The notes beneath the pieces are model-generated. The model had not been told where the DNA came from and ran no database searches. It saw only the letters and a program-made list of their open reading frames with translations. 64,000 nt of DNA, from NCBI GenBank assembly GCA_034003725.1, contig JAVEYB010000005.1, positions 70,831-134,830 on the forward strand, given 5' to 3'. Both the position numbers and the translations under genes were made by a program. The stretch is from Candidatus Zixiibacteriota bacterium. GTDB lineage: Bacteria > Zixibacteria > MSB-5A5 > GN15 > FEB-12. Below, in pieces: positions 1-64,000 of the stretch; within the stretch, counting starts at the first letter, position 1; each line of letters opens with the position of its first letter.

Positions 1-584
1 TAGAAGAGGAAGAGCTCGATAAGGACCAAATTACGCAGCTATCGACCGAAAAACGATTGGCTCAGATCGATTCTGAACTATCGGCTCTTCTTGATTTGAG
101 ATTGAAGGGAATAGTATCGGACGTCGAGTACGTCGATAAGAAGCAGGCTCTGGAAGGCGAACAGCAAACGCTTCACACGAACAATACGAGAAAGCGGGAC
201 GTGAACGTGACTGCACTTTTCAAGCGAATCCTAAATCTATCGCAAGGAGCGGTCGAAGTAATCGAAAAGGGGGACCCTACCGCCAAGAAAAGCGTTGTCA
301 ACGCAGTGTGTTCGAACCGAACACTTCTGGCAGGAAAACTCGCTATTCAAGCGCAAAAACCGCTTTCATTCTTGACTTTCGGCAAGACCGTTGGTAACGC
401 CGATACGGGTAGGTTAGAACCGTCAATAAGCGGCTATGGACAGCGCAGAAGCGGGGATGCAAAATTACACAATCCTGTGTGGTGGGCCAGACTCAACGAA
501 GTTAGAACTTGGGTCAGAGAGCATCTTGAGGAACTGTCTGGAATTGATGACCTTGTGGCGTCTAACATACAGGAAGGAAAGTGA
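1..584 (+). CDS. Serine recombinase, C-terminal fragment (5' end off the window)
   Basis: The frame is open from the first codons of the window and stops at 584, so only the C-terminal ~193 residues are seen. The acidic/lysine-rich start followed by a stretch of helix-forming heptads and a short globular tail resembles the coiled-coil and C-terminal part of large serine recombinases (resolvase/integrase). The catalytic serine domain would lie to the left and cannot be checked. It points the same way as the complete recombinase at 17373-18926 and differs from it in sequence. It may be the integrase of a second, adjoining element or of the same composite island. It could also be another coiled-coil protein, but the neighbourhood favours a recombinase. 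Confidence 0.6.
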   Translation, partial: EEEELDKDQITQLSTEKRLAQIDSELSALLDLRLKGIVSDVEYVDKKQALEGEQQTLHTNNTRKRDVNVTALFKRILNLSQGAVEVIEKGDPTAKKSVVNAVCSNRTLLAGKLAIQAQKPLSFLTFGKTVGNADTGRLEPSISGYGQRRSGDAKLHNPVWWARLNEVRTWVREHLEELSGIDDLVASNIQEGK

Positions 585-789
585 TTTGTCAAAGTCGACG
601 GGCACGGGAATTCAATCGCCGAGTTCAAGCAAGAAAGTGGACAGTCACTGGGCTGATGATATGAACTGGATGTGAGGTTTATTCTCATTTACAGTTTCAA
701 TTATGATCCTTGGGGGACAAGCTGAGTCAGAGTTCCATATCTTAAGAAACATCCAGTCCCGAGTCTCTGAAGGGGAATCCCCATGTTGA

Positions 790-824
790 AGAAAAAAAGG
801 GCCTGAAACTAACGTCTCAGACCC
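790..824 (-). terminator. Rho-independent terminator of the DUF932 gene
   Basis: GGGCCTGA (799-806) pairs with TCAGACCC (817-824) with one mismatch. On the minus strand the stem is followed directly by a run of seven T (plus-strand A at 792-798). It lies 25 bases after the DUF932 stop codon. Confidence 0.75.
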
Positions 825-848
825 TCATGCTAAAGAACAGGTAGAGCT

Positions 849-1901
849 TCAGGCAGCTTGCCTGAGCAACAGACCAGCCCGCCGTTCAAGATCGACGCGC
901 GCGTCGATGTGCGAGTACGTTCTTGCCCGAGCGGTCAGCCCCTGAATCATGCCCCACAGAGTGGTCGGGTCTTCACCCTCGGCCATCCCCTGATTCCAGG
1001 CGTCAATGACTTCCTTCTTGGAAAATGGCTTCGATGAAAGGGAAACCAAGGCGTCATCGAGATTGTCACCGGTTTTTTGACGCATGGCGTTGTCCACGAC
1101 TTGTCTGATCGTGTTGCCGACCGTTCTGCTTTCAACGAACCGATTGAGTGCCGGGATTGCATCGGAGTGGAAGCGGTCAAGCGCCTTGGCACGATGCACG
1201 ATTTTGAGTTCGTACAAATCCTCAGCTCCCCATACCACTCCATTCCCGCAAACGTGATTGTAGAGGAATGTGGTCAGCCCGAACGTGGCGGCCCCGGTCT
1301 CGGAGTTCCACACGAAGAACCCGCGGCTGAGCTTGGCATTTCCGACCTCCACCGGCGACTCGTCGTTGACCAGAAACGCGAACATGTCGCGATCCGAGGC
1401 ATAGAGTCCGGTAGGCTCGTTGTCATGCCCCGGCGGCAATTTCCAGCCGGTCCCGGCCACCGCTTCTTTGAGCGAAGCGACAACATCATTATCCCAGATT
1501 CGGCCATAGTTGGGACCTGTGAATGCCGCGACGGTCTTGTCGCTTCCGCCGTTCCGATAGAGCAGTTTGGCTCCGGCATCCCTCTCGCCAAGACCCCAGC
1601 GCATACACTCGATGACAGTGCGGGGCGGCAGGGTCCGGAGATACCTGGCCGGAGCTCCAATCGATGTACAAAGCTGATTGAACGACCAGTTTGTCAGCAG
1701 CGCTGGCTCCTCATGGCCGTTCAGGGCGATGCCGAGCCGGTCGGTAACGTCAAGGTGAATATCCACCAGTTCGGTGACTTGCTCTTGCGAGGCTGCCTTA
1801 AGTCGACTCGTGTGGTCCTGCAGGCTTTCCAGGTCGGCAAAGCGCTCATCCGGTGGACGGGTGTGCCACTGACGATGCGCGTCGTAGAGATTCTGTGTCA
1901 T
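849..1901 (-). CDS. DUF932 family phage/plasmid-type protein
   Basis: The protein has 350 residues and the layout of DUF932 proteins: a start with short helices, a central region with 'NWSFNQLC' and 'LLYRN', then 'GFFVWNSE' and 'NHVCGNGVVWG' near residues 190-225, and a helical end. The family is common on phages, plasmids and integrative elements. Its biochemical role is not established, but it often sits beside single-strand annealing or replication genes. Here the upstream gene in the same direction, 17 bases away, looks like an annealing protein, so the two probably form one transcript ended by the hairpin at 790-824. No catalytic residues can be named. Confidence 0.8.
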   Translation of the reverse strand: MTQNLYDAHRQWHTRPPDERFADLESLQDHTSRLKAASQEQVTELVDIHLDVTDRLGIALNGHEEPALLTNWSFNQLCTSIGAPARYLRTLPPRTVIECMRWGLGERDAGAKLLYRNGGSDKTVAAFTGPNYGRIWDNDVVASLKEAVAGTGWKLPPGHDNEPTGLYASDRDMFAFLVNDESPVEVGNAKLSRGFFVWNSETGAATFGLTTFLYNHVCGNGVVWGAEDLYELKIVHRAKALDRFHSDAIPALNRFVESRTVGNTIRQVVDNAMRQKTGDNLDDALVSLSSKPFSKKEVIDAWNQGMAEGEDPTTLWGMIQGLTARARTYSHIDARVDLERRAGLLLRQAA

Positions 1902-1918
1902 CAGTCATCACCTCCTTC

Positions 1919-2557
1919 TCAGTTGACAAGCTCCTTCGGCTTGGTTGAGGTTTCGCGGGTCAGCCGCTGGATCAGGATGCTCGCCTCGGATACGGTGGCG
2001 TCTTCCAGTCGCTTGACACTGAGTTGGTCACAGAGAAAGCGTTCCACGTCCTCGGCAGACGCTCCCTGCTTTTCGAGCAGGGTATACAGCTTCTTCTTCT
2101 GCGCCTCGGTGATGGGCTTCGGGTTTGACGACGATCTGGACGTCGCTGAAGCGGTAGTGGACAGGCTGTCTTTCTGGTCAGTTCTGGAGTATGGTGGGAA
2201 GTCCCCGAATTCCTCTAGAGAAATGGCTCCGATGTTCACGGCGTCCCGTAGCGCCCTGGCCTTTGCTCGCGTAAGTGCCACGCGAATGATGTGCGGCACT
2301 GCGCCAGATCTGACATTATCGGGGTTGGCATCCCCGCAATCCATGAACACCCCGCGGCCGGTGGTCACAGTGGCGGTACAGATCGCCGTCATGCCGTTTT
2401 CTCGGGTGGGCATTTGATCGATACGGGTCTCGATGCGCTGGAGCCCCTGTTCGTGGGCTTTGGAGAGAAGCCCGGCATAGGTAACGATGTCGCGCGTGGA
2501 CACGTTCCCGTCGTCGTCGGTCACGTCGATGGTGGTGACCAGGTTTTCGTTCGGCAT
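1919..2557 (-). CDS. Probable ssDNA-annealing/recombination accessory protein (Rad52/Sak-like)
   Basis: The protein has 212 residues. The N-terminal ~115 residues contain 'VTYAGLL', 'GDANPDNV' and 'ALTRAKARALRDA'; the last motif is like the AxTRAxARAL helix of phage Rad52/Sak-type annealing proteins. A Ser/Thr-rich linker (about 125-145) leads to a small helical C-terminal domain beginning 'ITEAQKKKLYTLL', a module often joined to RecT/Rad52-like proteins. It lies just upstream of the DUF932 gene, as if co-transcribed. Function is inferred from motif style and neighbour only. It could instead be an uncharacterised mobile-element DNA-binding protein. Confidence 0.45.
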   Translation of the reverse strand: MPNENLVTTIDVTDDDGNVSTRDIVTYAGLLSKAHEQGLQRIETRIDQMPTRENGMTAICTATVTTGRGVFMDCGDANPDNVRSGAVPHIIRVALTRAKARALRDAVNIGAISLEEFGDFPPYSRTDQKDSLSTTASATSRSSSNPKPITEAQKKKLYTLLEKQGASAEDVERFLCDQLSVKRLEDATVSEASILIQRLTRETSTKPKELVN

Positions 2558-2704
2558 TACTGCCTCCTTGAAAGTTGGATTGTGAAAGAACGATGGTTTA
2601 CAGCACCGTTCAGTCTACCCAACCGTCAGGAGACGACTAGCACCGGGGGCGGGCAAGGCGTGGGGATAAGCGAGATCCGAAGGGAATCGACAGGAGAGCA
2701 TTTG

Positions 2705-2726
2705 ATATACGATAGTTATCGGATAT
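2705..2726. promoter_or_regulatory. Near-perfect 22-bp palindrome, possible operator
   Basis: The 22 bases have arms ATAT-x-CGATA and TATCG-x-ATAT around a GT centre, with 18 of 22 positions symmetric. It lies in the 288-bp gap between the annealing-protein gene (start 2557) and the helicase gene (stop 2846), about 150 bases upstream of the former. The symmetry suggests a dimeric repressor site, but no cognate regulator can be named. Confidence 0.3.
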
Positions 2727-2845
2727 GTTGCTGGTAGTTGTTATAAACAACTGAGGCGACAGCATAGTTTACAGTAAGTAATGACAGGTCCATTGCATGG
2801 AATATTGACTATGTCCATATGCCAATATCGTGATTGACACCGTGC

Positions 2846-4573
2846 TTAGATCGCATAGGAACCGGTTATTGGACATGTCTGAGTCACGTCCCTCAGTAGC
2901 ATGACGTGTTTTCTGGCACGACTTATGCCGACGAATAGTAGTTTTCTGCTTCGCGCATAGTCTTGCGAATCACCTGGCAAAGCGAATGGCGCTGAGTGAT
3001 TATTCTGAAACAGGATTACTCCGTCGAATTCTTTTCCTTTGGCTTTGTAGGTCGTCATGACATGTATACCTCGATTCGGCTGAACATCGTGCCCCATCTG
3101 AGCTTCATTGATTGCGCTATCGAGAACGCCACGAGCACCACGATAGTCTCCAGCCTCCTGCCATCTTCGAGTAAGCCCTGCAGATATCAGCCTCCCTCTG
3201 TTAAACGCCATGAGGTATTCGGCTTGTCTACCAATTGCCTTGATAGGACCTGCTTCAGATTCGAGTAACAGAGATCGAACGAAAGTCCAATCTTGTTCAG
3301 GATTGCCAGAAAAGTGACTGTGCTGTATTGCACTAGTGATTTTAAGGAATTCCGGCATTACCTTGCCCCGATTCGGAATGCTACCGTCTTCAAGCGATGC
3401 ACACCATCGATCATATTTGAGAACTTCTGCGTGGTTGCCCTTTGCCCTCTCCAAGTTCCGCATCAATTGCAGACCTTGAAGCAGCGTGGCTTGTTCTTCA
3501 TTTGCAGCTGGCTCCATCATAAATGCGATGAGCCTGCTAGAAAGATAAGTGGCAGTTTCATCGAATTGAACTCGGTGAGCAATGCCAGGCTGCTGATTAT
3601 TGCCTCTAAGGGCATTCGATACAATTCTGACGCCCTTGCCCCAGGAGGACAAGATTGCGATATTGGCTGGTTCTTCCCCTGTGTCATCCTTTATTCGCTC
3701 ATTAAGAATTCCGACAGCTTGACGAATCCTGCGATCCCTAGCGTTGGCTCTTGGCTGATAGGAGAGGCAAGAAACGCCGGGAAACTCCCGATTTAAGCTG
3801 CCATTACTTAGTACCGCGCGGGCACAGGCATTGATGCTAGTTGCTGAATTACGGTGATTGAGACTGGCGAAGTCCACCTCCGTTGGACTCAGAGCCTCCC
3901 TAATGTCTTGAATCCTCTCGGCCGTCACATCCGGCCGGTAGTCGTGAATCTGTTGGTCCAAATCTGCCAATAGCAGCGTCTGGGTCCCAGGAGCTAGCTG
4001 TCTGATGCATTCCCATTGTATCGAGTCCGTATCTTGAGCTTCGTCTACAACCAGAAGAGGGTGCTTACCAGTATAGTGATCCCTCAACGACCTGCTCCCC
4101 ACGAGCAATTTCAAAGCGAGCGGCGCGAACAGATCGAAGGCGACGCGTCCCTCACTATAGAATAGTGCCTCACGCTCTCTCAACCATCCACCGTCGTCCT
4201 TCGCTCTACCCTGTCGAAGAGCGTCTTCGTCGTGTGGGGCAAATACCGTTAGCTTACGTGGAGCTCCCAGCAAGTAGCCATGTGTCTTAAGAATCTCCCA
4301 AAACCATGAATGGAAAGTCTGAATAGTAAGTTGACGGGAAAACCCCCTTGTTGGTATCTGTGTCGATGCGGTCTGTAGAATACGGGCCACTGCTGCACGA
4401 GAGAAGCTAAGAAATATGACTGTCTGCCCAGACGACAATCCTCCGGCTCGAATGAATCTATGTGCTTTATGTAGCGCTGTTAGTGTCTTTCCACTCCCTG
4501 GTCCGCCTAGCACCAATAGATGTCCACTTGACTCAAATACCCTTTGATGTAGCTGTGTCTCTTCAAAACTCAT
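2846..4573 (-). CDS. UvrD/PcrA-like superfamily 1 helicase, GajB-like
   Basis: The protein has 575 residues. Walker A 'GGPGSGKT' is at 23-30, Walker B 'VVDEAQD' near 175-181, motif V 'TTYKAKGKEFDG' near 505-517 and motif VI 'VGISRARKH' near 545. It is therefore an ATP-dependent SF1A helicase shorter than housekeeping UvrD (~720). It overlaps the upstream OLD ATPase gene by 4 bases. This pairing, an OLD nuclease with a UvrD-like helicase in tandem, defines class 2 OLD loci and the Gabija anti-phage system, in which GajB cooperates with GajA in DNA degradation. Assignment to Gabija is by order, overlap and motifs. The start is kept because of the overlap. Confidence 0.8.
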   Translation of the reverse strand: MSFEETQLHQRVFESSGHLLVLGGPGSGKTLTALHKAHRFIRAGGLSSGQTVIFLSFSRAAVARILQTASTQIPTRGFSRQLTIQTFHSWFWEILKTHGYLLGAPRKLTVFAPHDEDALRQGRAKDDGGWLREREALFYSEGRVAFDLFAPLALKLLVGSRSLRDHYTGKHPLLVVDEAQDTDSIQWECIRQLAPGTQTLLLADLDQQIHDYRPDVTAERIQDIREALSPTEVDFASLNHRNSATSINACARAVLSNGSLNREFPGVSCLSYQPRANARDRRIRQAVGILNERIKDDTGEEPANIAILSSWGKGVRIVSNALRGNNQQPGIAHRVQFDETATYLSSRLIAFMMEPAANEEQATLLQGLQLMRNLERAKGNHAEVLKYDRWCASLEDGSIPNRGKVMPEFLKITSAIQHSHFSGNPEQDWTFVRSLLLESEAGPIKAIGRQAEYLMAFNRGRLISAGLTRRWQEAGDYRGARGVLDSAINEAQMGHDVQPNRGIHVMTTYKAKGKEFDGVILFQNNHSAPFALPGDSQDYARSRKLLFVGISRARKHVMLLRDVTQTCPITGSYAI

Positions 4574-6408
4574 TCTTCATCACTACCCTCACCTGAAGAT
4601 CCCTCCCCTACAGTGCTGTCGTTCCGGTCCGAATCAATCGTTACATCTAAACGTGCAACCTCACTTGGCTTAGGGAAGCGAGCAAACACGTCGGACAAGA
4701 ACACTCTAACAGTCGTGGGAAGGGCAGCGACATCGCAACTACCCACAAGACGAGCTGCATGATTGTCGCCCTTGCGACTCTTCAGAACTTCAAACAACAG
4801 TCTCCTAACCTCGTCATCAGCAGGCTGTGACGCCGGAACAACTACGCCACTTGGTAAGCCTCCTTCGGTCGACAGATCATTGAGGAATGACCACTGCTTC
4901 TCGATACCTACCTCAGCGATGAGCATTGCTTCAATGCCAGTGAAATCGGTTTGCTTGTGCATCGTGAATGCCGTCTCAATCGCACGAGACTCACCATCAC
5001 CTCGATCACGATTATCGTAGAAGGCAAACACCTGCAAGCCAAGCGAAAGGAAGAACGAACCGTACGCGGACAAATTGCCCTCTCCATCAGAATTGAAGAA
5101 CGAAACGCCCGAGAGATCAAACGGGTAGTATCCTGCATCAGAGTTCTCCATAACTGCGGCCGCAGACCTCAGCACCTGATACTCGACCAAACCTTCTCCA
5201 ACAATGACGGCTTGTCCGAGAATTGCCTCTGAAATTGAGTGTCGTAGCTTCCTCCGAAATAGCTTCGGCTTAAGTCCCGATGATACACTCAACTCTTGGC
5301 TCTCCACTTTACCGGAGTCGTCTCTTCGCAATATACGGATTTGCTCTGGTTCAAATTTCTCGATGACATATGGAGAATGGGACGTTATGAAAGCCTGTGT
5401 AGTGCTTCCTGTCAGATACGACACGATCCGTCTTTGCGTGTGAGGAGGTACAGCGATCTCTGGCTCCTCCATCGCGAAAATTATGTTCTCTTTCTTCAGT
5501 TCAGCAATTGCCGATAGAAGAGCGAAGACGAGCGTGTTCAACGTACCAGTGCCCAATCGTTGAAACGGAACCGGCTGCTGGTCAACCGAAGTGGACATGA
5601 AGAACGCCAACGTCTTGCGTAGGTGATCCCTTGTGAGTTGTGACACATACAAATGCGTCGATTTACCACTTCCGTCTAGCGGAATGTATTGCTCGATTCT
5701 GGCTTCGATATTCTCCAGCACGCTCCGCAATGTTCCTATGGAGTCATCGAGAGGTGGATCCAACTCAAGCAACCGTGAGCGTGTGTCTTCCCAGAGTCGA
5801 GGCCTAATCTCCCCGATACGCAACAGAAGGTCCAGTAGAGTGCCTCTTTCAAGGCTCAAGGCTCTATTGCCTGTCCTCAGAGCGCGAAGATACAAGAAGC
5901 CAATGGCTCGTTTTGCTGGCCTGTATACCTCAGTTAGGTCGTCTCCTTCTTCATCCGGACTATGGGCATAGAATGTCCTGGCTTCGAATTCATCCTCATC
6001 GGCGTTATACTGTCCGACAAAGCGTAGACGAAGGCACTGCTGCACATTGGCATTGTCGGTTTCTTCGATCTCGCCGCGCTCCAGAATACGGCGTTCAGCC
6101 TTGTGCCAAAACTCCAGATTGCGGCTGAACCTGTTCGCTGCTTCCTGCGACAAGTCAATAAGTACGGCCTCTATCGTAATCTGTAACGGTTCATCATCAT
6201 TGTCTAAGTACTCGCCATTGTAAAAGTCCCATTCATCAATCGGGGAGCTACCGCGCAACCTCTCGGGTCCGAGCAGCAAGTCCAATGCCTCACAAATCGT
6301 AGATTTTCCGACATTGTTTCGGCCAACCAAAAGCGTGTGTCCACTGAAGTATAATTGAGCATGCTTGATGTTCCGGAATCTATCTATTGTTAGGCGAACA
6401 ATCTTCAT
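4570..6408 (-). CDS. OLD family ATP-dependent nuclease, GajA-like
   Basis: The protein has 612 residues. The ABC-type ATPase part has Walker A 'GRNNVGKST' (29-37), signature-like 'RLGTGTLN', Walker B 'FAMEEPEI' near 310 and the H-loop 'ITSHSPYVIE'. The C-terminal TOPRIM domain begins with 'VIVGEGLVEYQVL' (acidic EGxxE) and continues with 'FYDNRDRGD' as the likely second metal site. The tail after ~590 is acidic and low-complexity. Length and layout fit GajA/class 2 OLD proteins, which cut DNA and are controlled by nucleotide. The start follows a GGGG-rich leader and lies 60 bases after hsdR, so it is probably read from the same long defence transcript. Confidence 0.8.
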   Translation of the reverse strand: MKIVRLTIDRFRNIKHAQLYFSGHTLLVGRNNVGKSTICEALDLLLGPERLRGSSPIDEWDFYNGEYLDNDDEPLQITIEAVLIDLSQEAANRFSRNLEFWHKAERRILERGEIEETDNANVQQCLRLRFVGQYNADEDEFEARTFYAHSPDEEGDDLTEVYRPAKRAIGFLYLRALRTGNRALSLERGTLLDLLLRIGEIRPRLWEDTRSRLLELDPPLDDSIGTLRSVLENIEARIEQYIPLDGSGKSTHLYVSQLTRDHLRKTLAFFMSTSVDQQPVPFQRLGTGTLNTLVFALLSAIAELKKENIIFAMEEPEIAVPPHTQRRIVSYLTGSTTQAFITSHSPYVIEKFEPEQIRILRRDDSGKVESQELSVSSGLKPKLFRRKLRHSISEAILGQAVIVGEGLVEYQVLRSAAAVMENSDAGYYPFDLSGVSFFNSDGEGNLSAYGSFFLSLGLQVFAFYDNRDRGDGESRAIETAFTMHKQTDFTGIEAMLIAEVGIEKQWSFLNDLSTEGGLPSGVVVPASQPADDEVRRLLFEVLKSRKGDNHAARLVGSCDVAALPTTVRVFLSDVFARFPKPSEVARLDVTIDSDRNDSTVGEGSSGEGSDEE

Positions 6409-6468
6409 ATGTTACCCCTTACTTATTCTCCAAGCCCTCAGCGTTGGCCGTAATAGTGAATCGAGCTA

Positions 6469-9411
6469 TTATTCCGTCCTGAGCTTTTCATATACCTCAT
6501 CAAACATCTTCTCTTTTATGAAGCTGCCGAACTCGGCGTTTTCGACGATCTTCTTGTAGATGTCGAAATTGGATTCAACCATCGCGTGGAGTTGTGCCTC
6601 GAAGATGTGGGCAAAGACCAGTTTCAGAGCTTCTTTCGTGTTAGTCTTTGCGCTTTGTGACAAGGTCTCATTTCCGGCAAGTCTGGTCTCAAGCTCCGCG
6701 AAGAACACCCTGTCGCCTTCAGTGAAGTCGGTCCCGAAGCGCTTATTTACTTCCTCGATTATGCGGGATAGGAATTCCCTCTCGTCGGTTCCGCGTCCTG
6801 TCCCGAGGCCCTCAATAGGCTTGAGTTCACCTGTAGTTTTCTCTAATTCGATACTGCCACTGGATATCTGCTGGATGCGATAGGTATCCATATTCACGTT
6901 TTCGGTGATTTCGACCGGCAGTCGTTCTTTGTCCGATGGGAGCTTGCGGGCCAGTATTCGCAAATAAGCATATAGCTTCTCCAGGCCCACGTCCTTGAAT
7001 GAAATAATCTGTGACAGGAAGGCGTAGAGGCGAATGTAGTTCTTGACCTGGTCACGGAAGTCAAACCGTTCTTTCTTCTCACGCTTGATGTATTCCTCCA
7101 CAATCGGATCAAGCAGGGGGTGGAGTTTCTCCGGTGTGGCGCCTTTTCTGAAGAAAACTGATGCGAATGCGTCAACGTCGCCTTTATCGAATAGGCCAAA
7201 TTCGAGGATCGTCCTCTCCAAGTCATAGAGCTTGTTGGGGTCGGTCGGCTTTGTCAGAATTGCGCGGTCATAATATGGCTGGAATGCCTTTTGTATCTCA
7301 TCCTCGTGGTTTGCAAAATCCAGGACGAAGACCTCGGTCTTGCCCTTGCTCTGATAGGTCCTGTTCAGACGGCTCAGTGTCTGAACGGCCATGACACCGC
7401 CAAGCTTCTTGTCGACATACATCGTGTGCAGTAGAGGTTGGTCGAAACCGGTTTGGAACTTGTTTGCGACGATGAGGAACTTATACTCGGGCAGTTTGAA
7501 GGTTTCGGCGGTTAATTTGTCGTTTCTCAGCCCATTCATCCCGGGCTCTGTGTACTCCTGCCCTGAGTCCGCCACAGTGCCTGAGAAAGCGACCAGAGTC
7601 TTGATTGGGTATCTGTTCTTTCGGATGTACTCGTCGAATGCTAACTTGTAGCGAACCGCGTGAAGTCGCGAACGGGTTACCAGCATTGCCTTCGCGTAAC
7701 CGTCGATTTGGCGGAAAACATGTTTAAGAAAGTGCTCGATTATGAGTTCGGTCTTTTCGCCTATGGCGTGCTCGTGTAGCTCCACGTATGACCGAAGTAA
7801 GGCGATTCCCTTCTTCTTCTCGTACTGCGGGTCGTTCTCGATCTTCTTGGTAAGATTAAAATAGGTCTGAAACGTGGTGTAATTCTTCAATACGTCGAGA
7901 ATGAAGCCTTCTTCGATAGCCTGGCGCATGGAATAAAGGTGGAAGGGGGCAAAAGAACCATCATCGTTGCGAGTGCCGAATAGCTCCATTGTCTTTTCTT
8001 TTGGAGTAGCCGTAAACGCGAAAAAGCTGATGTTCTTAGGGCGTCCGCGGCTTTCCAGTTCCCGAAGTACGGCCTCCTCGTCGGTGAGTTCTTGCTCTTG
8101 TTCGTTCTCTTGTTCTGCCTCTTCGAGCGATCCGAGTGCCTTCTTAAGGCTCTTCGTACTCTCGCCGGTTTGTGAGGAGTGAGCTTCGTCGATTATGACA
8201 GCGAAATTCTTGGATGCCTGTTTGGAAATCTCGTCTACTATGAACGGGAATTTCTGGAGTGTCGAGACGATGATCTTCTTGCCGGATTCGAGGGCTTCAC
8301 GAAGTTGGGCCGAACCCTGGTCGATTGCCGCTACGACGCCCGAAGTCTGCTCGAACTGCTGAACCTCATCGCGCAACTGCTTGTCAATGACACGCCGGTC
8401 CGAAATAACTATTGCAGAATCGAATATTTTCTGATCGGCAGCGTCGTGCAGGCTGGAGAGACGATGCGCCAACCACGAAATTGTCTTTGTCTTGCCGGAA
8501 CCGGCGCTATGCTGAATCAAATAGTTGTGCCCGACACCGTTGTTCCGGGCATGACCAATTATCCCCCGTGTAGCGTCAAGCTGGTGGTATCGCGGGAAGA
8601 TGAGCGCCTCGGACTGCTTTTCCTCGCCCTGTTCGTTTGTGCTCGTCTCCACCGAAAGCAACATGAAATCCGAGATAATCTGCAAGAGACTGTCTCTCTG
8701 AAGTACCTCTTCCCAAAGATAAGAGCTACGAAATCCGCTCTTATTGATTGGGTTGCCTGCTCCGCCCTCGAAACCTTTGTTGAACGGCAGGAAGTGAGTC
8801 GTCCGACCGGCCAGACGGGTAGTCATAAACACCAGGTCGTTGTCTACTGCGAAGTGAACCAGGCAGCGCTTGAAATGGAACAGGGGTTCGCGCGGGTCGC
8901 GGTCGTAGCGATACTGCCGTATCGCATTCTGGACATTCTGCCCGGTCAACTGGTTTTTCAGTTCCAAGGTGATGATCGGGATGCCGTTCAGGAAAAGCAC
9001 CGTGTCGAGGGACTGTCCGGTGTTCTCGCTGAATTTGACCTGCCGCATTATCGAAAAGACATTGCTCCGGTACAGCCGAGCGTGTTCGGGATTCATGCGA
9101 CTTTCGGGTGCGAAATAGACAAGCTGAAAGCGTGAACCGTAGTCACTGACGCCCTTTCTTAGCACGTCCAAAACGCCCCACTTTTCGATCTCTTGGGTCA
9201 GGCGATACACGAAGTTGGCCCTCACCTGATCGCCGTGCTGTTGCTTCAGCTTCTCCCACTCTTTGGGCTGAGTCGCGAAGATGAACTCAAAAAGCAACTC
9301 CTCATCCAGGCAGGATTGGGTGGTGTAGTGCCTCGGATTCCGCGCAAGATAGCCGGAGCCGGTCAGTACCTGCTCGATATGTGATTCAAACGCTTTTTCT
9401 GATGTATCCAT
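6469..9411 (-). CDS. hsdR: Type I restriction enzyme, motor/endonuclease subunit HsdR
   Basis: The protein has 980 residues, as usual for HsdR. The N-terminal nuclease core shows D136 and 'LELK' (E150, K152) of the PD-(D/E)XK fold. The translocase part has Walker A 'SAGSGKTKT' near 300, 'IIDEAHSSQ' near 405, and 'FTATP' and 'LSRLNRTYQSKGK' of later helicase motifs. HsdR pulls in DNA and cuts it when the HsdM2S complex meets an unmethylated site. hsdR is separated from hsdS and hsdM by three inserted genes but reads the same way, so one transcript is likely. No frameshift or missing motif was seen, and the system looks intact. Confidence 0.92.
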   Translation of the reverse strand: MDTSEKAFESHIEQVLTGSGYLARNPRHYTTQSCLDEELLFEFIFATQPKEWEKLKQQHGDQVRANFVYRLTQEIEKWGVLDVLRKGVSDYGSRFQLVYFAPESRMNPEHARLYRSNVFSIMRQVKFSENTGQSLDTVLFLNGIPIITLELKNQLTGQNVQNAIRQYRYDRDPREPLFHFKRCLVHFAVDNDLVFMTTRLAGRTTHFLPFNKGFEGGAGNPINKSGFRSSYLWEEVLQRDSLLQIISDFMLLSVETSTNEQGEEKQSEALIFPRYHQLDATRGIIGHARNNGVGHNYLIQHSAGSGKTKTISWLAHRLSSLHDAADQKIFDSAIVISDRRVIDKQLRDEVQQFEQTSGVVAAIDQGSAQLREALESGKKIIVSTLQKFPFIVDEISKQASKNFAVIIDEAHSSQTGESTKSLKKALGSLEEAEQENEQEQELTDEEAVLRELESRGRPKNISFFAFTATPKEKTMELFGTRNDDGSFAPFHLYSMRQAIEEGFILDVLKNYTTFQTYFNLTKKIENDPQYEKKKGIALLRSYVELHEHAIGEKTELIIEHFLKHVFRQIDGYAKAMLVTRSRLHAVRYKLAFDEYIRKNRYPIKTLVAFSGTVADSGQEYTEPGMNGLRNDKLTAETFKLPEYKFLIVANKFQTGFDQPLLHTMYVDKKLGGVMAVQTLSRLNRTYQSKGKTEVFVLDFANHEDEIQKAFQPYYDRAILTKPTDPNKLYDLERTILEFGLFDKGDVDAFASVFFRKGATPEKLHPLLDPIVEEYIKREKKERFDFRDQVKNYIRLYAFLSQIISFKDVGLEKLYAYLRILARKLPSDKERLPVEITENVNMDTYRIQQISSGSIELEKTTGELKPIEGLGTGRGTDEREFLSRIIEEVNKRFGTDFTEGDRVFFAELETRLAGNETLSQSAKTNTKEALKLVFAHIFEAQLHAMVESNFDIYKKIVENAEFGSFIKEKMFDEVYEKLRTE

Positions 9412-9477
9412 ATTTACCTATATTCTATCACATGATTCCGGCATTTTACAGGATTTCCGATATCAAAGAAGCCTGCT

Positions 9478-9978
9478 CTAATTGAATCGCACACCAAGAG
9501 CCCTCAACATCTGGAAAGTATTGATATAAGGTACACCAAACGCATTGCAGACATTGGGTATCGGAACCTTTCTTCTCACGTCGGGGGCGAGCTCCTCGTG
9601 TGTAACCACTGTGTACCCTTTCGCCCTGGCAAATGCCACCAACCATCCATCTGCGCCTTGAGCAAAATCGGCCTTAGCCGCACCTGAAAATTGAACTTGG
9701 CCGGTGACCCAAGTGATGATTTCCGCATATGACTGAGTCACGTCATTGCTGTCGGTAGATGCGAATGCATCTGCAAAATTGTTTTCTGCCCAGTCGGCCA
9801 GTTCGTCTTTGCCTTTTGCCAATTCATCGGCCACTTTGTCAATACTCCTAATTTGCTCAGCCGCTGCGCAGTCGATCAAACTTTGCCAGAAACCGGGAGC
9901 CAAATCAAAGGCATAGTACCGGCGGGCAGCCTCGATGAATACATTAGCATCGAGCACATATGAAACCGAGTCATTCAA
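9478..9978 (-). CDS. DUF4411 PIN-like protein (probable toxin)
   Basis: The protein has 166 residues. It begins 'YVLDANVFIEA', the first acidic site of PIN-fold nucleases, and carries further conserved acids in 'SIDKVADEL' and 'GADGWLVAFARAKGYTVVTHE'. This is the DUF4411 pattern. It overlaps the upstream ImmA/IrrE-like gene by 4 bases. DUF4411 genes are regularly paired with such XRE-peptidase genes, often inside type I restriction loci, and are thought to be toxin-antitoxin-like. RNase activity is an inference from the PIN acids. The 66-base gap to hsdR holds nothing recognised. Confidence 0.8.
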   Translation of the reverse strand: MNDSVSYVLDANVFIEAARRYYAFDLAPGFWQSLIDCAAAEQIRSIDKVADELAKGKDELADWAENNFADAFASTDSNDVTQSYAEIITWVTGQVQFSGAAKADFAQGADGWLVAFARAKGYTVVTHEELAPDVRRKVPIPNVCNAFGVPYINTFQMLRALGVRFN

Positions 9979-11126
9979 CGCGACACTCCAAGCCCAAGGC
10001 GTTCCGCGTACTGCTCAAAAGTGCTTCCGTGTAATCCGGTCAATCTGTAAGCGTCACTAAACAGCAGCTTACCTTCGCGAGTGGCCTGGATAACGGCTCG
10101 CGAAAAACGACGGCCGAGCCGTAGATTCTGGGTTGCGTAAAAATCGCCGCCTCCGCTCTTCTGAGAAGACTCTCGAATCTGGTCCGTATACTCCTGATAA
10201 AAGGCAAAGAAGCGAGCTCTATCTATCAAATCCAGGTCCAGAAGCCTGCGAGCAGCAACAATTTGACTAACCTTGAAGTGTCTGGCAATGTCTTGAAATG
10301 GAGCATGTGATTGATCGAGAGTAGCCCAAACGTCTCGCAAGGAATCCGCAGGCACGAGGAATTCAGCTGCAGCTTCGTTGCATGCTCTCTCGATAGCATC
10401 ATCAGCAGGCTGCAATCTCCTGAGATCAAAAGCTGCACTGCGGCCAAAAAAGACATGAGCTAGCTCGTGCGCTAGAGTAAACATCTGAGCGGCTTTTCCA
10501 TCAGCCCCGTTGACGAAGATTAGCGGTGCAAAGTCATCCACGAGTACAAATCCGCGGAATTCCTCAACATCCAGCTTCCGATGTGTGTTGTTACCAACAA
10601 TGCCGTTGACTACAACCAGAACGCCACTTACTTCAATAGCTTCGCGTAAGGCGGAAAGGGCATCGGTCCAGGTGCGATGGTTGGATGCCCAGTTGTTATC
10701 GAGTCCCAAAGCTCGACGCATTCTCTCCGCGACCGACGTTGCTCGCGCACGTGTGTTTGCTGTGCGCACGATTGTCAACTCCTCCGCACCCTGATCCATC
10801 AGGAAGTCTCTCATCCAGGACTGTCTTCGCTGCATTATCTGTACCGTTTCAATCAAGTCCGGACTGGGTCTGGTAGGTGTATCTTCCCGTATAGTTCGAT
10901 AGTGCGGAATAGGCAGTCTTTCTTCAGGTGGCCTCTCTAGAAAGAAATAACCGAGTGGAGTCAGCGTTGCCTTTGCCAAAGATTCTAATTGCCGAAGAGT
11001 AGGCTGATTTTCACCTGTGGCCCAGTCTTGGATTTTTGGGAATTTCTCCCTCAAATCCTCGAATGTCCGTCCACTGCGGTCGAGCGCCCAGCGTAATATC
11101 TCTTCTTTGACTGCTACTCTACTCAA
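9975..11126 (-). CDS. XRE-ImmA/IrrE metallopeptidase (probable antitoxin/regulator)
   Basis: The protein has 383 residues. An N-terminal helix-turn-helix region (about 1-60) is followed by a linker and a zinc-peptidase domain with 'FTLAHELAHVFFG' (HExxH) near 220-235 and a downstream helix 'ERACNEAAAEFLVP' that supplies the third ligand. ImmA/IrrE proteins cleave or sense repressor-type regulators. Fused to a DNA-binding domain and coupled by 4-nt overlap to a DUF4411 gene, this one most likely controls that partner. The set interrupts the hsdS-hsdR order, so it travels with the restriction system. Confidence 0.82.
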   Translation of the reverse strand: MSRVAVKEEILRWALDRSGRTFEDLREKFPKIQDWATGENQPTLRQLESLAKATLTPLGYFFLERPPEERLPIPHYRTIREDTPTRPSPDLIETVQIMQRRQSWMRDFLMDQGAEELTIVRTANTRARATSVAERMRRALGLDNNWASNHRTWTDALSALREAIEVSGVLVVVNGIVGNNTHRKLDVEEFRGFVLVDDFAPLIFVNGADGKAAQMFTLAHELAHVFFGRSAAFDLRRLQPADDAIERACNEAAAEFLVPADSLRDVWATLDQSHAPFQDIARHFKVSQIVAARRLLDLDLIDRARFFAFYQEYTDQIRESSQKSGGGDFYATQNLRLGRRFSRAVIQATREGKLLFSDAYRLTGLHGSTFEQYAERLGLGVSR

Positions 11127-11168
11127 GAGATTAGACCTCGGTTACAATTATCATCATCTGTTTTTCCA

Positions 11169-12146
11169 TCAACCTTCTGCTCCCTCCCACTCAGGCATAT
11201 CACCAAACAGGGCGATTCCGTCACTGCCGACTTTCTTGTCTTTGGTCGTGGACAAGTCCCGAACCGCTTCGACCGCACTACTCGGATTCTCATAAATCCG
11301 TCTGAGCAGTCCCAATTCAAGTCGCCATTCTCGGTAATATGGCCGGATCGGTGGGCCGAAGTTCTCCCAATAAAACGGAAGTAACGGGGATGCGACGAAT
11401 TCGGTACCGTCCTGAGTCCTGCTTCGAGATGTACCGAATTCACGGAGACAATCTATTACACCCCGATAGTAATGATCGAAGAACGCATTGTCTTCAATCT
11501 CCCATGATACGGGTCCAGCTTCGTCGTCGGGAGGAGGATCATCCAACAGAACCGAGATCGGATTGGCATGCAGGGATGTGATGCAAGCGGATGAGGTCAG
11601 CGGTGCTACACCTTTAATTTGTGTGACAGCAGCCGCCTGGTTCTTTGCTTCCGAAATCAGCGACTGGTCGTAGGAATTCGATCTACCCTTTGCCTCGATG
11701 ACATGCCAGTCATTATTCAGTCCGCGCCCGGCCAAGTCACCACGCTTACTACTGCCCGATGTTGTAGTCAATGCACCACTTGCACGCAATCCGTCGACGT
11801 GTGCCAACCAGACTATTCCCAACTTAGATTGCGCGATCAGTTTGGCGAATGCCATACCATACCAATACGTCGTTGCGCCTTTCTCCGACATATCGAGATT
11901 CTGGTAGTCCGGTGATACGTATAGCCCATGTTTGCCACCTTCAAGAAACGAAAACGCCGACAGGGCAATGCCAAATCGGTGCAAAAGCGGTCGCCAACCA
12001 AACCGCCAGGGGTAAGGAGCCCTCTGGAAACCAACGGTGATTATAGCCCGCAAAACCGCTCTTCGCGGCGTGTTCAAGTTGTGACTACCGTTCATCGGAG
12101 CGTACGCTCCTGTGAAATTCCTACATGTGACGGCGACGAACGACAA
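11169..12146 (-). CDS. Uncharacterised protein with a PD-(D/E)XK nuclease-like motif
   Basis: The protein has up to 325 residues and belongs to no family I recognise. Near residues 145-185 it shows 'RGDLAG', then 'WHVIEAKGR' about 10 residues on, then 'AKNQAAAV'. The D...ExK...Q order fits a PD-(D/E)XK nuclease core. The region before it ('ATTYWYGMAFAKL') and the proline-rich 'DDPPPDDE' after it are not assignable. The frame opens with TTG at 12146, 3 bases beyond the hsdS stop; the first ATG is at 12095. It lies between hsdS and the ImmA/IrrE gene, so it may be an extra effector of the restriction locus. The nuclease call is inference from the motif only. Confidence 0.5.
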   Translation of the reverse strand: MSFVAVTCRNFTGAYAPMNGSHNLNTPRRAVLRAIITVGFQRAPYPWRFGWRPLLHRFGIALSAFSFLEGGKHGLYVSPDYQNLDMSEKGATTYWYGMAFAKLIAQSKLGIVWLAHVDGLRASGALTTTSGSSKRGDLAGRGLNNDWHVIEAKGRSNSYDQSLISEAKNQAAAVTQIKGVAPLTSSACITSLHANPISVLLDDPPPDDEAGPVSWEIEDNAFFDHYYRGVIDCLREFGTSRSRTQDGTEFVASPLLPFYWENFGPPIRPYYREWRLELGLLRRIYENPSSAVEAVRDLSTTKDKKVGSDGIALFGDMPEWEGAEG

Positions 12147-12149
12147 GCC

Positions 12150-13475
12150 CTATTCCCCCCTCACGTCAATCTTCCCCGTCACTGCGCTCGTAATCAACGC
12201 CTGTCGGTATTCTTTCAGCTTATCGATTTGGACGGTTACTTTTCCGATCACGTCATCGGTCTTCGTGGTCTGACCGGCCAGGAATGCGACAATAAGTGAT
12301 TGTTCTTTTAGCGTAGGGAGGGCAATAATGAAATTCTTATATTTCTCTGCGCTAATATTCTGTATTGTTGCCTGCCAGAAAACGGAGTCCTTCCATTGCA
12401 TATATGCGTCAGAGAGCGTGTAATAGTGTAGGAACTTAGAATCTACTTTGCGAGTATCAGATCGCATTCTTATCAAGTATCCGGCATAACAGCATTGCCC
12501 CCATGAATCCTTGTATCGAAAGGTCTTCCCAACGGTTGCTCCACTTCGTGCAAAAAGCAAATCACCTTCTTGTAGTAAGTAGGGTTTGGCAACATCTATG
12601 GGCAATGAACGAAAGGTATCTGAATGTAACTCCCCGTCTTCTCTAATATCGGTAATGCGGATATAGCGTGGATCTTCCGGATTATCGTCTGAAGCTTCTT
12701 CATTTGCACCATATTCAAATGGTCCCTTACTCAAGAATCTCAGCCGCTTAACCTCCCACGCCTCCGGGACATCCCCCAGCCACTCGATCCCGGACTTGTT
12801 GAGCTTGGCGTTCGGGTCGAGGCCTTTGGTGACAGCCTGAGTTATGAGCGCCTGTCGCTTCTCCTTTAGCAACTCGATCAGCTTCTGCTTCTTGGCAATC
12901 ACGTCATCGATCAGCGCCGTCTTCCGGTCGAGGAAGTTGGCGATAACTCTCTGTTGGCTGGCATCCGGAAAAGCAATTGGTAACGTCTTAATGAATTCCC
13001 ACTCTGCACGAGGCATCTTCGCGCCTTGAGTCGAGGCGTCAATATACTCTATTAGGTCCTTGGTCAGTATTCGATACAGAAGGAAGCGATTGTCTAGCTT
13101 ATCTTCAACACGGAGAACAAGCACTTCACCAACGCACAAGCCATTGTTAGAAGCAATGGTAGCTTTTGCAAGGTATGGTCTCAACTTTCCAAAGAGCAGG
13201 TCTCCCGCCGCAAAAACCTTCAAATCGCCCTCAGGTCGTTTTTGGTTTTCAGGCTCAATGAGACGCCCGGTCCAGCCCTCTATGTTTTCGAGTGCGATGA
13301 TCTGCTCGTCGTTTGTTGATTCCGTGTTCTTAGCGACAACGTTAGACATTAGGTAATTCAGCCGCTTCAGTTCCCAGCCTTTTGGAACTTCGCCAAGCCA
13401 TTTCACACTTGACTGTCGGTATTCGGGGTATGGCCTGTAACTACGGCCAGGTTCTTGTTCCGTCTTTGTATTCAT
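12150..13475 (-). CDS. hsdS: Type I restriction specificity subunit HsdS
   Basis: The protein has 441 residues with the two-part HsdS plan. Each half begins with a target-recognition domain introduced by 'GEVPKGWELKRL' (about 28-40) or 'GDVPEAWEVKRL' (about 235-247), and each ends in a conserved helix with 'LLKEKRQALITQAV' near 205 and 'LKEYRQALITSAV' near 425. The two TRDs read the two halves of a bipartite DNA site; the site cannot be predicted from sequence by eye. The start overlaps the hsdM stop by 4 bases. The two repeated helices differ enough that no recent internal duplication is apparent. Confidence 0.92.
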   Translation of the reverse strand: MNTKTEQEPGRSYRPYPEYRQSSVKWLGEVPKGWELKRLNYLMSNVVAKNTESTNDEQIIALENIEGWTGRLIEPENQKRPEGDLKVFAAGDLLFGKLRPYLAKATIASNNGLCVGEVLVLRVEDKLDNRFLLYRILTKDLIEYIDASTQGAKMPRAEWEFIKTLPIAFPDASQQRVIANFLDRKTALIDDVIAKKQKLIELLKEKRQALITQAVTKGLDPNAKLNKSGIEWLGDVPEAWEVKRLRFLSKGPFEYGANEEASDDNPEDPRYIRITDIREDGELHSDTFRSLPIDVAKPYLLQEGDLLFARSGATVGKTFRYKDSWGQCCYAGYLIRMRSDTRKVDSKFLHYYTLSDAYMQWKDSVFWQATIQNISAEKYKNFIIALPTLKEQSLIVAFLAGQTTKTDDVIGKVTVQIDKLKEYRQALITSAVTGKIDVRGE

Positions 13476-15502
13476 AAGTCCACCAACATGCCCGCTATCT
13501 CATCCTCAAGCGCCTTGATCTCACCGCTAATCTCTTCAAGCGGACGCAGCGGTTTGTATACATAGAAATACCGCGTGAAGTTGATCTCATAACCGACCTT
13601 GCCGATCTCACCGTCCTTATGGTCGCGATATTTCTTGTCCTCGCTTATCCATGCATCCGGCACATGCGGCAGAACCTCGCGTTTGAAATACTCATTGATA
13701 TCCTCAGTCAGCGGCACATTCTCGAAATCACGAAGATCGGTGTCCGGCTCGGGATTCCCTTTCTTGTCGGTAATCACATCGGCGGTCTCGTCCCGCTCGG
13801 AGAGCGCTTTAACGATTGCTTTCTTTAGCGCGGCTTCGAGGCGTACTTCCGCATCTTTGAAGGCGCGATCAAAGACTTGCAGAAAGGTGTCCTGGTTCTT
13901 GTAGAGCTTGCTATTGATGGAGCCGAGGGTCTTCAGTATTTTGGCCTGAAGCGCCTCTCCGGCCTTTTCGTCTTCGACCTTCTTCAACGGATCCCGTTTC
14001 TTGCTCTTGGCCAGATTCTGAAACGCGCGTTCGGCCGTGACCTTCGCGATCCGCTCGGAAGTCACCTGGAAATTGAGTTTCAATGGCAGCTCCACCGTAA
14101 TCTTGCGATAGCCGAAAAACTCGTTCGGGAAATCCTGAACCAGTTTGCTCTTATCACCGTCTAGGAATAGCTCTGTAATCTGCTTGATTTGTTCGTCGGT
14201 AATATAGTTGCGTTTGTCTCCAAGGCTCTTGCGCATTTTGGCATACAGATTGACCGCATTCAATAGCTTGACCTTGCCTTTGTGGTGCGGCTTCTTCTTG
14301 TTGGTCAGAGCCCAGATATACGTATAAATTCCAGTGTTGTAGAACAACTGGTTCGGCAGCGCAATAATCGCCTCAAGCCAGTCGTTTTCGATAATCCATC
14401 GCCTAATTTCGCTTTCGCCACTACCGGCGTCCCCTGTGAAGAGCGGCGATCCGTTCATGACAATGGCGATTCGACTTCCACCGTTGCGCGGTTTCATCTT
14501 CGTGAGCATTGTCTGCAAGAACAGAAGCTGTCCGTCACTGATGCGAGGTAATCCCGCCCCGAAACGGCCCTTATCGCCAAGGTCGGCTTCTTTCTTGACC
14601 GCCGTTTCATCCTTTTTCCATTCCTTGCCGTAGGGTGGATTGGACAGCATGTAATCGAATCTCTGGCCGTGTAGCTGGTCATTGGAGAGAGTCGACCCGA
14701 ATTTAATGTTCTCGGCGTTTTCGCCTTTGAGCAGAAGGTCGGACTTCGCTACGGCGAACGTTTCGGGATTTACCTCCTGGCCGAATAACTCTATCTGGGC
14801 TGTTTCATTGATACTTTCGAGAATCCAGGACTTGGCCTCAGTGAGCATCCCGCCGCTGCCGCAAGCTGGGTCATAGACCGTCTTGATGATTCTTTTCTTT
14901 TTCAGTTCATCTATGTCGGGTGCGAACAGGAGGTTGACCATGAGCCGGATGATTTCGCGCGGCGTGAAGTGCTCGCCGGGGTTTTCGTTCGATGCCTCGT
15001 TGAACCTGCGAATTAGCTCCTCGAAAATGTAACCCATCTCTAGATTGCTGACCTTGTCCGGGTGCAGGTCGACATTGGCGAATCGTTCTATCACCTGGTA
15101 AGTGAGATTAGCGTCTTCAAGCGCGTCGATCTGAGTGTTGAACTTGAACTTGTCGATTATCTCCCGCATCGCCGGGCTGTAGGCATGGATATACTGCTTG
15201 AGATTCTTACCGATATTCTTGGGATCATCCAGCAGCTTTTTGAAATCGTATTTAGACGTATTGTAGAAGCTGTAGCCGCTTGCTCCTCTCAATATCCCGT
15301 CCATCTCATGGAGCTTGGACTTATATTGTGCGTGCTTTTTCAGAACTTCCGGTTTGGTCTTTTCGAGGGCGCAATCAAGACGCCTGAGAACCGTCAGTGG
15401 TAGAATTACGTCCGGGTGTTTGGCTCTTTTGAAGTCATCCCTCAGCAGATTGGCGATGCTCCAGATAAATCCTGCTATATGTTGGTGGTTGGCTTGATTC
15501 AT
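13472..15502 (-). CDS. hsdM: Type I restriction-modification methyltransferase HsdM
   Basis: The protein has 676 residues. An N-terminal helical domain (about 1-150) precedes the methyltransferase, with AdoMet motif I 'YDPACGSGGM' near 215 and catalytic motif IV 'LSNPPYGKEW' near 290. These are N6-adenine methyltransferase motifs, and the enzyme protects host DNA as HsdM2S. The C-terminal part (after 480) is charged and longer than in minimal HsdM, as in the larger subfamily. It starts 3 bases after the XRE regulator and is coupled to hsdS by overlap. Confidence 0.92.
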   Translation of the reverse strand: MNQANHQHIAGFIWSIANLLRDDFKRAKHPDVILPLTVLRRLDCALEKTKPEVLKKHAQYKSKLHEMDGILRGASGYSFYNTSKYDFKKLLDDPKNIGKNLKQYIHAYSPAMREIIDKFKFNTQIDALEDANLTYQVIERFANVDLHPDKVSNLEMGYIFEELIRRFNEASNENPGEHFTPREIIRLMVNLLFAPDIDELKKKRIIKTVYDPACGSGGMLTEAKSWILESINETAQIELFGQEVNPETFAVAKSDLLLKGENAENIKFGSTLSNDQLHGQRFDYMLSNPPYGKEWKKDETAVKKEADLGDKGRFGAGLPRISDGQLLFLQTMLTKMKPRNGGSRIAIVMNGSPLFTGDAGSGESEIRRWIIENDWLEAIIALPNQLFYNTGIYTYIWALTNKKKPHHKGKVKLLNAVNLYAKMRKSLGDKRNYITDEQIKQITELFLDGDKSKLVQDFPNEFFGYRKITVELPLKLNFQVTSERIAKVTAERAFQNLAKSKKRDPLKKVEDEKAGEALQAKILKTLGSINSKLYKNQDTFLQVFDRAFKDAEVRLEAALKKAIVKALSERDETADVITDKKGNPEPDTDLRDFENVPLTEDINEYFKREVLPHVPDAWISEDKKYRDHKDGEIGKVGYEINFTRYFYVYKPLRPLEEISGEIKALEDEIAGMLVDL

Positions 15503-15505
15503 GGT

Positions 15506-15715
15506 CTATTTCATTAAATCATCAAGCGACACGCCAAGGGCATTCGCTATCTTGTTCACGGTTTCGATTCTCGGATCAGCGGTAGCCCCGGACTCTATTT
15601 TAGTCAGCGTGTGCAGGGTAATATCGGCCAGCTTGGAAAGCCGGTCCTGAGATACCCCGAGCTTCTTCCGGTATTTCCTGATGTTTCTGGCAATCGGTGG
15701 CAATGTCTTAGGCAT
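15506..15715 (-). CDS. Small XRE-family regulator of the defence operon
   Basis: The protein has 69 residues and is almost entirely one lambda-repressor-like helix-turn-helix: 'LGVSQDRLSKLADI' forms helices 2-3 and 'TLTKIESG' follows. It is the first gene of the hsdM-hsdS-...-hsdR run, ending 3 bases before hsdM. Small XRE proteins in this place usually act as controllers of restriction operons, delaying or limiting expression. A palindrome covers its own start codon (15714-15731), consistent with autoregulation. The ATG is at 15715. Confidence 0.85.
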   Translation of the reverse strand: MPKTLPPIARNIRKYRKKLGVSQDRLSKLADITLHTLTKIESGATADPRIETVNKIANALGVSLDDLMK

Positions 15716-15776
15716 AGTATAACTTTACTATAACGCGTATCTGGCTATTGTTTTCCGTTACAGATAGTAGTATAAC
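15714..15776 (-). promoter_or_regulatory. Candidate operator sites of the XRE regulator
   Basis: ATAGTA (15714-15719) and TACTAT (15726-15731) form an inverted repeat with a 6-base centre that overlaps the xre start codon. The half-site TAGTATAAC at 15715-15723 recurs exactly at 15768-15776. The region is AT-rich and is the likely promoter zone of the defence operon. Confidence 0.4.
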
Positions 15777-15859
15777 AAAGTGTTGAATTCCTGTCAATTG
15801 AAATGGGTGGCTCAACGACGTTAGATATGTCAGAAGCCGAGACCGAACAGCAAATCGAC

Positions 15860-15902
15860 GATTCTTCTTCTTTCCCACGCAGGCTACGAGAACAACTTTC
15901 AT
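15860..15902 (-). pseudogene. Possible remnant of a DUF6884/YaaA-like gene start
   Basis: A short minus-strand frame begins with 'MKVVLVACVGKKK', which resembles the first strand and turn of DUF6884-type proteins, then loses all resemblance. It may be the 5' scrap of a gene displaced when the restriction operon was acquired. The evidence is only about 13 residues. Confidence 0.15.
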
Positions 15903-15971
15903 ACGAGCACCTGTCGTCGGTTCGGCATTAAGGCTGGCAGTTCTACCCCTTCCCTATGTCGTTACGGCACC

Positions 15972-16622
15972 TCAGGTGCTTTTCCTTCTTGCTTCGAATT
16001 CTTCAAACTTCCTTGCGAGCAGAAACACATAGGATAGGATCGCTTCAACAAAGTCTATTGCATCACGGGCGTCTTGATTACTCAAACTGATGTCAATATC
16101 ATGTGCAGCGTCATTAGCTACTAATCGCAGACCATCAGTCCAAGTGTATAGCTTCGAGTCAATAACGCCCGCATCTCTCAAACCCTCAAGTCTGGTTTTC
16201 AGATTGCCTTTCGTCACTCCTTGAAGGTGACATACGGCCTCTAGACACTTTCGACACATTATTACACAAGGCTCGTTTAGCCCAACTTCGTAGGACCTGA
16301 CAGCATCTTGATATGGTTTAGCAACCTGCCGCGGCAATAGCGATTGCGGCAATCTCCCGGCTTTGGGATACAGGAGTTCGGGCTCAGAAGTCACAGTTTC
16401 AAATTCAGCGGGGATCTCATACCATTCACGTTTGAAAAGGAAGGGAGATTGACACTTCGGACAATTGCACAATACGAACTCTTCAGCAATCCAAGGAACG
16501 TCTGTTGGGTCAAGTGGCGCGACACTACCGTCCGCGGGACGACGTTTGCTGTATGAGCCGGCCTCGGTCAATTCGACCTGAACTCCGCATTCTGAACAGT
16601 ATGAGAAGAGTTTCTCTTCCAT
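15972..16622 (-). CDS. DUF4145 domain protein with N-terminal zinc ribbon
   Basis: The protein has 216 residues. Two Cys pairs, 'YCSECG' (about 8-13) and 'CNCPKCQ' (about 52-58), look like a zinc ribbon. The second half, with 'CRKCLEAVCHLQG' near 123-135 and 'VANDAAHD' near 168-175, is the DUF4145 helical domain found with restriction and phage-defence genes. The role of the family is not settled; it is often fused to or beside restriction subunits. The next gene upstream (16629) ends 6 bases away in the same direction. It likely belongs to the island's accessory cargo. Confidence 0.75.
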   Translation of the reverse strand: MEEKLFSYCSECGVQVELTEAGSYSKRRPADGSVAPLDPTDVPWIAEEFVLCNCPKCQSPFLFKREWYEIPAEFETVTSEPELLYPKAGRLPQSLLPRQVAKPYQDAVRSYEVGLNEPCVIMCRKCLEAVCHLQGVTKGNLKTRLEGLRDAGVIDSKLYTWTDGLRLVANDAAHDIDISLSNQDARDAIDFVEAILSYVFLLARKFEEFEARRKST

Positions 16623-16628
16623 ACAAAT

Positions 16629-17108
16629 TCACCTTTGGTTTCCGACTGTTGATTCGACGTCTTCCGCAATAGCCCTTGCCGTGTTCAAGGAGCTTACGTT
16701 CGCCCTAACCCAGTCACCCGGATACGCAGAGCCCACGGACGGAGCCAATGGGAATAATTTATGTCGGTCGTGATAGCCTGCAGTATCAGTGCGGATTTCA
16801 ACTCGTATGAACCCCTTCTTGGGCGTCAGTACAAAGACCACCGTTTGGTCATGATCTGCAAACCGAAAATCTTCACGAGTCCCCTTCCAATACGGAAAGA
16901 CATGCGACATTCTCATCGCAAGGCAGTCGAAAACCTGCTGAGCCTCTGTCGTCGCACTTCTAAATCTCCGATAAAAAGTAGCTGGGATACGGACTGTAGT
17001 CTGTTCGCCAATAACTCCGCTATCGCAAGAAACGGCCCTGCTCTCGACCTGGGAGGCCGGGTCCGGGGCTTCAACCCATCTTGCCAAGCCGTTCGCTCCT
17101 TTCTGCAT
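16629..17108 (-). CDS. Hypothetical island protein, DUF5655-like end
   Basis: The protein has 159 residues and no firm family. The segment from about 55 on ('VFVLTPKKGFIRVEIR', then a C-terminal helix with 'LNTARAIAEDVEST') recalls the small alpha/beta DUF5655 fold, where a Lys-rich strand is followed by a helix. The N-terminal ~40 residues look unstructured. It is co-directional with the DUF4145 gene and divergent from the RHH-recombinase pair, sharing a ~95-base promoter region with it. No catalytic residues are evident, and the function is unknown. Confidence 0.5.
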   Translation of the reverse strand: MQKGANGLARWVEAPDPASQVESRAVSCDSGVIGEQTTVRIPATFYRRFRSATTEAQQVFDCLAMRMSHVFPYWKGTREDFRFADHDQTVVFVLTPKKGFIRVEIRTDTAGYHDRHKLFPLAPSVGSAYPGDWVRANVSSLNTARAIAEDVESTVGNQR

Positions 17109-17202
17109 TGCTGATTATTGCAGCATGACCTAAAAATAGCTGGATTCCGAGGCCGAGGCAAGCTATATTTATAACTAAACACTGAAGTCAAGGACGATGC
17201 CT

Positions 17203-17376
17203 ATGCCGAGAGAGAAAACGACCCACACGAAACCGAAGATGATTCACATTCGACTGAGTGAGGAGCTGCACCAGCAATTGCGAATCCAGGTGGCCAAAGA
17301 GAATCAGACTATCCAGGACTGGGTAGAACGGCTAATCGACAAGAACGTCAAATCGGGGCGAGGGAAGCAGTCTTGA
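17203..17376 (+). CDS. Small ribbon-helix-helix-like DNA-binding protein
   Basis: The product has 57 residues from the ATG at 17203, which has AAGGA 8 bases upstream; an in-frame ATG at 17197 has no room for a Shine-Dalgarno. After a basic N-terminus, 'MIHIRLSEELHQQLRIQVAKENQ' gives one beta strand and a helix, followed by a second helix 'IQDWVERLIDK', the Arc/MetJ/HicB type ribbon-helix-helix layout. Its stop codon TGA overlaps the TTG start of the recombinase, so the two are translationally coupled. It may repress its own promoter or act as a directionality or accessory factor for the integrase. That role is inferred from position. Confidence 0.7.
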   Translation: MPREKTTHTKPKMIHIRLSEELHQQLRIQVAKENQTIQDWVERLIDKNVKSGRGKQS

Positions 17377-18926
17377 ATCCAGTCAATGGTGAAGTGAAAC
17401 GCTGCTACGTGTACGCGAGGCTGTCCACAGAGGATCAGCACCGCCGCGCCGAATACTCGTCACTTGAGAGTCAGGAAAAGGTTTGCAGGGCTTACATCGC
17501 CAGCCAAGAGCCGAACGGCTGGAAGTATGTGACGACAATCAAAGATCTCAGTTCCGGCGGCAGCACTGACCGGCCCGGACTTGGGGAACTCCTCGAACAT
17601 ATCAAGCAGAACAAAGTCGATGTGGTCGTCACGACTAAGATGGATCGGCTGACCAGGAATATCAAAGACTTCTGGACACTCTACGAAATCATGCAGGAGC
17701 ATGATTGCCAATTCGTCTGTGCCACACAGGAACTGAACTCTACGACCGCTCACGGCCGTTTCTTTATCAATATACTGATGAGTTTTGCGGAGTTTGAACT
17801 TGAGACAATCAGGGAAAGAACCCGGGCCAAGATGCTATCCCAAGCCGAAGAGGGTCTCTGGCATGGTGGACGAGCTCCATTTGGCTACGAACGCCACAAG
17901 GACAGGAAGGGACTACTGATTCCGCACAAAACAGAAGCGGCAGTTGTGAAGAAGATTTTCGATCTGTTCGTAAAGTTGGGATCGCCGGCAGCGGTAGCCA
18001 AGGAAATCAATGACATGGGCTATCGGACTAAGAGTAAGAAGAAAACGAAGTTTTCGAAGTGGACGATCACTTACATTCTGTCCAATCCACTTTATATTGG
18101 GAAAACGACGTTCGGTGGCCAGAGCTTTGAAGGCAAACACAAGGCGCTCATCCCGGTTAACAGGTTCAACCACGTACAGAAGATGCTGGAAAAGAACAAG
18201 CAGACGCGAACAGGACCTACTCAGAACAAGTACAATTTCCGGCTAAGAGGCATCCTCAAGTGCGGTGATTGCGGCTCGATGATGACACCGAGTCCTGCCA
18301 AGAGTGGACGCTACCTTTATTATCGATGCACGCGCGTATCGAAGTATTCGAAAGAAGAGTGCAAGGTTAGAAAAATCGGTGCCCGAGCAATTGAAGACGC
18401 TGTCGTCAACAAGCTGTGTGAAATCGGAACGGACGAGGCTGTGATCAAAGAAGCGGTTCGCAAAGCGAACAAGGCGTCGGTGACCAATGCCAAGACCAAG
18501 ACCAAAGAGCTCAATGCCCTGAAGAAGGAACTGAAGCCGGTTGAAGACTCAATCGACAACATGGTCCGGTACGTGGAGAAGCATGGCGACCTATCAAAGG
18601 CCATGTCCGACCGGCTACCGGAACTGGAAACGCGTAAAGATCAACTGAAATCCCAGATGCAGCGCCTGGAATTCGAGATTGGGCAGCTAAAGGACCACCA
18701 GATCGACATCGAGTTGCTCACAAAGACACTGCGGGACTTCCGGGCAATCTACAATGAATTGAACCCAGAAGAGCAGACTCGCTTGTTACAGCTTATGGTT
18801 CAAGAAGTTGTCTTAGGGGAAGACACGCTGAAGATATCTGTTTTTCCGTTTGGGGATTCTGGAAAGCCTCTGGAATATCTGCTGAAACATCCAGAGTTTG
18901 CTGAGAGTGATAAAAAGCGGGGTTGA
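17373..18926 (+). CDS. Large serine recombinase (integrase of the island)
   Basis: The protein has 517 residues. The N-terminal catalytic domain has 'YARLSTEDQ' with the nucleophilic serine near 14, 'TKMDRLTRN' near 90 and 'FAEFELETIRERT' with the catalytic Arg region near 140. A recombinase domain follows (about 175-290), then a zinc ribbon 'CGDCG...YYRC...C' (about 296-330) and a long coiled coil (about 375-450). The start is TTG, overlapping the RHH stop (TTGA). The last three codons and stop lie inside the 3' end of tRNA-Asp on the other strand, as expected when the integrase gene abuts the attachment site. It probably catalyses integration and, with a partner, excision of this island. 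Confidence 0.9.
   Translation: MNPVNGEVKRCYVYARLSTEDQHRRAEYSSLESQEKVCRAYIASQEPNGWKYVTTIKDLSSGGSTDRPGLGELLEHIKQNKVDVVVTTKMDRLTRNIKDFWTLYEIMQEHDCQFVCATQELNSTTAHGRFFINILMSFAEFELETIRERTRAKMLSQAEEGLWHGGRAPFGYERHKDRKGLLIPHKTEAAVVKKIFDLFVKLGSPAAVAKEINDMGYRTKSKKKTKFSKWTITYILSNPLYIGKTTFGGQSFEGKHKALIPVNRFNHVQKMLEKNKQTRTGPTQNKYNFRLRGILKCGDCGSMMTPSPAKSGRYLYYRCTRVSKYSKEECKVRKIGARAIEDAVVNKLCEIGTDEAVIKEAVRKANKASVTNAKTKTKELNALKKELKPVEDSIDNMVRYVEKHGDLSKAMSDRLPELETRKDQLKSQMQRLEFEIGQLKDHQIDIELLTKTLRDFRAIYNELNPEEQTRLLQLMVQEVVLGEDTLKISVFPFGDSGKPLEYLLKHPEFAESDKKRG
18918..18926. other. Attachment-site junction in the tRNA-Asp 3' end
   Basis: The recombinase reading frame ends at 18926, using bases of the tRNA acceptor and T-stem. 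To the left is the lower-GC island and to the right ordinary chromosome. The core probably lies within the tRNA's last ~20 bases. The matching left site is not in the window. Confidence 0.6.
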
Positions 18927-18991
18927 CGAGACTCGAACTCGCGACCTCCTGCGTGACAGGCAGGCATTCTAACCAACTGAACTACAACCCC
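18918..18991 (-). tRNA. tRNA-Asp (anticodon GTC)
   Basis: On the minus strand a cloverleaf folds with acceptor GGGGTTG/CAACCCC, anticodon arm CCTGC-CTGTCAC-GCAGG (anticodon GTC) and a T-arm containing GTTCGAGTC. The discriminator is G and CCA is not encoded. It is read after tRNA-Val. Its 3' end is the integration point of the island. Confidence 0.95.
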
Positions 18992-19102
18992 GTTCACCAA
19001 GAAACGATATCTGCAACGCCCGGTGTTCCCGGTCCCTGCATCTTTTTTTGAACCAAACTCGGGCCGGGCCTATCGCCGATCCGATACCCACTCCCATAAA
19101 AA

Positions 19103-19176
19103 TGGGCGATACTGGATTCGAACCAGTGACACCCTGCGTGTAAGGCAGGTGCTCTAACCAGCTGAGCTAACCGCCC
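19103..19176 (-). tRNA. tRNA-Val (anticodon TAC)
   Basis: A minus-strand cloverleaf has acceptor GGGCGGT/ATCGCCC (one G-T pair), anticodon arm CCTGC-CTTACAC-GCAGG (anticodon TAC) and T-arm CTGGTTCGAATCCAG. The discriminator is A and no CCA is encoded. It lies 111 bases before tRNA-Asp in the same direction, so one transcript is likely. Confidence 0.95.
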
Positions 19177-19220
19177 GTACCCCGAACAACCGTAACCGGT
19201 TGCCTCAGTTCAGGCCTGAC

Positions 19221-19248
19221 AATATAGCTAGGATTCACAAAAGAGCAA
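19221..19248 (-). promoter_or_regulatory. Promoter of the tRNA-Val/tRNA-Asp transcript
   Basis: On the minus strand TTGCTC (plus 19243-19248) and TATATT (plus 19221-19226) are 16 bases apart, a sigma70-like pair about 45 bases upstream of the tRNA-Val 5' end. Confidence 0.5.
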
Positions 19249-19354
19249 GCGCCATTTGTCGGGCCAATACAAAAAATGGGCCCCGTATCCGGCACCGCCA
19301 ACGCCGCTGGCCCGGTCTCCAAAGACCTTGTCTGAATTACAATTACAATGAGAG

Positions 19355-19612
19355 TCACCGACTCGAATCGACCGGCTCCTGAGACTCAGGATCCGCCGAC
19401 TTGTCGCGGATAAAGATCGCGATCGGCATCAACACGCAGTACCCGGCCACCAAAAGGACGGGCGCAAAGGTGATGTCGCCCGCGCCCAGCAGAATGAAGC
19501 CGAGTACGGTTACCGCCACGGCAACCGCAAACATGATGTAATTCCGCTTGCCGAAGGGCCAATGCGAGTGGTCGACTGATACGACCGGCTTTTTGTCCAG
19601 CTTTGTTGCCAT
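19355..19612 (-). CDS. DUF3098 small membrane protein
   Basis: The protein has 85 residues. A charged N-terminus ending in 'WPFGKRNY' leads to two membrane helices (about 27-46 and 50-69) with a short 'GAGDI' turn, then a polar acidic tail. This is the DUF3098 pattern known from Bacteroidetes and relatives, which supports FCB ancestry. No function is established. It is a single gene between the tRNAs and the O-antigen ligase. Confidence 0.7.
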   Translation of the reverse strand: MATKLDKKPVVSVDHSHWPFGKRNYIMFAVAVAVTVLGFILLGAGDITFAPVLLVAGYCVLMPIAIFIRDKSADPESQEPVDSSR

Positions 19613-19652
19613 ACGTCAAAGAAGAATCCGACGAACGATTTTGTCAAGGAGT

Positions 19653-20915
19653 TTACACCGGCAGCCCCGCCGGGTTCCCGCTATTGTCCAAACGATACCA
19701 CCCTGAGAACCCGAATCCCCACAGCACCATCAACAACTGCCGGACCTCCTCGTCAACCCAGGTCGCCTCGTACATTGAAGTGCCCAAGAAACAGACCGAC
19801 CCGGCTAACGCCATCAAGTACCAGACCGCCTGCGGATCGTCGATTCGACTTCTCCGCCAGCCAAGCCAGAAGTACCCGACAGCGACCAACCACATACACG
19901 CGTATGCAACTGCTCCCGGAATACCGGCGATAGCGGCGACATTCAGAAAATCGTTATGCGCGTGCGTCAGCTTCCGCGAATCCTCGATATCGGCTCGAAG
20001 ATAACGTTCATAATGTGCGCCGAAATTGCCCATGCCGACGCCGAGCAGAGGGCGCTCGCCGATCACCTCCAGCGAGTGTCGCCAGATGAAGAGGCGACTT
20101 CCCTCATAGTCGCCGCGCCACTCACGTTCCAATTCTCCGACATACCGGTTCGCTACTCCGGGAATAGCCAGTAACCCGATCGCGAGGATCGCCAGCGCTA
20201 TCAGCACTGTCCTGCCGTACCTGCGGCCCAGCAGTACCGCCAGCAGGAGCAGCGTGACAACCATAGCGGCGATCGGCCCGCGCGAGAACGTCAGAAGCGT
20301 GATCAGGACCGCGAGTATTGACGCCGACCAGAACAGCAGCCGCAGTGCCCCGGTCATCCGAGATCGACTGCCGGTCGTAAAGGCGACCAGAGCGCATGCG
20401 GCCACGGCAAAGAAATTGCCGAAGGTAAGGTAATGCGTAAACATGCCGAGTACGCGCCATCCGAATCCCGGCGCCGGATACACCGCATGACGCGTAAACC
20501 AGTTTACGCCGGTGAAATACTGAATCAACCCGTATATCGACACCAGCGCCACGCCGGCGGCGAACGCGGCCATCAGCCACCAGCGAGTCCGCGTTTGCGC
20601 CGCAAGGTACATGGCGATTACCAGGGCGACAAACAGCCACTCTTCACGGCTGAGCAGCAGTGATCGCAGCGGCGTGTCACCGCTCAGGCAGGTGAGAGAC
20701 AGCCACCCAATCCACACCGCCGTCGTCGCATAGAACCAACGGAGAGAGCGGGAGAACGGAACGGTCCGGTACCGGAAACAGTGCCACAGGAACACTGCTG
20801 TCGACAGACCCAGCATGACTTGAGAAGCGGCAATCGAAAAGGTCGCACTGAAGACAAAGAGGGCAAAGAAGACAATCAGCAGGCGGTCGACAAATCTGTG
20901 ATCGAGCGCGTTCAT
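19653..20915 (-). CDS. O-antigen ligase family membrane protein
   Basis: The protein has 420 residues from the ATG at 20915, which overlaps the stop of the SIS gene (ATGA); an upstream in-frame extension is low-complexity and rejected. About ten to twelve membrane helices are present. The large outer loop has 'GDYEGSRLFIWRHSLEVIGERPLLGVGMGNF' style features near 275-305 and the conserved 'HAHNDFLNVAAIAGI' near 325-340, hallmark of the WaaL/RfaL/Wzy_C family. Such proteins join O-antigen or other glycans to a lipid carrier in the periplasm. It is the last gene of the recX-alaS-GGGPS-SIS chain. Ligase versus polymerase cannot be told from sequence. Confidence 0.85.
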   Translation of the reverse strand: MNALDHRFVDRLLIVFFALFVFSATFSIAASQVMLGLSTAVFLWHCFRYRTVPFSRSLRWFYATTAVWIGWLSLTCLSGDTPLRSLLLSREEWLFVALVIAMYLAAQTRTRWWLMAAFAAGVALVSIYGLIQYFTGVNWFTRHAVYPAPGFGWRVLGMFTHYLTFGNFFAVAACALVAFTTGSRSRMTGALRLLFWSASILAVLITLLTFSRGPIAAMVVTLLLLAVLLGRRYGRTVLIALAILAIGLLAIPGVANRYVGELEREWRGDYEGSRLFIWRHSLEVIGERPLLGVGMGNFGAHYERYLRADIEDSRKLTHAHNDFLNVAAIAGIPGAVAYACMWLVAVGYFWLGWRRSRIDDPQAVWYLMALAGSVCFLGTSMYEATWVDEEVRQLLMVLWGFGFSGWYRLDNSGNPAGLPV

Positions 20916-21502
20916 GCAAACAAGTCGCGCTCCAGGAGATCCACGAGCGAATGGGCGAGAAACATCAGTTCCTCCTGGATTCGCTGAGGCGACGGGTGCG
21001 GGACGAGCAGGGCGCGGTCGGCCAGCTTGAACAATTCTCCGCCGGAACCGCCCACGAGAGCGCAACTGATCATGTGCCGTTCACGTGCCGTCTGCACCGC
21101 CCGGACCAGATTGGCACACCGTCCGTCGACCGATAGCACGATCAGCAAGTCACCTTTTCGGCCGAGCCCGTCCACCTGTCGTGCGTATGCGTATTCGAAT
21201 CCATACTGATTCGCGGCATCGGTGAGCACCGATGTGTCGGCGTTCAGGGCGATCGCGGGAAGCGCCTGCCGGTTGCGGTCGCTGCCCGTGCGCACCAGCA
21301 ACTCAGCCGCGAGTCCCGATGCGACCCCCGCCAGCACGCCGTTGGCCGCAATGAAAACCCGGCCCCCGGTGCCGATCACTCCCGACACCATACTTGCGAC
21401 AGAAACAAGCTTGTCGCCGATCTGCTCGGCGACCGTCTTGCGCAGCAGTGCGCTGTCGTCGGCGGCTTTCTTCACGATCTGCAGTCTATCCTGATCATTC
21501 AT
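20912..21502 (-). CDS. SIS-domain isomerase-like protein (GmhA-like)
   Basis: The protein has 196 residues from the ATG at 21502, which overlaps the upstream stop (ATGA); the longer frame adds 42 Arg/Pro-rich residues without support. The fold follows phosphoheptose isomerase GmhA: 'GLAAEL' (catalytic Glu region), 'ALNADTSVLTDAANQYGFEYAYARQV', 'GRKGDLLIVLSV' and the C-terminal 'IQEELMFLAHSLVDLLER' carrying the equivalent of the catalytic His. The usual 'GNGGSA' and 'STSGNS' sugar-phosphate loops are changed to 'ANGVLA' and 'SVDGRC', so the substrate may differ. Being just upstream of an O-antigen ligase suggests lipopolysaccharide sugar synthesis. Confidence 0.75.
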   Translation of the reverse strand: MNDQDRLQIVKKAADDSALLRKTVAEQIGDKLVSVASMVSGVIGTGGRVFIAANGVLAGVASGLAAELLVRTGSDRNRQALPAIALNADTSVLTDAANQYGFEYAYARQVDGLGRKGDLLIVLSVDGRCANLVRAVQTARERHMISCALVGGSGGELFKLADRALLVPHPSPQRIQEELMFLAHSLVDLLERDLFA

Positions 21503-22263
21503 ACGTCGATCACCTCCAGTGGGTGGGCGGCCGAGGTCATTTCTCGAAGCAGGCTGAAGCCGGGCGATGTCTCGAATCGAGTGCCGACCACGACAAACGA
21601 CGCTCCCGCCTCGATTCGATCTGCGCACGCTTCGGGAGTACGGAGGCCGCCTCCCACCATCACCGGAATGTCAACATATGAACTGACCGCGGCGACCATA
21701 TCTTCGGGCACCGCACCGTTGGCCCCGGATCCGGCTTCGAGGTAGACCAGCTTCATCCCCAGATACTGCGCCGCGAGTGCGTGTGCGCAGGCGATATCGT
21801 GCTTGGTGCGGGGAATCGGCAGCGACCCGGAGATATACTGCACGGAGGTCAACGAGCCGGACTCGATCAGCAGATACCCGGTTGGGATCGGCTCGAGGCC
21901 GCACTGCTTGACCAAGGGGGCACCCTTCACCTGTTCCTCGATCAGATATGCCGGATTGCGACCGGAGAGCAGTGACGAAAACAGAATAGCATCGGCGTGC
22001 GGCGTAATCTGTGCGAACGATCCGGGGAAAATGATCAGCGGCAAAGTCGACTTCAGTCGAATCTGTTCCACGGCCTCCGTAAAGCGCGAGCTGAGGCTGA
22101 AGGACGTTCCGACAAGAAGGGCGTCGACTCCGCACTCCCCCGCCGCTTCGGCAACCGAGAGATATCGCTCTTCCGGCACGCGGTCGGGATCGAGCAATAC
22201 CAGAAAGCCGCCACCGCGCCGGTCCTTCGCTTCACACAGGGAATGAAAGACTCCGTTTGTCAT
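21499..22263 (-). CDS. Geranylgeranylglyceryl phosphate synthase family protein
   Basis: The protein has 254 residues with a TIM-barrel plan: 'FLVLLDPDRV' (about 20-29), 'DALLVGTSFSLS' (about 46-57), 'LPLIIFPGS', 'GYLLIES', 'YLEAGSGA' near 173-180 and phosphate-binding 'VMVGGGLRTPE' and 'SFVVVGTRFE' near 200-235. These match the GGGPS/PcrB family, which joins a polyprenyl diphosphate to sn-glycerol-1-phosphate in ether-lipid synthesis. Bacterial FCB members of the longer subgroup are known. It overlaps alaS and the SIS gene by 4 bases each. No other ether-lipid gene is in the window, so the final lipid is unknown. Confidence 0.9.
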   Translation of the reverse strand: MTNGVFHSLCEAKDRRGGGFLVLLDPDRVPEERYLSVAEAAGECGVDALLVGTSFSLSSRFTEAVEQIRLKSTLPLIIFPGSFAQITPHADAILFSSLLSGRNPAYLIEEQVKGAPLVKQCGLEPIPTGYLLIESGSLTSVQYISGSLPIPRTKHDIACAHALAAQYLGMKLVYLEAGSGANGAVPEDMVAAVSSYVDIPVMVGGGLRTPEACADRIEAGASFVVVGTRFETSPGFSLLREMTSAAHPLEVIDV

Positions 22264-24920
22264 CTGGTGAGCGCCTTCTGTACCCAGTCCAGCACAGCCT
22301 CAAAGACGTCGGAGGAGCTGGCGCCGGCATCCACTCCGCCCTGTGCAAAAGATTCTTTGCCGCCGCCGCGGCCTCCAAACTTCGGCAATACCACTTTGGT
22401 CATCTGGCCGACATCGAGCTTCTTGTCGGCAACCGCCGCGTTGCTCGCAGCCGCCATGAAGGCTCGCTTACCGTTGGTTATCCCCACGGCAACCGCCACG
22501 ACCGGGTTGGCCATCGCCTTCTGCCGGTCGAGCCAGGCCGCCATGACGTCACGATCCGAGTCTCCGAAATCGTTCATCGCGATCGTCACACCGCCAACCT
22601 GCCGTGATTCTCCCAACTCTCCCCCGCCCGCAAACATCTGCTCGCGTGCCTTTTTGAGTTCCTTTTGGAAAGTCGAGATTGTTTCACGAAGTTGCTTCAC
22701 ACCGTCAAGCGCGTCGGCCTCCGGTCGATTCACGAGCGCAGCGACATCGGATTTGAACCGCTTGTTCGCAAGCATATAGTCGATTGCGGTCCGACCCGTT
22801 ATCGCTTCCATACGGCGCACGCCGCTGGCAATCCCGGTTTCGACCGTCACGAAAAACGGCCCGATCTGGCTGATGTTCTCGACATGCGTGCCGCCGCACA
22901 ACTCCATCGAGAACCCTTCGACCGACACCACCCGCACCTTCTCGCCGTACTTCTCGCCGAAAAGCGCCATAGCGCCGGCCTTGCGGGCGTCGTCGAGCGC
23001 CATGACCCGGGTCGCGACATCCTTGCCGGAGAGAATCTGGTTGTTGACGATGCGTTCCACCTCGGCAATCTCCTCGGGCGTCATCGGCTGATGGTGCGAG
23101 AAATCGAACCGCAGGCGGTCGGGCCCGACATATGAACCGGACTGCTTAACATGATCACCAAGCACTTTGCGCAACGCCGCGTGCGCGAGATGGGTCGCGG
23201 TGTGATTGCGCATGATGTCCCAGCGACGAGCCGCTTCCACCTGCGCAGTCACTTTCACCGGTTCGCGGCCGCGCAGATCATCGAGCGTGCCTCGTGTCAC
23301 GTGTCCGACATGGAAGTGAAGATCGTTGTACAGGTGAAGCGACAGTACTTCCATTTCAAAGGTCTCGGTGAATAGTCGACCCGTATCGGAGATCTGTCCA
23401 CCCGCCTCGATGTAAAACGGGGTGCGATTCAGCACAACTGCTGCCGTTTGATTGTTGCCCACCGCCGCCATCACGTCGGCATTGACAGTCAATTCACCGC
23501 GGACAAACTCAGTCGGCAGGAGGTTCAACCCAAGAGCGTCAAATTCGTCGCGGTGGGCGAACGCTTCGGATTTGAACGCTGCCCCTGCGCGGGACTGCTC
23601 CTGTTGTTTCGCCATCGCGCGGTCGAAGCCTTGCCTGTCCAGCGTCAGCCCCTGCTCCGCGGCAATGATCTCCGTGAGATCGTACGGAAAACCATAGGTA
23701 TCGTACAAGCGGAACACTTCCTCGCCGTCGATCACCGTGCGTCCGGACTTCCTCGCACCGGCGCTGACCCGCTCAAACAACTGCAGGCCGGTTTCGAGCG
23801 TCCGCATGAATGACTCTTCTTCGGCGCGCACCACGCTCTCGACATGTGCCTGCTTTTCTCGAATCTCCGGATAGGCCTGCCCCATCTCGTTTACCAGCAC
23901 CGGCACCAGCCGATACATGAACGGCTCGTGGGCGCCCAAGAGCCGTCCGTGACGCGCGGCGCGGCGGAGGATTCGTCGAAGAACATAGCCGCGCCCCTCG
24001 TTGGAGATCCCCGCACCGTCCGCTATCGCGAACGTCAGCGCGCGGATGTGGTCCGCGATGACATGGTGCGACGGGATATTGTCCCGGTAACGGGCGCCGG
24101 TGATATCTGAAATCGAGACGATAATATTCTGGAACAAGTCGATACCGTAGTTGGACTCGGCGTACTGTTTCACCGCTGCCAGCCGCTCGAGGCCGGCGCC
24201 GGTATCCACCGAGGGTTTGGGCAGAGGAACCACGCGGCCGTCGGGAAGCTGGTCGTCCTGCATGAACACCAGATTCCAGACCTCGATAAAGCGGTCGGTC
24301 TCCCCGTTGACCGTATGGTCCGGACCGACTCCGTATTTCTCACCGCGGTCGAAATGAATCTCCGAACACGGCCCGCACGGGCCGACGTCGCCCATCGACC
24401 AGAAGTTGTCGTGCTTACCGAACCGCAGCACTCGCCCATTCCTCAGATCCGGCGCGATCTTCTCCCACAATGCGAATGCGTCGTCATCGGTCTCGTACAC
24501 CGTGGCGTAGAGCCGATCTTTCGGCAGTTCGAGTTCGCGCGTGACCCACTCCCACGCGTAGTAGATTGCCTCTTCCTTGTAATAATCGCCGAAAGAGAAA
24601 TTACCCAGCATCTCGAAGAACGTGTGGTGCCGGGCAGTGAATCCGACATTGTCGAGGTCATTATGTTTGCCCCCGGCGCGGATGCACTTCTGTGACGATG
24701 TCGCCCGGCTGTACTCGGTGCGGCGCTTGCCGGTGAACACGTCCTTGAACTGGTTCATCCCGGCGTTGGTGAACAGAATGGTCGGGTCATCAAAGGGGAT
24801 GACCGGAGACGACGGCACCAGGGTGTGTTTGCGGCGCTGGAAGTAGGCCAGAAACGACTGGCGTATCTCGGAAGTCTTAATGGTCGGAGTCCTCGCGTTC
24901 ACGGTTGTACAACTGCTCAA
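22260..24920 (-). CDS. alaS: Alanyl-tRNA synthetase
   Basis: The protein has about 873-886 residues. The catalytic N-terminus has 'FTNAGMNQFKDVF' (motif 1 region) and class II motifs. The editing domain has 'HTATHLAHAALR' and 'ELCGGTHVENISQIG' (zinc-binding HxxxH and CxxxH). The C-Ala domain ends 'GGGKESFAQGG'. It charges tRNA-Ala and clears mischarged Ser/Gly. The start is unclear: TTG at 24920 is the outer bound and GTG at 24902 the next, both without a good Shine-Dalgarno. ATT at 24881, overlapping the recX stop and preceded by GAGGA, gives the family's normal N-terminus ('xKTSEIRQSF'). Confidence 0.95.
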   Translation of the reverse strand: MSSCTTVNARTPTIKTSEIRQSFLAYFQRRKHTLVPSSPVIPFDDPTILFTNAGMNQFKDVFTGKRRTEYSRATSSQKCIRAGGKHNDLDNVGFTARHHTFFEMLGNFSFGDYYKEEAIYYAWEWVTRELELPKDRLYATVYETDDDAFALWEKIAPDLRNGRVLRFGKHDNFWSMGDVGPCGPCSEIHFDRGEKYGVGPDHTVNGETDRFIEVWNLVFMQDDQLPDGRVVPLPKPSVDTGAGLERLAAVKQYAESNYGIDLFQNIIVSISDITGARYRDNIPSHHVIADHIRALTFAIADGAGISNEGRGYVLRRILRRAARHGRLLGAHEPFMYRLVPVLVNEMGQAYPEIREKQAHVESVVRAEEESFMRTLETGLQLFERVSAGARKSGRTVIDGEEVFRLYDTYGFPYDLTEIIAAEQGLTLDRQGFDRAMAKQQEQSRAGAAFKSEAFAHRDEFDALGLNLLPTEFVRGELTVNADVMAAVGNNQTAAVVLNRTPFYIEAGGQISDTGRLFTETFEMEVLSLHLYNDLHFHVGHVTRGTLDDLRGREPVKVTAQVEAARRWDIMRNHTATHLAHAALRKVLGDHVKQSGSYVGPDRLRFDFSHHQPMTPEEIAEVERIVNNQILSGKDVATRVMALDDARKAGAMALFGEKYGEKVRVVSVEGFSMELCGGTHVENISQIGPFFVTVETGIASGVRRMEAITGRTAIDYMLANKRFKSDVAALVNRPEADALDGVKQLRETISTFQKELKKAREQMFAGGGELGESRQVGGVTIAMNDFGDSDRDVMAAWLDRQKAMANPVVAVAVGITNGKRAFMAAASNAAVADKKLDVGQMTKVVLPKFGGRGGGKESFAQGGVDAGASSSDVFEAVLDWVQKALTR

Positions 24921-25536
24921 ATGCGGCGCGGGCGGCGCTGTATCCTATCCCTCGGCGGGACAGGTAATTATACGCCCTGCTGCGGGCCCGTTCAAGTTCT
25001 AAATGGCGAAGTGATGACCACCTTTTTGACAATGATGCCACAGCCAGCTCAGTCTCGTCGCTGCCCGAGAGAATCATGTCGACCGTCTGTTCGGCCAGCT
25101 CCCGGTCTACCTTCTTTTTTCGAAGTACTGCGATCAGGTAGGCACGTCCCGAAGGGTTTCTTTCCAGTGATGATCGGACCAGCTTCGCGGCCACATGGGC
25201 GTCGTCGAGCAGCCCCCTCTCGGTGAATCGCTTGAGGGTCGCCGCGATCACGTCTTTCGAAAAACCCTTGCGCTGAAGTTTGTCGCGAAGTTCCCCGGTG
25301 GTATGCTCGCGAATCGCAAGTGACCTCGCCACCGCCCGGTCGCACCGATCCAGCTCCGCCTCGGCGAGCAGCTGGGCCAGTTGCGGCTCGGTCAGGACGA
25401 TCCCTTCTTTCAGGCGATGTCGGTGAACGAGGGCAGGACTGACCTCAAGCGCTTCCTCCCTCCCGGTGACGTACACGGCAAAGGACTCGCCGGTATTGAC
25501 TAGCCGAATGATCCTGAGCTGTCGGTCCGAATTCAT
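24877..25536 (-). CDS. recX: Regulatory protein RecX
   Basis: The protein has 219 residues from the ATG at 25536, chosen because GGAGG lies 9 bases upstream; the longer frame to 25740 is unlikely. It shows three repeated three-helix units: 'ALAIREHTTGELRDKLQRKGF'-like unit one near 90-115, 'LLDDAHVAAKLVRS' near 125-140, and 'YNYLSRRGIGYSAARAAFEQL' at the C-terminus. RecX modulates RecA filaments. Here recA is not adjacent; instead recX heads the operon with alaS, a known but not universal neighbourhood. Its stop overlaps the alaS start region. Confidence 0.85.
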   Translation of the reverse strand: MNSDRQLRIIRLVNTGESFAVYVTGREEALEVSPALVHRHRLKEGIVLTEPQLAQLLAEAELDRCDRAVARSLAIREHTTGELRDKLQRKGFSKDVIAATLKRFTERGLLDDAHVAAKLVRSSLERNPSGRAYLIAVLRKKKVDRELAEQTVDMILSGSDETELAVASLSKRWSSLRHLELERARSRAYNYLSRRGIGYSAARAAFEQLYNREREDSDH

Positions 25537-25580
25537 ATACTTCGTCCTCCCCGGATTTTTCTCAACTCTGGCCATGATAT

Positions 25581-25608
25581 GGTATAGGTCTCTGCGTACA
25601 AAAGACAA
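25581..25608 (-). promoter_or_regulatory. Probable promoter of the recX-alaS operon
   Basis: On the minus strand TTGTCT (plus 25603-25608) and TATACC (plus 25581-25586) are 16 bases apart, about 45 bases upstream of the recX ATG. It lies in the 358-base divergent gap 25537-25894, in which no gene was found. Confidence 0.45.
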
Positions 25609-25719
25609 AATAGGTAGAGAGGCGACCGATCCTCTCCTCCCTACCCCTCCAACAATCCGGCAAAGTACCGGAGAATATGGAAAGGGCACAAAAAAATGCC
25701 GTTGGCACACACTTCTCGG

Positions 25720-25748
25720 TTGACGCAAGACGGATAACATTATAGTAT
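25720..25748 (+). promoter_or_regulatory. Probable promoter of the DUF4388 operon
   Basis: TTGACG (25720-25725) and TAGTAT (25743-25748; overlapping TATAGT) are 17 bases apart. The leader to the ATG at 25895 is about 140 bases and holds no evident riboswitch. Confidence 0.5.
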
Positions 25749-25894
25749 CAGGTAGGATGACACATCCGAGCTAACTAGTTATCATCTCAGGTGGTTAAGG
25801 AACCAGTAAAATTGGCGTTCACGCATCTCTCTTTATTTCAGTCGCTTAGACCGCTTACGCGGGAGTAACCGAAGCAAAAGGCATAGGGATAACC

Positions 25895-26770
25895 ATGGAT
25901 CTCGATCTGCAGGGAAGCATTGAGAAGTTCACACTTCCGGAGATATTTCAGTTAATCGCGGTCAGCCGAAAGTCGGGCACACTCGGCATCCAGAAGGACG
26001 AATCGATCGTGATGATCTATTTCCGAAATGGTGACATCGTGTACGGCTACGGTCCCCGCCAGACCTTTCACCTGGGGCAACTGCTGAAGGAGCGGGGACT
26101 GCTGACGGCCCAGCAACTCGACGAGGCGGTCATCGCGCAGGCCCGCACGGACAATTCACTTCGACTCGGCGAAATCCTGATCAAGAAGCATTTCATCGAT
26201 CGCGCCGATTTGGAAAAAGTCGTGCGGGAGCAGATAGAGCAACTGCTCTACTCGCTGCTCGCGTGGCAGAGTGGGTCTTTCAAATTCTACGAAGACCAGT
26301 TCCCCACCGAAGAAGAGATCACCGTGAATCTCTCAGTCGAAAACGTCATACTTGAAGGCCTGAGACGTCACGACGAAATGTCGATGATACGCGACGTTCT
26401 GCCGGACTTCCAGCAAGTGTACAGTATCTCGGCGTCTCAAAAGGGGCGCGCACGGGCGGTCACGATGGAGGCCGCCGAATGGAACATCATGGCGCTGGTC
26501 GACGGTTTTCGGTCAATCGATGAGGTATGTGGGTTATCGTCGATGCCGCGCGACCAGGCACTCCGGACGCTGGCCAAGCTGAAGCTCGCCGGGATCATCA
26601 CGCCGTCGGAGAGAAAGAAAACAGCAGTAACAGCCGATGCCGGACCGACCGAGCTTGATTTGATGGTCAAGCGGCTGGCCGGCCTGTTCGAGGACTACCT
26701 TAAGGACAAGTCGACGCCGGCGGCGATGGATCGCCGGGTGACACAGACTGTCCTGGGAGATCACGTGTGA
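25895..26770 (+). CDS. DUF4388 (PatA-N-like) protein
   Basis: The protein has 291 residues. The N-terminal ~110 residues ('LQGSIEKFTLPEIFQLI', 'SGTLGIQ', 'IYFRNGDIVYGYG', 'LGQLLKERGLLT') are the DUF4388 domain found in PatA-like response regulators and in gliding/polarity proteins. A second region (about 110-160) repeats the 'LGEILIKKHFIDRADLEKVV' module, as in MshEN-like c-di-GMP or type IV pilus domains. The last third, with 'MALVDGFRSIDEVCG', looks like a winged helix. It is the first gene of a four-gene unit with a 4-nt overlap to the next. Likely a signalling or scaffold protein; the partner is unknown. Confidence 0.75.
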   Translation: MDLDLQGSIEKFTLPEIFQLIAVSRKSGTLGIQKDESIVMIYFRNGDIVYGYGPRQTFHLGQLLKERGLLTAQQLDEAVIAQARTDNSLRLGEILIKKHFIDRADLEKVVREQIEQLLYSLLAWQSGSFKFYEDQFPTEEEITVNLSVENVILEGLRRHDEMSMIRDVLPDFQQVYSISASQKGRARAVTMEAAEWNIMALVDGFRSIDEVCGLSSMPRDQALRTLAKLKLAGIITPSERKKTAVTADAGPTELDLMVKRLAGLFEDYLKDKSTPAAMDRRVTQTVLGDHV

Positions 26771-27435
26771 GTCGTCAACGGACGCTGGAGGAACTGGAAT
26801 CGGTACTCGAGGGATTTCTCTCGCGGGTAGTCGGAGCCAAGGAGAAGCGACTAGAGGTGCTCGACGGCATCAACCGGCTGGACGATATCGCCCGTCACAT
26901 GGATCGCTCTTCCGATCTGGCCGACCGGATTGGCGGGTGGTTCGCCGAACACAATCGTTGGCTCACCGACCAGACTCTTCGCCCGGCGGACACCGGCAGG
27001 ATCTCGCGGATCCTGGACCAGATTGGAGCGCGTCTTCGCACTACCTCCGAATACTCCCCAGCCGTCCAGAAAGTCGCGGCGGAAATCGAACGATGGCAAC
27101 AACATACAGGCGGCGAAAGGAAGATTGTCCTGACCCGCGGGCCGGAATCAGTGGCTAAAAACGAAGCGGAACGACCGGGCTCTCTGGCCCGGTTTGCCGA
27201 ATTGATGGAGCGATTGGGCAGGCGCTTTGACGATCTCGCGGGCGGGAGTCAGCATATTCTCTCAGCGCTCGATGACGCGCTCAAGTCCGCTGAGATGCAG
27301 CAAAACAAAGATGCCTTGATTTTGTCGGCACTTATCATATATTCGCTCAAGCAGGAGAACTACAAAGTCGACCCGTACGTTAAGCGGCTGAAAGAAGCCG
27401 AGCGACGTATGAAAGGGAGTCGGACCGGTGCTTAA
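26767..27435 (+). CDS. Hypothetical helical protein downstream of DUF4388
   Basis: The protein has 222 residues and is not recognised. It is predicted mostly helical, with two halves: a first part about 1-115 ending in 'VAAEIERWQQHTG', and a second part about 140-205 including 'FAELMERLGRRFDDL' and 'ALILSALIIYSLKQENY'. No signal peptide or membrane span is present. It starts with GTG overlapping the DUF4388 stop and overlaps the next gene by 8 bases, so all are probably made together and may form one complex. Function is unknown. Confidence 0.65.
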   Translation: MSRQRTLEELESVLEGFLSRVVGAKEKRLEVLDGINRLDDIARHMDRSSDLADRIGGWFAEHNRWLTDQTLRPADTGRISRILDQIGARLRTTSEYSPAVQKVAAEIERWQQHTGGERKIVLTRGPESVAKNEAERPGSLARFAELMERLGRRFDDLAGGSQHILSALDDALKSAEMQQNKDALILSALIIYSLKQENYKVDPYVKRLKEAERRMKGSRTGA

Positions 27436-27682
27436 CCTGTCGGAAAAAGCCTACGTCATGGCGCTGCGCTCGCTGAAGCAGCGCGATTACGGAACCGCCC
27501 TGACGTATTTCGACCAGGCATCGGAGCGATTCGGCGGCGATAAGGAGTTCAACCTGCTTCGGGAAACCACCCGCGTGCTCGTGGCCGTGAAAAACGAACT
27601 CGCGGGTCTCCGTGCGAAACATGATAGTGAGTCGATAATCGAGGAGGTCTTCAATGGCCAAGAAACAGACTTTTCAGGATAA
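27428..27682 (+). CDS. Small TPR-like hypothetical protein
   Basis: The protein has 84 residues. The segment 'AYVMALRSLKQRDYGTALTYFDQASERF' fits a single tetratricopeptide-like helix pair, followed by a third helix. It overlaps the upstream gene by 8 bases and the next small gene by 29 bases. It is conserved in frame with its neighbours' codon use, but function is unknown. Confidence 0.55.
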   Translation: MLNLSEKAYVMALRSLKQRDYGTALTYFDQASERFGGDKEFNLLRETTRVLVAVKNELAGLRAKHDSESIIEEVFNGQETDFSG

Positions 27683-27815
27683 GCTCAAACAGAAAGAGGC
27701 CCGCAAGGAGTACCTGAAAGTTGTCAAGGCGGTCAAGACGGAGTCCGGATCGTGGAAATTCGCCACGAAAATGGTTCCGATCACCGATGAAAACCGCAAC
27801 AGCGTCTACAAGTAA
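27654..27815 (+). CDS. Small basic hypothetical protein (53 residues)
   Basis: The ATG at 27654 has GAGGAGG 7 bases upstream, a near-perfect ribosome site. The product is Lys-rich (about 13 Lys): 'MAKKQTFQDKLKQKEARKEY' followed by a short beta-like stretch with 'SWKFATKMVPI'. It is the last gene of the DUF4388 unit and ends 25 bases before a strong terminator. The overlap with the previous gene is 29 bases. It might bind nucleic acid or an acidic partner, but nothing in it proves that. Confidence 0.65.
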   Translation: MAKKQTFQDKLKQKEARKEYLKVVKAVKTESGSWKFATKMVPITDENRNSVYK

Positions 27816-27840
27816 TTCGTCGAAACGCTGACTCAAATCA

Positions 27841-27869
27841 CCCTCCCGCCTCGGCGCGGAGGGTTTTTT
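27841..27869 (+). terminator. Rho-independent terminator
   Basis: CCCTCC (27841-27846) pairs with GGAGGG (27858-27863), followed by six T. It ends the DUF4388 unit. Confidence 0.85.
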
Positions 27870-27910
27870 GTTTGACTGAACAAGCGCGGGCGTTCCGCCG
27901 CCACATCTAC

Positions 27911-27938
27911 TTGAATCCGGACGACAATCCGTTATATT
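27911..27938 (+). promoter_or_regulatory. Probable promoter of the menaquinone operon
   Basis: TTGAAT (27911-27916) and TATATT (27933-27938) are 16 bases apart, about 68 bases before the menG ATG. Confidence 0.5.
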
Positions 27939-28005
27939 GCTGACCGCCGCCGCACGCGAATGGGCGGAGCCTGATGCGCAGCCGGATCATGGAGCCGGAT
28001 AAACG

Positions 28006-28746
28006 ATGGACACAGCCACTATGAGCACCGCCAATCCAACGGATCGGGGACCGTCGCGCGAAAACGTCGCGTCGATGTTCGACCGGATCGCGGGACGATA
28101 CGACCTGCTCAACCACCTGCTGTCAGCCAATCGCGACAGAAGCTGGCGGGCGCGAATGATTTCGCATCTTCCGCCCGGCAATGAACTGCACGTCCTGGAC
28201 CTCGCCACCGGTACCGCCGACCAGCTGCTGGCGCTCTACGATTCGGGCCGCCTTCGAGGAGGAATAGGCCTAGACCCGGCCGAGCAAATGCTGTCGATCG
28301 GGCGAAAAAAGATCGCAGGACGGATGCTCGACAGTGTGCTTCGCCTCGAGAAGGGCCGGGCCGAACGACTGCCGTTCGATGACAACGTCTTCGACGCAGT
28401 TACCATTTCATTCGGCATACGGAACGTCTCCGACGTTTCCACTTCGCTGCAGGAAATGCGACGCGTGCTTAAGCCCGGGGGCCGTGCCTTGATCCTCGAG
28501 TTCTCACTGCCGTCGAACTCGGTCCTGAGACGAGTGTACCTGTGGTATTTCCGCTCGGTCCTCCCCCGTCTCGGCGGGATTATTTCTGGTGACCGCACTG
28601 CCTACCGCTACTTGAACCGGTCCGTCGAATCATTCCCGTACGGCGAGGAGTTTCTCGGCCTGTTGCGGGCCGCCGGTTTCTCTGCCCCTGAACAGTATCC
28701 CCTGACGTATGGTATCGCCACACTCTATCGGGCGGACAAGAAATGA
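28006..28746 (+). CDS. menG: Demethylmenaquinone methyltransferase
   Basis: The protein has 246 residues of the UbiE/MenG family: 'VASMFDRIAGRYDLLNHLLS' (about 22-41), AdoMet-binding 'VLDLATGTADQ' (about 64-74), 'DNVFDAVTISFGIRNV' (about 127-142) and 'EMRRVLKPGGRALILEFS' (about 149-166). It makes the last step, methylating demethylmenaquinone. It is the first gene of the men operon and overlaps menF by 4 bases. An in-frame ATG at 28021 is an alternative start. No ubiquinone genes are present, so a menaquinone role is favoured. Confidence 0.92.
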   Translation: MDTATMSTANPTDRGPSRENVASMFDRIAGRYDLLNHLLSANRDRSWRARMISHLPPGNELHVLDLATGTADQLLALYDSGRLRGGIGLDPAEQMLSIGRKKIAGRMLDSVLRLEKGRAERLPFDDNVFDAVTISFGIRNVSDVSTSLQEMRRVLKPGGRALILEFSLPSNSVLRRVYLWYFRSVLPRLGGIISGDRTAYRYLNRSVESFPYGEEFLGLLRAAGFSAPEQYPLTYGIATLYRADKK

Positions 28747-30167
28747 CACATCTCATTTCACATCTGCAGGAAGTGGCTCCGGGCGCGCTGGTTGAGGCGA
28801 TGACCGATCGTATCCGCACCCTGCGCACGCGGGCCGGCCGCACGCCGGCGGACCATTCCCGGCCGGTCACCTACCGACTGACTTTAGCCACCGAATCGAT
28901 GTCTCCACTGACCTGGTTAGCCGGTCAAAGTGTGGGGCGCCGAATCTACTGGGGCGATCGAAACGGCAGCTGGCAGATGGCGGGAGTCGGTGCGGCAGAG
29001 ACAATCACCATGCACGCTCCTATCAATGTTGCGCCGCTGTTCAAGCGGCTGGACTACGTCCTGTCGGAGGCCCCCGAAGGACTTCGGTACTATGGCGGCA
29101 TGCGTTTCGACTACCGTGCCCGGCCCAGTGAAAGCCGCTCTCCGTGGCGATGCCTGCCGGACTGTCTTTTTGTCCTGCCACGCTTCGAATTGCTGCGTTA
29201 CGGCGAGGATGCCCTTTTCTCCTGCAACCTCCTCGATACTGATCTTGACGACAGTCGCATCAACCGCATCCTCGCGGATCTCAATCGTCTCTTGTTTACC
29301 GTCACGGACAAAGTGCGACTGTCGGGGGACGTCGGCAACAGAGTCGACTCGCCCGACCGCTACGGATGGGGCACGCTTCTGAGTTCGGCTCACCGCCACC
29401 TGCAGGATGGATCGATCGAGAAAATCGTCCTTGCACGCGAGTCAGTCATGACGACGGCGAAACCGGTACCAGCGTGGTCGGTCCTTCGCGATCTGCATGA
29501 TAAAGGCGACTGCTACACGTTTGCGTTTGAATTCGACCCGGGTACCGTGTTCTTCGGCGCCACTCCGGAACGACTTTACTCGCGCAAGGGGGTGCTGATC
29601 GAAACCGAGGCGCAGGCCGGCACCCGTCCGCGAGGAAGCACCAGTGCAGAAGATTCGCGGCTGGCTGAAGAACTGATGGGCAGTGAGAAGGATCGACGCG
29701 AACATCAATACGTGATTCAGGGCATCTCGGCGGCGATGGATCGCGCCGGGATATCACACAGGATCGCCGGCGACGTCACGGTCCGGACGACACCGCAGGT
29801 GCAGCATTTGTATGCGCGAATTATGGGGCGTCTGGCTGAGACCGACGACGGTGGAGTTCCGTGCGATGCAACCATTCTATCAGCCTTGCACCCCACACCT
29901 GCGGTCGCGGGTTTGCCGGTCAATGAAGCGATGGATCTGATCGCGGAACTCGAACCGTTTGATCGTGGCTGGTACGCGGGACCGGTCGGGTGGATCGCCG
30001 CCGATCGATCAGAATTCGCCGTGGCAATTCGATCGGCATTGGCGCGGCCCGGAGATATCCGTTTGTATGCAGGAGCGGGAATCGTCGACGGATCACGGTC
30101 TGACGACGAATGGGAGGAACTCGAGAACAAGATTGCTGCACTGATACGTCCCCTGATCGAGTCATGA
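28743..30167 (+). CDS. menF: Isochorismate synthase
   Basis: The protein has 474 residues of the chorismate-utilising family: 'KIVLARE' (catalytic Lys side), 'TEAQAGTRPRG' near 294-304, 'SEKDRREHQYV' near 320, 'LHPTPAVAGLP' near 385-395 and 'YAGAGIVDGSRSDDEWEELENK' near the end. It converts chorismate to isochorismate, the entry to menaquinone. Overlaps of 4 bases on both sides place it in one translational chain with menG and menD. The N-terminal 120 residues are variable, as usual for MenF. Confidence 0.92.
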   Translation: MTHLISHLQEVAPGALVEAMTDRIRTLRTRAGRTPADHSRPVTYRLTLATESMSPLTWLAGQSVGRRIYWGDRNGSWQMAGVGAAETITMHAPINVAPLFKRLDYVLSEAPEGLRYYGGMRFDYRARPSESRSPWRCLPDCLFVLPRFELLRYGEDALFSCNLLDTDLDDSRINRILADLNRLLFTVTDKVRLSGDVGNRVDSPDRYGWGTLLSSAHRHLQDGSIEKIVLARESVMTTAKPVPAWSVLRDLHDKGDCYTFAFEFDPGTVFFGATPERLYSRKGVLIETEAQAGTRPRGSTSAEDSRLAEELMGSEKDRREHQYVIQGISAAMDRAGISHRIAGDVTVRTTPQVQHLYARIMGRLAETDDGGVPCDATILSALHPTPAVAGLPVNEAMDLIAELEPFDRGWYAGPVGWIAADRSEFAVAIRSALARPGDIRLYAGAGIVDGSRSDDEWEELENKIAALIRPLIES

Positions 30168-31921
30168 GAGTAAGCACGGTCAACTTCAACGCTCTGTGGG
30201 CGTCGATTCTCATCGAGGAGTTAGTCCGACACGACATCTCACACTGCTTCGTTTCTCCGGGTTCGCGATCGACACCGCTGACTGTCGCAGCCGCCCGAAA
30301 TCCGCGCGTCACGACGGTGGTTCACTTTGATGAACGCGGCGCCGCGTTCGCGGCGGTCGGCTATGTGCGCGCGACATCGCGCCCAGCAGTATTGATCTGT
30401 ACGTCGGGCACCGCCGTCGCCAACTATTTACCTGCAGTAGTGGAAGCGTCGATGGATCGCCTCCCGTTGATAGTCCTGAGCGCCGACCGTCCTCCCGAAC
30501 TGCAGAACTGCGGCGCCAACCAGACGATCGTGCAGCCGGGTATTTTTTCGCACTACGCCCGATACGAATTGTTGCTGCCGTGTCCCGATCCTGAGATATC
30601 AGCCACGACTCTGTTGTCACGGATAGACCGGGTAGCCCGCGCGGCCATGACTGTTCCACGCGGACCGGTACACATCAATTGCCCGTTCCGGGAGCCGTTG
30701 GCGCCAACCGACGATGGCCGTGATTACACTACATATCTCAAGAGTATTGAAGCGTGGGGGTCGGGATCGTCCCCATGGTCACGCTCGACCGATCCAGACG
30801 GCGGCGTCGATCAAACAGCAGTGCACACGGTGTCCGGCATCATCGCCGGCACGGCCGACGGAATCATTGTCGCCGGAATGCTGACGTCGGAGGCCGACCG
30901 CGACGCCGTTCTCGCATTGAGCGAAGCAACCGGCTGGCCGGCACTCCCCGACATTCAGTCCGGCCTCCGACTTGGACTGCAGCACCCGAATGTCATTCCA
31001 AACTACGACCTGATTCTCCACTCAAAAGCCATGCAAACGGACCTGACGCCGTCGGTGGTGATCCACGCGGGTGGGAGAGTGATTTCAAAGCGCCTGTTGC
31101 AGTGGCTGGAACGGATCCGTCCCACGAGGTACGTGTGCATCGATGGCGACCTGCGGGACTTCGATCCGAACCATCAGGTTACAGACCGCATTCACGCTGC
31201 AATCTCCCGGGTCTGCCACGAATTGGTGAAGCAGGTACCGTCCGCGTCCCCCACGTCGAAACTGGCGGCCTGGCAATCACGTTCTGAACTGGTCGCAGAG
31301 ACCGTTGATCCGCTGATTGCCAACGGCGCGCTCACTGAGCCTGCCATCACTCATCTCTTGTCACAGCTTATGGATCGACATCACGCGTTGTGGCTGGCAA
31401 GTTCCCTTCCGATCAGACTGATGGACATGTACGGCGCGTCATCGAGCGCCTTGGTCCCGATTGGTGCAAACCGGGGGGCGAGCGGCATAGATGGAACGGT
31501 CGCATCGGCGGTGGGCTTCGCGCAGGGTCAGGCCAGGCCAGTAACTCTGTTGACGGGAGATCTGGCGCTGCTTCATGATCTCAATTCGCTGGCCCTCGTC
31601 AGGACATCGCCGCACCCGGTGACAATTGTCGTCCTTAATAACGACGGTGGGGGCATCTTCTCGCTTCTGCCGATCGCCGAGCACGGTGATGTATTCGAGC
31701 GCTACTTCACGACCCCGCACGGCATGAAGTTCGAGAACGCAGCAGCGCAATTTGACCTTGCCTACCGTTGTGTCCAGACACTTGACGACTTCCAAATTGC
31801 CTATGTCGAGCAACGCAGCTCGCGAACATCGATAATAATTGAAATACCTGTGGACCGCCGAACCACTGCAGATTTGATAAGGCGAGTCGAACGCTCGGTG
31901 GGCGAACTCGTACCGGAGTGA
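30164..31921 (+). CDS. menD: SEPHCHC synthase MenD
   Basis: The protein has 585 residues from the ATG at 30164, which overlaps the menF stop (ATGA). Thiamine diphosphate enzyme marks: 'SPGSRSTPLTVAA' (about 31-43), 'DERGAAFAAVGY' with the activating Glu near 56, 'LICTSGTAVANYLPAV', 'SADRPPEL', and the ThDP/metal motif 'LNNDGGGIFSLLP' near 491-503. It adds 2-oxoglutarate's succinyl semialdehyde unit to isochorismate. Length and motifs are normal, and no defect was seen. The next gene, menH, starts 7 bases after it. Confidence 0.94.
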   Translation: MRVSTVNFNALWASILIEELVRHDISHCFVSPGSRSTPLTVAAARNPRVTTVVHFDERGAAFAAVGYVRATSRPAVLICTSGTAVANYLPAVVEASMDRLPLIVLSADRPPELQNCGANQTIVQPGIFSHYARYELLLPCPDPEISATTLLSRIDRVARAAMTVPRGPVHINCPFREPLAPTDDGRDYTTYLKSIEAWGSGSSPWSRSTDPDGGVDQTAVHTVSGIIAGTADGIIVAGMLTSEADRDAVLALSEATGWPALPDIQSGLRLGLQHPNVIPNYDLILHSKAMQTDLTPSVVIHAGGRVISKRLLQWLERIRPTRYVCIDGDLRDFDPNHQVTDRIHAAISRVCHELVKQVPSASPTSKLAAWQSRSELVAETVDPLIANGALTEPAITHLLSQLMDRHHALWLASSLPIRLMDMYGASSSALVPIGANRGASGIDGTVASAVGFAQGQARPVTLLTGDLALLHDLNSLALVRTSPHPVTIVVLNNDGGGIFSLLPIAEHGDVFERYFTTPHGMKFENAAAQFDLAYRCVQTLDDFQIAYVEQRSSRTSIIIEIPVDRRTTADLIRRVERSVGELVPE

Positions 31922-31928
31922 TGCCGTC

Positions 31929-32738
31929 ATGACCAGCACCACTCCCGTGCTTGCGTTTCACGAAGGGGGGCGGCCAGACGGTCCCGCGGTTTTGCTTCTG
32001 CATGGATTTACCGGGTCGAAGGAGGATTGGCACGACGTAGAGCGGCGGCTGTCCGGGCAGTACCGAACGGTCGCGATTGACCTGCCCGGGCACGGCGAGT
32101 CGGCTTCGGTCGGAGTTAAGTGGTTCGCGATGGCGACGTGTGCCGGGGCCGTTATCGATGTCCTCGATCATCTCAAGATTTCCACGTGCGACCTGATTGC
32201 CTATTCCATGGGAGGGCGGCTGGCGATCCATCTGCTGATTCACTTCCCCGACCGGTTCGGGAGAACTGTACTGGAATCGACTACACCCGGAATTGAAGAT
32301 GGCGTGGAACGCGAAGCGCGGAGAGAGCTCGACGACAAGCGGGCGAGGGAGATCGAGACCACCAGCCTGTCGGCATTTCTGATGCGATGGTACGATCAGC
32401 CGATGTTTGCGGGCATGCGGACGCACGGAGGCCGTTTTGAGCGCCTGCTGCAGCGACGGCTTCGGGGCGATCCGACCGGGTTGTCCCGATCACTGCGTCT
32501 CATGGGTACGGGTTCACAGGAGTCGTACTGGGATCTGTTGCCGGAGATCAATCAGGAGATCAGGCTTGTCGTAGGGCAGTTTGACGGCAAGTTCCGAGTG
32601 CTGGCAGATCGAATGAGCCGCTTGTGCCCGCACGCTGAAGTTCGTATCATACCGGGGAGCGGTCACACCGTTCACTTCGAACAGCCCGACCGTTTCTGCA
32701 CGGAAGTTGAATCGTTTTTGTTGTCGAGGACGTCATGA
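31929..32738 (+). CDS. menH: SHCHC synthase MenH (alpha/beta hydrolase)
   Basis: The protein has 269 residues: '[12 protein letters not shown]' (about 24-35), nucleophile elbow 'AYSMGG' near 93-98 and C-terminal '[10 protein letters not shown]' with the catalytic His near 243. MenH removes pyruvate from SEPHCHC. The position between menD and menB supports the assignment over a general esterase. The acidic member of the triad is likely the Asp in 'GQFDGKF' near 216. Confidence 0.85.
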
Positions 32739-33556
32739 GCGCAATTGCCTGGGTCACAGCCGGTACGTTTTCGGATATCCAGTATCACAAGACCGACGGG
32801 ATCGCCAAAATCACCATCAACCGCCCGGAAGTGCGCAACGCTTTCCGGCCATTGACCGTGACGGAAATGTCGCAGGCGCTTGCCGATGCACGCGAGGACC
32901 AATCGATCGGCGTTGTCATCCTCACGGGCCAGGGCGAGAAGGCGTTTTGTTCGGGGGGCGACCAGAAGATTCGCGGCGATTCGGGCTACAAGGATGAGTC
33001 GGGCGTGCATCGCCTGAATGTCCTTGAATTCCAGCGACAAATGCGGACCTGCCCCAAGCCGATCATCGCCATGGTCGCCGGCTTCGCGATCGGTGGAGGA
33101 CACGTACTGCACTTGATGGCGGATCTGACGATCGCCGCCGACAACGCGATTTTCGGACAGACAGGACCCAGGGTTGGGTCATTTGATGGCGGGTATGGCG
33201 CCTCATACATGGCACGGATTGTCGGCCAGAAAAAGGCCCGCGAAATCTGGTTCCTCTGCCGGCAATACGACGCTCGACAGGCTCTCGATATGGGACTGGT
33301 GAACGCGGTCGTGCCGCTGGCACGACTCGAGGAGGAAACGGTTCAGTGGTGTCGCGAAATACTCGCCAATTCACCGATAGCGATCCGCTGCCTCAAGGCA
33401 GCCCTCAACGCCGACTGTGACGGCCAGGCGGGACTGCAGGAGCTGGCCGGAAACGCAACCATGCTGTTTTACATGAGCGAAGAAGGTCAGGAAGGGCGCA
33501 ATGCGTTCGTCGAGAAACGTTCGCCCGACTTTTCGAAATTTCCCCGCAGGCCGTGA
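32735..33556 (+). CDS. menB: 1,4-dihydroxy-2-naphthoyl-CoA synthase
   Basis: The protein has 273 residues of the crotonase fold: '[14 protein letters not shown]' (about 27-40), '[14 protein letters not shown]' (about 66-79), oxyanion-hole '[12 protein letters not shown]' (about 111-122) and '[13 protein letters not shown]' (about 143-155), the glycine/Asp signature of bicarbonate-type MenB. The C-terminal '[15 protein letters not shown]' is characteristic. It closes the naphthoate ring. It overlaps menH by 4 bases. Confidence 0.95.
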
Positions 33557-33562
33557 ACGAAA

Positions 33563-34459
33563 GTGGCTCCCATGAGCTCCGTATCGTTGAGCGTCTGGCT
33601 ATTAGCAGCACGTCCAAAGACGTTGCCGGCCGCGGTTGCCCCGGTTTTCATCGGGACCGTGATGGCGTATGTCGACGGGGGCTTTCATCTCTGGGCGGCT
33701 GTGGCAGCATTGTGCGGGGCGCTGCTGATTCAGATCGGCACCAACTACGCCAACGACTACGCGGATTTTGTCAAGGGGACCGACACCGCTGAGCGGGTCG
33801 GTCCTGTCCGTATCACACAAGCCGGGCTCGTGTCCCCCACCGCCGTTCGCAATGCGGCAATTCTTATATTCGGGCTCGCTTTTTTGATCGGCGTCTACCT
33901 GGTCTACCGCGGCGGATGGCCGGTCGTCGTGATCGGGTTATCGTCTATCCTGTTCGGCGCATTGTACACGTCCGGTCCGTCCCCACTTGCCTATAATGGT
34001 TCGGCCGACTTGTTCGTCCTCATTTTCTTCGGCCCCGTTGCGGTTGGAGGTACGTATTACGTGCAGACGCTGGCAATAACGGAATCGGTCCTGGTTGCCG
34101 GGCTGGCGCCCGGATTGTTCTCGGTGGCAATCCTGACGGTCAACAACCTCCGTGATATTGACAACGACCGGGTGGCCGGAAAACGCACGCTCGCCGTACG
34201 TTTCGGCAGGTCGTTCGCCTTTGGAGAGTACGTTCTCGCTGTCAGCGCAGCCTGCCTGGTGCCTGTATATCTGTTCGCTTTCGGAGATGGCCCCGTGACC
34301 GTGCTGGCTGCCGTTGCAGTACTTCCGGTAGCGTTGCCAAGTGTATCGGACATGCGCCATCAAAAGGGCTCGGCACTGAATAACACTCTCGCTGCCACCG
34401 GGCGCCTGCTGTTGCTTTACAGCGCCCTTTTCTGTTTGGGGTGGATGCGATGGATATAG
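33563..34459 (+). CDS. menA: 1,4-dihydroxy-2-naphthoate polyprenyltransferase
   Basis: The protein has about 295-298 residues; GTG at 33563 and ATG at 33572 are both possible starts, and no strong Shine-Dalgarno decides. It is an eight- to nine-helix UbiA-type membrane enzyme with 'NYANDYADFVKGTD' (first Asp-rich motif, about 53-66) and 'NNLRDIDNDRVAGKRTLAVRFG' (second, about 194-215). It attaches the isoprenoid tail to DHNA at the membrane. It starts 6 bases after menB and overlaps menC by 10 bases. Confidence 0.93.
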   Translation: MAPMSSVSLSVWLLAARPKTLPAAVAPVFIGTVMAYVDGGFHLWAAVAALCGALLIQIGTNYANDYADFVKGTDTAERVGPVRITQAGLVSPTAVRNAAILIFGLAFLIGVYLVYRGGWPVVVIGLSSILFGALYTSGPSPLAYNGSADLFVLIFFGPVAVGGTYYVQTLAITESVLVAGLAPGLFSVAILTVNNLRDIDNDRVAGKRTLAVRFGRSFAFGEYVLAVSAACLVPVYLFAFGDGPVTVLAAVAVLPVALPSVSDMRHQKGSALNNTLAATGRLLLLYSALFCLGWMRWI

Positions 34460-35547
34460 AATCTTTCGACATTTACACGTATCGACTCTCTCTCAACCGC
34501 CCCTTGGTTTTTCGCGGGCAGAGCTACCATGAGCGTGAAGGGATTCTTATTCGCCTCGGGTGTGGCGGTGACAGCGGATGGGGTGAGATTGCTCCGCTGC
34601 CGGGATTCAGCGTGGAAAATCGCGAGGCCGCCGTTGCGGCAACCAGAAGTCTGCGGCGTACTCTGCGAGGGTACACGGTCCCGGATTGCGTCGAGGAACT
34701 GTCGGGTGGCTTTGATCGATGGCTGGGTGCGTTTGACCTTCCTCCATCAGTCAGAACCGGCGTGGAGAATGCCGTTCTGTGTCTGCTGGCGGCACAGCGC
34801 GGAGAAGCGGTGGCAAATCTGCTGACTTCCGCGCCACGGCCGAGTGTGGCCGTCAACGGGCTTATTGCCGGCGGTTTCGAGAATATCGACAATGAGATCG
34901 TGCGCGTTCGTGAAGGACGATATCCGGCGGTGAAAGTGAAGGTTGGGCGTCAATCGATCTCGGAGGATGTCGCTACGGTGCATCATGCCTTTTCCCGACT
35001 GGGTGGAAGCGTTACAATTCGACTCGACGCCAACCGCGCGTGGGAATTCGTCGACGCAGTCCGGTTCGCCAACGACATCAACGGCATCCCACTCGAATAC
35101 CTCGAAGAGCCACTGGCCGACCCCACTCGTCTCTCCGACTTCGCCCGGATCACCGGAGTGCCGGTAGCGCTCGATGAGTCTGTTGTGGGACTTGCGCCCG
35201 AACAGCTGCCGGTGTTTGCAGGGCTTTCGGCTGTAATTCTTCGCCCGACCGTTTTGGGTGGACTAGAGAAGGCAATGCGTTTTGCCCGCCGCGCCCTCAA
35301 TGCCGGCGTGACCCCGGTGGTGAGTTCTGCCGTTGAATCTGCCGTTGGTGTTGCCGGTCTGGTGAACCTGGCAGCCGCAATGACAAAAGATGATGTCGCT
35401 GCGGGGCTGGATACGATCAGTTGGTTTGACCACCAACCTTCACAGACGCCGCTCCGTATGATCAACGGCCGAATCTCCGTTGACACGGCAATGGCTGTGC
35501 TTCGGTCGGTCGATGCCGCCCGACTGCAGGAGGTCTATGACGAATAG
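34450..35547 (+). CDS. menC: o-Succinylbenzoate synthase, Arg at the second catalytic Lys
   Basis: The protein has 365 residues from the ATG at 34450; GGGGTGG lies upstream and the GTG at 34441 is an alternative. It has the enolase-superfamily plan: 'WGEIAPLPGFS' near 44-54, 'VKVKVG' with the first catalytic Lys near 161-166, metal ligands in 'RLDANRAW' (Asp), 'LEEPL' (Glu) and 'ALDES' (Asp), and 'SSAVESAVG' near the end. In the usual 'VIKPTLTG' strand the Lys is replaced by Arg ('VILRPTVLGG'). MenC dehydrates SHCHC to OSB. The metal site is complete, so the enzyme is probably active, with Arg serving as the cation. It overlaps both neighbours. Confidence 0.9.
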   Translation: MDIESFDIYTYRLSLNRPLVFRGQSYHEREGILIRLGCGGDSGWGEIAPLPGFSVENREAAVAATRSLRRTLRGYTVPDCVEELSGGFDRWLGAFDLPPSVRTGVENAVLCLLAAQRGEAVANLLTSAPRPSVAVNGLIAGGFENIDNEIVRVREGRYPAVKVKVGRQSISEDVATVHHAFSRLGGSVTIRLDANRAWEFVDAVRFANDINGIPLEYLEEPLADPTRLSDFARITGVPVALDESVVGLAPEQLPVFAGLSAVILRPTVLGGLEKAMRFARRALNAGVTPVVSSAVESAVGVAGLVNLAAAMTKDDVAAGLDTISWFDHQPSQTPLRMINGRISVDTAMAVLRSVDAARLQEVYDE

Positions 35548-36982
35548 AATCCCCTGCCCGGTGGTCGAGGCGGCCCGGCTTTTTTGCGGTCATACCGCGC
35601 TGGTCGATCCGGCGCGAGCGCAGTCATTCGATAGCTTCGACCGGCAGACGTCAGCCGTGGCGCATCTGCTGACCGACCACGGGCTCCGCGAAGGCGATCG
35701 CCTGGCGTTGGTAATGGAGAACAGCGCAGCAATGGTCCTCGCTATCGCAGCGTGCGTGAGGCTGGGGGTGGTGTTTTGTCCACTGAATACGCGCTGGCCC
35801 ATGGCGATGCATGTCGATGCCATCGAAAGTATCGGCGCAAAAGCAGTCATCTCTGAACGCGACTTGAAACACGGACTCATTATTAGAATCGAAGACGTGC
35901 AGACCGCGGCGCGTGATTCGCATGATGAGCCTGTTGTCGATCCGCCGCTTCGCTCGCCGGACGCGCCCGCCGGGATTGTGTTTACATCGGGAAGCGCGGC
36001 TGAGCCGAAGGCTGTACTGCATACGTTGGGCAACTACCACTTCAATGCGCTGGGATCGAATCGCAATATTCGCTTTGGTCCCGGTGATCGATGGCTGCTT
36101 TCTCTGCCGCTCTATCACGTGGGCGGGCTGGGGATCCTCTTCCGCGCCCTTGCGGGGGGCGGAGCGGTGGTTGTCGCTGCGCGTGACGAACACACGCTGG
36201 AAGCAATACGGCGCTATCGCGTCACGCACCTGTCGCTGGTCACGACTCAGTTGCGCCGACTTCTGAGCGCCGGTGAGGATCTGAAGACGTTATCCCGGCA
36301 GATTAAGGCCCTTCTGGTCGGCGGCAGCACGGTACCGGATGTCCTGATTCACCGCGCTTGCGATTACGGCCTGCCCGTTTACAAGAGCTACGGGCTGACA
36401 GAGATGGCATCGCAAGTGACCACAACGAGTCCCCAGGATCTTCCCGCGCGACTTGCAACATCGGGATGCCCGCTTGAGTATCGCGAGATTCAAATCAACG
36501 AACAGCGGGAGATTCTGGTTCGAGGCCAGACGTTGTTCGCGGGTTATGTCAAAAAGGACGAGATCACGCGACCGGTGGATGATGACGGCTGGTTTGCTAC
36601 CGGCGATCTGGGAAGATTCGACCGGGAGGGGTATCTTACCGTTTTTGGTCGCCGTGATAATATGTTCGTCTCGGGTGGTGAGAATGTGATGCCGGAGATG
36701 ATTGAGCGGGCTTTGTGCTCACTCGATGGTGTCGAAGATGCGCTGGTCGTGCCGATAGAAGATGCCGAATACGGTCACCGTCCCGTGGCATTCGTGAAAA
36801 CGCCGGCCGGAACTCTGTTGCAGGCCGAGGACATGCGCAGGTCGCTGACACCCTTGATCCCTCGATATGCCATGCCGGTCCGCTACCTCCCCTGGCCTGA
36901 ATCGATTGCCGGAACGGGCCTTAAGCCGCTCCGTTCCGAATTCGCGCGACTGCTGTCAACGGGCGACTCTCCGAAGTCCTGA
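35537..36982 (+). CDS. menE: o-Succinylbenzoate-CoA ligase
   Basis: The protein has 481 residues from the ATG at 35537, which has GGAGG 4 bases upstream and overlaps the menC stop; a longer frame is rejected. Adenylating-enzyme motifs: 'GIVFTSGSAAEPKAV' (P-loop, about 144-158), 'YHVGGLG', 'KSYGLTEMASQVTT' (about 284-297), 'GDLGRFDREGYLTVFGRRDNM' and the C-terminal 'GTGLKPLR' with the catalytic Lys. It makes OSB-CoA for MenB. It is the last men gene, and its stop directly abuts the stop of the convergent thioesterase with no spacing. Confidence 0.93.
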   Translation: MTNRIPCPVVEAARLFCGHTALVDPARAQSFDSFDRQTSAVAHLLTDHGLREGDRLALVMENSAAMVLAIAACVRLGVVFCPLNTRWPMAMHVDAIESIGAKAVISERDLKHGLIIRIEDVQTAARDSHDEPVVDPPLRSPDAPAGIVFTSGSAAEPKAVLHTLGNYHFNALGSNRNIRFGPGDRWLLSLPLYHVGGLGILFRALAGGGAVVVAARDEHTLEAIRRYRVTHLSLVTTQLRRLLSAGEDLKTLSRQIKALLVGGSTVPDVLIHRACDYGLPVYKSYGLTEMASQVTTTSPQDLPARLATSGCPLEYREIQINEQREILVRGQTLFAGYVKKDEITRPVDDDGWFATGDLGRFDREGYLTVFGRRDNMFVSGGENVMPEMIERALCSLDGVEDALVVPIEDAEYGHRPVAFVKTPAGTLLQAEDMRRSLTPLIPRYAMPVRYLPWPESIAGTGLKPLRSEFARLLSTGDSPKS

Positions 36983-37378
36983 TCACAGTTCTTCGAGAAC
37001 TTCTACGAGTTCCTCCGGCAACGCCCGCTTTCGCCCCGTGTCGACGTCGACACAAACATGTACCGTTGAGACGGTGCCCACCTCGCCCTCGTCGCTGAGT
37101 ATGCGGTAGCCGAGCGTGAATGACGTATTGCCGATCCGGCTGGTCTTCATTTCAATGGTCAGCTCCTGGCCGACCGCCAGAGTTTTCGTGAAGTCGGCTT
37201 CGGCGTGAACGATCGCCAGCAGGTAATCGCGCTCCGCGAGAATAGTAAGGAAGCTGAGTCCGTTGTCGTACAAGAAGCTTTCATAGCAGTCGTGCGCCAT
37301 CTTGAACTGGTTGGCGAAAAACAGCAATCCGGCGGCGTCGGTATCGTGGAGCCGCACTGAAGTAACAAACTGGTACAT
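36983..37378 (-). CDS. Hotdog-fold acyl-CoA thioesterase, likely DHNA-CoA hydrolase
   Basis: The protein has 131 residues, the length of YbgC/FadM-type hotdog enzymes. 'LHDTDAAGLLFFANQF' (about 10-25) holds the catalytic Asp of the 4HBT family, and the rest follows with 'SFLYDNG', 'ADFTKTL' and a final 'STVHVCVDVDTGRK'. Such a protein supplies 1,4-dihydroxy-2-naphthoyl-CoA hydrolase, the one men step otherwise absent. It faces menE, with stop codons back to back. A broader acyl-CoA thioesterase role is possible; the men neighbourhood makes the DHNA-CoA role likely. Confidence 0.75.
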   Translation of the reverse strand: MYQFVTSVRLHDTDAAGLLFFANQFKMAHDCYESFLYDNGLSFLTILAERDYLLAIVHAEADFTKTLAVGQELTIEMKTSRIGNTSFTLGYRILSDEGEVGTVSTVHVCVDVDTGRKRALPEELVEVLEEL

Positions 37379-37458
37379 GTCGTCCCTTATGCGCCCGATC
37401 GGATCGGAGTTATGGTTTGGTACCGTTAGTAAACGGGATTTTTATAAGGGAACGCACC

Positions 37459-37481
37459 AAAAAAGATCGCGACCTTGTCGG
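37459..37481 (-). terminator. Weak terminator after the usher gene
   Basis: On the minus strand CGAC-AAG-GTCG is followed after 5 bases by TTTTTT (plus 37459-37464). The stem is short, so this is tentative. The rest of the 37379-37492 gap holds nothing else. Confidence 0.3.
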
Positions 37482-37492
37482 CCCGGGTCTGA

Positions 37493-40069
37493 TCATCGTC
37501 CGTCAGTGGGCACGAGCACGAAGTCTATGCCATCCACAACGGCGCCGCCATCGACCGGCGCCACATCGAATTCGATCTGTGCAGGAATGCTCACGTACCC
37601 ATACCGCTCCAGTTGGGCCGGATCGACATAGGCCCGGTACTGACCCGGCAGCAGCCCGAGATAGTAGAATTCCCCGTCGTTGAAACTGGTCACTTCGGTG
37701 ACCGTTTCCTTTGAGACATTGTATAACAATACCCGAACACCGCCTATACCGTTGTCGCCCTGCTCAGTTCGGCGTGCAACCGACCCGTTGATCTCGCCTG
37801 CCATAACGACCGGTACTTTAATCTCCGTCACCATGTTCGGACTCACCGTAACGCGGAAATTCTCGTGCGTGGGTTTCAGCAGCGGGTTATCCAGGCTGTA
37901 CTGATCGATTTGAACGAGGTAGTTGTCGTACGCGCGAAGGCGATCGTAGTAGTAGACGCGGTCTCTTCCCATGGGTCGTCCGCCGGCGCCCTGGATCTTC
38001 GCACGCATGCCCGGCAGGTATTCATCGGAGCCGTCGTACTCGCCGTTGTGGTTGCGATCGAGATACGGTCGGACGACTGCCGCGCCGTATCCCACCTGGT
38101 TTCGCCGTTCGAATCGAACGCTTTTGGCCGCATCATCATACTGCACCGATCCACGCTGCATCTGGTTCCATCGCGTGTCCGTACTGCTGCGGCTCACACG
38201 GCTGGTGAGGCCGACAAAATCCGTGAGGACGTCGAGCGTGACAGAAAACTGATTCGACCGGGTAAGTTCATTCCGTTCGAACGACAGCGTCGCCTGGACC
38301 GGCCGAAACAGGCGCTTCGACAGGAATATGGCGTAGCGGCTGAACCGGTTGGTGTCGTGTTCGTAATCGAGCCTCACTTGTGGACGAATCCATCGGATGA
38401 AAGTCGGCGAGACGATCAGCTGGCTGCTGGTGATCGCCGACGTGCGCGTCTCGTTGGCGGTCAGCTTCGTCCGTCCGAGGTAGTTCAGCGACACCAGCGG
38501 CAGGGCGGCGCTGAACCCGTAAGACATGCTCGTCGTCCTGACCGACTGCCGGGCCTCATGCAGTACATTGTACCGCAACCCAAAATAGCGTCCCTTGATC
38601 CGGAGCGGCGCCGACGCCGCAAACGAGAGGCTGTAGTCCCGCTCCGTGTAATTACGAACCGGGTTTTCGAAATAGCGTGTCGCCTCGGCGCTCAGGCTGA
38701 TGACCGATAACTGGCTGAAATTGACCGCGAGCCCGGCCTCATTATTCGGGGAGAATCGGGAGTTAATGGTGAGATTGGTCAGCGGTTGATATGTGACATC
38801 GGCCGCCATCGTCAACCTCGAACTATCGGGCGTGGTCACCGGGATGTCCGCTGAAACGCCCGCCGTCACGTTATCCAAAACACCGTAGTACGCGGTCCCC
38901 TGGGCGAATGTACCGGTCTCGAACCCGCGGTCGATTTCTCCTCCGGCAACGGTGTATTCGACGGCATTTTTGGGTATCAGGTTGTACGGAATCGCGATGA
39001 AATGCTCTTCGGTTCGCAGTTCGCCGTTCGGCCCGTACATCTTGAGTGTGACCAGCGAGGAACCGTAAACGATGTCGAGGTTGAAGTCGTACTCCCCGTT
39101 CTGATTGGTGTACATGAAGTCGGTGAGTTTGTTGTCGACATAGAGCTCGACCTCCCAACCGTCTCCGAGAAAACCGTTGAGGCGGACTGTCTGGAAGTAC
39201 TGACGCTGCACCTGCGGCCGGTTGGTTATCAAGCCGCCATCGAGACTTCGGGCCAGCGGACCGGGCGTAGATACCTTGCCGAGTTCAGCCTGGGTAATCC
39301 AGTCGTTATTCTCAACATAGTAATGCCAGCGCGGGTTGATGCGGTCGGCCGACAATCCCTGCGCCGTATTGCCGGAGGCGGCGACGGTCAGATCGCCGCC
39401 CAATACGACTCCCCCCGCCGTCACGTCATAGTAATGATCGTCGTCCAGCGGATTCGAAGAAACCGTCCAGTCCAGCGAACCACCGGCAAGGTATCGCCGG
39501 CTGAGCGGCAGGTCCCGGACATCTCGCAACGCGATTGATTCCCGGCGAAGTTTGTCCTGGGCCATTTTGCGCTGGAGCTTCTGCCATGCGGGAAGATCCT
39601 GATCGAGCTTCATGTAGACGCGCAACATTGAAAAATCGAACGCCAGGTCCAACCCGAAAAACGCCTCGAACAAATCGATCTTCAGGTACAATTCGTACGG
39701 CGTGGTGATGTAGTCGGACGGCGTCAGCGCGAACTCCCCCAGGTGACTGCGGGCGACATGCGCTTTGAGATCCAGTTCATAGCGCTGGTTTTGATTGATG
39801 AAAAAGCCGTATGCAATTTGGTTGTTCAAATCGACCTGTGCGTTGAGATCGAGCATGCGGAAGGTTTCGATCAGCGGCAGAAAAATCGACTGGCCGTCAT
39901 ACAGCACGAACAGATCCGACTTGAGTAGGCGCTGAACCTCGAACGTCACAACAATTTCCTCGTGCTGTGGCTGTTGTGCGCGAGCCGAAACAGTGAGAAT
40001 GAGTCCAATCGTCCAGAAGACCACAGCGGACATCACACGTACAGTGCGTATGCAGGATCGTGTGCGCAT
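37493..40069 (-). CDS. Usher-like outer-membrane protein of a fibre-assembly locus
   Basis: The protein has 858 residues from the ATG at 40069; the TTG two codons upstream is less likely. A signal peptide ends near 'VSARA'. An N-terminal region (about 30-160) has 'LFVLYDGQSIFLPL' and 'RYELDL', typical of usher-like proteins of the TcfC/alternative type. The barrel contains the plug-like stretch 'GWEVELYVDNKLTDF' followed by 'NGEYDF' near 300. Then comes a C-terminal 'DRNHNGEYDGSD' segment and a carboxypeptidase-regulatory-like beta domain ('GEINGSVARR', 'NDGEFYYLGLLPGQY'). It should secrete and anchor the DUF4402 subunits. It is the last gene after the chaperone. The usher call rests on the plug-like motif and context. 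Confidence 0.7.
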   Translation of the reverse strand: MRTRSCIRTVRVMSAVVFWTIGLILTVSARAQQPQHEEIVVTFEVQRLLKSDLFVLYDGQSIFLPLIETFRMLDLNAQVDLNNQIAYGFFINQNQRYELDLKAHVARSHLGEFALTPSDYITTPYELYLKIDLFEAFFGLDLAFDFSMLRVYMKLDQDLPAWQKLQRKMAQDKLRRESIALRDVRDLPLSRRYLAGGSLDWTVSSNPLDDDHYYDVTAGGVVLGGDLTVAASGNTAQGLSADRINPRWHYYVENNDWITQAELGKVSTPGPLARSLDGGLITNRPQVQRQYFQTVRLNGFLGDGWEVELYVDNKLTDFMYTNQNGEYDFNLDIVYGSSLVTLKMYGPNGELRTEEHFIAIPYNLIPKNAVEYTVAGGEIDRGFETGTFAQGTAYYGVLDNVTAGVSADIPVTTPDSSRLTMAADVTYQPLTNLTINSRFSPNNEAGLAVNFSQLSVISLSAEATRYFENPVRNYTERDYSLSFAASAPLRIKGRYFGLRYNVLHEARQSVRTTSMSYGFSAALPLVSLNYLGRTKLTANETRTSAITSSQLIVSPTFIRWIRPQVRLDYEHDTNRFSRYAIFLSKRLFRPVQATLSFERNELTRSNQFSVTLDVLTDFVGLTSRVSRSSTDTRWNQMQRGSVQYDDAAKSVRFERRNQVGYGAAVVRPYLDRNHNGEYDGSDEYLPGMRAKIQGAGGRPMGRDRVYYYDRLRAYDNYLVQIDQYSLDNPLLKPTHENFRVTVSPNMVTEIKVPVVMAGEINGSVARRTEQGDNGIGGVRVLLYNVSKETVTEVTSFNDGEFYYLGLLPGQYRAYVDPAQLERYGYVSIPAQIEFDVAPVDGGAVVDGIDFVLVPTDGR

Positions 40070-40107
40070 AGACAATACTCATTCCGTGCGGATGCCGTCG
40101 CTTTCCG

Positions 40108-40974
40108 TTACTCTACCGTCATGGTGTAGGTGACGTCGTTTCCCGCCAGCATATCTTCGCGCGCAACGTCGGAGCGCCCCTCGCTCGTTACCTTCACATC
40201 GAGCGTGAACGGTCCCCTGAACTGCGTGCGGTCAAATTCCATGTCGACGCGCCTCAGGAGGTCGTCATAGACCGCGATGTTGAACTCCTTCTCCGCCGCG
40301 GTTCGGCCGTCGCCGTCGGCCAGCACACATCGCAGGACGCCCATGTAAGAGGCGTTGCCGGTGTTTCGCATACCCAGCATCACCTCGGCGCCCTTCTCCG
40401 TGAGTCGTGCCGAGCGGTCGGTCAGCTCCATATGAGTGACGCAATCGCCGTTCCGATACTTGAGCATGATGGCGGTTTGCATCACCATGTTGAGCCGGGT
40501 GGCAATCTGGTCGTCATCCCCGGGGGACGGCAGGCTGCCGGCGCCCTCACGCGACGTGACGACTATCCGCGCCCAGTATTCCCCATCCCGAAGGTCCTGT
40601 GGCGGGCGCGCGACCAGCCGGATGACCTGGGTACCGTTGGGCGGAACGACAATCCTTCGGGGAAACGCTTTCACCCAGTCCACCGCCGAACGAGGATGGG
40701 TTATGTTGCTGTCCTGTAGCTGGACATACACGTTGCCGAGACTGTCCGATTCGGGCAGCCCAAACGCCAGCCGTACGCTGATCTCCCTCGGTTCGTTTGA
40801 GGTGTTCTGGACCTCCAGCCGTCCGGTCCGGTTGTTGTCGGAGATAAATACGACTGTCGGCGCCACCAGCACGCCTGCGGTGGCGGTGCCCACGGCGATA
40901 CCGGCGAGCAGCACGACGATCGTCACGATCGGCGTGAATAACTTCCGTGATACGAACGTATTTGTAACTGTCAT
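40108..40974 (-). CDS. PapD-like periplasmic chaperone
   Basis: The protein has 288 residues from the ATG at 40974, chosen because AGGAA lies 8 bases upstream and a signal peptide follows directly ('FTPIVTIVVLLAGIAVGTATAG'); the frame also runs back to a GTG at 41055 that overlaps the first DUF4402 gene. The first Ig domain has 'VVFISDNNRTGRLEVQNTSNEPREISVRL', and the second strand set has 'AFPRRIVVPPNGTQVIRLVARPPQDLRDGEYWARIVV', the pattern of pilus chaperones (Lys/Arg that anchors the subunit C-terminus, then the G1-like strand). It should hold subunits in the periplasm and deliver them to the usher. Confidence 0.75.
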   Translation of the reverse strand: MTVTNTFVSRKLFTPIVTIVVLLAGIAVGTATAGVLVAPTVVFISDNNRTGRLEVQNTSNEPREISVRLAFGLPESDSLGNVYVQLQDSNITHPRSAVDWVKAFPRRIVVPPNGTQVIRLVARPPQDLRDGEYWARIVVTSREGAGSLPSPGDDDQIATRLNMVMQTAIMLKYRNGDCVTHMELTDRSARLTEKGAEVMLGMRNTGNASYMGVLRCVLADGDGRTAAEKEFNIAVYDDLLRRVDMEFDRTQFRGPFTLDVKVTSEGRSDVAREDMLAGNDVTYTMTVE

Positions 40975-41051
40975 CTCAGGACTTCCTGTCGGTACTGTGG
41001 TCTTCCCTTTGCTACAAGCTATGTCCACGGTGCGAGGTTTCTCAACCATAA

Positions 41052-41612
41052 TCACGTGCCCTCGTAGGCCACTGTGATTACGATGTCCGCCTCATATGAG
41101 CCGGCGCGCTGACCGATTCGCGGATAGACCGTTCCTCCGAGATAGACGCTGGTAGTACCACCGCCGCCGATCGCCGTTCCCGAGGGAATGCCGTAGGGGC
41201 TTATGTCCGGCCATCCGCCGCCCCATGCGCCCCCGGGATTGCCGGAGCCGGTCGAGTCGATCGAGCACCCGGTGGGGCCGAAGACGATATTCATGCGATC
41301 GCTGTTGTCGGACAGCGAGAGATACTCCGGCAACTGGAAATAGATCAACACGCGCGCGCCGCCGGATCCCGTGATCGTGAAGATACCGGCGTCCGCATCG
41401 TCGTTGGCAATCGCCACGGGGACTCCCTGATAAACAGTCCCGAATGCGAGCGAAGCCGTGGCGCTGACGGTTATCGCCTGCACCACGGTTGCTGTCGCCG
41501 AGCCTATAGCAACGTCGTCTGCTGTGGTCGACGCCGCAGCTATCAGCAGGGTAGCACCAAGGCCGATGAGAGTCCGCCGATTCGGGATACCTGCGAAGTG
41601 CTGCCTATGCAT
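41052..41612 (-). CDS. DUF4402 secreted subunit 1
   Basis: The protein has 186 residues with a signal peptide (about 1-30). The mature start 'DDVAIGSATATVVQAITV' is followed by 'LAFGTVYQGVPV', 'AGIFTITGSGG', 'FQLPEYLS' and the closing 'LGGTVYPRIGQRAGSYEADIVITVAYEG'. These are DUF4402 marks, an all-beta sandwich. It is nearest to subunit 2 of the same locus. GGAGG lies 11 bases before the ATG. It is cotranscribed with the chaperone and usher, so it is a likely structural or minor pilin-like subunit. Confidence 0.8.
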   Translation of the reverse strand: MHRQHFAGIPNRRTLIGLGATLLIAAASTTADDVAIGSATATVVQAITVSATASLAFGTVYQGVPVAIANDDADAGIFTITGSGGARVLIYFQLPEYLSLSDNSDRMNIVFGPTGCSIDSTGSGNPGGAWGGGWPDISPYGIPSGTAIGGGGTTSVYLGGTVYPRIGQRAGSYEADIVITVAYEGT

Positions 41613-41751
41613 TTCGCGACTGGCCTCCTGTTCAAAATTCGTACACCGGCCGTCATGGCGGTGAACCGTTGGTCACTTATGTGATCGACCAACTGTGCAA
41701 AATCTTAACAGGCTGGCGTTTTTTCCCTAATGGGGTGCAGCCGGCTCGGGC

Positions 41752-41779
41752 AAAAAGAAACCGGCCCTGGGGCCGGTTT
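41752..41779 (-). terminator. Strong terminator after subunit 2
   Basis: AAACCGGCC (41758-41766) and GGCCGGTTT (41771-41779) pair perfectly around a CTGG loop. On the minus strand the stem leads into CTTTTT (plus A run 41752-41756). It lies 37 bases after the subunit 2 stop. Confidence 0.85.
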
Positions 41780-41815
41780 CCCGAAACTATAGCTTGTTGT
41801 CTAACTGATTGCTAA

Positions 41816-42364
41816 TCAGTCACCTTCGTACCAGACAGTCAGAACGATGTCGGCCGTGTAGGTTCCTGAAGCCTGGTAGGCTTTTGGGGTCACCTTACCG
41901 CCGAGGAAGATGTTTGCCGTGGTCTGGCCGGCAGCGATGGTGATCGAGCCGAGGTTACGCGGATCAAAGTCGGCGCCCACGTACGATGCCGGCGTGGCGT
42001 TACCGGTAAGATCAAGACCGGCATCCGTGTCCGTGAAGGTGAGGTCGAGACGCTGCTTCGACGTGTTGTCCCACAGGTACTCCGGCAGGTTCAGAAACGC
42101 CTGGAACGGCTGGGCCGGCTGACCCGTCACCGTAAAGACGCCTGCACCGGCAGCATCCTTGGCCTGCGTCTTAGCGACGCCCGCGTAGACTGTTCCGAAA
42201 TCGAGATCGGCCGGCGTCGTGATCGCCAATGCGGTGGCAACCGTCGCTGTCGCGTTGCCGATGCCGACATCGTTCGCGAACGCCGCACCCGTAACGACCA
42301 TTACCAGACCAACCGCGATCGCGGTCACGGTCGACACTGCGCGATGATTTCTCTTCCTGTCCAT
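41816..42364 (-). CDS. DUF4402 secreted subunit 2 (likely major subunit)
   Basis: The protein has 182 residues from the ATG at 42364, with GGAG 6 bases upstream; an ATG four codons earlier (42376) is less well placed. The signal peptide ends 'GAAFA'. The mature protein begins 'NDVGIGNATATVATALAI', then 'DLDFGTVYAGVAK', 'AGVFTVTG', 'NLPEYLWDN' and 'LGGKVTPKAYQASGTYTADIVLTVWYEG'. It is followed by a strong terminator, so it can be transcribed separately and in excess of the genes below, as major pilins often are. The role as main fibre subunit is inferred from that. Confidence 0.8.
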   Translation of the reverse strand: MDRKRNHRAVSTVTAIAVGLVMVVTGAAFANDVGIGNATATVATALAITTPADLDFGTVYAGVAKTQAKDAAGAGVFTVTGQPAQPFQAFLNLPEYLWDNTSKQRLDLTFTDTDAGLDLTGNATPASYVGADFDPRNLGSITIAAGQTTANIFLGGKVTPKAYQASGTYTADIVLTVWYEGD

Positions 42365-42543
42365 GTTGCTCTCCATGTTTATCTGAGCCTTGTTAAGTAC
42401 GTATCCCTGTATTCAGCGAGCCTCGCAGCGTTCGCTTTATCCATTGATCGAACGCCGCTCAGCGGAAGTTCAGGGGGAAAGCCCATTAATTATGGGAACG
42501 ATCCAAACTCTGATCGATTCTTGAACAGGATGGAGATTCGGTC

Positions 42544-43038
42544 CTAAAGCCCGGTATAAGCGACAGTTACAACGATATCTGCGGAGTAGTCGCCCGGCGG
42601 CTGAGCAAGCTTCGGCACTACCTTTCCTCCCAGCCAGACGGTCAGGCCCGCAGACCCCAGGCGATATGTGATAACATCATATGGATCAAGGTCATCGACA
42701 GGCGGTGAAGATTGGTCCGGGGTGGAGCTGGAATCGAGAGCGCAACCGGTCTGCGGAAACAATATCTGCATGGTGTAACCGTTCTGACTCATATAAGTGG
42801 GGAGCGCAAAGCTGATGCTGACTTCATCGCCCGCTGTCCCGGTGATCAGAAACTCTGCTGCCGAACCAGCCGTCGCCTGGTCGACCTCTTTCGGAACTCC
42901 CGGATACACGTAGCCGAAAGTGAGGTCCTGGTTGACCACCACGCTTTGCGCCACAGCTACCCCCGGCAGCAGCATTGTTGCCGCCGCCAGAACGGGTGCC
43001 GTTCGAACAATCTTTGTCAGTACTCGGCGTGCATACAT
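42544..43038 (-). CDS. DUF4402 secreted subunit 3 (short N-terminus)
   Basis: The protein has 164 residues. The signal peptide ends 'GVAVA'. The mature start 'QSVVVNQDLTFG' lacks the 'GIxxATATVxxxxxV' strand seen in the other three subunits, about 13-15 residues. Otherwise 'YVYPGVPKEVDQATAGSAAEFLITG', 'FALPTYM' and 'LGGKVVPKLAQPPGDYSADIVVTVAYTG' are standard. The closest relative is subunit 4. Loss of the first strand could make it a capping or tip unit if that strand is the donor. That is speculative. Confidence 0.8.
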   Translation of the reverse strand: MYARRVLTKIVRTAPVLAAATMLLPGVAVAQSVVVNQDLTFGYVYPGVPKEVDQATAGSAAEFLITGTAGDEVSISFALPTYMSQNGYTMQILFPQTGCALDSSSTPDQSSPPVDDLDPYDVITYRLGSAGLTVWLGGKVVPKLAQPPGDYSADIVVTVAYTGL

Positions 43039-43104
43039 CGCCGAAACATCGCAGTACCATGCCCACGACGCAACATCAAAACGACAAGAGGATGCAGAGT
43101 TGGG

Positions 43105-43491
43105 TTACTGGTCAGCGTAGATAACGGAGACAAATACGGTATCAGCGCCGTTCCAAAGGGTATCCGCCTTCGGGATCCTGCACTGTCCGTAAACGAACGG
43201 CAATCGGTGAGGCGGCGAAGTGTCCTCGGAAACCGTAAGGTTTGTCCTTGTCGGATCGAAGGAGGTGTGATATTGCACAGCAGGAACGTTCGAAGGCGTG
43301 GCCCAGACATCGAGGACTTCTCTCGCGGAATCAGTCGTGATGCCGTGCGGCGAGATCACGGTGGCCCGGACCCGAATGGTCGACGAGACCGATAGGGGTG
43401 GACATCGGTCCGCGGATTGGGCGAAGGAAGCACCAATAGCCGTACCGATAACCAACACGTATAGCGCAACCCACTGAGTTTTTGTCAACAT
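43105..43491 (-). CDS. Small secreted protein of the fibre locus
   Basis: The protein has 128 residues with a clear signal peptide ('WVALYVLVIGTAIGASFAQ'). The mature part is beta-rich, has two Cys ('DRCPPL' and 'GQCRIP', likely a disulfide) and ends 'DTVFVSVIYADQ', which echoes the DUF4402 end ('IxxTVxYxG'). It is not a recognisable DUF4402 protein. Lying between subunits 3 and 4 in the same direction, it is probably part of the same extracellular structure, perhaps a minor unit. Confidence 0.5.
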   Translation of the reverse strand: MLTKTQWVALYVLVIGTAIGASFAQSADRCPPLSVSSTIRVRATVISPHGITTDSAREVLDVWATPSNVPAVQYHTSFDPTRTNLTVSEDTSPPHRLPFVYGQCRIPKADTLWNGADTVFVSVIYADQ

Positions 43492-43590
43492 TCGGTACCC
43501 GGAAATCGTGATGTGTGCACGATTCCAAGATACCGTTCATCCGAATCATGTCAAGCTGCCCGCCAGAGGACGGTGGACTGGGTGCGAAGA

Positions 43591-44112
43591 TCAATTCCCC
43601 GTATACGTTACGGTCATCGTTATGTCCGCACTATAGTCGCCGCCGGTCTGTGACACGGCTGGCGTTACGGTGCCGCCGATCCAAATCCACAATTCACCCG
43701 AGCCACCGAGGTTCAGCACATTCGGACCGTTTGGGTTAATCACACCAGTTGGCGCGATCTGACTCCCGGAGCCATCATCAAACGACGCGGCCGTGGAGTT
43801 GAAGCTCACCGGCATGGTAGAACCGCTCGACACATGGCTCAGAGCCGGCGGCAAATCAAAGGTCACCGATACTTCGGCCAGCGACGCTCCCGTAACTTGC
43901 CATTCCCCGGCGGAGCCAACCGTTGCTTTGTCGATTGACTTCGGCACTCCGGGGGTAACCGCTCCAAAGTCAAGGTCGTGACTGCCTTGAACAGACATCG
44001 ACGACACGACTGTCGCCACGGCCTGAATTATCCCTACCTCCTGCGCCTCAGCGCCCGATACACAGGCCAGCAGCAGCAGGGCTACGACAATTTTACTCAC
44101 TGGTGAGTTCAT
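43591..44112 (-). CDS. DUF4402 secreted subunit 4
   Basis: The protein has 173 residues with a signal peptide ending 'GAEA'. The mature start 'QEVGIIQAVATVVSSMSV' precedes 'DLDFGAVTPGVPKSIDKATVGSAGEWQVTG', 'FDLPPAL', and 'IGGTVTPAVSQTGGDYSADITMTVTYTG'. It groups with subunit 3 by the GVPK...D.AT.GSA motif. It is the first minus-strand gene of the locus, with GAGGG upstream of the ATG. The 158-base gap to the divergent 44271 gene must hold its promoter, but none is obvious. Confidence 0.8.
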   Translation of the reverse strand: MNSPVSKIVVALLLLACVSGAEAQEVGIIQAVATVVSSMSVQGSHDLDFGAVTPGVPKSIDKATVGSAGEWQVTGASLAEVSVTFDLPPALSHVSSGSTMPVSFNSTAASFDDGSGSQIAPTGVINPNGPNVLNLGGSGELWIWIGGTVTPAVSQTGGDYSADITMTVTYTGN

Positions 44113-44270
44113 CGAGATGACCCTCTATCTACAGTGTTTCATGTCCGTTTTGAAACACGTGGCGCGCAAGCGGGATGCCGCCCCCTCCCCGGATACCAAT
44201 TCATTGCATAAGAACGAGTTACGGTAAGTCATGAAGAGGCGGAGTGAAGTGAAAAGGAGGATAGCGGCGA

Positions 44271-45854
44271 GTGGCCTGCAGGAATGGACCCCTACCGCCC
44301 GAAATGAAACAGGTTTCAACGGTTAAGAACCGACCCGTGCCGGCCGATTCAGTAAGTGTGCAACAATTGAACAGGATACTCGCGATTTCGGGCTTTGTTG
44401 CCCTGACGCAGGCATCGCCAATGGCAGTGTATTGCCAGGAGTTGATGTGGGAGACGGGGTACGGCGGTCTGCTCAACGATGTCGGTTATGGCATGTGCCC
44501 GGTAGCTGACAATGGCGTTGTACTGGCCGGCTCTACGTTTTCGTTCGGCGCCGGGGATTATGACACCTATGTTCTGCGGCTCGACTCGCTTGGCGATACG
44601 CTCTGGTCGGTTACCTGGGGCGGCAGCTCCAGCGATCACGCCTACGACATTGTATCGTCGGCCGACGACGGTTTTGTGGTGGTCGGGTCGACTCAGTCTT
44701 TCGGCAACGGTGGTCGCGACGTCTGCCTGTTTAAGGTGAGCGGAACCGGCCACGTGATGTGGACCCGCAGTTTCGGCGGTACATCAGACGACATAGGCAA
44801 TTCTGTCCGCTGTCTGCCGGACAGTGGTTTTATCATCGCCGGTACGACATCGTCTTCCGGTGCGGGATATGACGACATCCTGCTTATCCGTACCGACAAA
44901 AACGGACTGGTACGCTGGCAGCGCACGTATGGCGGAACCGGCGGTGAAACCGGGATGGCGGTTCGCACCGTTGCCGGCATCAATCCCGGATACATCGTGG
45001 TCGGATCCACTGGGTCATTCGGTGACGGGTACAGCAGTATCTATGCGATCAGAACGGACACGTTGGGGGACACGATATGGACTGCTACTTACGGAGGGTC
45101 CCGTGCCGATATCGGGCAGGCTGTCGAGGCCGCGGCCGACGGGGGCTTCCTGATCGCGGGTGCAACCGCCTCGTACGGCTCAGGTTTCTATGACTGCTAC
45201 GTCGCGCGGACTGATGCCGACGGTGTGCTGCTATGGCAGAACTGGTATGGAGGCGCTAAAGATGACCGCTGTTACGCAGTGGCGGCTACTCCGGACCATG
45301 GGTGGATTCTGGCCGGCACATCCGAATCGAGTGGCGCAGGGAAGATCGACATATTACTCACGCGTATCACGGACGACGGCGACCCCGTCTGGTCCCGTAC
45401 GATTGGAGGCACCGAATCCGACTATGCCCGGGCGGTCGTGCCGACGGCGGACGGCAATACGCTGGCGGCCGGGTATTCTTACTCGTACAGCTATGGTGGC
45501 TCCGACGTTTACGTGGTCAAAATCCGAGGGGACGCTATGACCGCCGTGTTCGAGCAATCGTCGTCGGGTTTGCCTGCCGCAGCGGCGTTGGAACAGAACT
45601 ACCCAAATCCATTCAACGCAAGCACCACAATCACATTCGATCTCACGAGCCAGTCTGCCGTAGAGCTGGCCATTTTCAATATCCTTGGACACACGGTGAG
45701 GCAATTCACACAGAGTCTCCTTCCGGCCGGCCGGTACCGGGTGGAATGGGATGGGACCGACGATCACGGCAGACCGGTTGCATCGGGCGTGTATCTCTAT
45801 CGGCTCTCCACCGGATCAGCGAGTCTTTCGAAGAAAATGGTGCTCGTGAAGTAG
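44271..45854 (+). CDS. Secreted propeller-like repeat protein with T9SS-type sorting domain
   Basis: The protein has 527 residues. The GTG at 44271 is chosen because AAGGAGG sits 10 bases upstream; an ATG at 44304 is possible. About seven repeats of ~50 residues (about 60-420) carry 'DGGFxIAGxTxSxGxGxxD' and end 'DxxWxxxxGGxxxD', as in SBBP-like beta-propellers. The C-terminal ~85 residues begin 'NYPNPFNAS' and end 'KKMVLVK', the FlgD-like type A sorting domain that marks export by type IX-like secretion. It is probably cell-surface or released. It reads away from the DUF4402 genes. Substrate or ligand is unknown. Confidence 0.8.
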   Translation: MACRNGPLPPEMKQVSTVKNRPVPADSVSVQQLNRILAISGFVALTQASPMAVYCQELMWETGYGGLLNDVGYGMCPVADNGVVLAGSTFSFGAGDYDTYVLRLDSLGDTLWSVTWGGSSSDHAYDIVSSADDGFVVVGSTQSFGNGGRDVCLFKVSGTGHVMWTRSFGGTSDDIGNSVRCLPDSGFIIAGTTSSSGAGYDDILLIRTDKNGLVRWQRTYGGTGGETGMAVRTVAGINPGYIVVGSTGSFGDGYSSIYAIRTDTLGDTIWTATYGGSRADIGQAVEAAADGGFLIAGATASYGSGFYDCYVARTDADGVLLWQNWYGGAKDDRCYAVAATPDHGWILAGTSESSGAGKIDILLTRITDDGDPVWSRTIGGTESDYARAVVPTADGNTLAAGYSYSYSYGGSDVYVVKIRGDAMTAVFEQSSSGLPAAAALEQNYPNPFNASTTITFDLTSQSAVELAIFNILGHTVRQFTQSLLPAGRYRVEWDGTDDHGRPVASGVYLYRLSTGSASLSKKMVLVK

Positions 45855-46046
45855 TCATTCTGAAATCGAATTTCATTTCTCTTTGCGAATCACAGGCAAA
45901 CTTCTCCGGTTTCTCATCTCCTCTTGGCAAATCCGCTTGCTTTTCGCTCGGATTGATTCTTATTGAGGAACTGGCGTCGAGCCACGCCTGTTTCAGAAAT
46001 CACTATGAAACGATCACACTGCAATGAACGATAAGGAGACACGACG

Positions 46047-46544
46047 ATGATGATCTCGAAGAAAATGGCTGACCGCTTGAATGAGCAGGTCAACAATGAG
46101 TACTATGCGTTCTGGATCTACCAGCAGATGAGCTTCTCCTTTGAGGACATGGGTCTCACCGTCTTTGCCAAGCTGTTCCACAAACAGGCCGGAGAAGAGC
46201 GCGAGCACGCCGAGAAGATCGCGAAGTACCTGGTCGACCAGGGCGCGGCGGTCGTGCTGTCGGCGATGAACGCTCCGAAGACCAAGTACAAATCCGCTGA
46301 GGAGATCATCAACGGCGCGCTCGAGCACGAAAAGAAGGTCACCAACGACTGGAACGAGATCTCCGACATGGCCGTCAAAGAGAAAGACCATGCGACACGC
46401 GTTCTCGCCGATTGGTTCGTCGAAGAGCAGGTCGAAGAGGTAGCTTCGATGACTGAGTTGCTGGGAATGGTAAAACTCACGCAAAACCCCGGTCAACTGC
46501 TCATGCTCGAAAACCGTGTCTACCGGATGCTGGAAGAAGACTAG
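46047..46544 (+). CDS. Ferritin
   Basis: The protein has 165 residues, the normal size for bacterial non-heme ferritin. Ferroxidase residues are visible: 'EQVNNEYYAFWIY' (Glu, Tyr), 'GEEREHAEKI' (Glu/His pair near 50) and 'WFVEEQVEEV' (Glu near 130). It stores iron as a 24-mer in the cytoplasm. AAGGAG stands 11 bases before the ATG-ATG start. A strong terminator follows 27 bases after the stop, so it is a single-gene transcript. The 192-base gap before it is AT-richer and likely holds the promoter. Confidence 0.92.
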   Translation: MMISKKMADRLNEQVNNEYYAFWIYQQMSFSFEDMGLTVFAKLFHKQAGEEREHAEKIAKYLVDQGAAVVLSAMNAPKTKYKSAEEIINGALEHEKKVTNDWNEISDMAVKEKDHATRVLADWFVEEQVEEVASMTELLGMVKLTQNPGQLLMLENRVYRMLEED

Positions 46545-46571
46545 TCGCCAGAATTGACTTGCTGAATTCAC

Positions 46572-46607
46572 AACGGTCGCTTTCTTGGATAGCGACCGTT
46601 TTCTTTT
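46572..46607 (+). terminator. Terminator of the ferritin gene
   Basis: AACGGTCGCT (46572-46581) pairs with AGCGACCGTT (46591-46600) and is followed by TTCTTTT. Confidence 0.9.
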
Positions 46608-46625
46608 GACTCCCGGAGTGTTGTC

Positions 46626-47393
46626 ATGGACGTACCCGACCTGCATCACATACTCGGTATTGACTTCGGCGGCAGCTCGTTCAAGGCGGCAATCGTCGAC
46701 GTAACCGGCGGCCGGCTGGTCTCCGATGTGGTCCGCCGGGAATCGTCCCTCGACACCGGCCCAGATGAGGCTGTTTCCGCTATCGCCGGGATGATCCGAG
46801 AGCTCGAGTGGCACGGCCCGGTCGGACTCGGCTATCCGGGTGTGGTGAAACGCGGTCTGTGTCTCTCCGCCGCCAATGTATCGAAGCAGTGGCTGAGCGT
46901 GAACGCGATGGAGCTGATTCGGTCGATCGTACAGGACCGGGTCGCCGTGATTAATGACGCCGATGCGGCAGGACTCGCTGAACTTCGGTTCGGAGCAGCA
47001 CGCTCGGAGTGTGGCAACGACGGTGGAGTTGTGCTGATGTTGACACTCGGGACCGGCATCGGCTCGGCGTTCTTTTATCGGGGACGGCTTTTTCCCAACA
47101 CCGAGTTCGGACACATTGAGCTTCTCGGCGACGACGCCGAAAAGCTGGCCGCTGCATCGGTTCGCACCCGGCAACATCTCGACTGGCCCACCTGGGCAGC
47201 GCGACTCAACCGCTACCTTGAAGAGATAGAGAAACTCGTCAGTCCCGACCTAATCGTCCTCGGCGGTGGGGTCAGCGAAAACTTCTCGTCGTTCCGGCCC
47301 TACCTGAACACGCGCGCGCGTATTGAGTGCGCGGCGCTCGGCAACAACGCCGGCATTCTGGGAGCCGCACTGGCCGTCGACCTGCCCGTATGA
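46626..47393 (+). CDS. ROK family kinase, polyphosphate glucokinase-like
   Basis: The protein has 255 residues. 'GIDFGGSSFKAAIVD' (about 10-24) is the phosphate-binding loop. 'VINDADAAGLAE' near 107-118 holds the catalytic Asp. 'LTLGTGIGSAFFYRGRLFPNTEFGHIELL' near 138-166 is the segment typical of polyphosphate glucokinases, which lack the four-ligand zinc site of other ROK proteins. It would phosphorylate glucose with polyphosphate or ATP. It follows the ferritin terminator and leads into a lipoprotein gene 3 bases later. Confidence 0.8.
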   Translation: MDVPDLHHILGIDFGGSSFKAAIVDVTGGRLVSDVVRRESSLDTGPDEAVSAIAGMIRELEWHGPVGLGYPGVVKRGLCLSAANVSKQWLSVNAMELIRSIVQDRVAVINDADAAGLAELRFGAARSECGNDGGVVLMLTLGTGIGSAFFYRGRLFPNTEFGHIELLGDDAEKLAAASVRTRQHLDWPTWAARLNRYLEEIEKLVSPDLIVLGGGVSENFSSFRPYLNTRARIECAALGNNAGILGAALAVDLPV

Positions 47394-47396
47394 TCG

Positions 47397-48077
47397 GTGC
47401 CGCCTATGCGATACTGCCAATCAATACACGTGAGCCGCGGCCTCCAAGCCCTTCTATGTTGTGCAATCATGATCTCGGTTCTGACAGCATGTACCGACGA
47501 TGCACCGACCAAATCAACCTCTTCCCCGTCCCCGGTCGGTTCACCGGACCTGCTTCCGCTCGCGATCGGGAATACGTGGCGATTTGACAGTCAGCTGTAC
47601 GACGACAACGGTACCGCGATTGACGGCGCCATCGACTCGATTTACGTCGCCAAACAGACTACCTGGCTGGGCACAGATTGGTACGAAGTGGTGGTGACAA
47701 GGTCGCTCGACGGTCCGGGTGCCGAGTCCTGGCGGTTCTGGTGGAGCAATGCCGACGACGGAGTGTACGACACGTACGAGTGGGAAGCGGATCCGCCGTC
47801 ACTCTTGTTCAAGTTCCCCGCACCAGCCGGCGATTCTTATTACAGCGGATACGATGACCGGACTATTGCGGTTGCAGTAGTCGCCGCAGATTCCCTGATA
47901 TCCGTGGCGGGTGAACGCTACCGGGCCTGGATGTATGAATTGTCCACGCGCGTGCGGTGGACGTTTGCGCCGGGGACAGGACCCGTCCGCATAGAAATTC
48001 TGGAGTTGGTGCCGCCTACGTATACGGAACGAGTTCGAGTGCGCTCGGTTTTGTTGAATTCCTCGACAACGAACTGA
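47397..48077 (+). CDS. Secreted lipoprotein of unknown function
   Basis: The protein has 226 residues. The start is GTG at 47397 with an ATG at 47406 close by. A signal peptide ends in the lipobox 'VLTAC' with the Cys near 32. After a Ser/Pro/Thr linker, 'LLPLAIGNTWRF' and beta strands follow, a pattern common to small FCB lipoproteins in which a 'PLxxGNxWxY' segment precedes a single beta domain. It trails the ROK kinase gene by 3 bases. The membrane placement is well supported but the function is not known. Confidence 0.65.
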   Translation: MPPMRYCQSIHVSRGLQALLCCAIMISVLTACTDDAPTKSTSSPSPVGSPDLLPLAIGNTWRFDSQLYDDNGTAIDGAIDSIYVAKQTTWLGTDWYEVVVTRSLDGPGAESWRFWWSNADDGVYDTYEWEADPPSLLFKFPAPAGDSYYSGYDDRTIAVAVVAADSLISVAGERYRAWMYELSTRVRWTFAPGTGPVRIEILELVPPTYTERVRVRSVLLNSSTTN

Positions 48078-48090
48078 AATCTGAATGATG

Positions 48091-48128
48091 CTGAAGGGGG
48101 GACGGTCGTTGTGGACCGTCCCCCTCAG
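48091..48128. terminator. Bidirectional GC-rich hairpin between convergent genes
   Basis: CTGA-GGGGGACGGTC pairs with GACCGTCCCCC-TCAG around GTTGTG. It lies between the lipoprotein and S9 peptidase stops and lacks a T tract, so it is perhaps an RNA-stabilising or bidirectional stop element. Confidence 0.55.
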
Positions 48129-48149
48129 AGCACCGAGCTATCCCGCGCT

Positions 48150-50273
48150 TTACATCTCCACGCCGAGTACGTCGAAAATGAAGGCGTACTCAAACGCGAT
48201 CTCCTTGAGTTGGGCGTATCGGCCGGATGTTCCGAAATGCCCACCCTCCATAACGGTCTTGAAAAGCAGCGTGTTGGTGTCGGTTTTGGTCGTACGGAGT
48301 TTCGCGACCCACTTGGCGGGTTCCCAGTATGCCACCCGTGGATCGTTAAGACCCGCCGTAACCAGCATGTACGGATAGTCCTGTGCCGTGACCTGGTCGT
48401 AGGGCGAGTAGGAGTGCATGTAGTGGAAATACTCCTCCTCGTTTGGATTTCCCCATTCCTCCCATTCGATCACGGTCAGCGGAATTGTCTCGTCACGCAT
48501 GGTGTTGATGATGTCGACGAACGGGACGTCGGCCACCGCGATCTTTGCCAGATCAGGCCGCATGTTCACGACAGCGCCGACCAGCAGGCCGCCGGCCGAC
48601 CCGCCACTGATGACCATACGATCGTGTGACGTATACCGCTGCGACACCAGGTAGTCTGCACAGTCTATAAAATCCGTGAAGGTGTTTTTCTTCTTCAGCA
48701 GCTTGCCATCATCGTACCATTGCCGTCCCATCTCGTCGCCGCCACGAACATGAGCGATTACCATAATGAAACCTCGCTCGAGAAGCGACAAACGGACGGA
48801 CGAGAACCAGGGGTCGGAATTAATGCCGTAGGCGCCGTACCCGTACAGATACAACGGATTGGTTCCGTCCTTCTTGAACAACGACTTCTTGTAAACCATC
48901 GACATCGGCACGTCGGCGCCGTCGCGAGCAGGCGCGAATATACGTTCCTGGGCGTATTGACCGGGGTCGAAACCGCCAAGCACCTCGGTTTGCTTGAGCA
49001 TTTCGAGCGTGCGGGTTGACATGTCGTAGTCGTATACCGTGCGCGGCGTCACCATCGACTGGAAGTTCAAGCGAAGTTTCGTGCTGTTGAACTCGGGGGT
49101 ATCGCCGGGCGAAACCGAATAAGTCGGCTCATTGAATTGGACCGGTTCGACCGAGCCATCGGCCACCGTACGGATACTGACCGTCTGCAGGCCGTTGCGC
49201 CGCTCGAAAATGGCCATGTAGTCCGCAAAACAATCGACCCCGTCGAGCTTGATCTCCGGGCGGTGCGCTATATCATCAACCCAGTTCGCCTTACCGGGTT
49301 TGGCAACAGGGGCCTTCACGAGCTTGAAGTTCACTGCACTGTCGGCATTCGTCGTGATGTAGAAGTAGTCGCCGTGATGATCAACGCTGTACTCGACCTT
49401 GTGGCTCCTGGGCTCAATCACGCTGAGTGCCGCGTTGGGTTTGTCGGCATCGAGATACCAGTACTCGCTGGTAGTGTTGCTGCCGGTCCCGATCAGGATG
49501 TAACGGTCACTGCGTGTGCGACCGACCCCGACATAGAACGCAGCATCGGGTTCGCGAAAGATCACCGAATCAGCCGCCATTGAACCCAGGGTGTGACGCC
49601 ACACCTTGTCGGGCCTGTAGGTATCGTCTTCGGTGGTATAAAACACCGTCTTATTGTCGTTCGCCCAGACGATATCACCCGATGTCGTTTTGATTACGTC
49701 GCCCAGCATCGTCCCTGTCGCGAGATCTTTGAACTGAACCGTGTACTCCTCGTTGCCGGCCGTATCGTACGCGTATGCCAGCAACTGCTGGTTCGGGCTG
49801 ACTTCAAACGCACCGAGCAGCAAATAGTCTTTCCCTTCGGCGACCTTATTCAGATCCAGCAATATTTCTTCAGTCCCGTCCTGACCTTTCTTGCGGCAGT
49901 ATATTTTGTACTCTTTCCCCTGCTCGTCGCGGGTGTAGTAGTAGTACTCGCCGTCGCGGACCGGCACGGAAAGATCCGTCTCCTTTATCCGGCCGACCAT
50001 TTCGTTGTAAAGATCCTCGCGGACCTTCGCCGTGTGGGCCATCACGGACTCGGCGTACTCGTTCTCCGCCTTCAGGTAGTCGATCACTTCCGGGTTCTCT
50101 TTATTTCGCAGCCACCCATAATTGTCGACCAATTCCACTCCGAACAGGGTATCGACTTTCGCTTCGATGCGCGCCTTCGGCGGCGTCACTGTTGTCGAAC
50201 AGGCAAGCATGACGCCAAGCGCGAGAACAAGCGCCGATACACCGATCAATGCATACAGCCGTCGAGTTACCAT
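48150..50273 (-). CDS. Prolyl oligopeptidase (S9) family lipoprotein peptidase
   Basis: The protein has 707 residues. The N-terminus is a lipoprotein signal ('LALGVMLACS', Cys near 25). A seven-blade propeller region (about 100-430) precedes the hydrolase, with nucleophile 'SGGSAGGLLVG' (Ser near 557), Asp in 'AGLNDPRV' near 640 and His in 'MEGGHFG' near 677. 'NTMRDETIPLTVIEWEEWGNP' is typical of oligopeptidase B/prolyl oligopeptidases. It probably cleaves short peptides outside the inner membrane. All triad residues are present. It is convergent with the lipoprotein gene across a hairpin. Confidence 0.9.
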   Translation of the reverse strand: MVTRRLYALIGVSALVLALGVMLACSTTVTPPKARIEAKVDTLFGVELVDNYGWLRNKENPEVIDYLKAENEYAESVMAHTAKVREDLYNEMVGRIKETDLSVPVRDGEYYYYTRDEQGKEYKIYCRKKGQDGTEEILLDLNKVAEGKDYLLLGAFEVSPNQQLLAYAYDTAGNEEYTVQFKDLATGTMLGDVIKTTSGDIVWANDNKTVFYTTEDDTYRPDKVWRHTLGSMAADSVIFREPDAAFYVGVGRTRSDRYILIGTGSNTTSEYWYLDADKPNAALSVIEPRSHKVEYSVDHHGDYFYITTNADSAVNFKLVKAPVAKPGKANWVDDIAHRPEIKLDGVDCFADYMAIFERRNGLQTVSIRTVADGSVEPVQFNEPTYSVSPGDTPEFNSTKLRLNFQSMVTPRTVYDYDMSTRTLEMLKQTEVLGGFDPGQYAQERIFAPARDGADVPMSMVYKKSLFKKDGTNPLYLYGYGAYGINSDPWFSSVRLSLLERGFIMVIAHVRGGDEMGRQWYDDGKLLKKKNTFTDFIDCADYLVSQRYTSHDRMVISGGSAGGLLVGAVVNMRPDLAKIAVADVPFVDIINTMRDETIPLTVIEWEEWGNPNEEEYFHYMHSYSPYDQVTAQDYPYMLVTAGLNDPRVAYWEPAKWVAKLRTTKTDTNTLLFKTVMEGGHFGTSGRYAQLKEIAFEYAFIFDVLGVEM

Positions 50274-50377
50274 ATCCCTTCCTTTGTTTCAGCCTCTATG
50301 CTGCTCGCTGATTCCGTCGATTCCGGGTAACATAGTCTACACGTACGCGGGCTCGGTCGGAAAGTTTACCGAAATGA

Positions 50378-50797
50378 CTATTCTCCGATGATTTTCACCA
50401 GGACACGCTTGCGGCGGCGGCCGTCGAATTCGCCGTAGAAGATCTGTTCCCATGGGCCGAAATCCAGCTTCCCGTCGGTAATGGCCACCACCACCTCACG
50501 CCCCATTATCTGCCGCTTCATATGTGCATCGGCGTTGTCTTCCCCGGTAGCGTTATGGCGGTACTGGTTGACCGGCGCATGCGGCGCGAGTTTCTCCAGC
50601 CAACGATCATAGTCATCATGCAGGCCGGCTTCATCATCGTTTATGAAAACGGAGGCCGTGATGTGCATGGCATTCACCAGCACGAGGCCGTTGCGCACTC
50701 CGCTGTCGTCGACCGCCTGCTGAACGTCGCGGGAAATGTTGACAAACCCGCGTCGGTCCGGGATGGAGAACCACATCTCCTTACGGTAGTGCTTCAT
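50378..50797 (-). CDS. YjbQ family (UPF0047) thiamine-phosphate-synthase-like protein
   Basis: The protein has 139 residues from the ATG at 50797, which has GGAG 9 bases upstream inside the end of the thpR gene. The conserved signature is clear: '[15 protein letters not shown]' near 43-57, '[21 protein letters not shown]' near 80-100 and '[15 protein letters not shown]' near 113-127. Family members have weak thiamine-phosphate synthase activity, but their main role is uncertain. It overlaps thpR by 17 bases and is likely coupled to it. Confidence 0.85.
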
Positions 50798-51365
50798 CCG
50801 ATAGCTCTCCTTCTGCATCAGGCGGATACCACGCCTCGGCCAAGTAGCTCGGCCCGGCTGAGGAACGGGCCGAGGAATACAGCCCGAATCGGTCTACCGC
50901 GAACGGATTGGTTCGAAACAGGCTGAATTGCGAGAGGTATGATGCCAACCGCTGGGGGTTGTCGTTTTTGACGGGCCCCGGACCGAATCGTCCGATTGTG
51001 ACGTGCGGAAGGTACTTTCGTGTATCGAGAGTCACCCCGCACGGACGAAGGGCCGCATCAACCCGTATCCGAAGGTGCACCAGGCCATCACTTTTCTGCA
51101 CGCCAGCCCAGATTTTCTCGGGTCGCCGCCGCAAAGGGAAAAAGCCGATACCTTCCAGCGTCAGCTCGAACGGGTCGAAAGTGACATGTTCCAGCGCCAA
51201 TCGTATGTCCTCAAACTGCCCCCCATCAACCTGGCCGATATAGCGGATCGTCAGGTGCATGTGTTCCGGATCGACCCACAGCACGCCCGGGAGTCCCAAG
51301 CACATGGATGCCAGCCGATCGCGAACGCTTTTCGGTAGCGGTACCGCGGTAAACAGACTATACAT
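50781..51365 (-). CDS. thpR: RNA 2',3'-cyclic phosphodiesterase
   Basis: The protein has 194 residues from the ATG at 51365, with GGAG 6 bases upstream; a 13-residue longer frame is rejected. It has the two HxTx motifs of the 2H phosphoesterase family, 'HLTIRYIG' near 37 and 'HVTIGRFG' near 120. The residues between ('[27 protein letters not shown]') are typical of LigT/ThpR. It would open 2',3'-cyclic phosphates of RNA. It is coupled to yjbQ by overlap. Confidence 0.88.
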
Positions 51366-51476
51366 CCCCGTCTCCCAAACTGCACCCACGCATATGAGTC
51401 GCAAGATAGCCGATCACCGGTTCCACTGCCAGCGTAATTCCGGCCAAAAAACGGGGCCCGCCCGCCACAATCATCC

Positions 51477-51505
51477 TTGACCGATTCACTCCATTACAGT
51501 ATCGT
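51477..51505 (+). promoter_or_regulatory. Possible promoter of the epimerase gene
   Basis: TTGACC (51477-51482) and TATCGT (51500-51505) are 17 bases apart, 134 bases before the ATG at 51639, in the 51366-51638 gap. Confidence 0.35.
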
Positions 51506-51638
51506 TAAACTGTTGCCTTCCAAGATTCCATCGTGGATTATCTCTTGCTGAATCGGGGCATCGGCAACCCGTTAGTAAATAGTACGCGGTCCGCGCCGAC
51601 ATTACTGGCAAGGACATCAATTACGAAGGACATATGCC

Positions 51639-52589
51639 ATGAAGTACCTCGTCACCGGGGGAGCCGGGTTTATTGGGTCGAATATCGTCCGGAAACTGCT
51701 CCAAAAAGGACAGGCCGTCCGGGTTCTGGATAACTTCTCTTCCGGACGTCAGGAGAACATCGTTGACCTCGTCGATGACATTGAACTGATCGACGGTGAT
51801 ATTCGCGACTACTGGACCGTCACCAGGGCCGTCAAAGGGATTGATTTCATCCTGCACCAGGCCGCGCTGCCGTCAGTGCCTCGGTCCGTGGCCAATCCGC
51901 TGACCTCCAACGTGGTCAATATCGACGGTACGCTGAACGTGCTCGAAGCCGCCCGCCACGCCGGTGTAAAGCGCATGGTAATGGCGTCGTCGTCGTCGGT
52001 CTACGGCGATACCGTCGAGCTGCCGAAACACGAAGGTATGACGCCGTCTCCGCTGTCGCCGTACGCGATCACCAAGCTGACCAACGAGTATTACGCACGA
52101 GTCTATTACTCCCTGTACAACTTCGAGACCGTCTGCCTGCGGTATTTCAACATCTTCGGCCCCCATCAGGACCCGAACAGCTACTACTCGGCGGTGATTC
52201 CCAAATTTATCGCGGCCCTGACCAAGGGCGAACCGCCGACCGTGTTCGGCGACGGCGAGCAGTCGCGGGACTTCACCTATATCGATAACTGCGTTGACGC
52301 CAACCTGCTTGCCGCGACCGCCGACGGTGTTGCCGGCGACTTTTTCAATGTCGCGTGCGGCGGACAGTTTACGTTGAACTACCTGCTTGACAAGCTCCGC
52401 GAAATCCTCGGAGTCGACATCGAGGCGAAATACGCGCCTCCCCGGGCGGGAGATATCAAACACTCGTTTGCCTCGATCGACAAACTCAAAGCCAGAGGCT
52501 ACGAGCCCAAGGTCGGTTTCGAGGAAGGGCTGCGACGGACGGTGACGTTTTTCACCGAGGAAAACAAGCGCACTCCCGTCAAGTCGTAA
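51639..52589 (+). CDS. NAD-dependent UDP-hexose 4-epimerase family protein
   Basis: The protein has 316 residues of the extended SDR family: 'GGAGFIGSN' (7-15), Ser in 'ASSSSVYG' near 120, and 'YAITK' (YxxxK) near 146. 'RYFNIFGPHQDPNSYYSAVIP' near 165-185 and 'VFGDGEQSRDFTY' are typical of UDP-GlcNAc/UDP-glucose 4-epimerases such as WbpP. It makes activated sugars for surface glycans. The GNAT gene starts 17 bases later. The exact substrate cannot be told from sequence. Confidence 0.85.
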   Translation: MKYLVTGGAGFIGSNIVRKLLQKGQAVRVLDNFSSGRQENIVDLVDDIELIDGDIRDYWTVTRAVKGIDFILHQAALPSVPRSVANPLTSNVVNIDGTLNVLEAARHAGVKRMVMASSSSVYGDTVELPKHEGMTPSPLSPYAITKLTNEYYARVYYSLYNFETVCLRYFNIFGPHQDPNSYYSAVIPKFIAALTKGEPPTVFGDGEQSRDFTYIDNCVDANLLAATADGVAGDFFNVACGGQFTLNYLLDKLREILGVDIEAKYAPPRAGDIKHSFASIDKLKARGYEPKVGFEEGLRRTVTFFTEENKRTPVKS

Positions 52590-52606
52590 CACTCCGGAGC
52601 CTCCTC

Positions 52607-53068
52607 ATGCGGCGATTTCGACCGGCAACCGATTCCGATCTCGCCGCCGTCCTTCTGCTCCAGCGGGATTACTACCGCGAGGACGGTTATCGGTTCGACG
52701 CAGTCGAGTCCGCCGGGGCCGTCTCGGCGCTTATCGGCGATGACCGTCTTGGCCGGCTCTGGGTGGCATGCGAACGCGACCGCGTGGTCGGCTACCTCGC
52801 GGTCACGCTTGGTTTCAGTCTCGAGTATCGGGGGCGCGATGCGTTCATCGACGAGTTGTACATCGCGGAGTCGCATCGGGGCCTTGGACTGGGCCGCGAA
52901 GCCCTGCAGCTTGCCGAGTCGTATTGTCGCGATAACGGCGTGAAGGCGCTGCACCTCGAGGTCGAACATCACCGCGAGACCGCTCGTGCTCTTTATTCCC
53001 GGGCCGGATTTGAATGTCACGACCGCGTGCTTATGACCAGGCTGCTGATCCCCGACGTCCCGGAGTGA
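52607..53068 (+). CDS. GNAT family N-acetyltransferase
   Basis: The protein has 153 residues. 'RFRPATDSDLAAVLLLQ' opens the fold, and 'DELYIAESHRGLGLGREALQLAE' (about 85-107) holds the acetyl-CoA pyrophosphate loop (RGLGLG). The C-terminal 'ALHLEVEHHRETARALYSRAGFE' is the usual closing strand-helix. Substrate is unknown. It follows the epimerase by 17 bases in the same direction, so it may act on a sugar or be independent. Confidence 0.85.
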   Translation: MRRFRPATDSDLAAVLLLQRDYYREDGYRFDAVESAGAVSALIGDDRLGRLWVACERDRVVGYLAVTLGFSLEYRGRDAFIDELYIAESHRGLGLGREALQLAESYCRDNGVKALHLEVEHHRETARALYSRAGFECHDRVLMTRLLIPDVPE

Positions 53069-53113
53069 CACAGCGGCGCGGTCCTGCGGTAGTGCAGGTC
53101 AGGGTCTCGCCAG

Positions 53114-53626
53114 TCAGATTGAAAACCGCCAGCCGCAGTAGAAGTCTCTTCCGGCCTGCGGGTCGGGCGGGCAGCCGATACACTCGGTCCTGATACGGGG
53201 GTCAACCGTCCGGGCGAACCCCGCATACTCCACCAGGCCGACCGAATTGCACGGGAAGAGCGGCATCTGTTTGCGCCTGCGAGCCGACTGCACGCGGCAA
53301 TCGACCATATAAAACTCGAAAGAATTCGGTGTCTCGTTGCGGACTTCCTGTTTGTTCAGGAAGGCGTACAAGCGATATCCGAGCGCTTTTTTGAGGCCAT
53401 CGAGCCCGGAGTTTTCGGCGATGCCGTGGCGCGCCATGATCCGCTGAGCTTCGATCACCGTGAACTTCTCCCAGGCGACCGTGTCCAACTCGATAGCAGC
53501 TTCCATTCCAAACTTCCGCTCGACCGCCTGAAACCAGAGCCCGTCGTGCGCGAGCCAGTTCCTGGCGAAATCTTCGAGCATTCCTTTCAGCAGGTCAACA
53601 CTCGGCTGATTCGTCTCCGCAGCCAT
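53114..53626 (-). CDS. DUF6125 family protein
   Basis: The protein has 170 residues from the ATG at 53626, with GGGAGG 6 bases upstream; the longer frame is rejected. 'NWLAHDGLWFQAVERKFGME' (about 20-40) is the DUF6125 mark. The second half holds four or five Cys: 'VDCRVQ', 'LFPCNS' and 'TECIGCPPD', suggesting a metal or cluster site. Function is unknown. It is convergent with the GNAT gene. Confidence 0.7.
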   Translation of the reverse strand: MAAETNQPSVDLLKGMLEDFARNWLAHDGLWFQAVERKFGMEAAIELDTVAWEKFTVIEAQRIMARHGIAENSGLDGLKKALGYRLYAFLNKQEVRNETPNSFEFYMVDCRVQSARRRKQMPLFPCNSVGLVEYAGFARTVDPRIRTECIGCPPDPQAGRDFYCGWRFSI

Positions 53627-53769
53627 CAACAACCTCCCGGAATTGACGGTCCTGTCTGTTTGACTCGGAAAGTACGACAGAGGCGCGCGCTTTACAAGTC
53701 GTTGTCCGAGGTTTATCTTATTGCATTGCATACCCAACGCGGTGATACGTCTATCCTAGGGAGAATCGG

Positions 53770-56760
53770 ATGAAAAAGCTCGCCATATGGTTGTGCCTCC
53801 TGTGCAGTGTATCGGCCTTCTCCGCACGTCTTCTGGCCGGTGAACTCGCTAGTGACCTCGCCGACGCTCTGGCATCGAAGACACTCGATGAGGAGATCAC
53901 GGTCTGGATCAAGCTGCCTTCGGCCGGATATCGGGCCGAGGTGAAGCGAATGGCGAGTGAGAGTTCTTTGTCGGCCGAGGCGCGACACGCGTCGATCATA
54001 CAACGTCTCAAATCCGATCACGCCGGTTCGCAGCAGGGCCTGCTGGACGAGCTTCGCGCGTTGGAGCAACGCGGGCTGGCACGCGATATCCACAGCTTCT
54101 GGATCTCCAACACCGTGGTTGCGCGCGTTGCGGCCGGCGAACTGGCGACGCTCGCCTCGCGATCCGATGTCGAGACGATCTACCTGTCTCCGGAGATCAG
54201 GTCGATCGTCCCCGAGGACAGCCGCACGGCGGGGTCGTCGGCGATGGAGGTCAACGCCGCCAGCAACATCATGCGCTACATCCGCGCCGACTCGGCCTGG
54301 GCGGCCGGGTATACCGGCGAGGGTCGGTTGATATGCACGTTCGATTCGGGCATCGACGGCGACCACCCGGGGTACGCGGCGCGCTGGAAAGGGCTCGACG
54401 GCGACTGGCGGGCGGCCTGGTTTGACCCGGTCGACCAGGACACCTTTCCCGACCAGGTGACCGGCAGCTATAATGCGTTTCACGGAACACAGGTGCTTGG
54501 AGTAGCGGTCGGCTGCGACCCGGTCACGTTCGACACGACCGGTGTCGCGCCCGGGGCTCAGTGGATCTCAGCGGCGGTCACTGATCTTCCAAGTTCTGTC
54601 AGTCACTCGCTCCTTGAGGCTTTTGAATGGGCAGCCGACCCGGACGGCAACCCCAACACAGTAGCCGACCGACCCGATGTCATCAACCACAGCTGGGGCT
54701 TCAATCGCAACGATCACAGTATCAGCTGCGAGGACATTTTCTTCGATGCGATCGAGAACACGGAAGCTCTCGGAATCGTGAATATCTTCGCGGCCGGCAA
54801 CAGCGGACCGGGTTCTCAGACGATTGCCAACCCCGCCAACCGGGCGCTGGATTCGATAGACTGCTTCGCTGTCGGCGCGACACGTGTTTTCGGTCCTCCA
54901 CTCGCTCCTGACTCGGTTGGAATCGCAAGCTTCTCTTCCCGGGGACCATCGGACTGCAATCTCGGCCGTCACAAGCCGAATGTCGTGACTCCGGGGTATG
55001 CGGTTCGCACGACGACGCCCGGCGGAGGCTACAGCAGCTTGAACGGCACGTCGTTTTCGGCTCCGCAGGTAGCGGGCCTTGTCGCGTTGCTTCGTCAGAA
55101 AAACCCGAATGCCACGGTCGATCAGATCAAGACGGCTATCCTGACATCGACGAGCCGAACCAACTTCCCCGGCGCTGCGAACGATTCGAGCGGCTGGGGC
55201 GAGGTCGACTGCCTGGCGGCGCTGAACGCGCTTTCTGTCACCAACAGCGAGCCCAACGTCCGGATATATGCGTTCTCGCACCCGGATGTCGCCCCCGGCG
55301 ATACCTTGGAGGGCATCCTCACGCTTCAGAACACGGGTGCGGCCGCGGCAAACGTATCGGGCCTTCTGACCAGCGCCAACCCGCTTTTGACCGTGCTGAA
55401 CGGCTCGGTGACGTTTGGTACGATCGGCGAAGGTGACACGGTGAGCGCGCCGCAGACGATTCGGATCGCCGTATCCGACGAGGTACCGATCAGTTCCATC
55501 TACGCATTGCCGTTTGATCTGTCGATTGACGGTCAGGCCCCGATACCGATGACGCTGAGCGTGCTGGTCTCCCCCAGTCGCTATCGCTCGGTTGTCACGC
55601 ACGACAACGGGACGATCCGGTTCAGCGTCTCGAATTTCGGCACGTACGGGATGGGACCGCTTTCGATGATGCCGCTGCAGGGTGCGGGGTTTACCTACAA
55701 GGGTGGCAGCAACTACCTGTGGGAAGCCGGGGTGATCCTGAGCACCTCGCTGCTGCAGGCATCGAGCGGCCTCCACAGCTACATCTACGCATCGGATAAC
55801 GATTTCAAACCGGCGAACGACGGCGTCATGCGTTTTTACGAACCCGGACCGGTGGCCGACCAGCAGTCGTTGTCGGCGTTTATCGATGACAACGCGGTCA
55901 ATCCGATCGGCGTGCGGATAATTCAGGAGAGTTACAGCTTCGCCGCACCGGACGATGATTTCGTCATACTTCGGTACATTCTCGTCAACGAACAGGACAC
56001 GACGATCAGCAATGTTCGCCTCGGGCTTCTGCTCGACTGGGATGTGTTTGACTACAACTACAACGCCGGCGGCTACAATACGACTGAGGAGTACGCGTGG
56101 ATGGCGTACAACGCGAGTCTCGGCACGCCGGACCTGAGCCATTTCAGGGGAATGAAACTGCTCGAAGGCACGTTTTCGTCGGCGCAGACGGTTCTCGACA
56201 GTCTTGTGGCCGTACCCTCGTTCGGCGGTGACGGGTTCAGCGAGCGGGAAAAAGCGCTGCAGTTGTTGAACGATACGCTGTCGTTCACGAAGTTTGCATC
56301 CGCACGGCAGAATCTCCTTCAGGTGATGGGTGCGGGGCCGATGAACCTTGCTCCCGGCGCGCGCGATACGGTCGCATTCGCCGTGATCGCCGGCGACAAT
56401 CTGGGTGAGCTCGAACTGGCCGCCGCGCAGTCGGCCGTCAAGTATGCCGAAATCAAGGCGGCGACCGATGTCGCCCAGCCCGATCCGCCGGAGGTGCCAT
56501 CGACCTTTGCCCTGCGTCAGAACTATCCGAACCCGTTCAACCCGACCACCACGATCTCGTTTGATGTGCCGCGCGCCGGCGAGTATCGCCTGCAGGTCTT
56601 CAATGCGCTCGGCCAGACAGTGGATGAAATTGCCGGCCATTCGGTCGCGGGCACAGTGGTGATCGAATGGGACGGCAGCGGACTGGCATCGGGTGCGTAT
56701 CTCTACAAAGTGACGGCGGGCGATTTCTCGGCATCGCGCAAGATGCTTCTGCTGAAGTAA
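53770..56760 (+). CDS. Subtilisin-like (S8) secreted peptidase with T9SS-type sorting domain
   Basis: The protein has 996 residues. A signal peptide (about 1-24) is followed by a propeptide/I9-like region (about 35-145). The S8 domain has Asp in 'TFDSGIDGDHPG' near 192, His in 'NAFHGTQ' near 238, 'FAAGNSGPG' (oxyanion Asn) near 340 and Ser in 'LNGTSFSAPQVAG' near 426, so the triad is complete. A long beta-rich region follows, then the sorting domain 'NYPNPFNPT' to 'RKMLLLK'. It is exported by a type IX-like route and probably degrades external protein. The ATG has GGGAG upstream. Confidence 0.92.
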   Translation: MKKLAIWLCLLCSVSAFSARLLAGELASDLADALASKTLDEEITVWIKLPSAGYRAEVKRMASESSLSAEARHASIIQRLKSDHAGSQQGLLDELRALEQRGLARDIHSFWISNTVVARVAAGELATLASRSDVETIYLSPEIRSIVPEDSRTAGSSAMEVNAASNIMRYIRADSAWAAGYTGEGRLICTFDSGIDGDHPGYAARWKGLDGDWRAAWFDPVDQDTFPDQVTGSYNAFHGTQVLGVAVGCDPVTFDTTGVAPGAQWISAAVTDLPSSVSHSLLEAFEWAADPDGNPNTVADRPDVINHSWGFNRNDHSISCEDIFFDAIENTEALGIVNIFAAGNSGPGSQTIANPANRALDSIDCFAVGATRVFGPPLAPDSVGIASFSSRGPSDCNLGRHKPNVVTPGYAVRTTTPGGGYSSLNGTSFSAPQVAGLVALLRQKNPNATVDQIKTAILTSTSRTNFPGAANDSSGWGEVDCLAALNALSVTNSEPNVRIYAFSHPDVAPGDTLEGILTLQNTGAAAANVSGLLTSANPLLTVLNGSVTFGTIGEGDTVSAPQTIRIAVSDEVPISSIYALPFDLSIDGQAPIPMTLSVLVSPSRYRSVVTHDNGTIRFSVSNFGTYGMGPLSMMPLQGAGFTYKGGSNYLWEAGVILSTSLLQASSGLHSYIYASDNDFKPANDGVMRFYEPGPVADQQSLSAFIDDNAVNPIGVRIIQESYSFAAPDDDFVILRYILVNEQDTTISNVRLGLLLDWDVFDYNYNAGGYNTTEEYAWMAYNASLGTPDLSHFRGMKLLEGTFSSAQTVLDSLVAVPSFGGDGFSEREKALQLLNDTLSFTKFASARQNLLQVMGAGPMNLAPGARDTVAFAVIAGDNLGELELAAAQSAVKYAEIKAATDVAQPDPPEVPSTFALRQNYPNPFNPTTTISFDVPRAGEYRLQVFNALGQTVDEIAGHSVAGTVVIEWDGSGLASGAYLYKVTAGDFSASRKMLLLK

Positions 56761-57203
56761 GTTCGGCCGAATTGTCGCGCGCCTCGGTCGGCCGGTGAGA
56801 TACCGCGCATCCCCATGCCGCAACGTGTGTTGCGATCGGGATGGGTGCGGCTGAACAGGTCCGGCTGCTTTCGCCCAATGGCACCGCCCGGAACAAAAAA
56901 ACCGTTGTACAAGTCTCATTGCGAGCGAGTTACATCGAAATAGGTTCGTTTTATCATTTTTAGGGGGCCCCCATTTTTTTGTTTTCCTCTTTTGGTGGCG
57001 CGGCCGCCATGCGGCGCCGCAGTCTCTACATAGGGGGGTAGTGAAGTTTTTACCATCGATGGCGTAGCGAAAGTGCGGGGGATTGATTTGCGGAGACACG
57101 TGCGTGACGACGCAGACGACGAAGGTCTAGTCAGAGAACCCATGCCAAGCTATGGGCGACCCCGGGCTACTCGGGGCTCACGTGACGCTGCACCGGCGGG
57201 ACG
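56761..57203. other. Gene-free segment with an AT-rich core
   Basis: No supported gene. About 56890-56990 is strikingly AT-rich for this chromosome, with a T-rich stretch around a GGGGGCCCCC palindrome. Near 57000-57021 is a hairpin GCGG(C)CGCC-ATGC-GGCGCCGC. It leads into the tandem repeat. Confidence 0.4.
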
Positions 57204-57500
57204 CGTGGTGCACGAGGACGTACACCACGCACGGGTCGGGGGATTGCGGTGTGGCGCACGAGGACGTACACCACGCACGCGTCGGGGGGATTGCGGTGTG
57301 GTGCACGAGGACGTACACCACGCACGCGTCGGGGGATTGCTGTGTGGCGCACGGGGACGTACACCACGCACGCGTCGGGGGGATTGCGGTGTGGCGCACG
57401 GGGACGTACACCACGCACGGGTCGGGGGATTGCTGTGTGGTGCACGGGGACGTACACCACGCACGGGTCGGGGGATTGCTGTGTGGCGCACGAGGACGTA
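57204..57500. repeat. Tandem repeat, six to seven copies of a 46/47-bp unit
   Basis: The core GCACGRGGACGTAC recurs at 57210, 57256, 57303, 57349, 57396, 57442 and 57488, spaced 46, 47, 46, 47, 46 and 46. The extra base is a sixth G in the GTCGGGGG run. Copies differ at only a few fixed positions. Some copies contain GTGGTGCAC...GTACACCAC, a near-complete hairpin. Open frames in all phases here are a by-product of the repeat. Confidence 0.9.
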
Positions 57501-57550
57501 CGACAAGCACGATGTCTACGACATGGTTGACGCGTAGAATGCAACCGGGT

Positions 57551-58654
57551 CTACTCTGAGAAAAGAGCATATGTATCGATGCCGGTGGCATCGTGGAGGC
57601 GAGGTACTTCTGCAGGGCGACGGCAAAATAATCGGAGATCGCTCGGTTCAAGGTCGGAGAAGTTCAGGTCGCCTCGATGTCGGTACTCATTTTCGTTTCG
57701 CCAATCGGTGATTCTCCCCCGTGATTGTGTCATCCATGTATCGCCGCGCAGTCCTGTTGGGCGGTTGTCGGCGTCATAATAGGTTACCGGAACGACGCTC
57801 AGCCGACGGGCGGCTGATTCGCGGATGCCGATACCATATGGTTCAAAGCTCATCTGCCCGTACCGTGTCCGCCACCGCATCAGCGGCACGGCGTCGTTCG
57901 GCGAGAGCCCGCTCAGGGAGACGGTCGGCGTATTGCCGGGCATGTGGCGGGCGGACGGACGCAGCAGGCGCGAGTGTGCGATGCGTAGAAGGGTATCCAG
58001 CGCCGAGCGCGGGTAGCACGTCGAGTGCACGACATCGCGATAGTAGTCGACAGCACGCTCTCCGGGCCACGGGCCATTTGACGTTCGGGTCCAGTGAATG
58101 AGAAAACCGCGGGCGGCGGATTCAACGGCCGGGTCCAATCTGTCAGGCTCAAGCACGTAGCCTTTCACAGTCGATCGATCTTGCCCATCGTAGTGGAAGG
58201 ACCGATCCAGCAGCTGGTCGGGGCGGCGTGTGGCGATGTGCGATTCTATGGAGCCACCCGTTCGCACCGCAACCGGCAGGAGGAAGTCGGCGGCGCCGAT
58301 GACTGACCGATCACGTGTCTGCAGGAGTTCGTGTTTTGATATCGCGGTCGAGTCGACGGTTACCCACCGGAAGGAAACCAAACGCCGATCGAGCGCAAAC
58401 TGCGCGGTGATATCGGCATCGATCCTGGAGGGATCATCGTGGGCGCCGCAGGGCACGTGCAGGTGCATGGGCAGGCGTGCGAGCGATCCGAGCGAGGTAA
58501 TCATCTCCCAGGTCTGCAGGCCGACAGAGGAGACAAGGGTATATCCACGGTGCCGGATCCAGTCGACGGCGAGGGCAGCATGTCTTACCCAGCCGGTTGA
58601 ACCGTCGGGGTATCGCGATTGTCGGGATATCAGGATTGCCGCCGTAGTCGGCAT
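57551..58654 (-). CDS. Uncharacterised protein, possible DUF2971/AbiGi-like C-terminus
   Basis: The protein has 367 residues and no family I can name firmly. The N-terminal ~75 residues ('LISRQSRYPDG', 'GYTLVSSVGLQTWEMI', 'LPMHLHVPCG') look like a Rossmann-type alpha/beta domain. The C-terminal half has 'FEPYGIGIRESAARRLSVVPVTYY' near 272-295 and 'DWRNENEYRHRGDL' near 318-331, a pattern seen in DUF2971 and AbiGi-like families, some tied to abortive infection. It is a single minus-strand gene beside the tandem repeat. The link to defence is weak. Confidence 0.5.
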   Translation of the reverse strand: MPTTAAILISRQSRYPDGSTGWVRHAALAVDWIRHRGYTLVSSVGLQTWEMITSLGSLARLPMHLHVPCGAHDDPSRIDADITAQFALDRRLVSFRWVTVDSTAISKHELLQTRDRSVIGAADFLLPVAVRTGGSIESHIATRRPDQLLDRSFHYDGQDRSTVKGYVLEPDRLDPAVESAARGFLIHWTRTSNGPWPGERAVDYYRDVVHSTCYPRSALDTLLRIAHSRLLRPSARHMPGNTPTVSLSGLSPNDAVPLMRWRTRYGQMSFEPYGIGIRESAARRLSVVPVTYYDADNRPTGLRGDTWMTQSRGRITDWRNENEYRHRGDLNFSDLEPSDLRLFCRRPAEVPRLHDATGIDTYALFSE

Positions 58655-58736
58655 GGCCGCTCCCCCCGGAGGACATCTTGTTCGCTGTTTTGGACCAATA
58701 ACGGCAGATATCGCTGCGCGGTCAACAGCCCAGGTA

Positions 58737-59639
58737 TCACATTCTCAGCGTCTGTGCGAATTCGGCCGACAAGAGCTTCGCGGAGCGGCGCGCACTTATT
58801 CGTCGAGTGAGGGCCAGCGCAGCCATCGTGACGGCGAGTATTATGCCGCTGACGACGGTGATGGAGCCTGATATGGATGCATCGAGGCCTTTCGCGACAA
58901 AAAACCCGCCGATCGCACCGGCCGCACCGATGAGGCCCGACAGCACCAGCAGGATGGACAGGCGGTGAGTCAGCAGGTAAGCGGTAGCGCCGGGGACGAT
59001 CAGCATGGCGACCACAAGGATGGCGCCGACCGATTCAAATGCCGCCACCACGGTCAGTGAAATCATAGTCATCAACAGGTAGTGCCAGAGGCGTTCATTG
59101 AGACCGACGGCCCGTGCCATGGACGGGTCGAACGAGGAGATTTTCAGTTGTTTGTAGAAGGCGACGATGAACGCGATGTTGGCCAGCACGGCGCCGCCGA
59201 GGATCCACACGGCGCGGGGGCCAAGCGATCGGCCGCCGATGGAGGCAAGGTCCCAGGGAGTGTAGGCGATCTCGCCGTAGAGGACGCAGTCCTGATCGAG
59301 GTCGATCTGGTCGGCGTACAGGGCAATCAGAATAACGCCCACAGCGAACAGAAACGTAAACACGATCCCCAGGGCGCCGTCGCGGTAGACGTGGCGGGTG
59401 CGATCGAGCAGGTCGGTGAGGTAGGCGGTGGCGAGGCCCATGACGGCCGCCCCGATGATCATCGGGATAACGCCTCGGCTCGATGTCACCAGAAACGCCA
59501 CGACCAGACCGGGCAGGACCGAGTGCGAGATGGCGTCGCCGAGCATGGCGTGCTGACGGAGGACCAAAAACGAGCCGATTACTCCGCAAGCGACTGCGGC
59601 CAGGACGGCGGTAAGCAGGACCCAGAGATCCGGGCTCAT
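58737..59639 (-). CDS. Metal ABC transporter permease (Mn/Zn family)
   Basis: The protein has 300 residues with about eight to nine membrane helices of the ABC-3 family. 'GDAISHSVLPGLVVAF' (about 34-49) is the cytoplasmic coupling motif, 'ITDLLDRTRHVYRDGALGIVFT'-like follows near 95, and 'SFDPSMARAVGL' lies near 172. It is the last gene of the metal operon and overlaps the previous permease by 4 bases. The two permeases would form a heterodimer. Confidence 0.9.
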   Translation of the reverse strand: MSPDLWVLLTAVLAAVACGVIGSFLVLRQHAMLGDAISHSVLPGLVVAFLVTSSRGVIPMIIGAAVMGLATAYLTDLLDRTRHVYRDGALGIVFTFLFAVGVILIALYADQIDLDQDCVLYGEIAYTPWDLASIGGRSLGPRAVWILGGAVLANIAFIVAFYKQLKISSFDPSMARAVGLNERLWHYLLMTMISLTVVAAFESVGAILVVAMLIVPGATAYLLTHRLSILLVLSGLIGAAGAIGGFFVAKGLDASISGSITVVSGIILAVTMAALALTRRISARRSAKLLSAEFAQTLRM

Positions 59640-60955
59640 GAGACTCCCTCCCGACCGATATTCGGTATGGTCTGGTGGTGCGGGTCGTACTCCGGACGGT
59701 TGAGCAGCTCGTCGAGCTGCGCTTCCATTTCGGGTGTCATGACATGTTCAAACTCATCGGCGTCGCGGTGGACGTGGTCGCCGGCGAGGTCGAGGTACGT
59801 TGTCAGGTACAGCTCCCAGAGGCGGTGGCGCCGGATGATCCGGGCGCCTTCGGCAATCCCGGACTCGGTGAGTCGGTAGTGGCCGTTGTGCCGTTGAATC
59901 AGGGCGCGTCGTTCCAGGTGTCGGAGTCCCGAGTTGAGTTCGCGTGGAGAGAACGACCATACCGGTTCGAGATCGCGGACGGCATGCGCGCCGGACCAGT
60001 CCTGAGTTGATTCGCCCGACTTGAACAGAGCTTTGAGGATGTGTTCTCTGACGATTTTTTCGCGTCCGTTTCGATGCCGTCGGAGGCGCGACAGGACGCC
60101 GCGTTCGGGGGCGAACAATATCGAGACGAGGAAGATGAGCGAGATGACAACGACGACCCACGGGCCGGTAGGAAGGCGCGGCGCCAGAAAGGACACCCAT
60201 GCGCCGAGCAGGCCGGCCGCGGCGCCGAATATTCCCGCGAGTACAACCATCAGGGCCAGGCGATCGGTCCACTGTCGAGCGGCGGCAGCCGGGGTGATCA
60301 GGAGAGCCGCCATCAACACGACGCCGACGGCCTGCAGTCCGATCGTCACGGCGACCACGAGCATGGTGGTGAGCAGAAACTGAAGCAGGCCGGTCGGCAT
60401 GCCGATCGATGCGGCGAAAGCGGGGTCGAAGGAAATGATCTTGAAGGAGCGAAAGCCGGCGGTCAGCATGAAGAGCAGGACGGCGGCGACGGCGGCGAGC
60501 AGAGCGACATCGCCGCCGCTCAGGGCGGCGGCCTGTCCGAACAGAAACTTGTCGAGACCGGCCTGCGTACCGGCGCCGCTTTTCTGGATGTGGGTCAACA
60601 ACACCACACCCAGTCCGAAAAAGACGGTGAGGACGATGCCAAGCGCGGCATCCTGCTTGATTTTGCTGAGTCGGGTGATGGCGTTGACGGCGAGCGCTCC
60701 GGCCCAGCCGGAGAGAGCGGCGCCCACGAGCAGGACGGGGAGGCTTTTGTGCCCGGCCAGCAGGAAGGCCGCACCGACACCGGGCAGCGCCGCGTGGGAC
60801 AAAGTGTCGCCCAACAACGAGCGGCGCTGCAGGTAGGCAAACGCGCCGAGTGAACCTGCAGCGGCGCCCAGCAGGATCGAGCCGGCGGCAACCCAGCGCA
60901 CGTTGGCGTCGGCCAGCGAGAAAAAGCGAATGGTCAGTTCCCAGTACTCGTTCAT
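59636..60955 (-). CDS. Metal ABC permease fused to a DtxR-like metal-sensing domain
   Basis: The protein has 439 residues from the ATG at 60955; a longer Arg-rich frame is rejected. Residues 1-280 are an ABC-3 permease ('GDTLSHAALPGVGAAF' near 39-54, 'SFDPAFAASIGM' near 190). Residues about 295-439 are an iron-dependent-repressor-like module: a winged-helix ('LNSGLRHLERRALIQRHNGHYRLT') and a dimer/metal domain with 'RHRLWELYL' and 'HVHRDADEFEHVM', which keeps the His, Asp/Glu, Glu and His ligands. Known in some bacteria, it may let the transporter sense its cargo. It overlaps the second permease gene by 4 bases. Confidence 0.88.
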   Translation of the reverse strand: MNEYWELTIRFFSLADANVRWVAAGSILLGAAAGSLGAFAYLQRRSLLGDTLSHAALPGVGAAFLLAGHKSLPVLLVGAALSGWAGALAVNAITRLSKIKQDAALGIVLTVFFGLGVVLLTHIQKSGAGTQAGLDKFLFGQAAALSGGDVALLAAVAAVLLFMLTAGFRSFKIISFDPAFAASIGMPTGLLQFLLTTMLVVAVTIGLQAVGVVLMAALLITPAAAARQWTDRLALMVVLAGIFGAAAGLLGAWVSFLAPRLPTGPWVVVVISLIFLVSILFAPERGVLSRLRRHRNGREKIVREHILKALFKSGESTQDWSGAHAVRDLEPVWSFSPRELNSGLRHLERRALIQRHNGHYRLTESGIAEGARIIRRHRLWELYLTTYLDLAGDHVHRDADEFEHVMTPEMEAQLDELLNRPEYDPHHQTIPNIGREGVS

Positions 60956-60969
60956 GGCATTGACGCCTG

Positions 60970-61737
60970 TTATGCCTGGCGGGCCATCTTCTCCGCCGCC
61001 TGTGTCAGCAGCTGGAGCTTGCCTCCGTACGTGAGGCGGAGGTTTTCCGGGGTGAAGACCTCGGCGGTCGGCCCGAATTTCACCAGGCGCATATTCAACA
61101 GCATGATGTAATCGAAGTACTCTTCGGCCGTGTTGAGGTCGTGATGGACGACCATGACGGTTTTCTGCCGGGTTTTCAGGTCCTTGAGCAGGTCGATGAT
61201 GGCCTGCTCGGTGGCGGCGTCGACGCCGGCGAAGGGTTCGTCCATGAGGTAGATCGAGGCGTCCTGTGTGAGGGCGCGGGCCAGAAACACGCGTTGCTGC
61301 TGGCCGCCGGAGAGCTGGGAAATCTGGCGGCGGGCGAAATCGGCCATGCCGACTTTGTCGAGACACGCCATGGCGATTTCGTAGTCGCGTTGGGAGGGTC
61401 GAGCAAACAGGCCCATGCGCCCGTACCGCCCCATAGTGACGACATCGAGGGCATTTACCGGAAAGTCCCAGTCCACGGTTTCGCGCTGCGGGACGTAACC
61501 GACCAGCTCCCGTTGTGCTTCGAGGGACTGGCCGTAGATGCGTACGTAGCCGGAGAGCACGGGCAACAAACCCATGATGGCCTTGATCAGGGTGGACTTT
61601 CCGGCGCCGTTGGGACCGACCAGTCCGACCAGGGCTCCTTCGGGCAGTTCGAAATCGATATCCCAGAGAACGGGTTTCTTGCGATAGGCGACGGTGAGAT
61701 CGTGCACCTCGATGGGGGGCGCGGCGGTGGTGCCCAT
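60970..61737 (-). CDS. Metal ABC transporter ATP-binding protein
   Basis: The protein has 255 residues. Walker A 'GPNGAGKST' near 40, signature 'LSGGQQQRVFLARAL' near 142-156, Walker B 'YLMDEPFAGVD' near 163-173 and H-loop 'VVHHDLN' near 198. 'GYVPQRETVDWDFP' is typical of Zn/Mn importers (TroB/ZnuC/MntB). It drives uptake by the two permeases. It lies 14 bases before the fused permease and 2 bases after the binding protein. Confidence 0.93.
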   Translation of the reverse strand: MGTTAAPPIEVHDLTVAYRKKPVLWDIDFELPEGALVGLVGPNGAGKSTLIKAIMGLLPVLSGYVRIYGQSLEAQRELVGYVPQRETVDWDFPVNALDVVTMGRYGRMGLFARPSQRDYEIAMACLDKVGMADFARRQISQLSGGQQQRVFLARALTQDASIYLMDEPFAGVDAATEQAIIDLLKDLKTRQKTVMVVHHDLNTAEEYFDYIMLLNMRLVKFGPTAEVFTPENLRLTYGGKLQLLTQAAEKMARQA

Positions 61738-61739
61738 GG

Positions 61740-62663
61740 TTACCTCAGCGACGTTACGATTGTGTTGACGTTGTGGCGGACCATTCCTGCAAAGGTGCCC
61801 TCGGGAGTCCCGGCAGAGCCCATGGCATCGGAGAACAGCTCGCCGCCGATGGCTATCGTGTGGCCGCGTTCGCGGCAGCCGTCGACGACCGCCTCAATCG
61901 TGTTTCGGGGTACCGATGACTCCACGAAAACGGCCTTGATGGCGCGACCTGCCAAAAAGTCCACCATCGATGTGATATCGTGCAGGCCGGCCTCGGTGAC
62001 GGTGGAGATACCCTGAAGTCCGCGGACTTCGAGTCCGTAGCGCCGACCGAAGTATTCAAAGGCGTCGTGGGCGGTCACCAGCACGCGGCTGTCGGCCGGG
62101 ATGGTTGCGATCTGCTGGACTACCCAGTCATGGAGGGCGGCGAGCGAATCGTCGTATACTTTGCCGTTGGCCCGGAAGTATTCGGCGTTGGCGGTGTCGG
62201 CTGCAGCGAGCGTTTCGGTGACCTGCGCCACCGCCTGCCGCCAAAGCACCAGATCGAACCAGATGTGCGGATCGGGCTGGCCCTCGGCGCCGGTCGGGTA
62301 GCGAAGCTCGGCGCTGTCCAGCGCATCGGCGATAGCTACCACGGTCTTCTGGCGGGACATTTTCCGGAAGACGTCGGTGAGTTTCGCTTCGAGATGCAGG
62401 CCGTTGTAGAGAATGACGTCGGCGTGGTTGAAGCGGTCGATATCGCCGCTGGTTGCTTTGTAGAGGTGGGGATCGACGCCGGGACCCATCATCACGGCAA
62501 GCTCTACCTTATCGCCGCCGATCAGGCGCACGGCGTCGCCGATCATACCAGTCGTGGCGACGACTTTCAGACGCGTGGACGCGTTTTGTTGCGGTTCGGG
62601 GCCGCAGCCCGCGACAGCCAGAATCGCGAGTGCGACGACGGTTACGAGAGCACGGAACTTCAT
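61740..62663 (-). CDS. Metal-binding lipoprotein of the Mn/Zn ABC transporter (TroA-like)
   Basis: The protein has 307 residues from the ATG at 62663; AGGA is upstream. The lipobox is 'LAVAGC' (Cys near 20). Cluster A-I ligands: His in 'GVDPHLY' near 67, His in 'PDPHIWFD' near 132, His in 'VTAHDAFEYF' near 197 and Asp in 'ELFSDAMG' near 275. Three His and one Asp match TroA-type (Zn/Mn) rather than PsaA-type (Glu) sites. No His-rich zinc loop is present, so Mn is at least as likely as Zn. The regulator gene ends 20 bases upstream. Confidence 0.9.
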   Translation of the reverse strand: MKFRALVTVVALAILAVAGCGPEPQQNASTRLKVVATTGMIGDAVRLIGGDKVELAVMMGPGVDPHLYKATSGDIDRFNHADVILYNGLHLEAKLTDVFRKMSRQKTVVAIADALDSAELRYPTGAEGQPDPHIWFDLVLWRQAVAQVTETLAAADTANAEYFRANGKVYDDSLAALHDWVVQQIATIPADSRVLVTAHDAFEYFGRRYGLEVRGLQGISTVTEAGLHDITSMVDFLAGRAIKAVFVESSVPRNTIEAVVDGCRERGHTIAIGGELFSDAMGSAGTPEGTFAGMVRHNVNTIVTSLR

Positions 62664-62682
62664 GTTACATCCTGTGGTGCGG

Positions 62683-63168
62683 TTATTTTCGCCACCCGTC
62701 GATGCGACGGTCCGGCAGGTTTTCAAAGTCCCTGGCTTTCGGGCTGGCCGTACGCAGGTAGCCGGTGACGACGCGGCGTTTATCGGCGGTCAGTTGCTGC
62801 ACATGTTCGAGGAACTCGTGGAGTCGCTGCGAGGCTTTGCCGGACAGTCCGTGTTCGATCTGGCAGGCATCGCGCTCGGCCTCATTTTCGCTGAGGCCGA
62901 GGACGAGGACGAAAAAGCGCACGAGGTCTTCGTGGCGGTGAACGATTTCGCGTGCGATGCGCCGGCCGCCGGCGGTGAGCGCCACTTCCCGGCGGGCGTC
63001 ATGGGTGACCAGTTTCAGGATCGCGAGTTTGCGCACGGTGCGGCTGACGGTCGGCAGGCGCGTGCCGAGCGCGTCGGCGATCGCGGTCACGCGCACGCCG
63101 GTGTCGCCCGCGTCCTGCTCAAGCCGATAGATCACTTCGATATAGTCCTGCTGGGCGGCCGTTAACAT
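62683..63168 (-). CDS. DtxR/MntR family metal-dependent regulator
   Basis: The protein has 161 residues: a helix-turn-helix ('QDYIEVIYRLEQDAGDTGVRVTAIADALGTRLPTVSRTVRKL'-like, about 8-48) and a dimer domain with 'VHRHEDLVRFF' near 76-86 and 'DACQIEHGLS' near 100-109, whose His, Glu, Cys, Glu and His match the DtxR metal sites (the Cys is DtxR-like; MntR has Glu). First gene of the uptake operon. A palindrome just upstream (63197-63214) is its likely site. It probably shuts the operon when Mn or Fe is plentiful. RBS GGAGG lies 4 bases before the ATG. Confidence 0.9.
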   Translation of the reverse strand: MLTAAQQDYIEVIYRLEQDAGDTGVRVTAIADALGTRLPTVSRTVRKLAILKLVTHDARREVALTAGGRRIAREIVHRHEDLVRFFVLVLGLSENEAERDACQIEHGLSGKASQRLHEFLEHVQQLTADKRRVVTGYLRTASPKARDFENLPDRRIDGWRK

Positions 63169-63196
63169 CGATCCTCCATGGTCGGTAGTGGCGTTG

Positions 63197-63214
63197 ACTT
63201 ACCCGTGGGTAAGT
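63197..63214. promoter_or_regulatory. Palindromic operator of the metal regulator
   Basis: ACTTACCC-GT-GGGTAAGT has perfect 8-base arms. It lies 29 bases upstream of the regulator ATG, where a promoter for the minus strand should be. It fits a DtxR/MntR-type binding site. Confidence 0.65.
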
Positions 63215-63361
63215 ATGGAACAAGATCATATCCCGGCCGGGTTCCGTCAACCAAAATCTATTTTATGGAGTCATGTTGCCTATTATACCAACGGGGCCGG
63301 GCCGCCTTGACAACACGGCGGGACTCCCGCTTATTGGACGTATCGAAAAGTGCCATAGTGA

Positions 63362-63392
63362 GCGCTGCCCGGGCGGGGTCGCCCGACAGCGC
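63362..63392. other. Long GC hairpin in the divergent gap
   Basis: GCGCTG pairs with CAGCGC, and inside it CGGGCG pairs with CGCCCG around GGGT, with a small internal loop. No T tract follows. It lies in the 362-base gap 63169-63530 between the metal operon and the endonuclease V gene; apart from the palindrome nothing else was recognised there. Confidence 0.4.
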
Positions 63393-63530
63393 CCGATAGT
63401 ACCGCCATCGGTATGCAATGGCTTCGGTCGGCGGTCGCCCACTCCATTGGGATACCACCCGACGGAACGGAGTCGAAAGTTATCACTCAACACGCTTCTG
63501 TTGGCAGCAATGGCTGTTCCGGGACGAATC

Positions 63531-64000
63531 ATGTACTCGGATAATACAGGCCCGGCGACGGATCAACGGCCGCCGCGGGGCGGGATGCACGAGTGGCCGG
63601 AGACGATCGCTGAGGCGCTGGCGATCGAGCGGCGGCTGGCGGAGCGGGTTGTGGTCGGTCCGAATCGAGAAACGCCGGCGTCGATAGCAGGTATAGAGAC
63701 CGCGTACGGTACCGGGGCGACCCGGATATACGCATCGGCGGTCCTGCTTCGGTATCCCTCCCTGGAAGAAATCGGGCGGTCATCGGCGTGGAAAGAAGTT
63801 GTGTTCCCGTACGTTCCCGGATTGTTTTACTTTCGAGAGGGCCCGGCGGTGCTGGAGGCGCTGGCGAACCTGCCGAGCCGGCCCGACGTTGCACTGGTAC
63901 ATGGGCATGGCAGATCGCACATGCGCCGATGCGGGATGGCCAGTATGATCGGCGTCGTTATGGATCTGTGCACAATCGGGTGCAGCCGCCGGCTGCTGGC
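63531..64000 (+). CDS. Endonuclease V-like protein with altered catalytic residues (3' end off the window)
   Basis: The frame opens at ATG 63531 and is open to the window end (156 residues seen). It follows endonuclease V order: 'VAGIETAYG' near 58 in place of 'xGxDVSY', 'FPYVPGLFYFREGPAVLEAL' near 99-118 (conserved Glu in FRE), 'ALVHGHGRSH' near 129-138 in place of 'xxDGHGxAHPR', and 'GMASMIGVVMDLCTIG' near 143-158. Normal enzymes cut DNA at deoxyinosine using two Asp at the first and third places. Here these are Glu and His, so activity may be lost or changed. The C-terminus with the last catalytic residues is not in the window. Confidence 0.8.
   Translation, partial: MYSDNTGPATDQRPPRGGMHEWPETIAEALAIERRLAERVVVGPNRETPASIAGIETAYGTGATRIYASAVLLRYPSLEEIGRSSAWKEVVFPYVPGLFYFREGPAVLEALANLPSRPDVALVHGHGRSHMRRCGMASMIGVVMDLCTIGCSRRLL

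Follow-up and report, generated by a model that had tools for sequence, protein, structure and literature searches.

A DUF4402-Based Chaperone-Usher Locus in "Candidatus Zixiibacteriota" and Its Likely Placement in a Distinct Class

Introduction

Chaperone-usher systems are divided into three structural classes and have been reported from Proteobacteria, with the archaic class known also from elsewhere; the archaic systems are listed from Proteobacteria, Cyanobacteria, and Deinococcus-Thermus only (PMC4654587). The archaic systems (sigma; Csu, CupE, and spore coat U) combine the gene order subunit-chaperone-usher with an alternating pattern in the N-terminal donor strands of their subunits and carry, behind the usher gene, a gene for a two-domain tip adhesin of the spore-coat-U type. 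The classical class (gamma and related) includes the type 1 (Fim), P (Pap), and Caf1 systems, and the alternative class includes the alpha/CFA-I, TcfC-like, and ECP systems.

Here we analyze a seven-gene locus found in a 64,000-nucleotide stretch of DNA (the window) from a member of "Candidatus Zixiibacteriota." This locus shares the gene order and the donor-strand pattern with the archaic systems, but it lacks the two-domain adhesin gene, and the subunit proposed for its tip has a single domain and no tail. With the classical systems it shares the invariant chaperone proline, an usher whose homology extends over the plug, the barrel, and the first of the C-terminal domains, and a terminator-like small protein; with the alternative systems, it has in common only the pathway in general. 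We consider it quite likely that the operon encodes a chaperone-usher fiber system and that this system represents a separate class for which no name exists as yet. The literature searched (subscription literature was outside its scope) contained no mention of DUF4402, the family to which the subunits belong, no paper linking chaperone-usher systems with Zixibacteria, and nothing that connects a "carboxypeptidase regulatory-like domain" to ushers and chaperones. The original prediction, a reading of the window from its letters alone, had called a DUF4402 version in the FCB group little described, and no such FCB case turned up in this literature either.

Locus organization and phyletic distribution

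The original prediction placed in this region four secreted proteins of the DUF4402 family, one further small secreted protein, a PapD-like chaperone, and a barrel protein with an usher-like plug, all transcribed in one direction. An open reading frame (ORF) check recovered 7 of 7 genes at the predicted positions, every one on the minus strand between positions 37493 and 44112, in the operon order d1, small protein, d2, d3, d4, chaperone, usher:

43591-44112, minus strand: d1, secreted DUF4402 subunit with a donor-strand-like N-terminal extension (EVGIIQAVATVV); operon gene 1, with a conserved ortholog in that position
43105-43491, minus strand: small secreted protein; a donor-strand-like segment is the sole part in common with the DUF4402 subunits; predicted terminator or adaptor
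42544-43038, minus strand: d2, DUF4402 subunit lacking an N-terminal extension; predicted tip or first-assembled subunit
41816-42376, minus strand: d3, DUF4402 subunit with a donor-strand-like extension (NDVGIGNATATV); shaft candidate
41052-41612, minus strand: d4, DUF4402 subunit with a donor-strand-like extension (DDVAIGSATATV); shaft candidate
40108-40974, minus strand: PapD-like periplasmic chaperone; the ORF opens at GTG 41055, likely start at ATG 40974
37493-40069, minus strand: outer-membrane usher; the ORF opens with TTG at 40075, likely start at ATG 40069

The chaperone probably starts at ATG 40974 rather than at GTG 41055, because the corresponding residue, Met28, is invariant in 26 sequences, and the probable start of the usher is the ATG located two codons inside its ORF.

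The named relatives recovered through the chaperone, all of them metagenome-assembled genomes, belong to "Candidatus Zixiibacteriota," a phylum in the FCB group, so that the host is indeed of the FCB type, as had been proposed. The conservation of the seven-gene locus is far beyond chance, because the usher is encoded in 49 of 61 relatives' genomes and 29 loci (including the one in the window) show the arrangement d1, d2, one to three d3/d4-like subunits, chaperone, usher, which also bears out the predicted order subunit-chaperone-usher. These 29 loci all come from the window's own taxonomic order within the phylum. Of the 31 loci that have d2, 26 carry the small secreted ORF in the interval separating d1 from d2. 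Across the phylum (132 genomes), full-length usher matches cluster in the same order, with a few in other families of its class.

A tblastn search with the window usher also returned homologs carried on plasmids of Polaromonas, Novosphingobium, Sphingopyxis, and Pseudoalteromonas. In the four proteobacterial loci examined, the usher homologs adjoin DUF4402 and chaperone genes, with the same gene order and with tailed subunits, and profile comparisons with hhalign connect them to the window family through both the usher (100%, E 4e-68) and the chaperone (99.9%, E 2e-34). They differ in having fewer subunits and in retaining the Arg anchor position of the chaperone and form a separate subtype; no description of them was found in the literature searched. 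Given these homologous loci in Proteobacteria, the system would be a class of its own rather than an oddity of the FCB group.

Where annotated, the proteobacterial usher homologs are named "carboxypeptidase regulatory-like domain-containing protein," and usher genes of tens of genomes appear to be hidden under this label. As it is the only database label of the usher homologs, one could picture unrelated neighbors, i.e., a TTR-domain barrel transporter adjoining a secreted-protein family, and no fiber would be made. We regard this explanation as very improbable: the operon is conserved over 29 loci and across phyla, and homology to ushers, chaperones, and pilins was found independently for each component, as described below.

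The usher

Pfam searches with the window usher identify TTR-like C-terminal families only, and neither a Pfam usher nor an NCBIfam match was obtained; in the whole genome, PF00577 (Usher) has zero matches even at E 10. As the window chaperone, too, matches PapD_N only weakly (E 0.02), databases alone would not flag this as an usher locus. If the usher model misses a separate class, then surveys of surface fibers undercount such systems.

The predicted layout of the protein includes a signal peptide, an N-terminal domain, a β-barrel interrupted by a plug at approximately residues 295 to 360, and two C-terminal β domains at approximately residues 690 to 758 and 760 to 857. When 26 Zixibacterial ushers were combined into a profile, hhalign aligned it with six ushers of Escherichia coli K-12 (94.9%, E 4e-8) over the plug, the barrel, and the first C-terminal domain (CTD1), and the stretch at the plug exit, "PYNLIPKNAVEYTVAGG," is aligned to "PYSSVPLLQREGHTRYSITAG" of FimD. 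The same profile matches six archaic ushers (94.2%, E 1e-7), and the control barrels, TonB-dependent receptors and LptD, give nothing against it. Structure prediction, which had been suggested as a check, produced from six sequences an AlphaFold2 model of low confidence (mean pLDDT 59.9, pTM 0.33); a Foldseek search of the PDB with this model nonetheless lists FimD/PapC structures as the best 16 matches (E 1.5e-18 to 4e-8), followed by LptD at 1e-6. Neither the N-terminal domain alone nor the plug alone aligns with known ushers, so the case for homology is carried by the fold together with the profile of the full-length protein. Judged by these two lines of evidence, the window protein is a true usher, with a predicted plugged barrel homologous to FimD/PapC. 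Searches of PDB sequences with the usher profile, as well as with the DUF4402 and chaperone profiles, gave no convincing relative.

The plugged barrel of the original prediction is therefore retained, but two further attributes are not. The usher had been described as TcfC-like; however, Zixibacterial ushers show no hhalign match to TcfC-type ushers (0.2%) or to EcpC (2.2%), no TcfC-type Pfam match was found, and in trees TcfC falls in a separate clade outside the DUF4402 ushers. The C-terminal regulatory-like domain, which had been part of that description, occupies the place of CTD2 and is weakly alignable to it (the C-terminal part matches archaic ushers at 58.5% in profile comparison). It is probably not an unusual addition, and we assign it to CTD2 with moderate confidence.

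DUF4402 subunits and the small protein

The DUF4402 family (PF14352, not PF13617 as originally given) is matched above the curated cutoff by d1, d2, and d3, and d4 falls just under it (E 9e-5; 23.6 bits versus 25.2). No DUF4402 genes beyond these four were found genome-wide. All of them contain the motif LGGxVxPxxxQxxGxYxADIxxTVxY that had been noticed at the outset, with an IGG variant in d1.

The AlphaFold2 model of d4, built from 20 sequences, has a mean pLDDT of 83.7 and shows a compact all-β, Ig-like core, much of it above 90, preceded by an unstructured N-terminal tail (residues 26 to 47). Foldseek finds no PDB matches to this model at E below 1e-3; the best 11 matches, with E values of 4e-3 and higher, are all chaperone-usher pilins, with Csu first, followed by Caf1, FimF, PapE, CsuE, FimI, and CfaB. 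Each of these matches is weak on its own, and the ranking is consistent. The Zixibacterial DUF4402 profile aligns over its full length with the spore-coat-U pilins by hhalign (93.8%, E 2e-7), as do the proteobacterial DUF4402 proteins in profile comparison (95.2%). Direct comparison with Fim pilins detects no similarity (hhalign 1.6%), so the link to pilins runs only through the spore-coat-U family. These data support the view, advanced in the original prediction, that the DUF4402 proteins are fiber subunits; their predicted structure has an Ig-like core and a free N-terminal donor strand.

In d1, d3, and d4, the signal peptide is directly followed by approximately 15 residues that fit xVAxGxATATVxxxLxV, a pattern similar to the alternation seen in the donor strands of pilins (PMC4654587). 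This tail is absent from 33 of 33 d2 orthologs. The distance from the hydrophobic core to the LxFG motif is 11 to 21 residues in d2 versus 25 to 34 in the other types, except for two d1 entries whose N termini are cut or masked and which fall outside this range. The Polaromonas and Pseudoalteromonas loci likewise contain one tail-less DUF4402 subunit each; none was found in the Novosphingobium and Sphingopyxis loci. In donor-strand exchange, as established for FimH/PapG-type pilin domains, a tail-less subunit can only come first. Since d2 has no donor strand, the first position would be the only one available to it, and it is predicted to be the first-secreted tip subunit.

The small protein shows the converse arrangement. 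Its tail motif, SxxIxVxATVIxPxG (also given as SxSIxAxATVxxPxG), is kept in nearly all loci, and its profile matches that of d1 by hhalign (94.6%) over 32 columns only, located at the tail; outside the tail, it is highly variable and has no recognizable DUF4402 core. Such a protein could donate a strand but perhaps not accept one and would then end the chain, which suggests a role as a chain terminator similar to that of FimI and PapH in pilus assembly (PMC10673952).

Taken together, the seven-gene operon very probably builds a surface fiber by the chaperone-usher route; beyond what was computed for the usher (homology and fold), the chaperone (homology), the subunits (fold and tail pattern), and the operon (conservation), we infer donor-strand exchange, the tip and terminator roles, the surface location, and a function in adhesion or biofilm formation. 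In this scheme, DUF4402 subunits would enter the periplasm via Sec as Ig-like domains short of one strand, and the PapD-like chaperone would complete each domain there. The usher, as a plugged outer-membrane barrel, would recruit the chaperone-subunit complexes and catalyze donor-strand exchange, with the incoming subunit inserting its N-terminal tail into the groove of the preceding one. The d2 subunit, able to accept a strand but not to donate it, would be secreted first and end up at the tip; d1, d3, and d4, having both tail and core, would serve as shaft subunits or adaptors; and the small protein would close the chain.

The roles of d2 and the small protein could also be reversed, with d2 being a soluble or base-located partner, the small protein serving as a tip cap, and the missing d2 tail meaning something else. 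Two Zixibacterial genomes carry d2 genes as a tandem pair, and of all components the small protein varies most, as is often the case for surface-exposed tips. However, a tail-less subunit cannot join behind another one in donor-strand exchange, and the tail of the small protein is kept in nearly all loci, which makes this arrangement rather unlikely. Another alternative concerns the product: the chaperone-usher system could, like Caf1, make a coat that is thin, flexible, or capsule-like instead of a pilus with defined tip, shaft, and terminator, with the DUF4402 paralogs being alternative coat subunits. Consistent with such a coat, Caf1 is among the nearest structures of the subunit, a second, adhesin-like domain is absent from every subunit, and some proteobacterial loci encode one or two subunits, all tailed. 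The presence of four to five different subunits in a fixed order, one always tail-less and one always reduced, points instead to specialized positions in a fiber, and we consider the coat possible but doubtful. For tip and terminator, simple predictions follow from the tail-less d2 and from the small protein, which is tail-only.

The chaperone

Of 26 members of the chaperone family, 17 match PapD_N with an E value no higher than 0.1 (best E value, 3e-6), and the family profile matches the E. coli K-12 chaperones by hhalign (92%), chiefly over domain 1, in agreement with the original description of the protein as PapD-like. We compared 46 chaperones, comprising 38 from the main Zixibacterial clade and 8 that are either proteobacterial or belong to a second type found in Zixibacteria (see below). 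The proline that is the only invariant residue of the chaperone superfamily (PMC4654587), here Pro132, is kept in all of them (38/38, 4/4, and 4/4). The classical carboxylate anchor Lys112 (PapD/FimC numbering) is replaced by Met, Ala, Ser, Pro, and similar residues, with no Lys among those listed. The position of the other anchor, Arg8, is occupied by Val, Ser, Ala, or Ile in the 38 main-clade chaperones and by Arg in the remaining 8.

The main-clade chaperones have an arginine in strand F (Arg163, in 37/38) and a tyrosine in domain 2 (Tyr263, in 38/38) that are candidates for Arg89 and Tyr196 of CsuC, the former equivalence coming from a remote profile alignment and the latter from inspection. 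These two residues may form a nonclassical carboxylate anchor. The strand-F arginine is absent from the proteobacterial and second-type chaperones.

Relationship to the known classes

Maximum-likelihood trees place the DUF4402 ushers together in a single group, separated by a 100/100 branch from the classical, archaic, and alternative ushers, and the window usher falls in neither the classical nor the archaic clade; these trees are unrooted and built from very divergent sequences, with five sequences in the alternative set and with the beta, kappa, and pi ushers left out. Profile comparisons give the same picture: the classical-to-archaic usher match has an E value of 2e-40, whereas the DUF4402 ushers match either of them at approximately 1e-7, and the proteobacterial DUF4402 ushers match the archaic ones at 5e-13.

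These values bear on whether the system is simply a divergent archaic member (sigma; spore-coat-U/Csu) rather than a separate class. The subunits favor that assignment, since DUF4402 profiles align full-length with the spore-coat-U pilins and Csu is the closest structure, and so does the chaperone, whose conserved strand-F arginine and domain-2 tyrosine may match the nonclassical anchor. Still, the 100/100 branch and the distance in usher profiles argue against it, PF00577 misses this usher, the subunits are recognized as DUF4402, and the strand-F arginine does not extend to the proteobacterial and second-type chaperones; we therefore find archaic membership unlikely. From the classical systems, the DUF4402 loci differ by the absence of the Lys anchor from their chaperones and, in the main Zixibacterial clade, of the Arg anchor. 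From the alternative systems, they differ in the lack of a profile match to the TcfC and EcpC ushers and in having subunits that are unrelated to CS1 pilins by profile.

In all, every testable hallmark of the chaperone-usher superfamily was found in the usher, the chaperone, and the subunits, and the features that define each of the three known classes were either absent or not clearly recognizable. The fuller proposal, that the DUF4402 systems form a fourth class that split off before the classical, archaic, and alternative ones, is near-core in one Zixibacterial order, and has a tail-less single-domain tip and a donor-strand-only terminator, appears to us evenly balanced. With a class of this kind, the pathway would reach into the FCB group, DUF4402 would gain a function, and the origin of the pathway could be viewed from an outside reference point.

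The type V pilus of Bacteroidetes is not known to use an usher and was for this reason set aside as an identity for the locus. Finally, some Zixibacteria encode a second chaperone-usher system, which groups with the proteobacterial subtype, suggesting transfer.

Second chaperone-usher locus and operon variants

A few Zixibacteria encode a second, divergent chaperone-usher locus, namely L067, L069, L073, and L074 (genome and contig G036:C9, G014:C1, G044:C58, and G047:C151, respectively). The ushers of these loci cluster with those of the proteobacterial plasmid loci, and at least two of the same genomes also carry the main Zixibacterial DUF4402 type, a combination that suggests horizontal transfer.

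On the conjugative plasmid 2 of Polaromonas sp. JS666, the DUF4402 locus (L087) is bracketed by IS6-family transposases at 1963-2679 and 8850-9566 and therefore may be mobile as a composite element. The locus on the Pseudoalteromonas xiamenensis plasmid (L090) lies between SPOR-domain proteins (1772-2257 and 7074-7712), which perhaps link the fiber to peptidoglycan.

Two related genomes contain a tandem pair of genes for the tail-less, d2-type subunit (L066, 6742-7669; L068, 7332-8283), possibly encoding alternative tips. In one relative (L038), a serine/threonine-kinase-like ORF of 889 amino acids (3097-5766) is inserted between d1 and the gene for the small secreted protein, breaking up an operon that is compact elsewhere. 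The usher frame of L058 (11884-14541; G041:C8) is divided by an in-frame stop into 666 and 214 amino acids, which points to a pseudogene or, alternatively, to an error in sequencing.

Neighbors of the operon in the window

Directly past the usher end of the operon, a group of ORFs assigned by eye as menG/F/D/H/B/A/C/E-like (28006-37378) resembles a cluster of genes for menaquinone biosynthesis. Two further window genes, one of them directly divergent from the operon, encode secreted proteins:

44271-45854, plus strand, secreted protein with C-terminal YPNPFNxxTxIxFxL...KMxLxK domain
53770-56760, plus strand, secreted protein with the same C-terminal domain

We take this shared domain to resemble a type IX secretion sorting signal.
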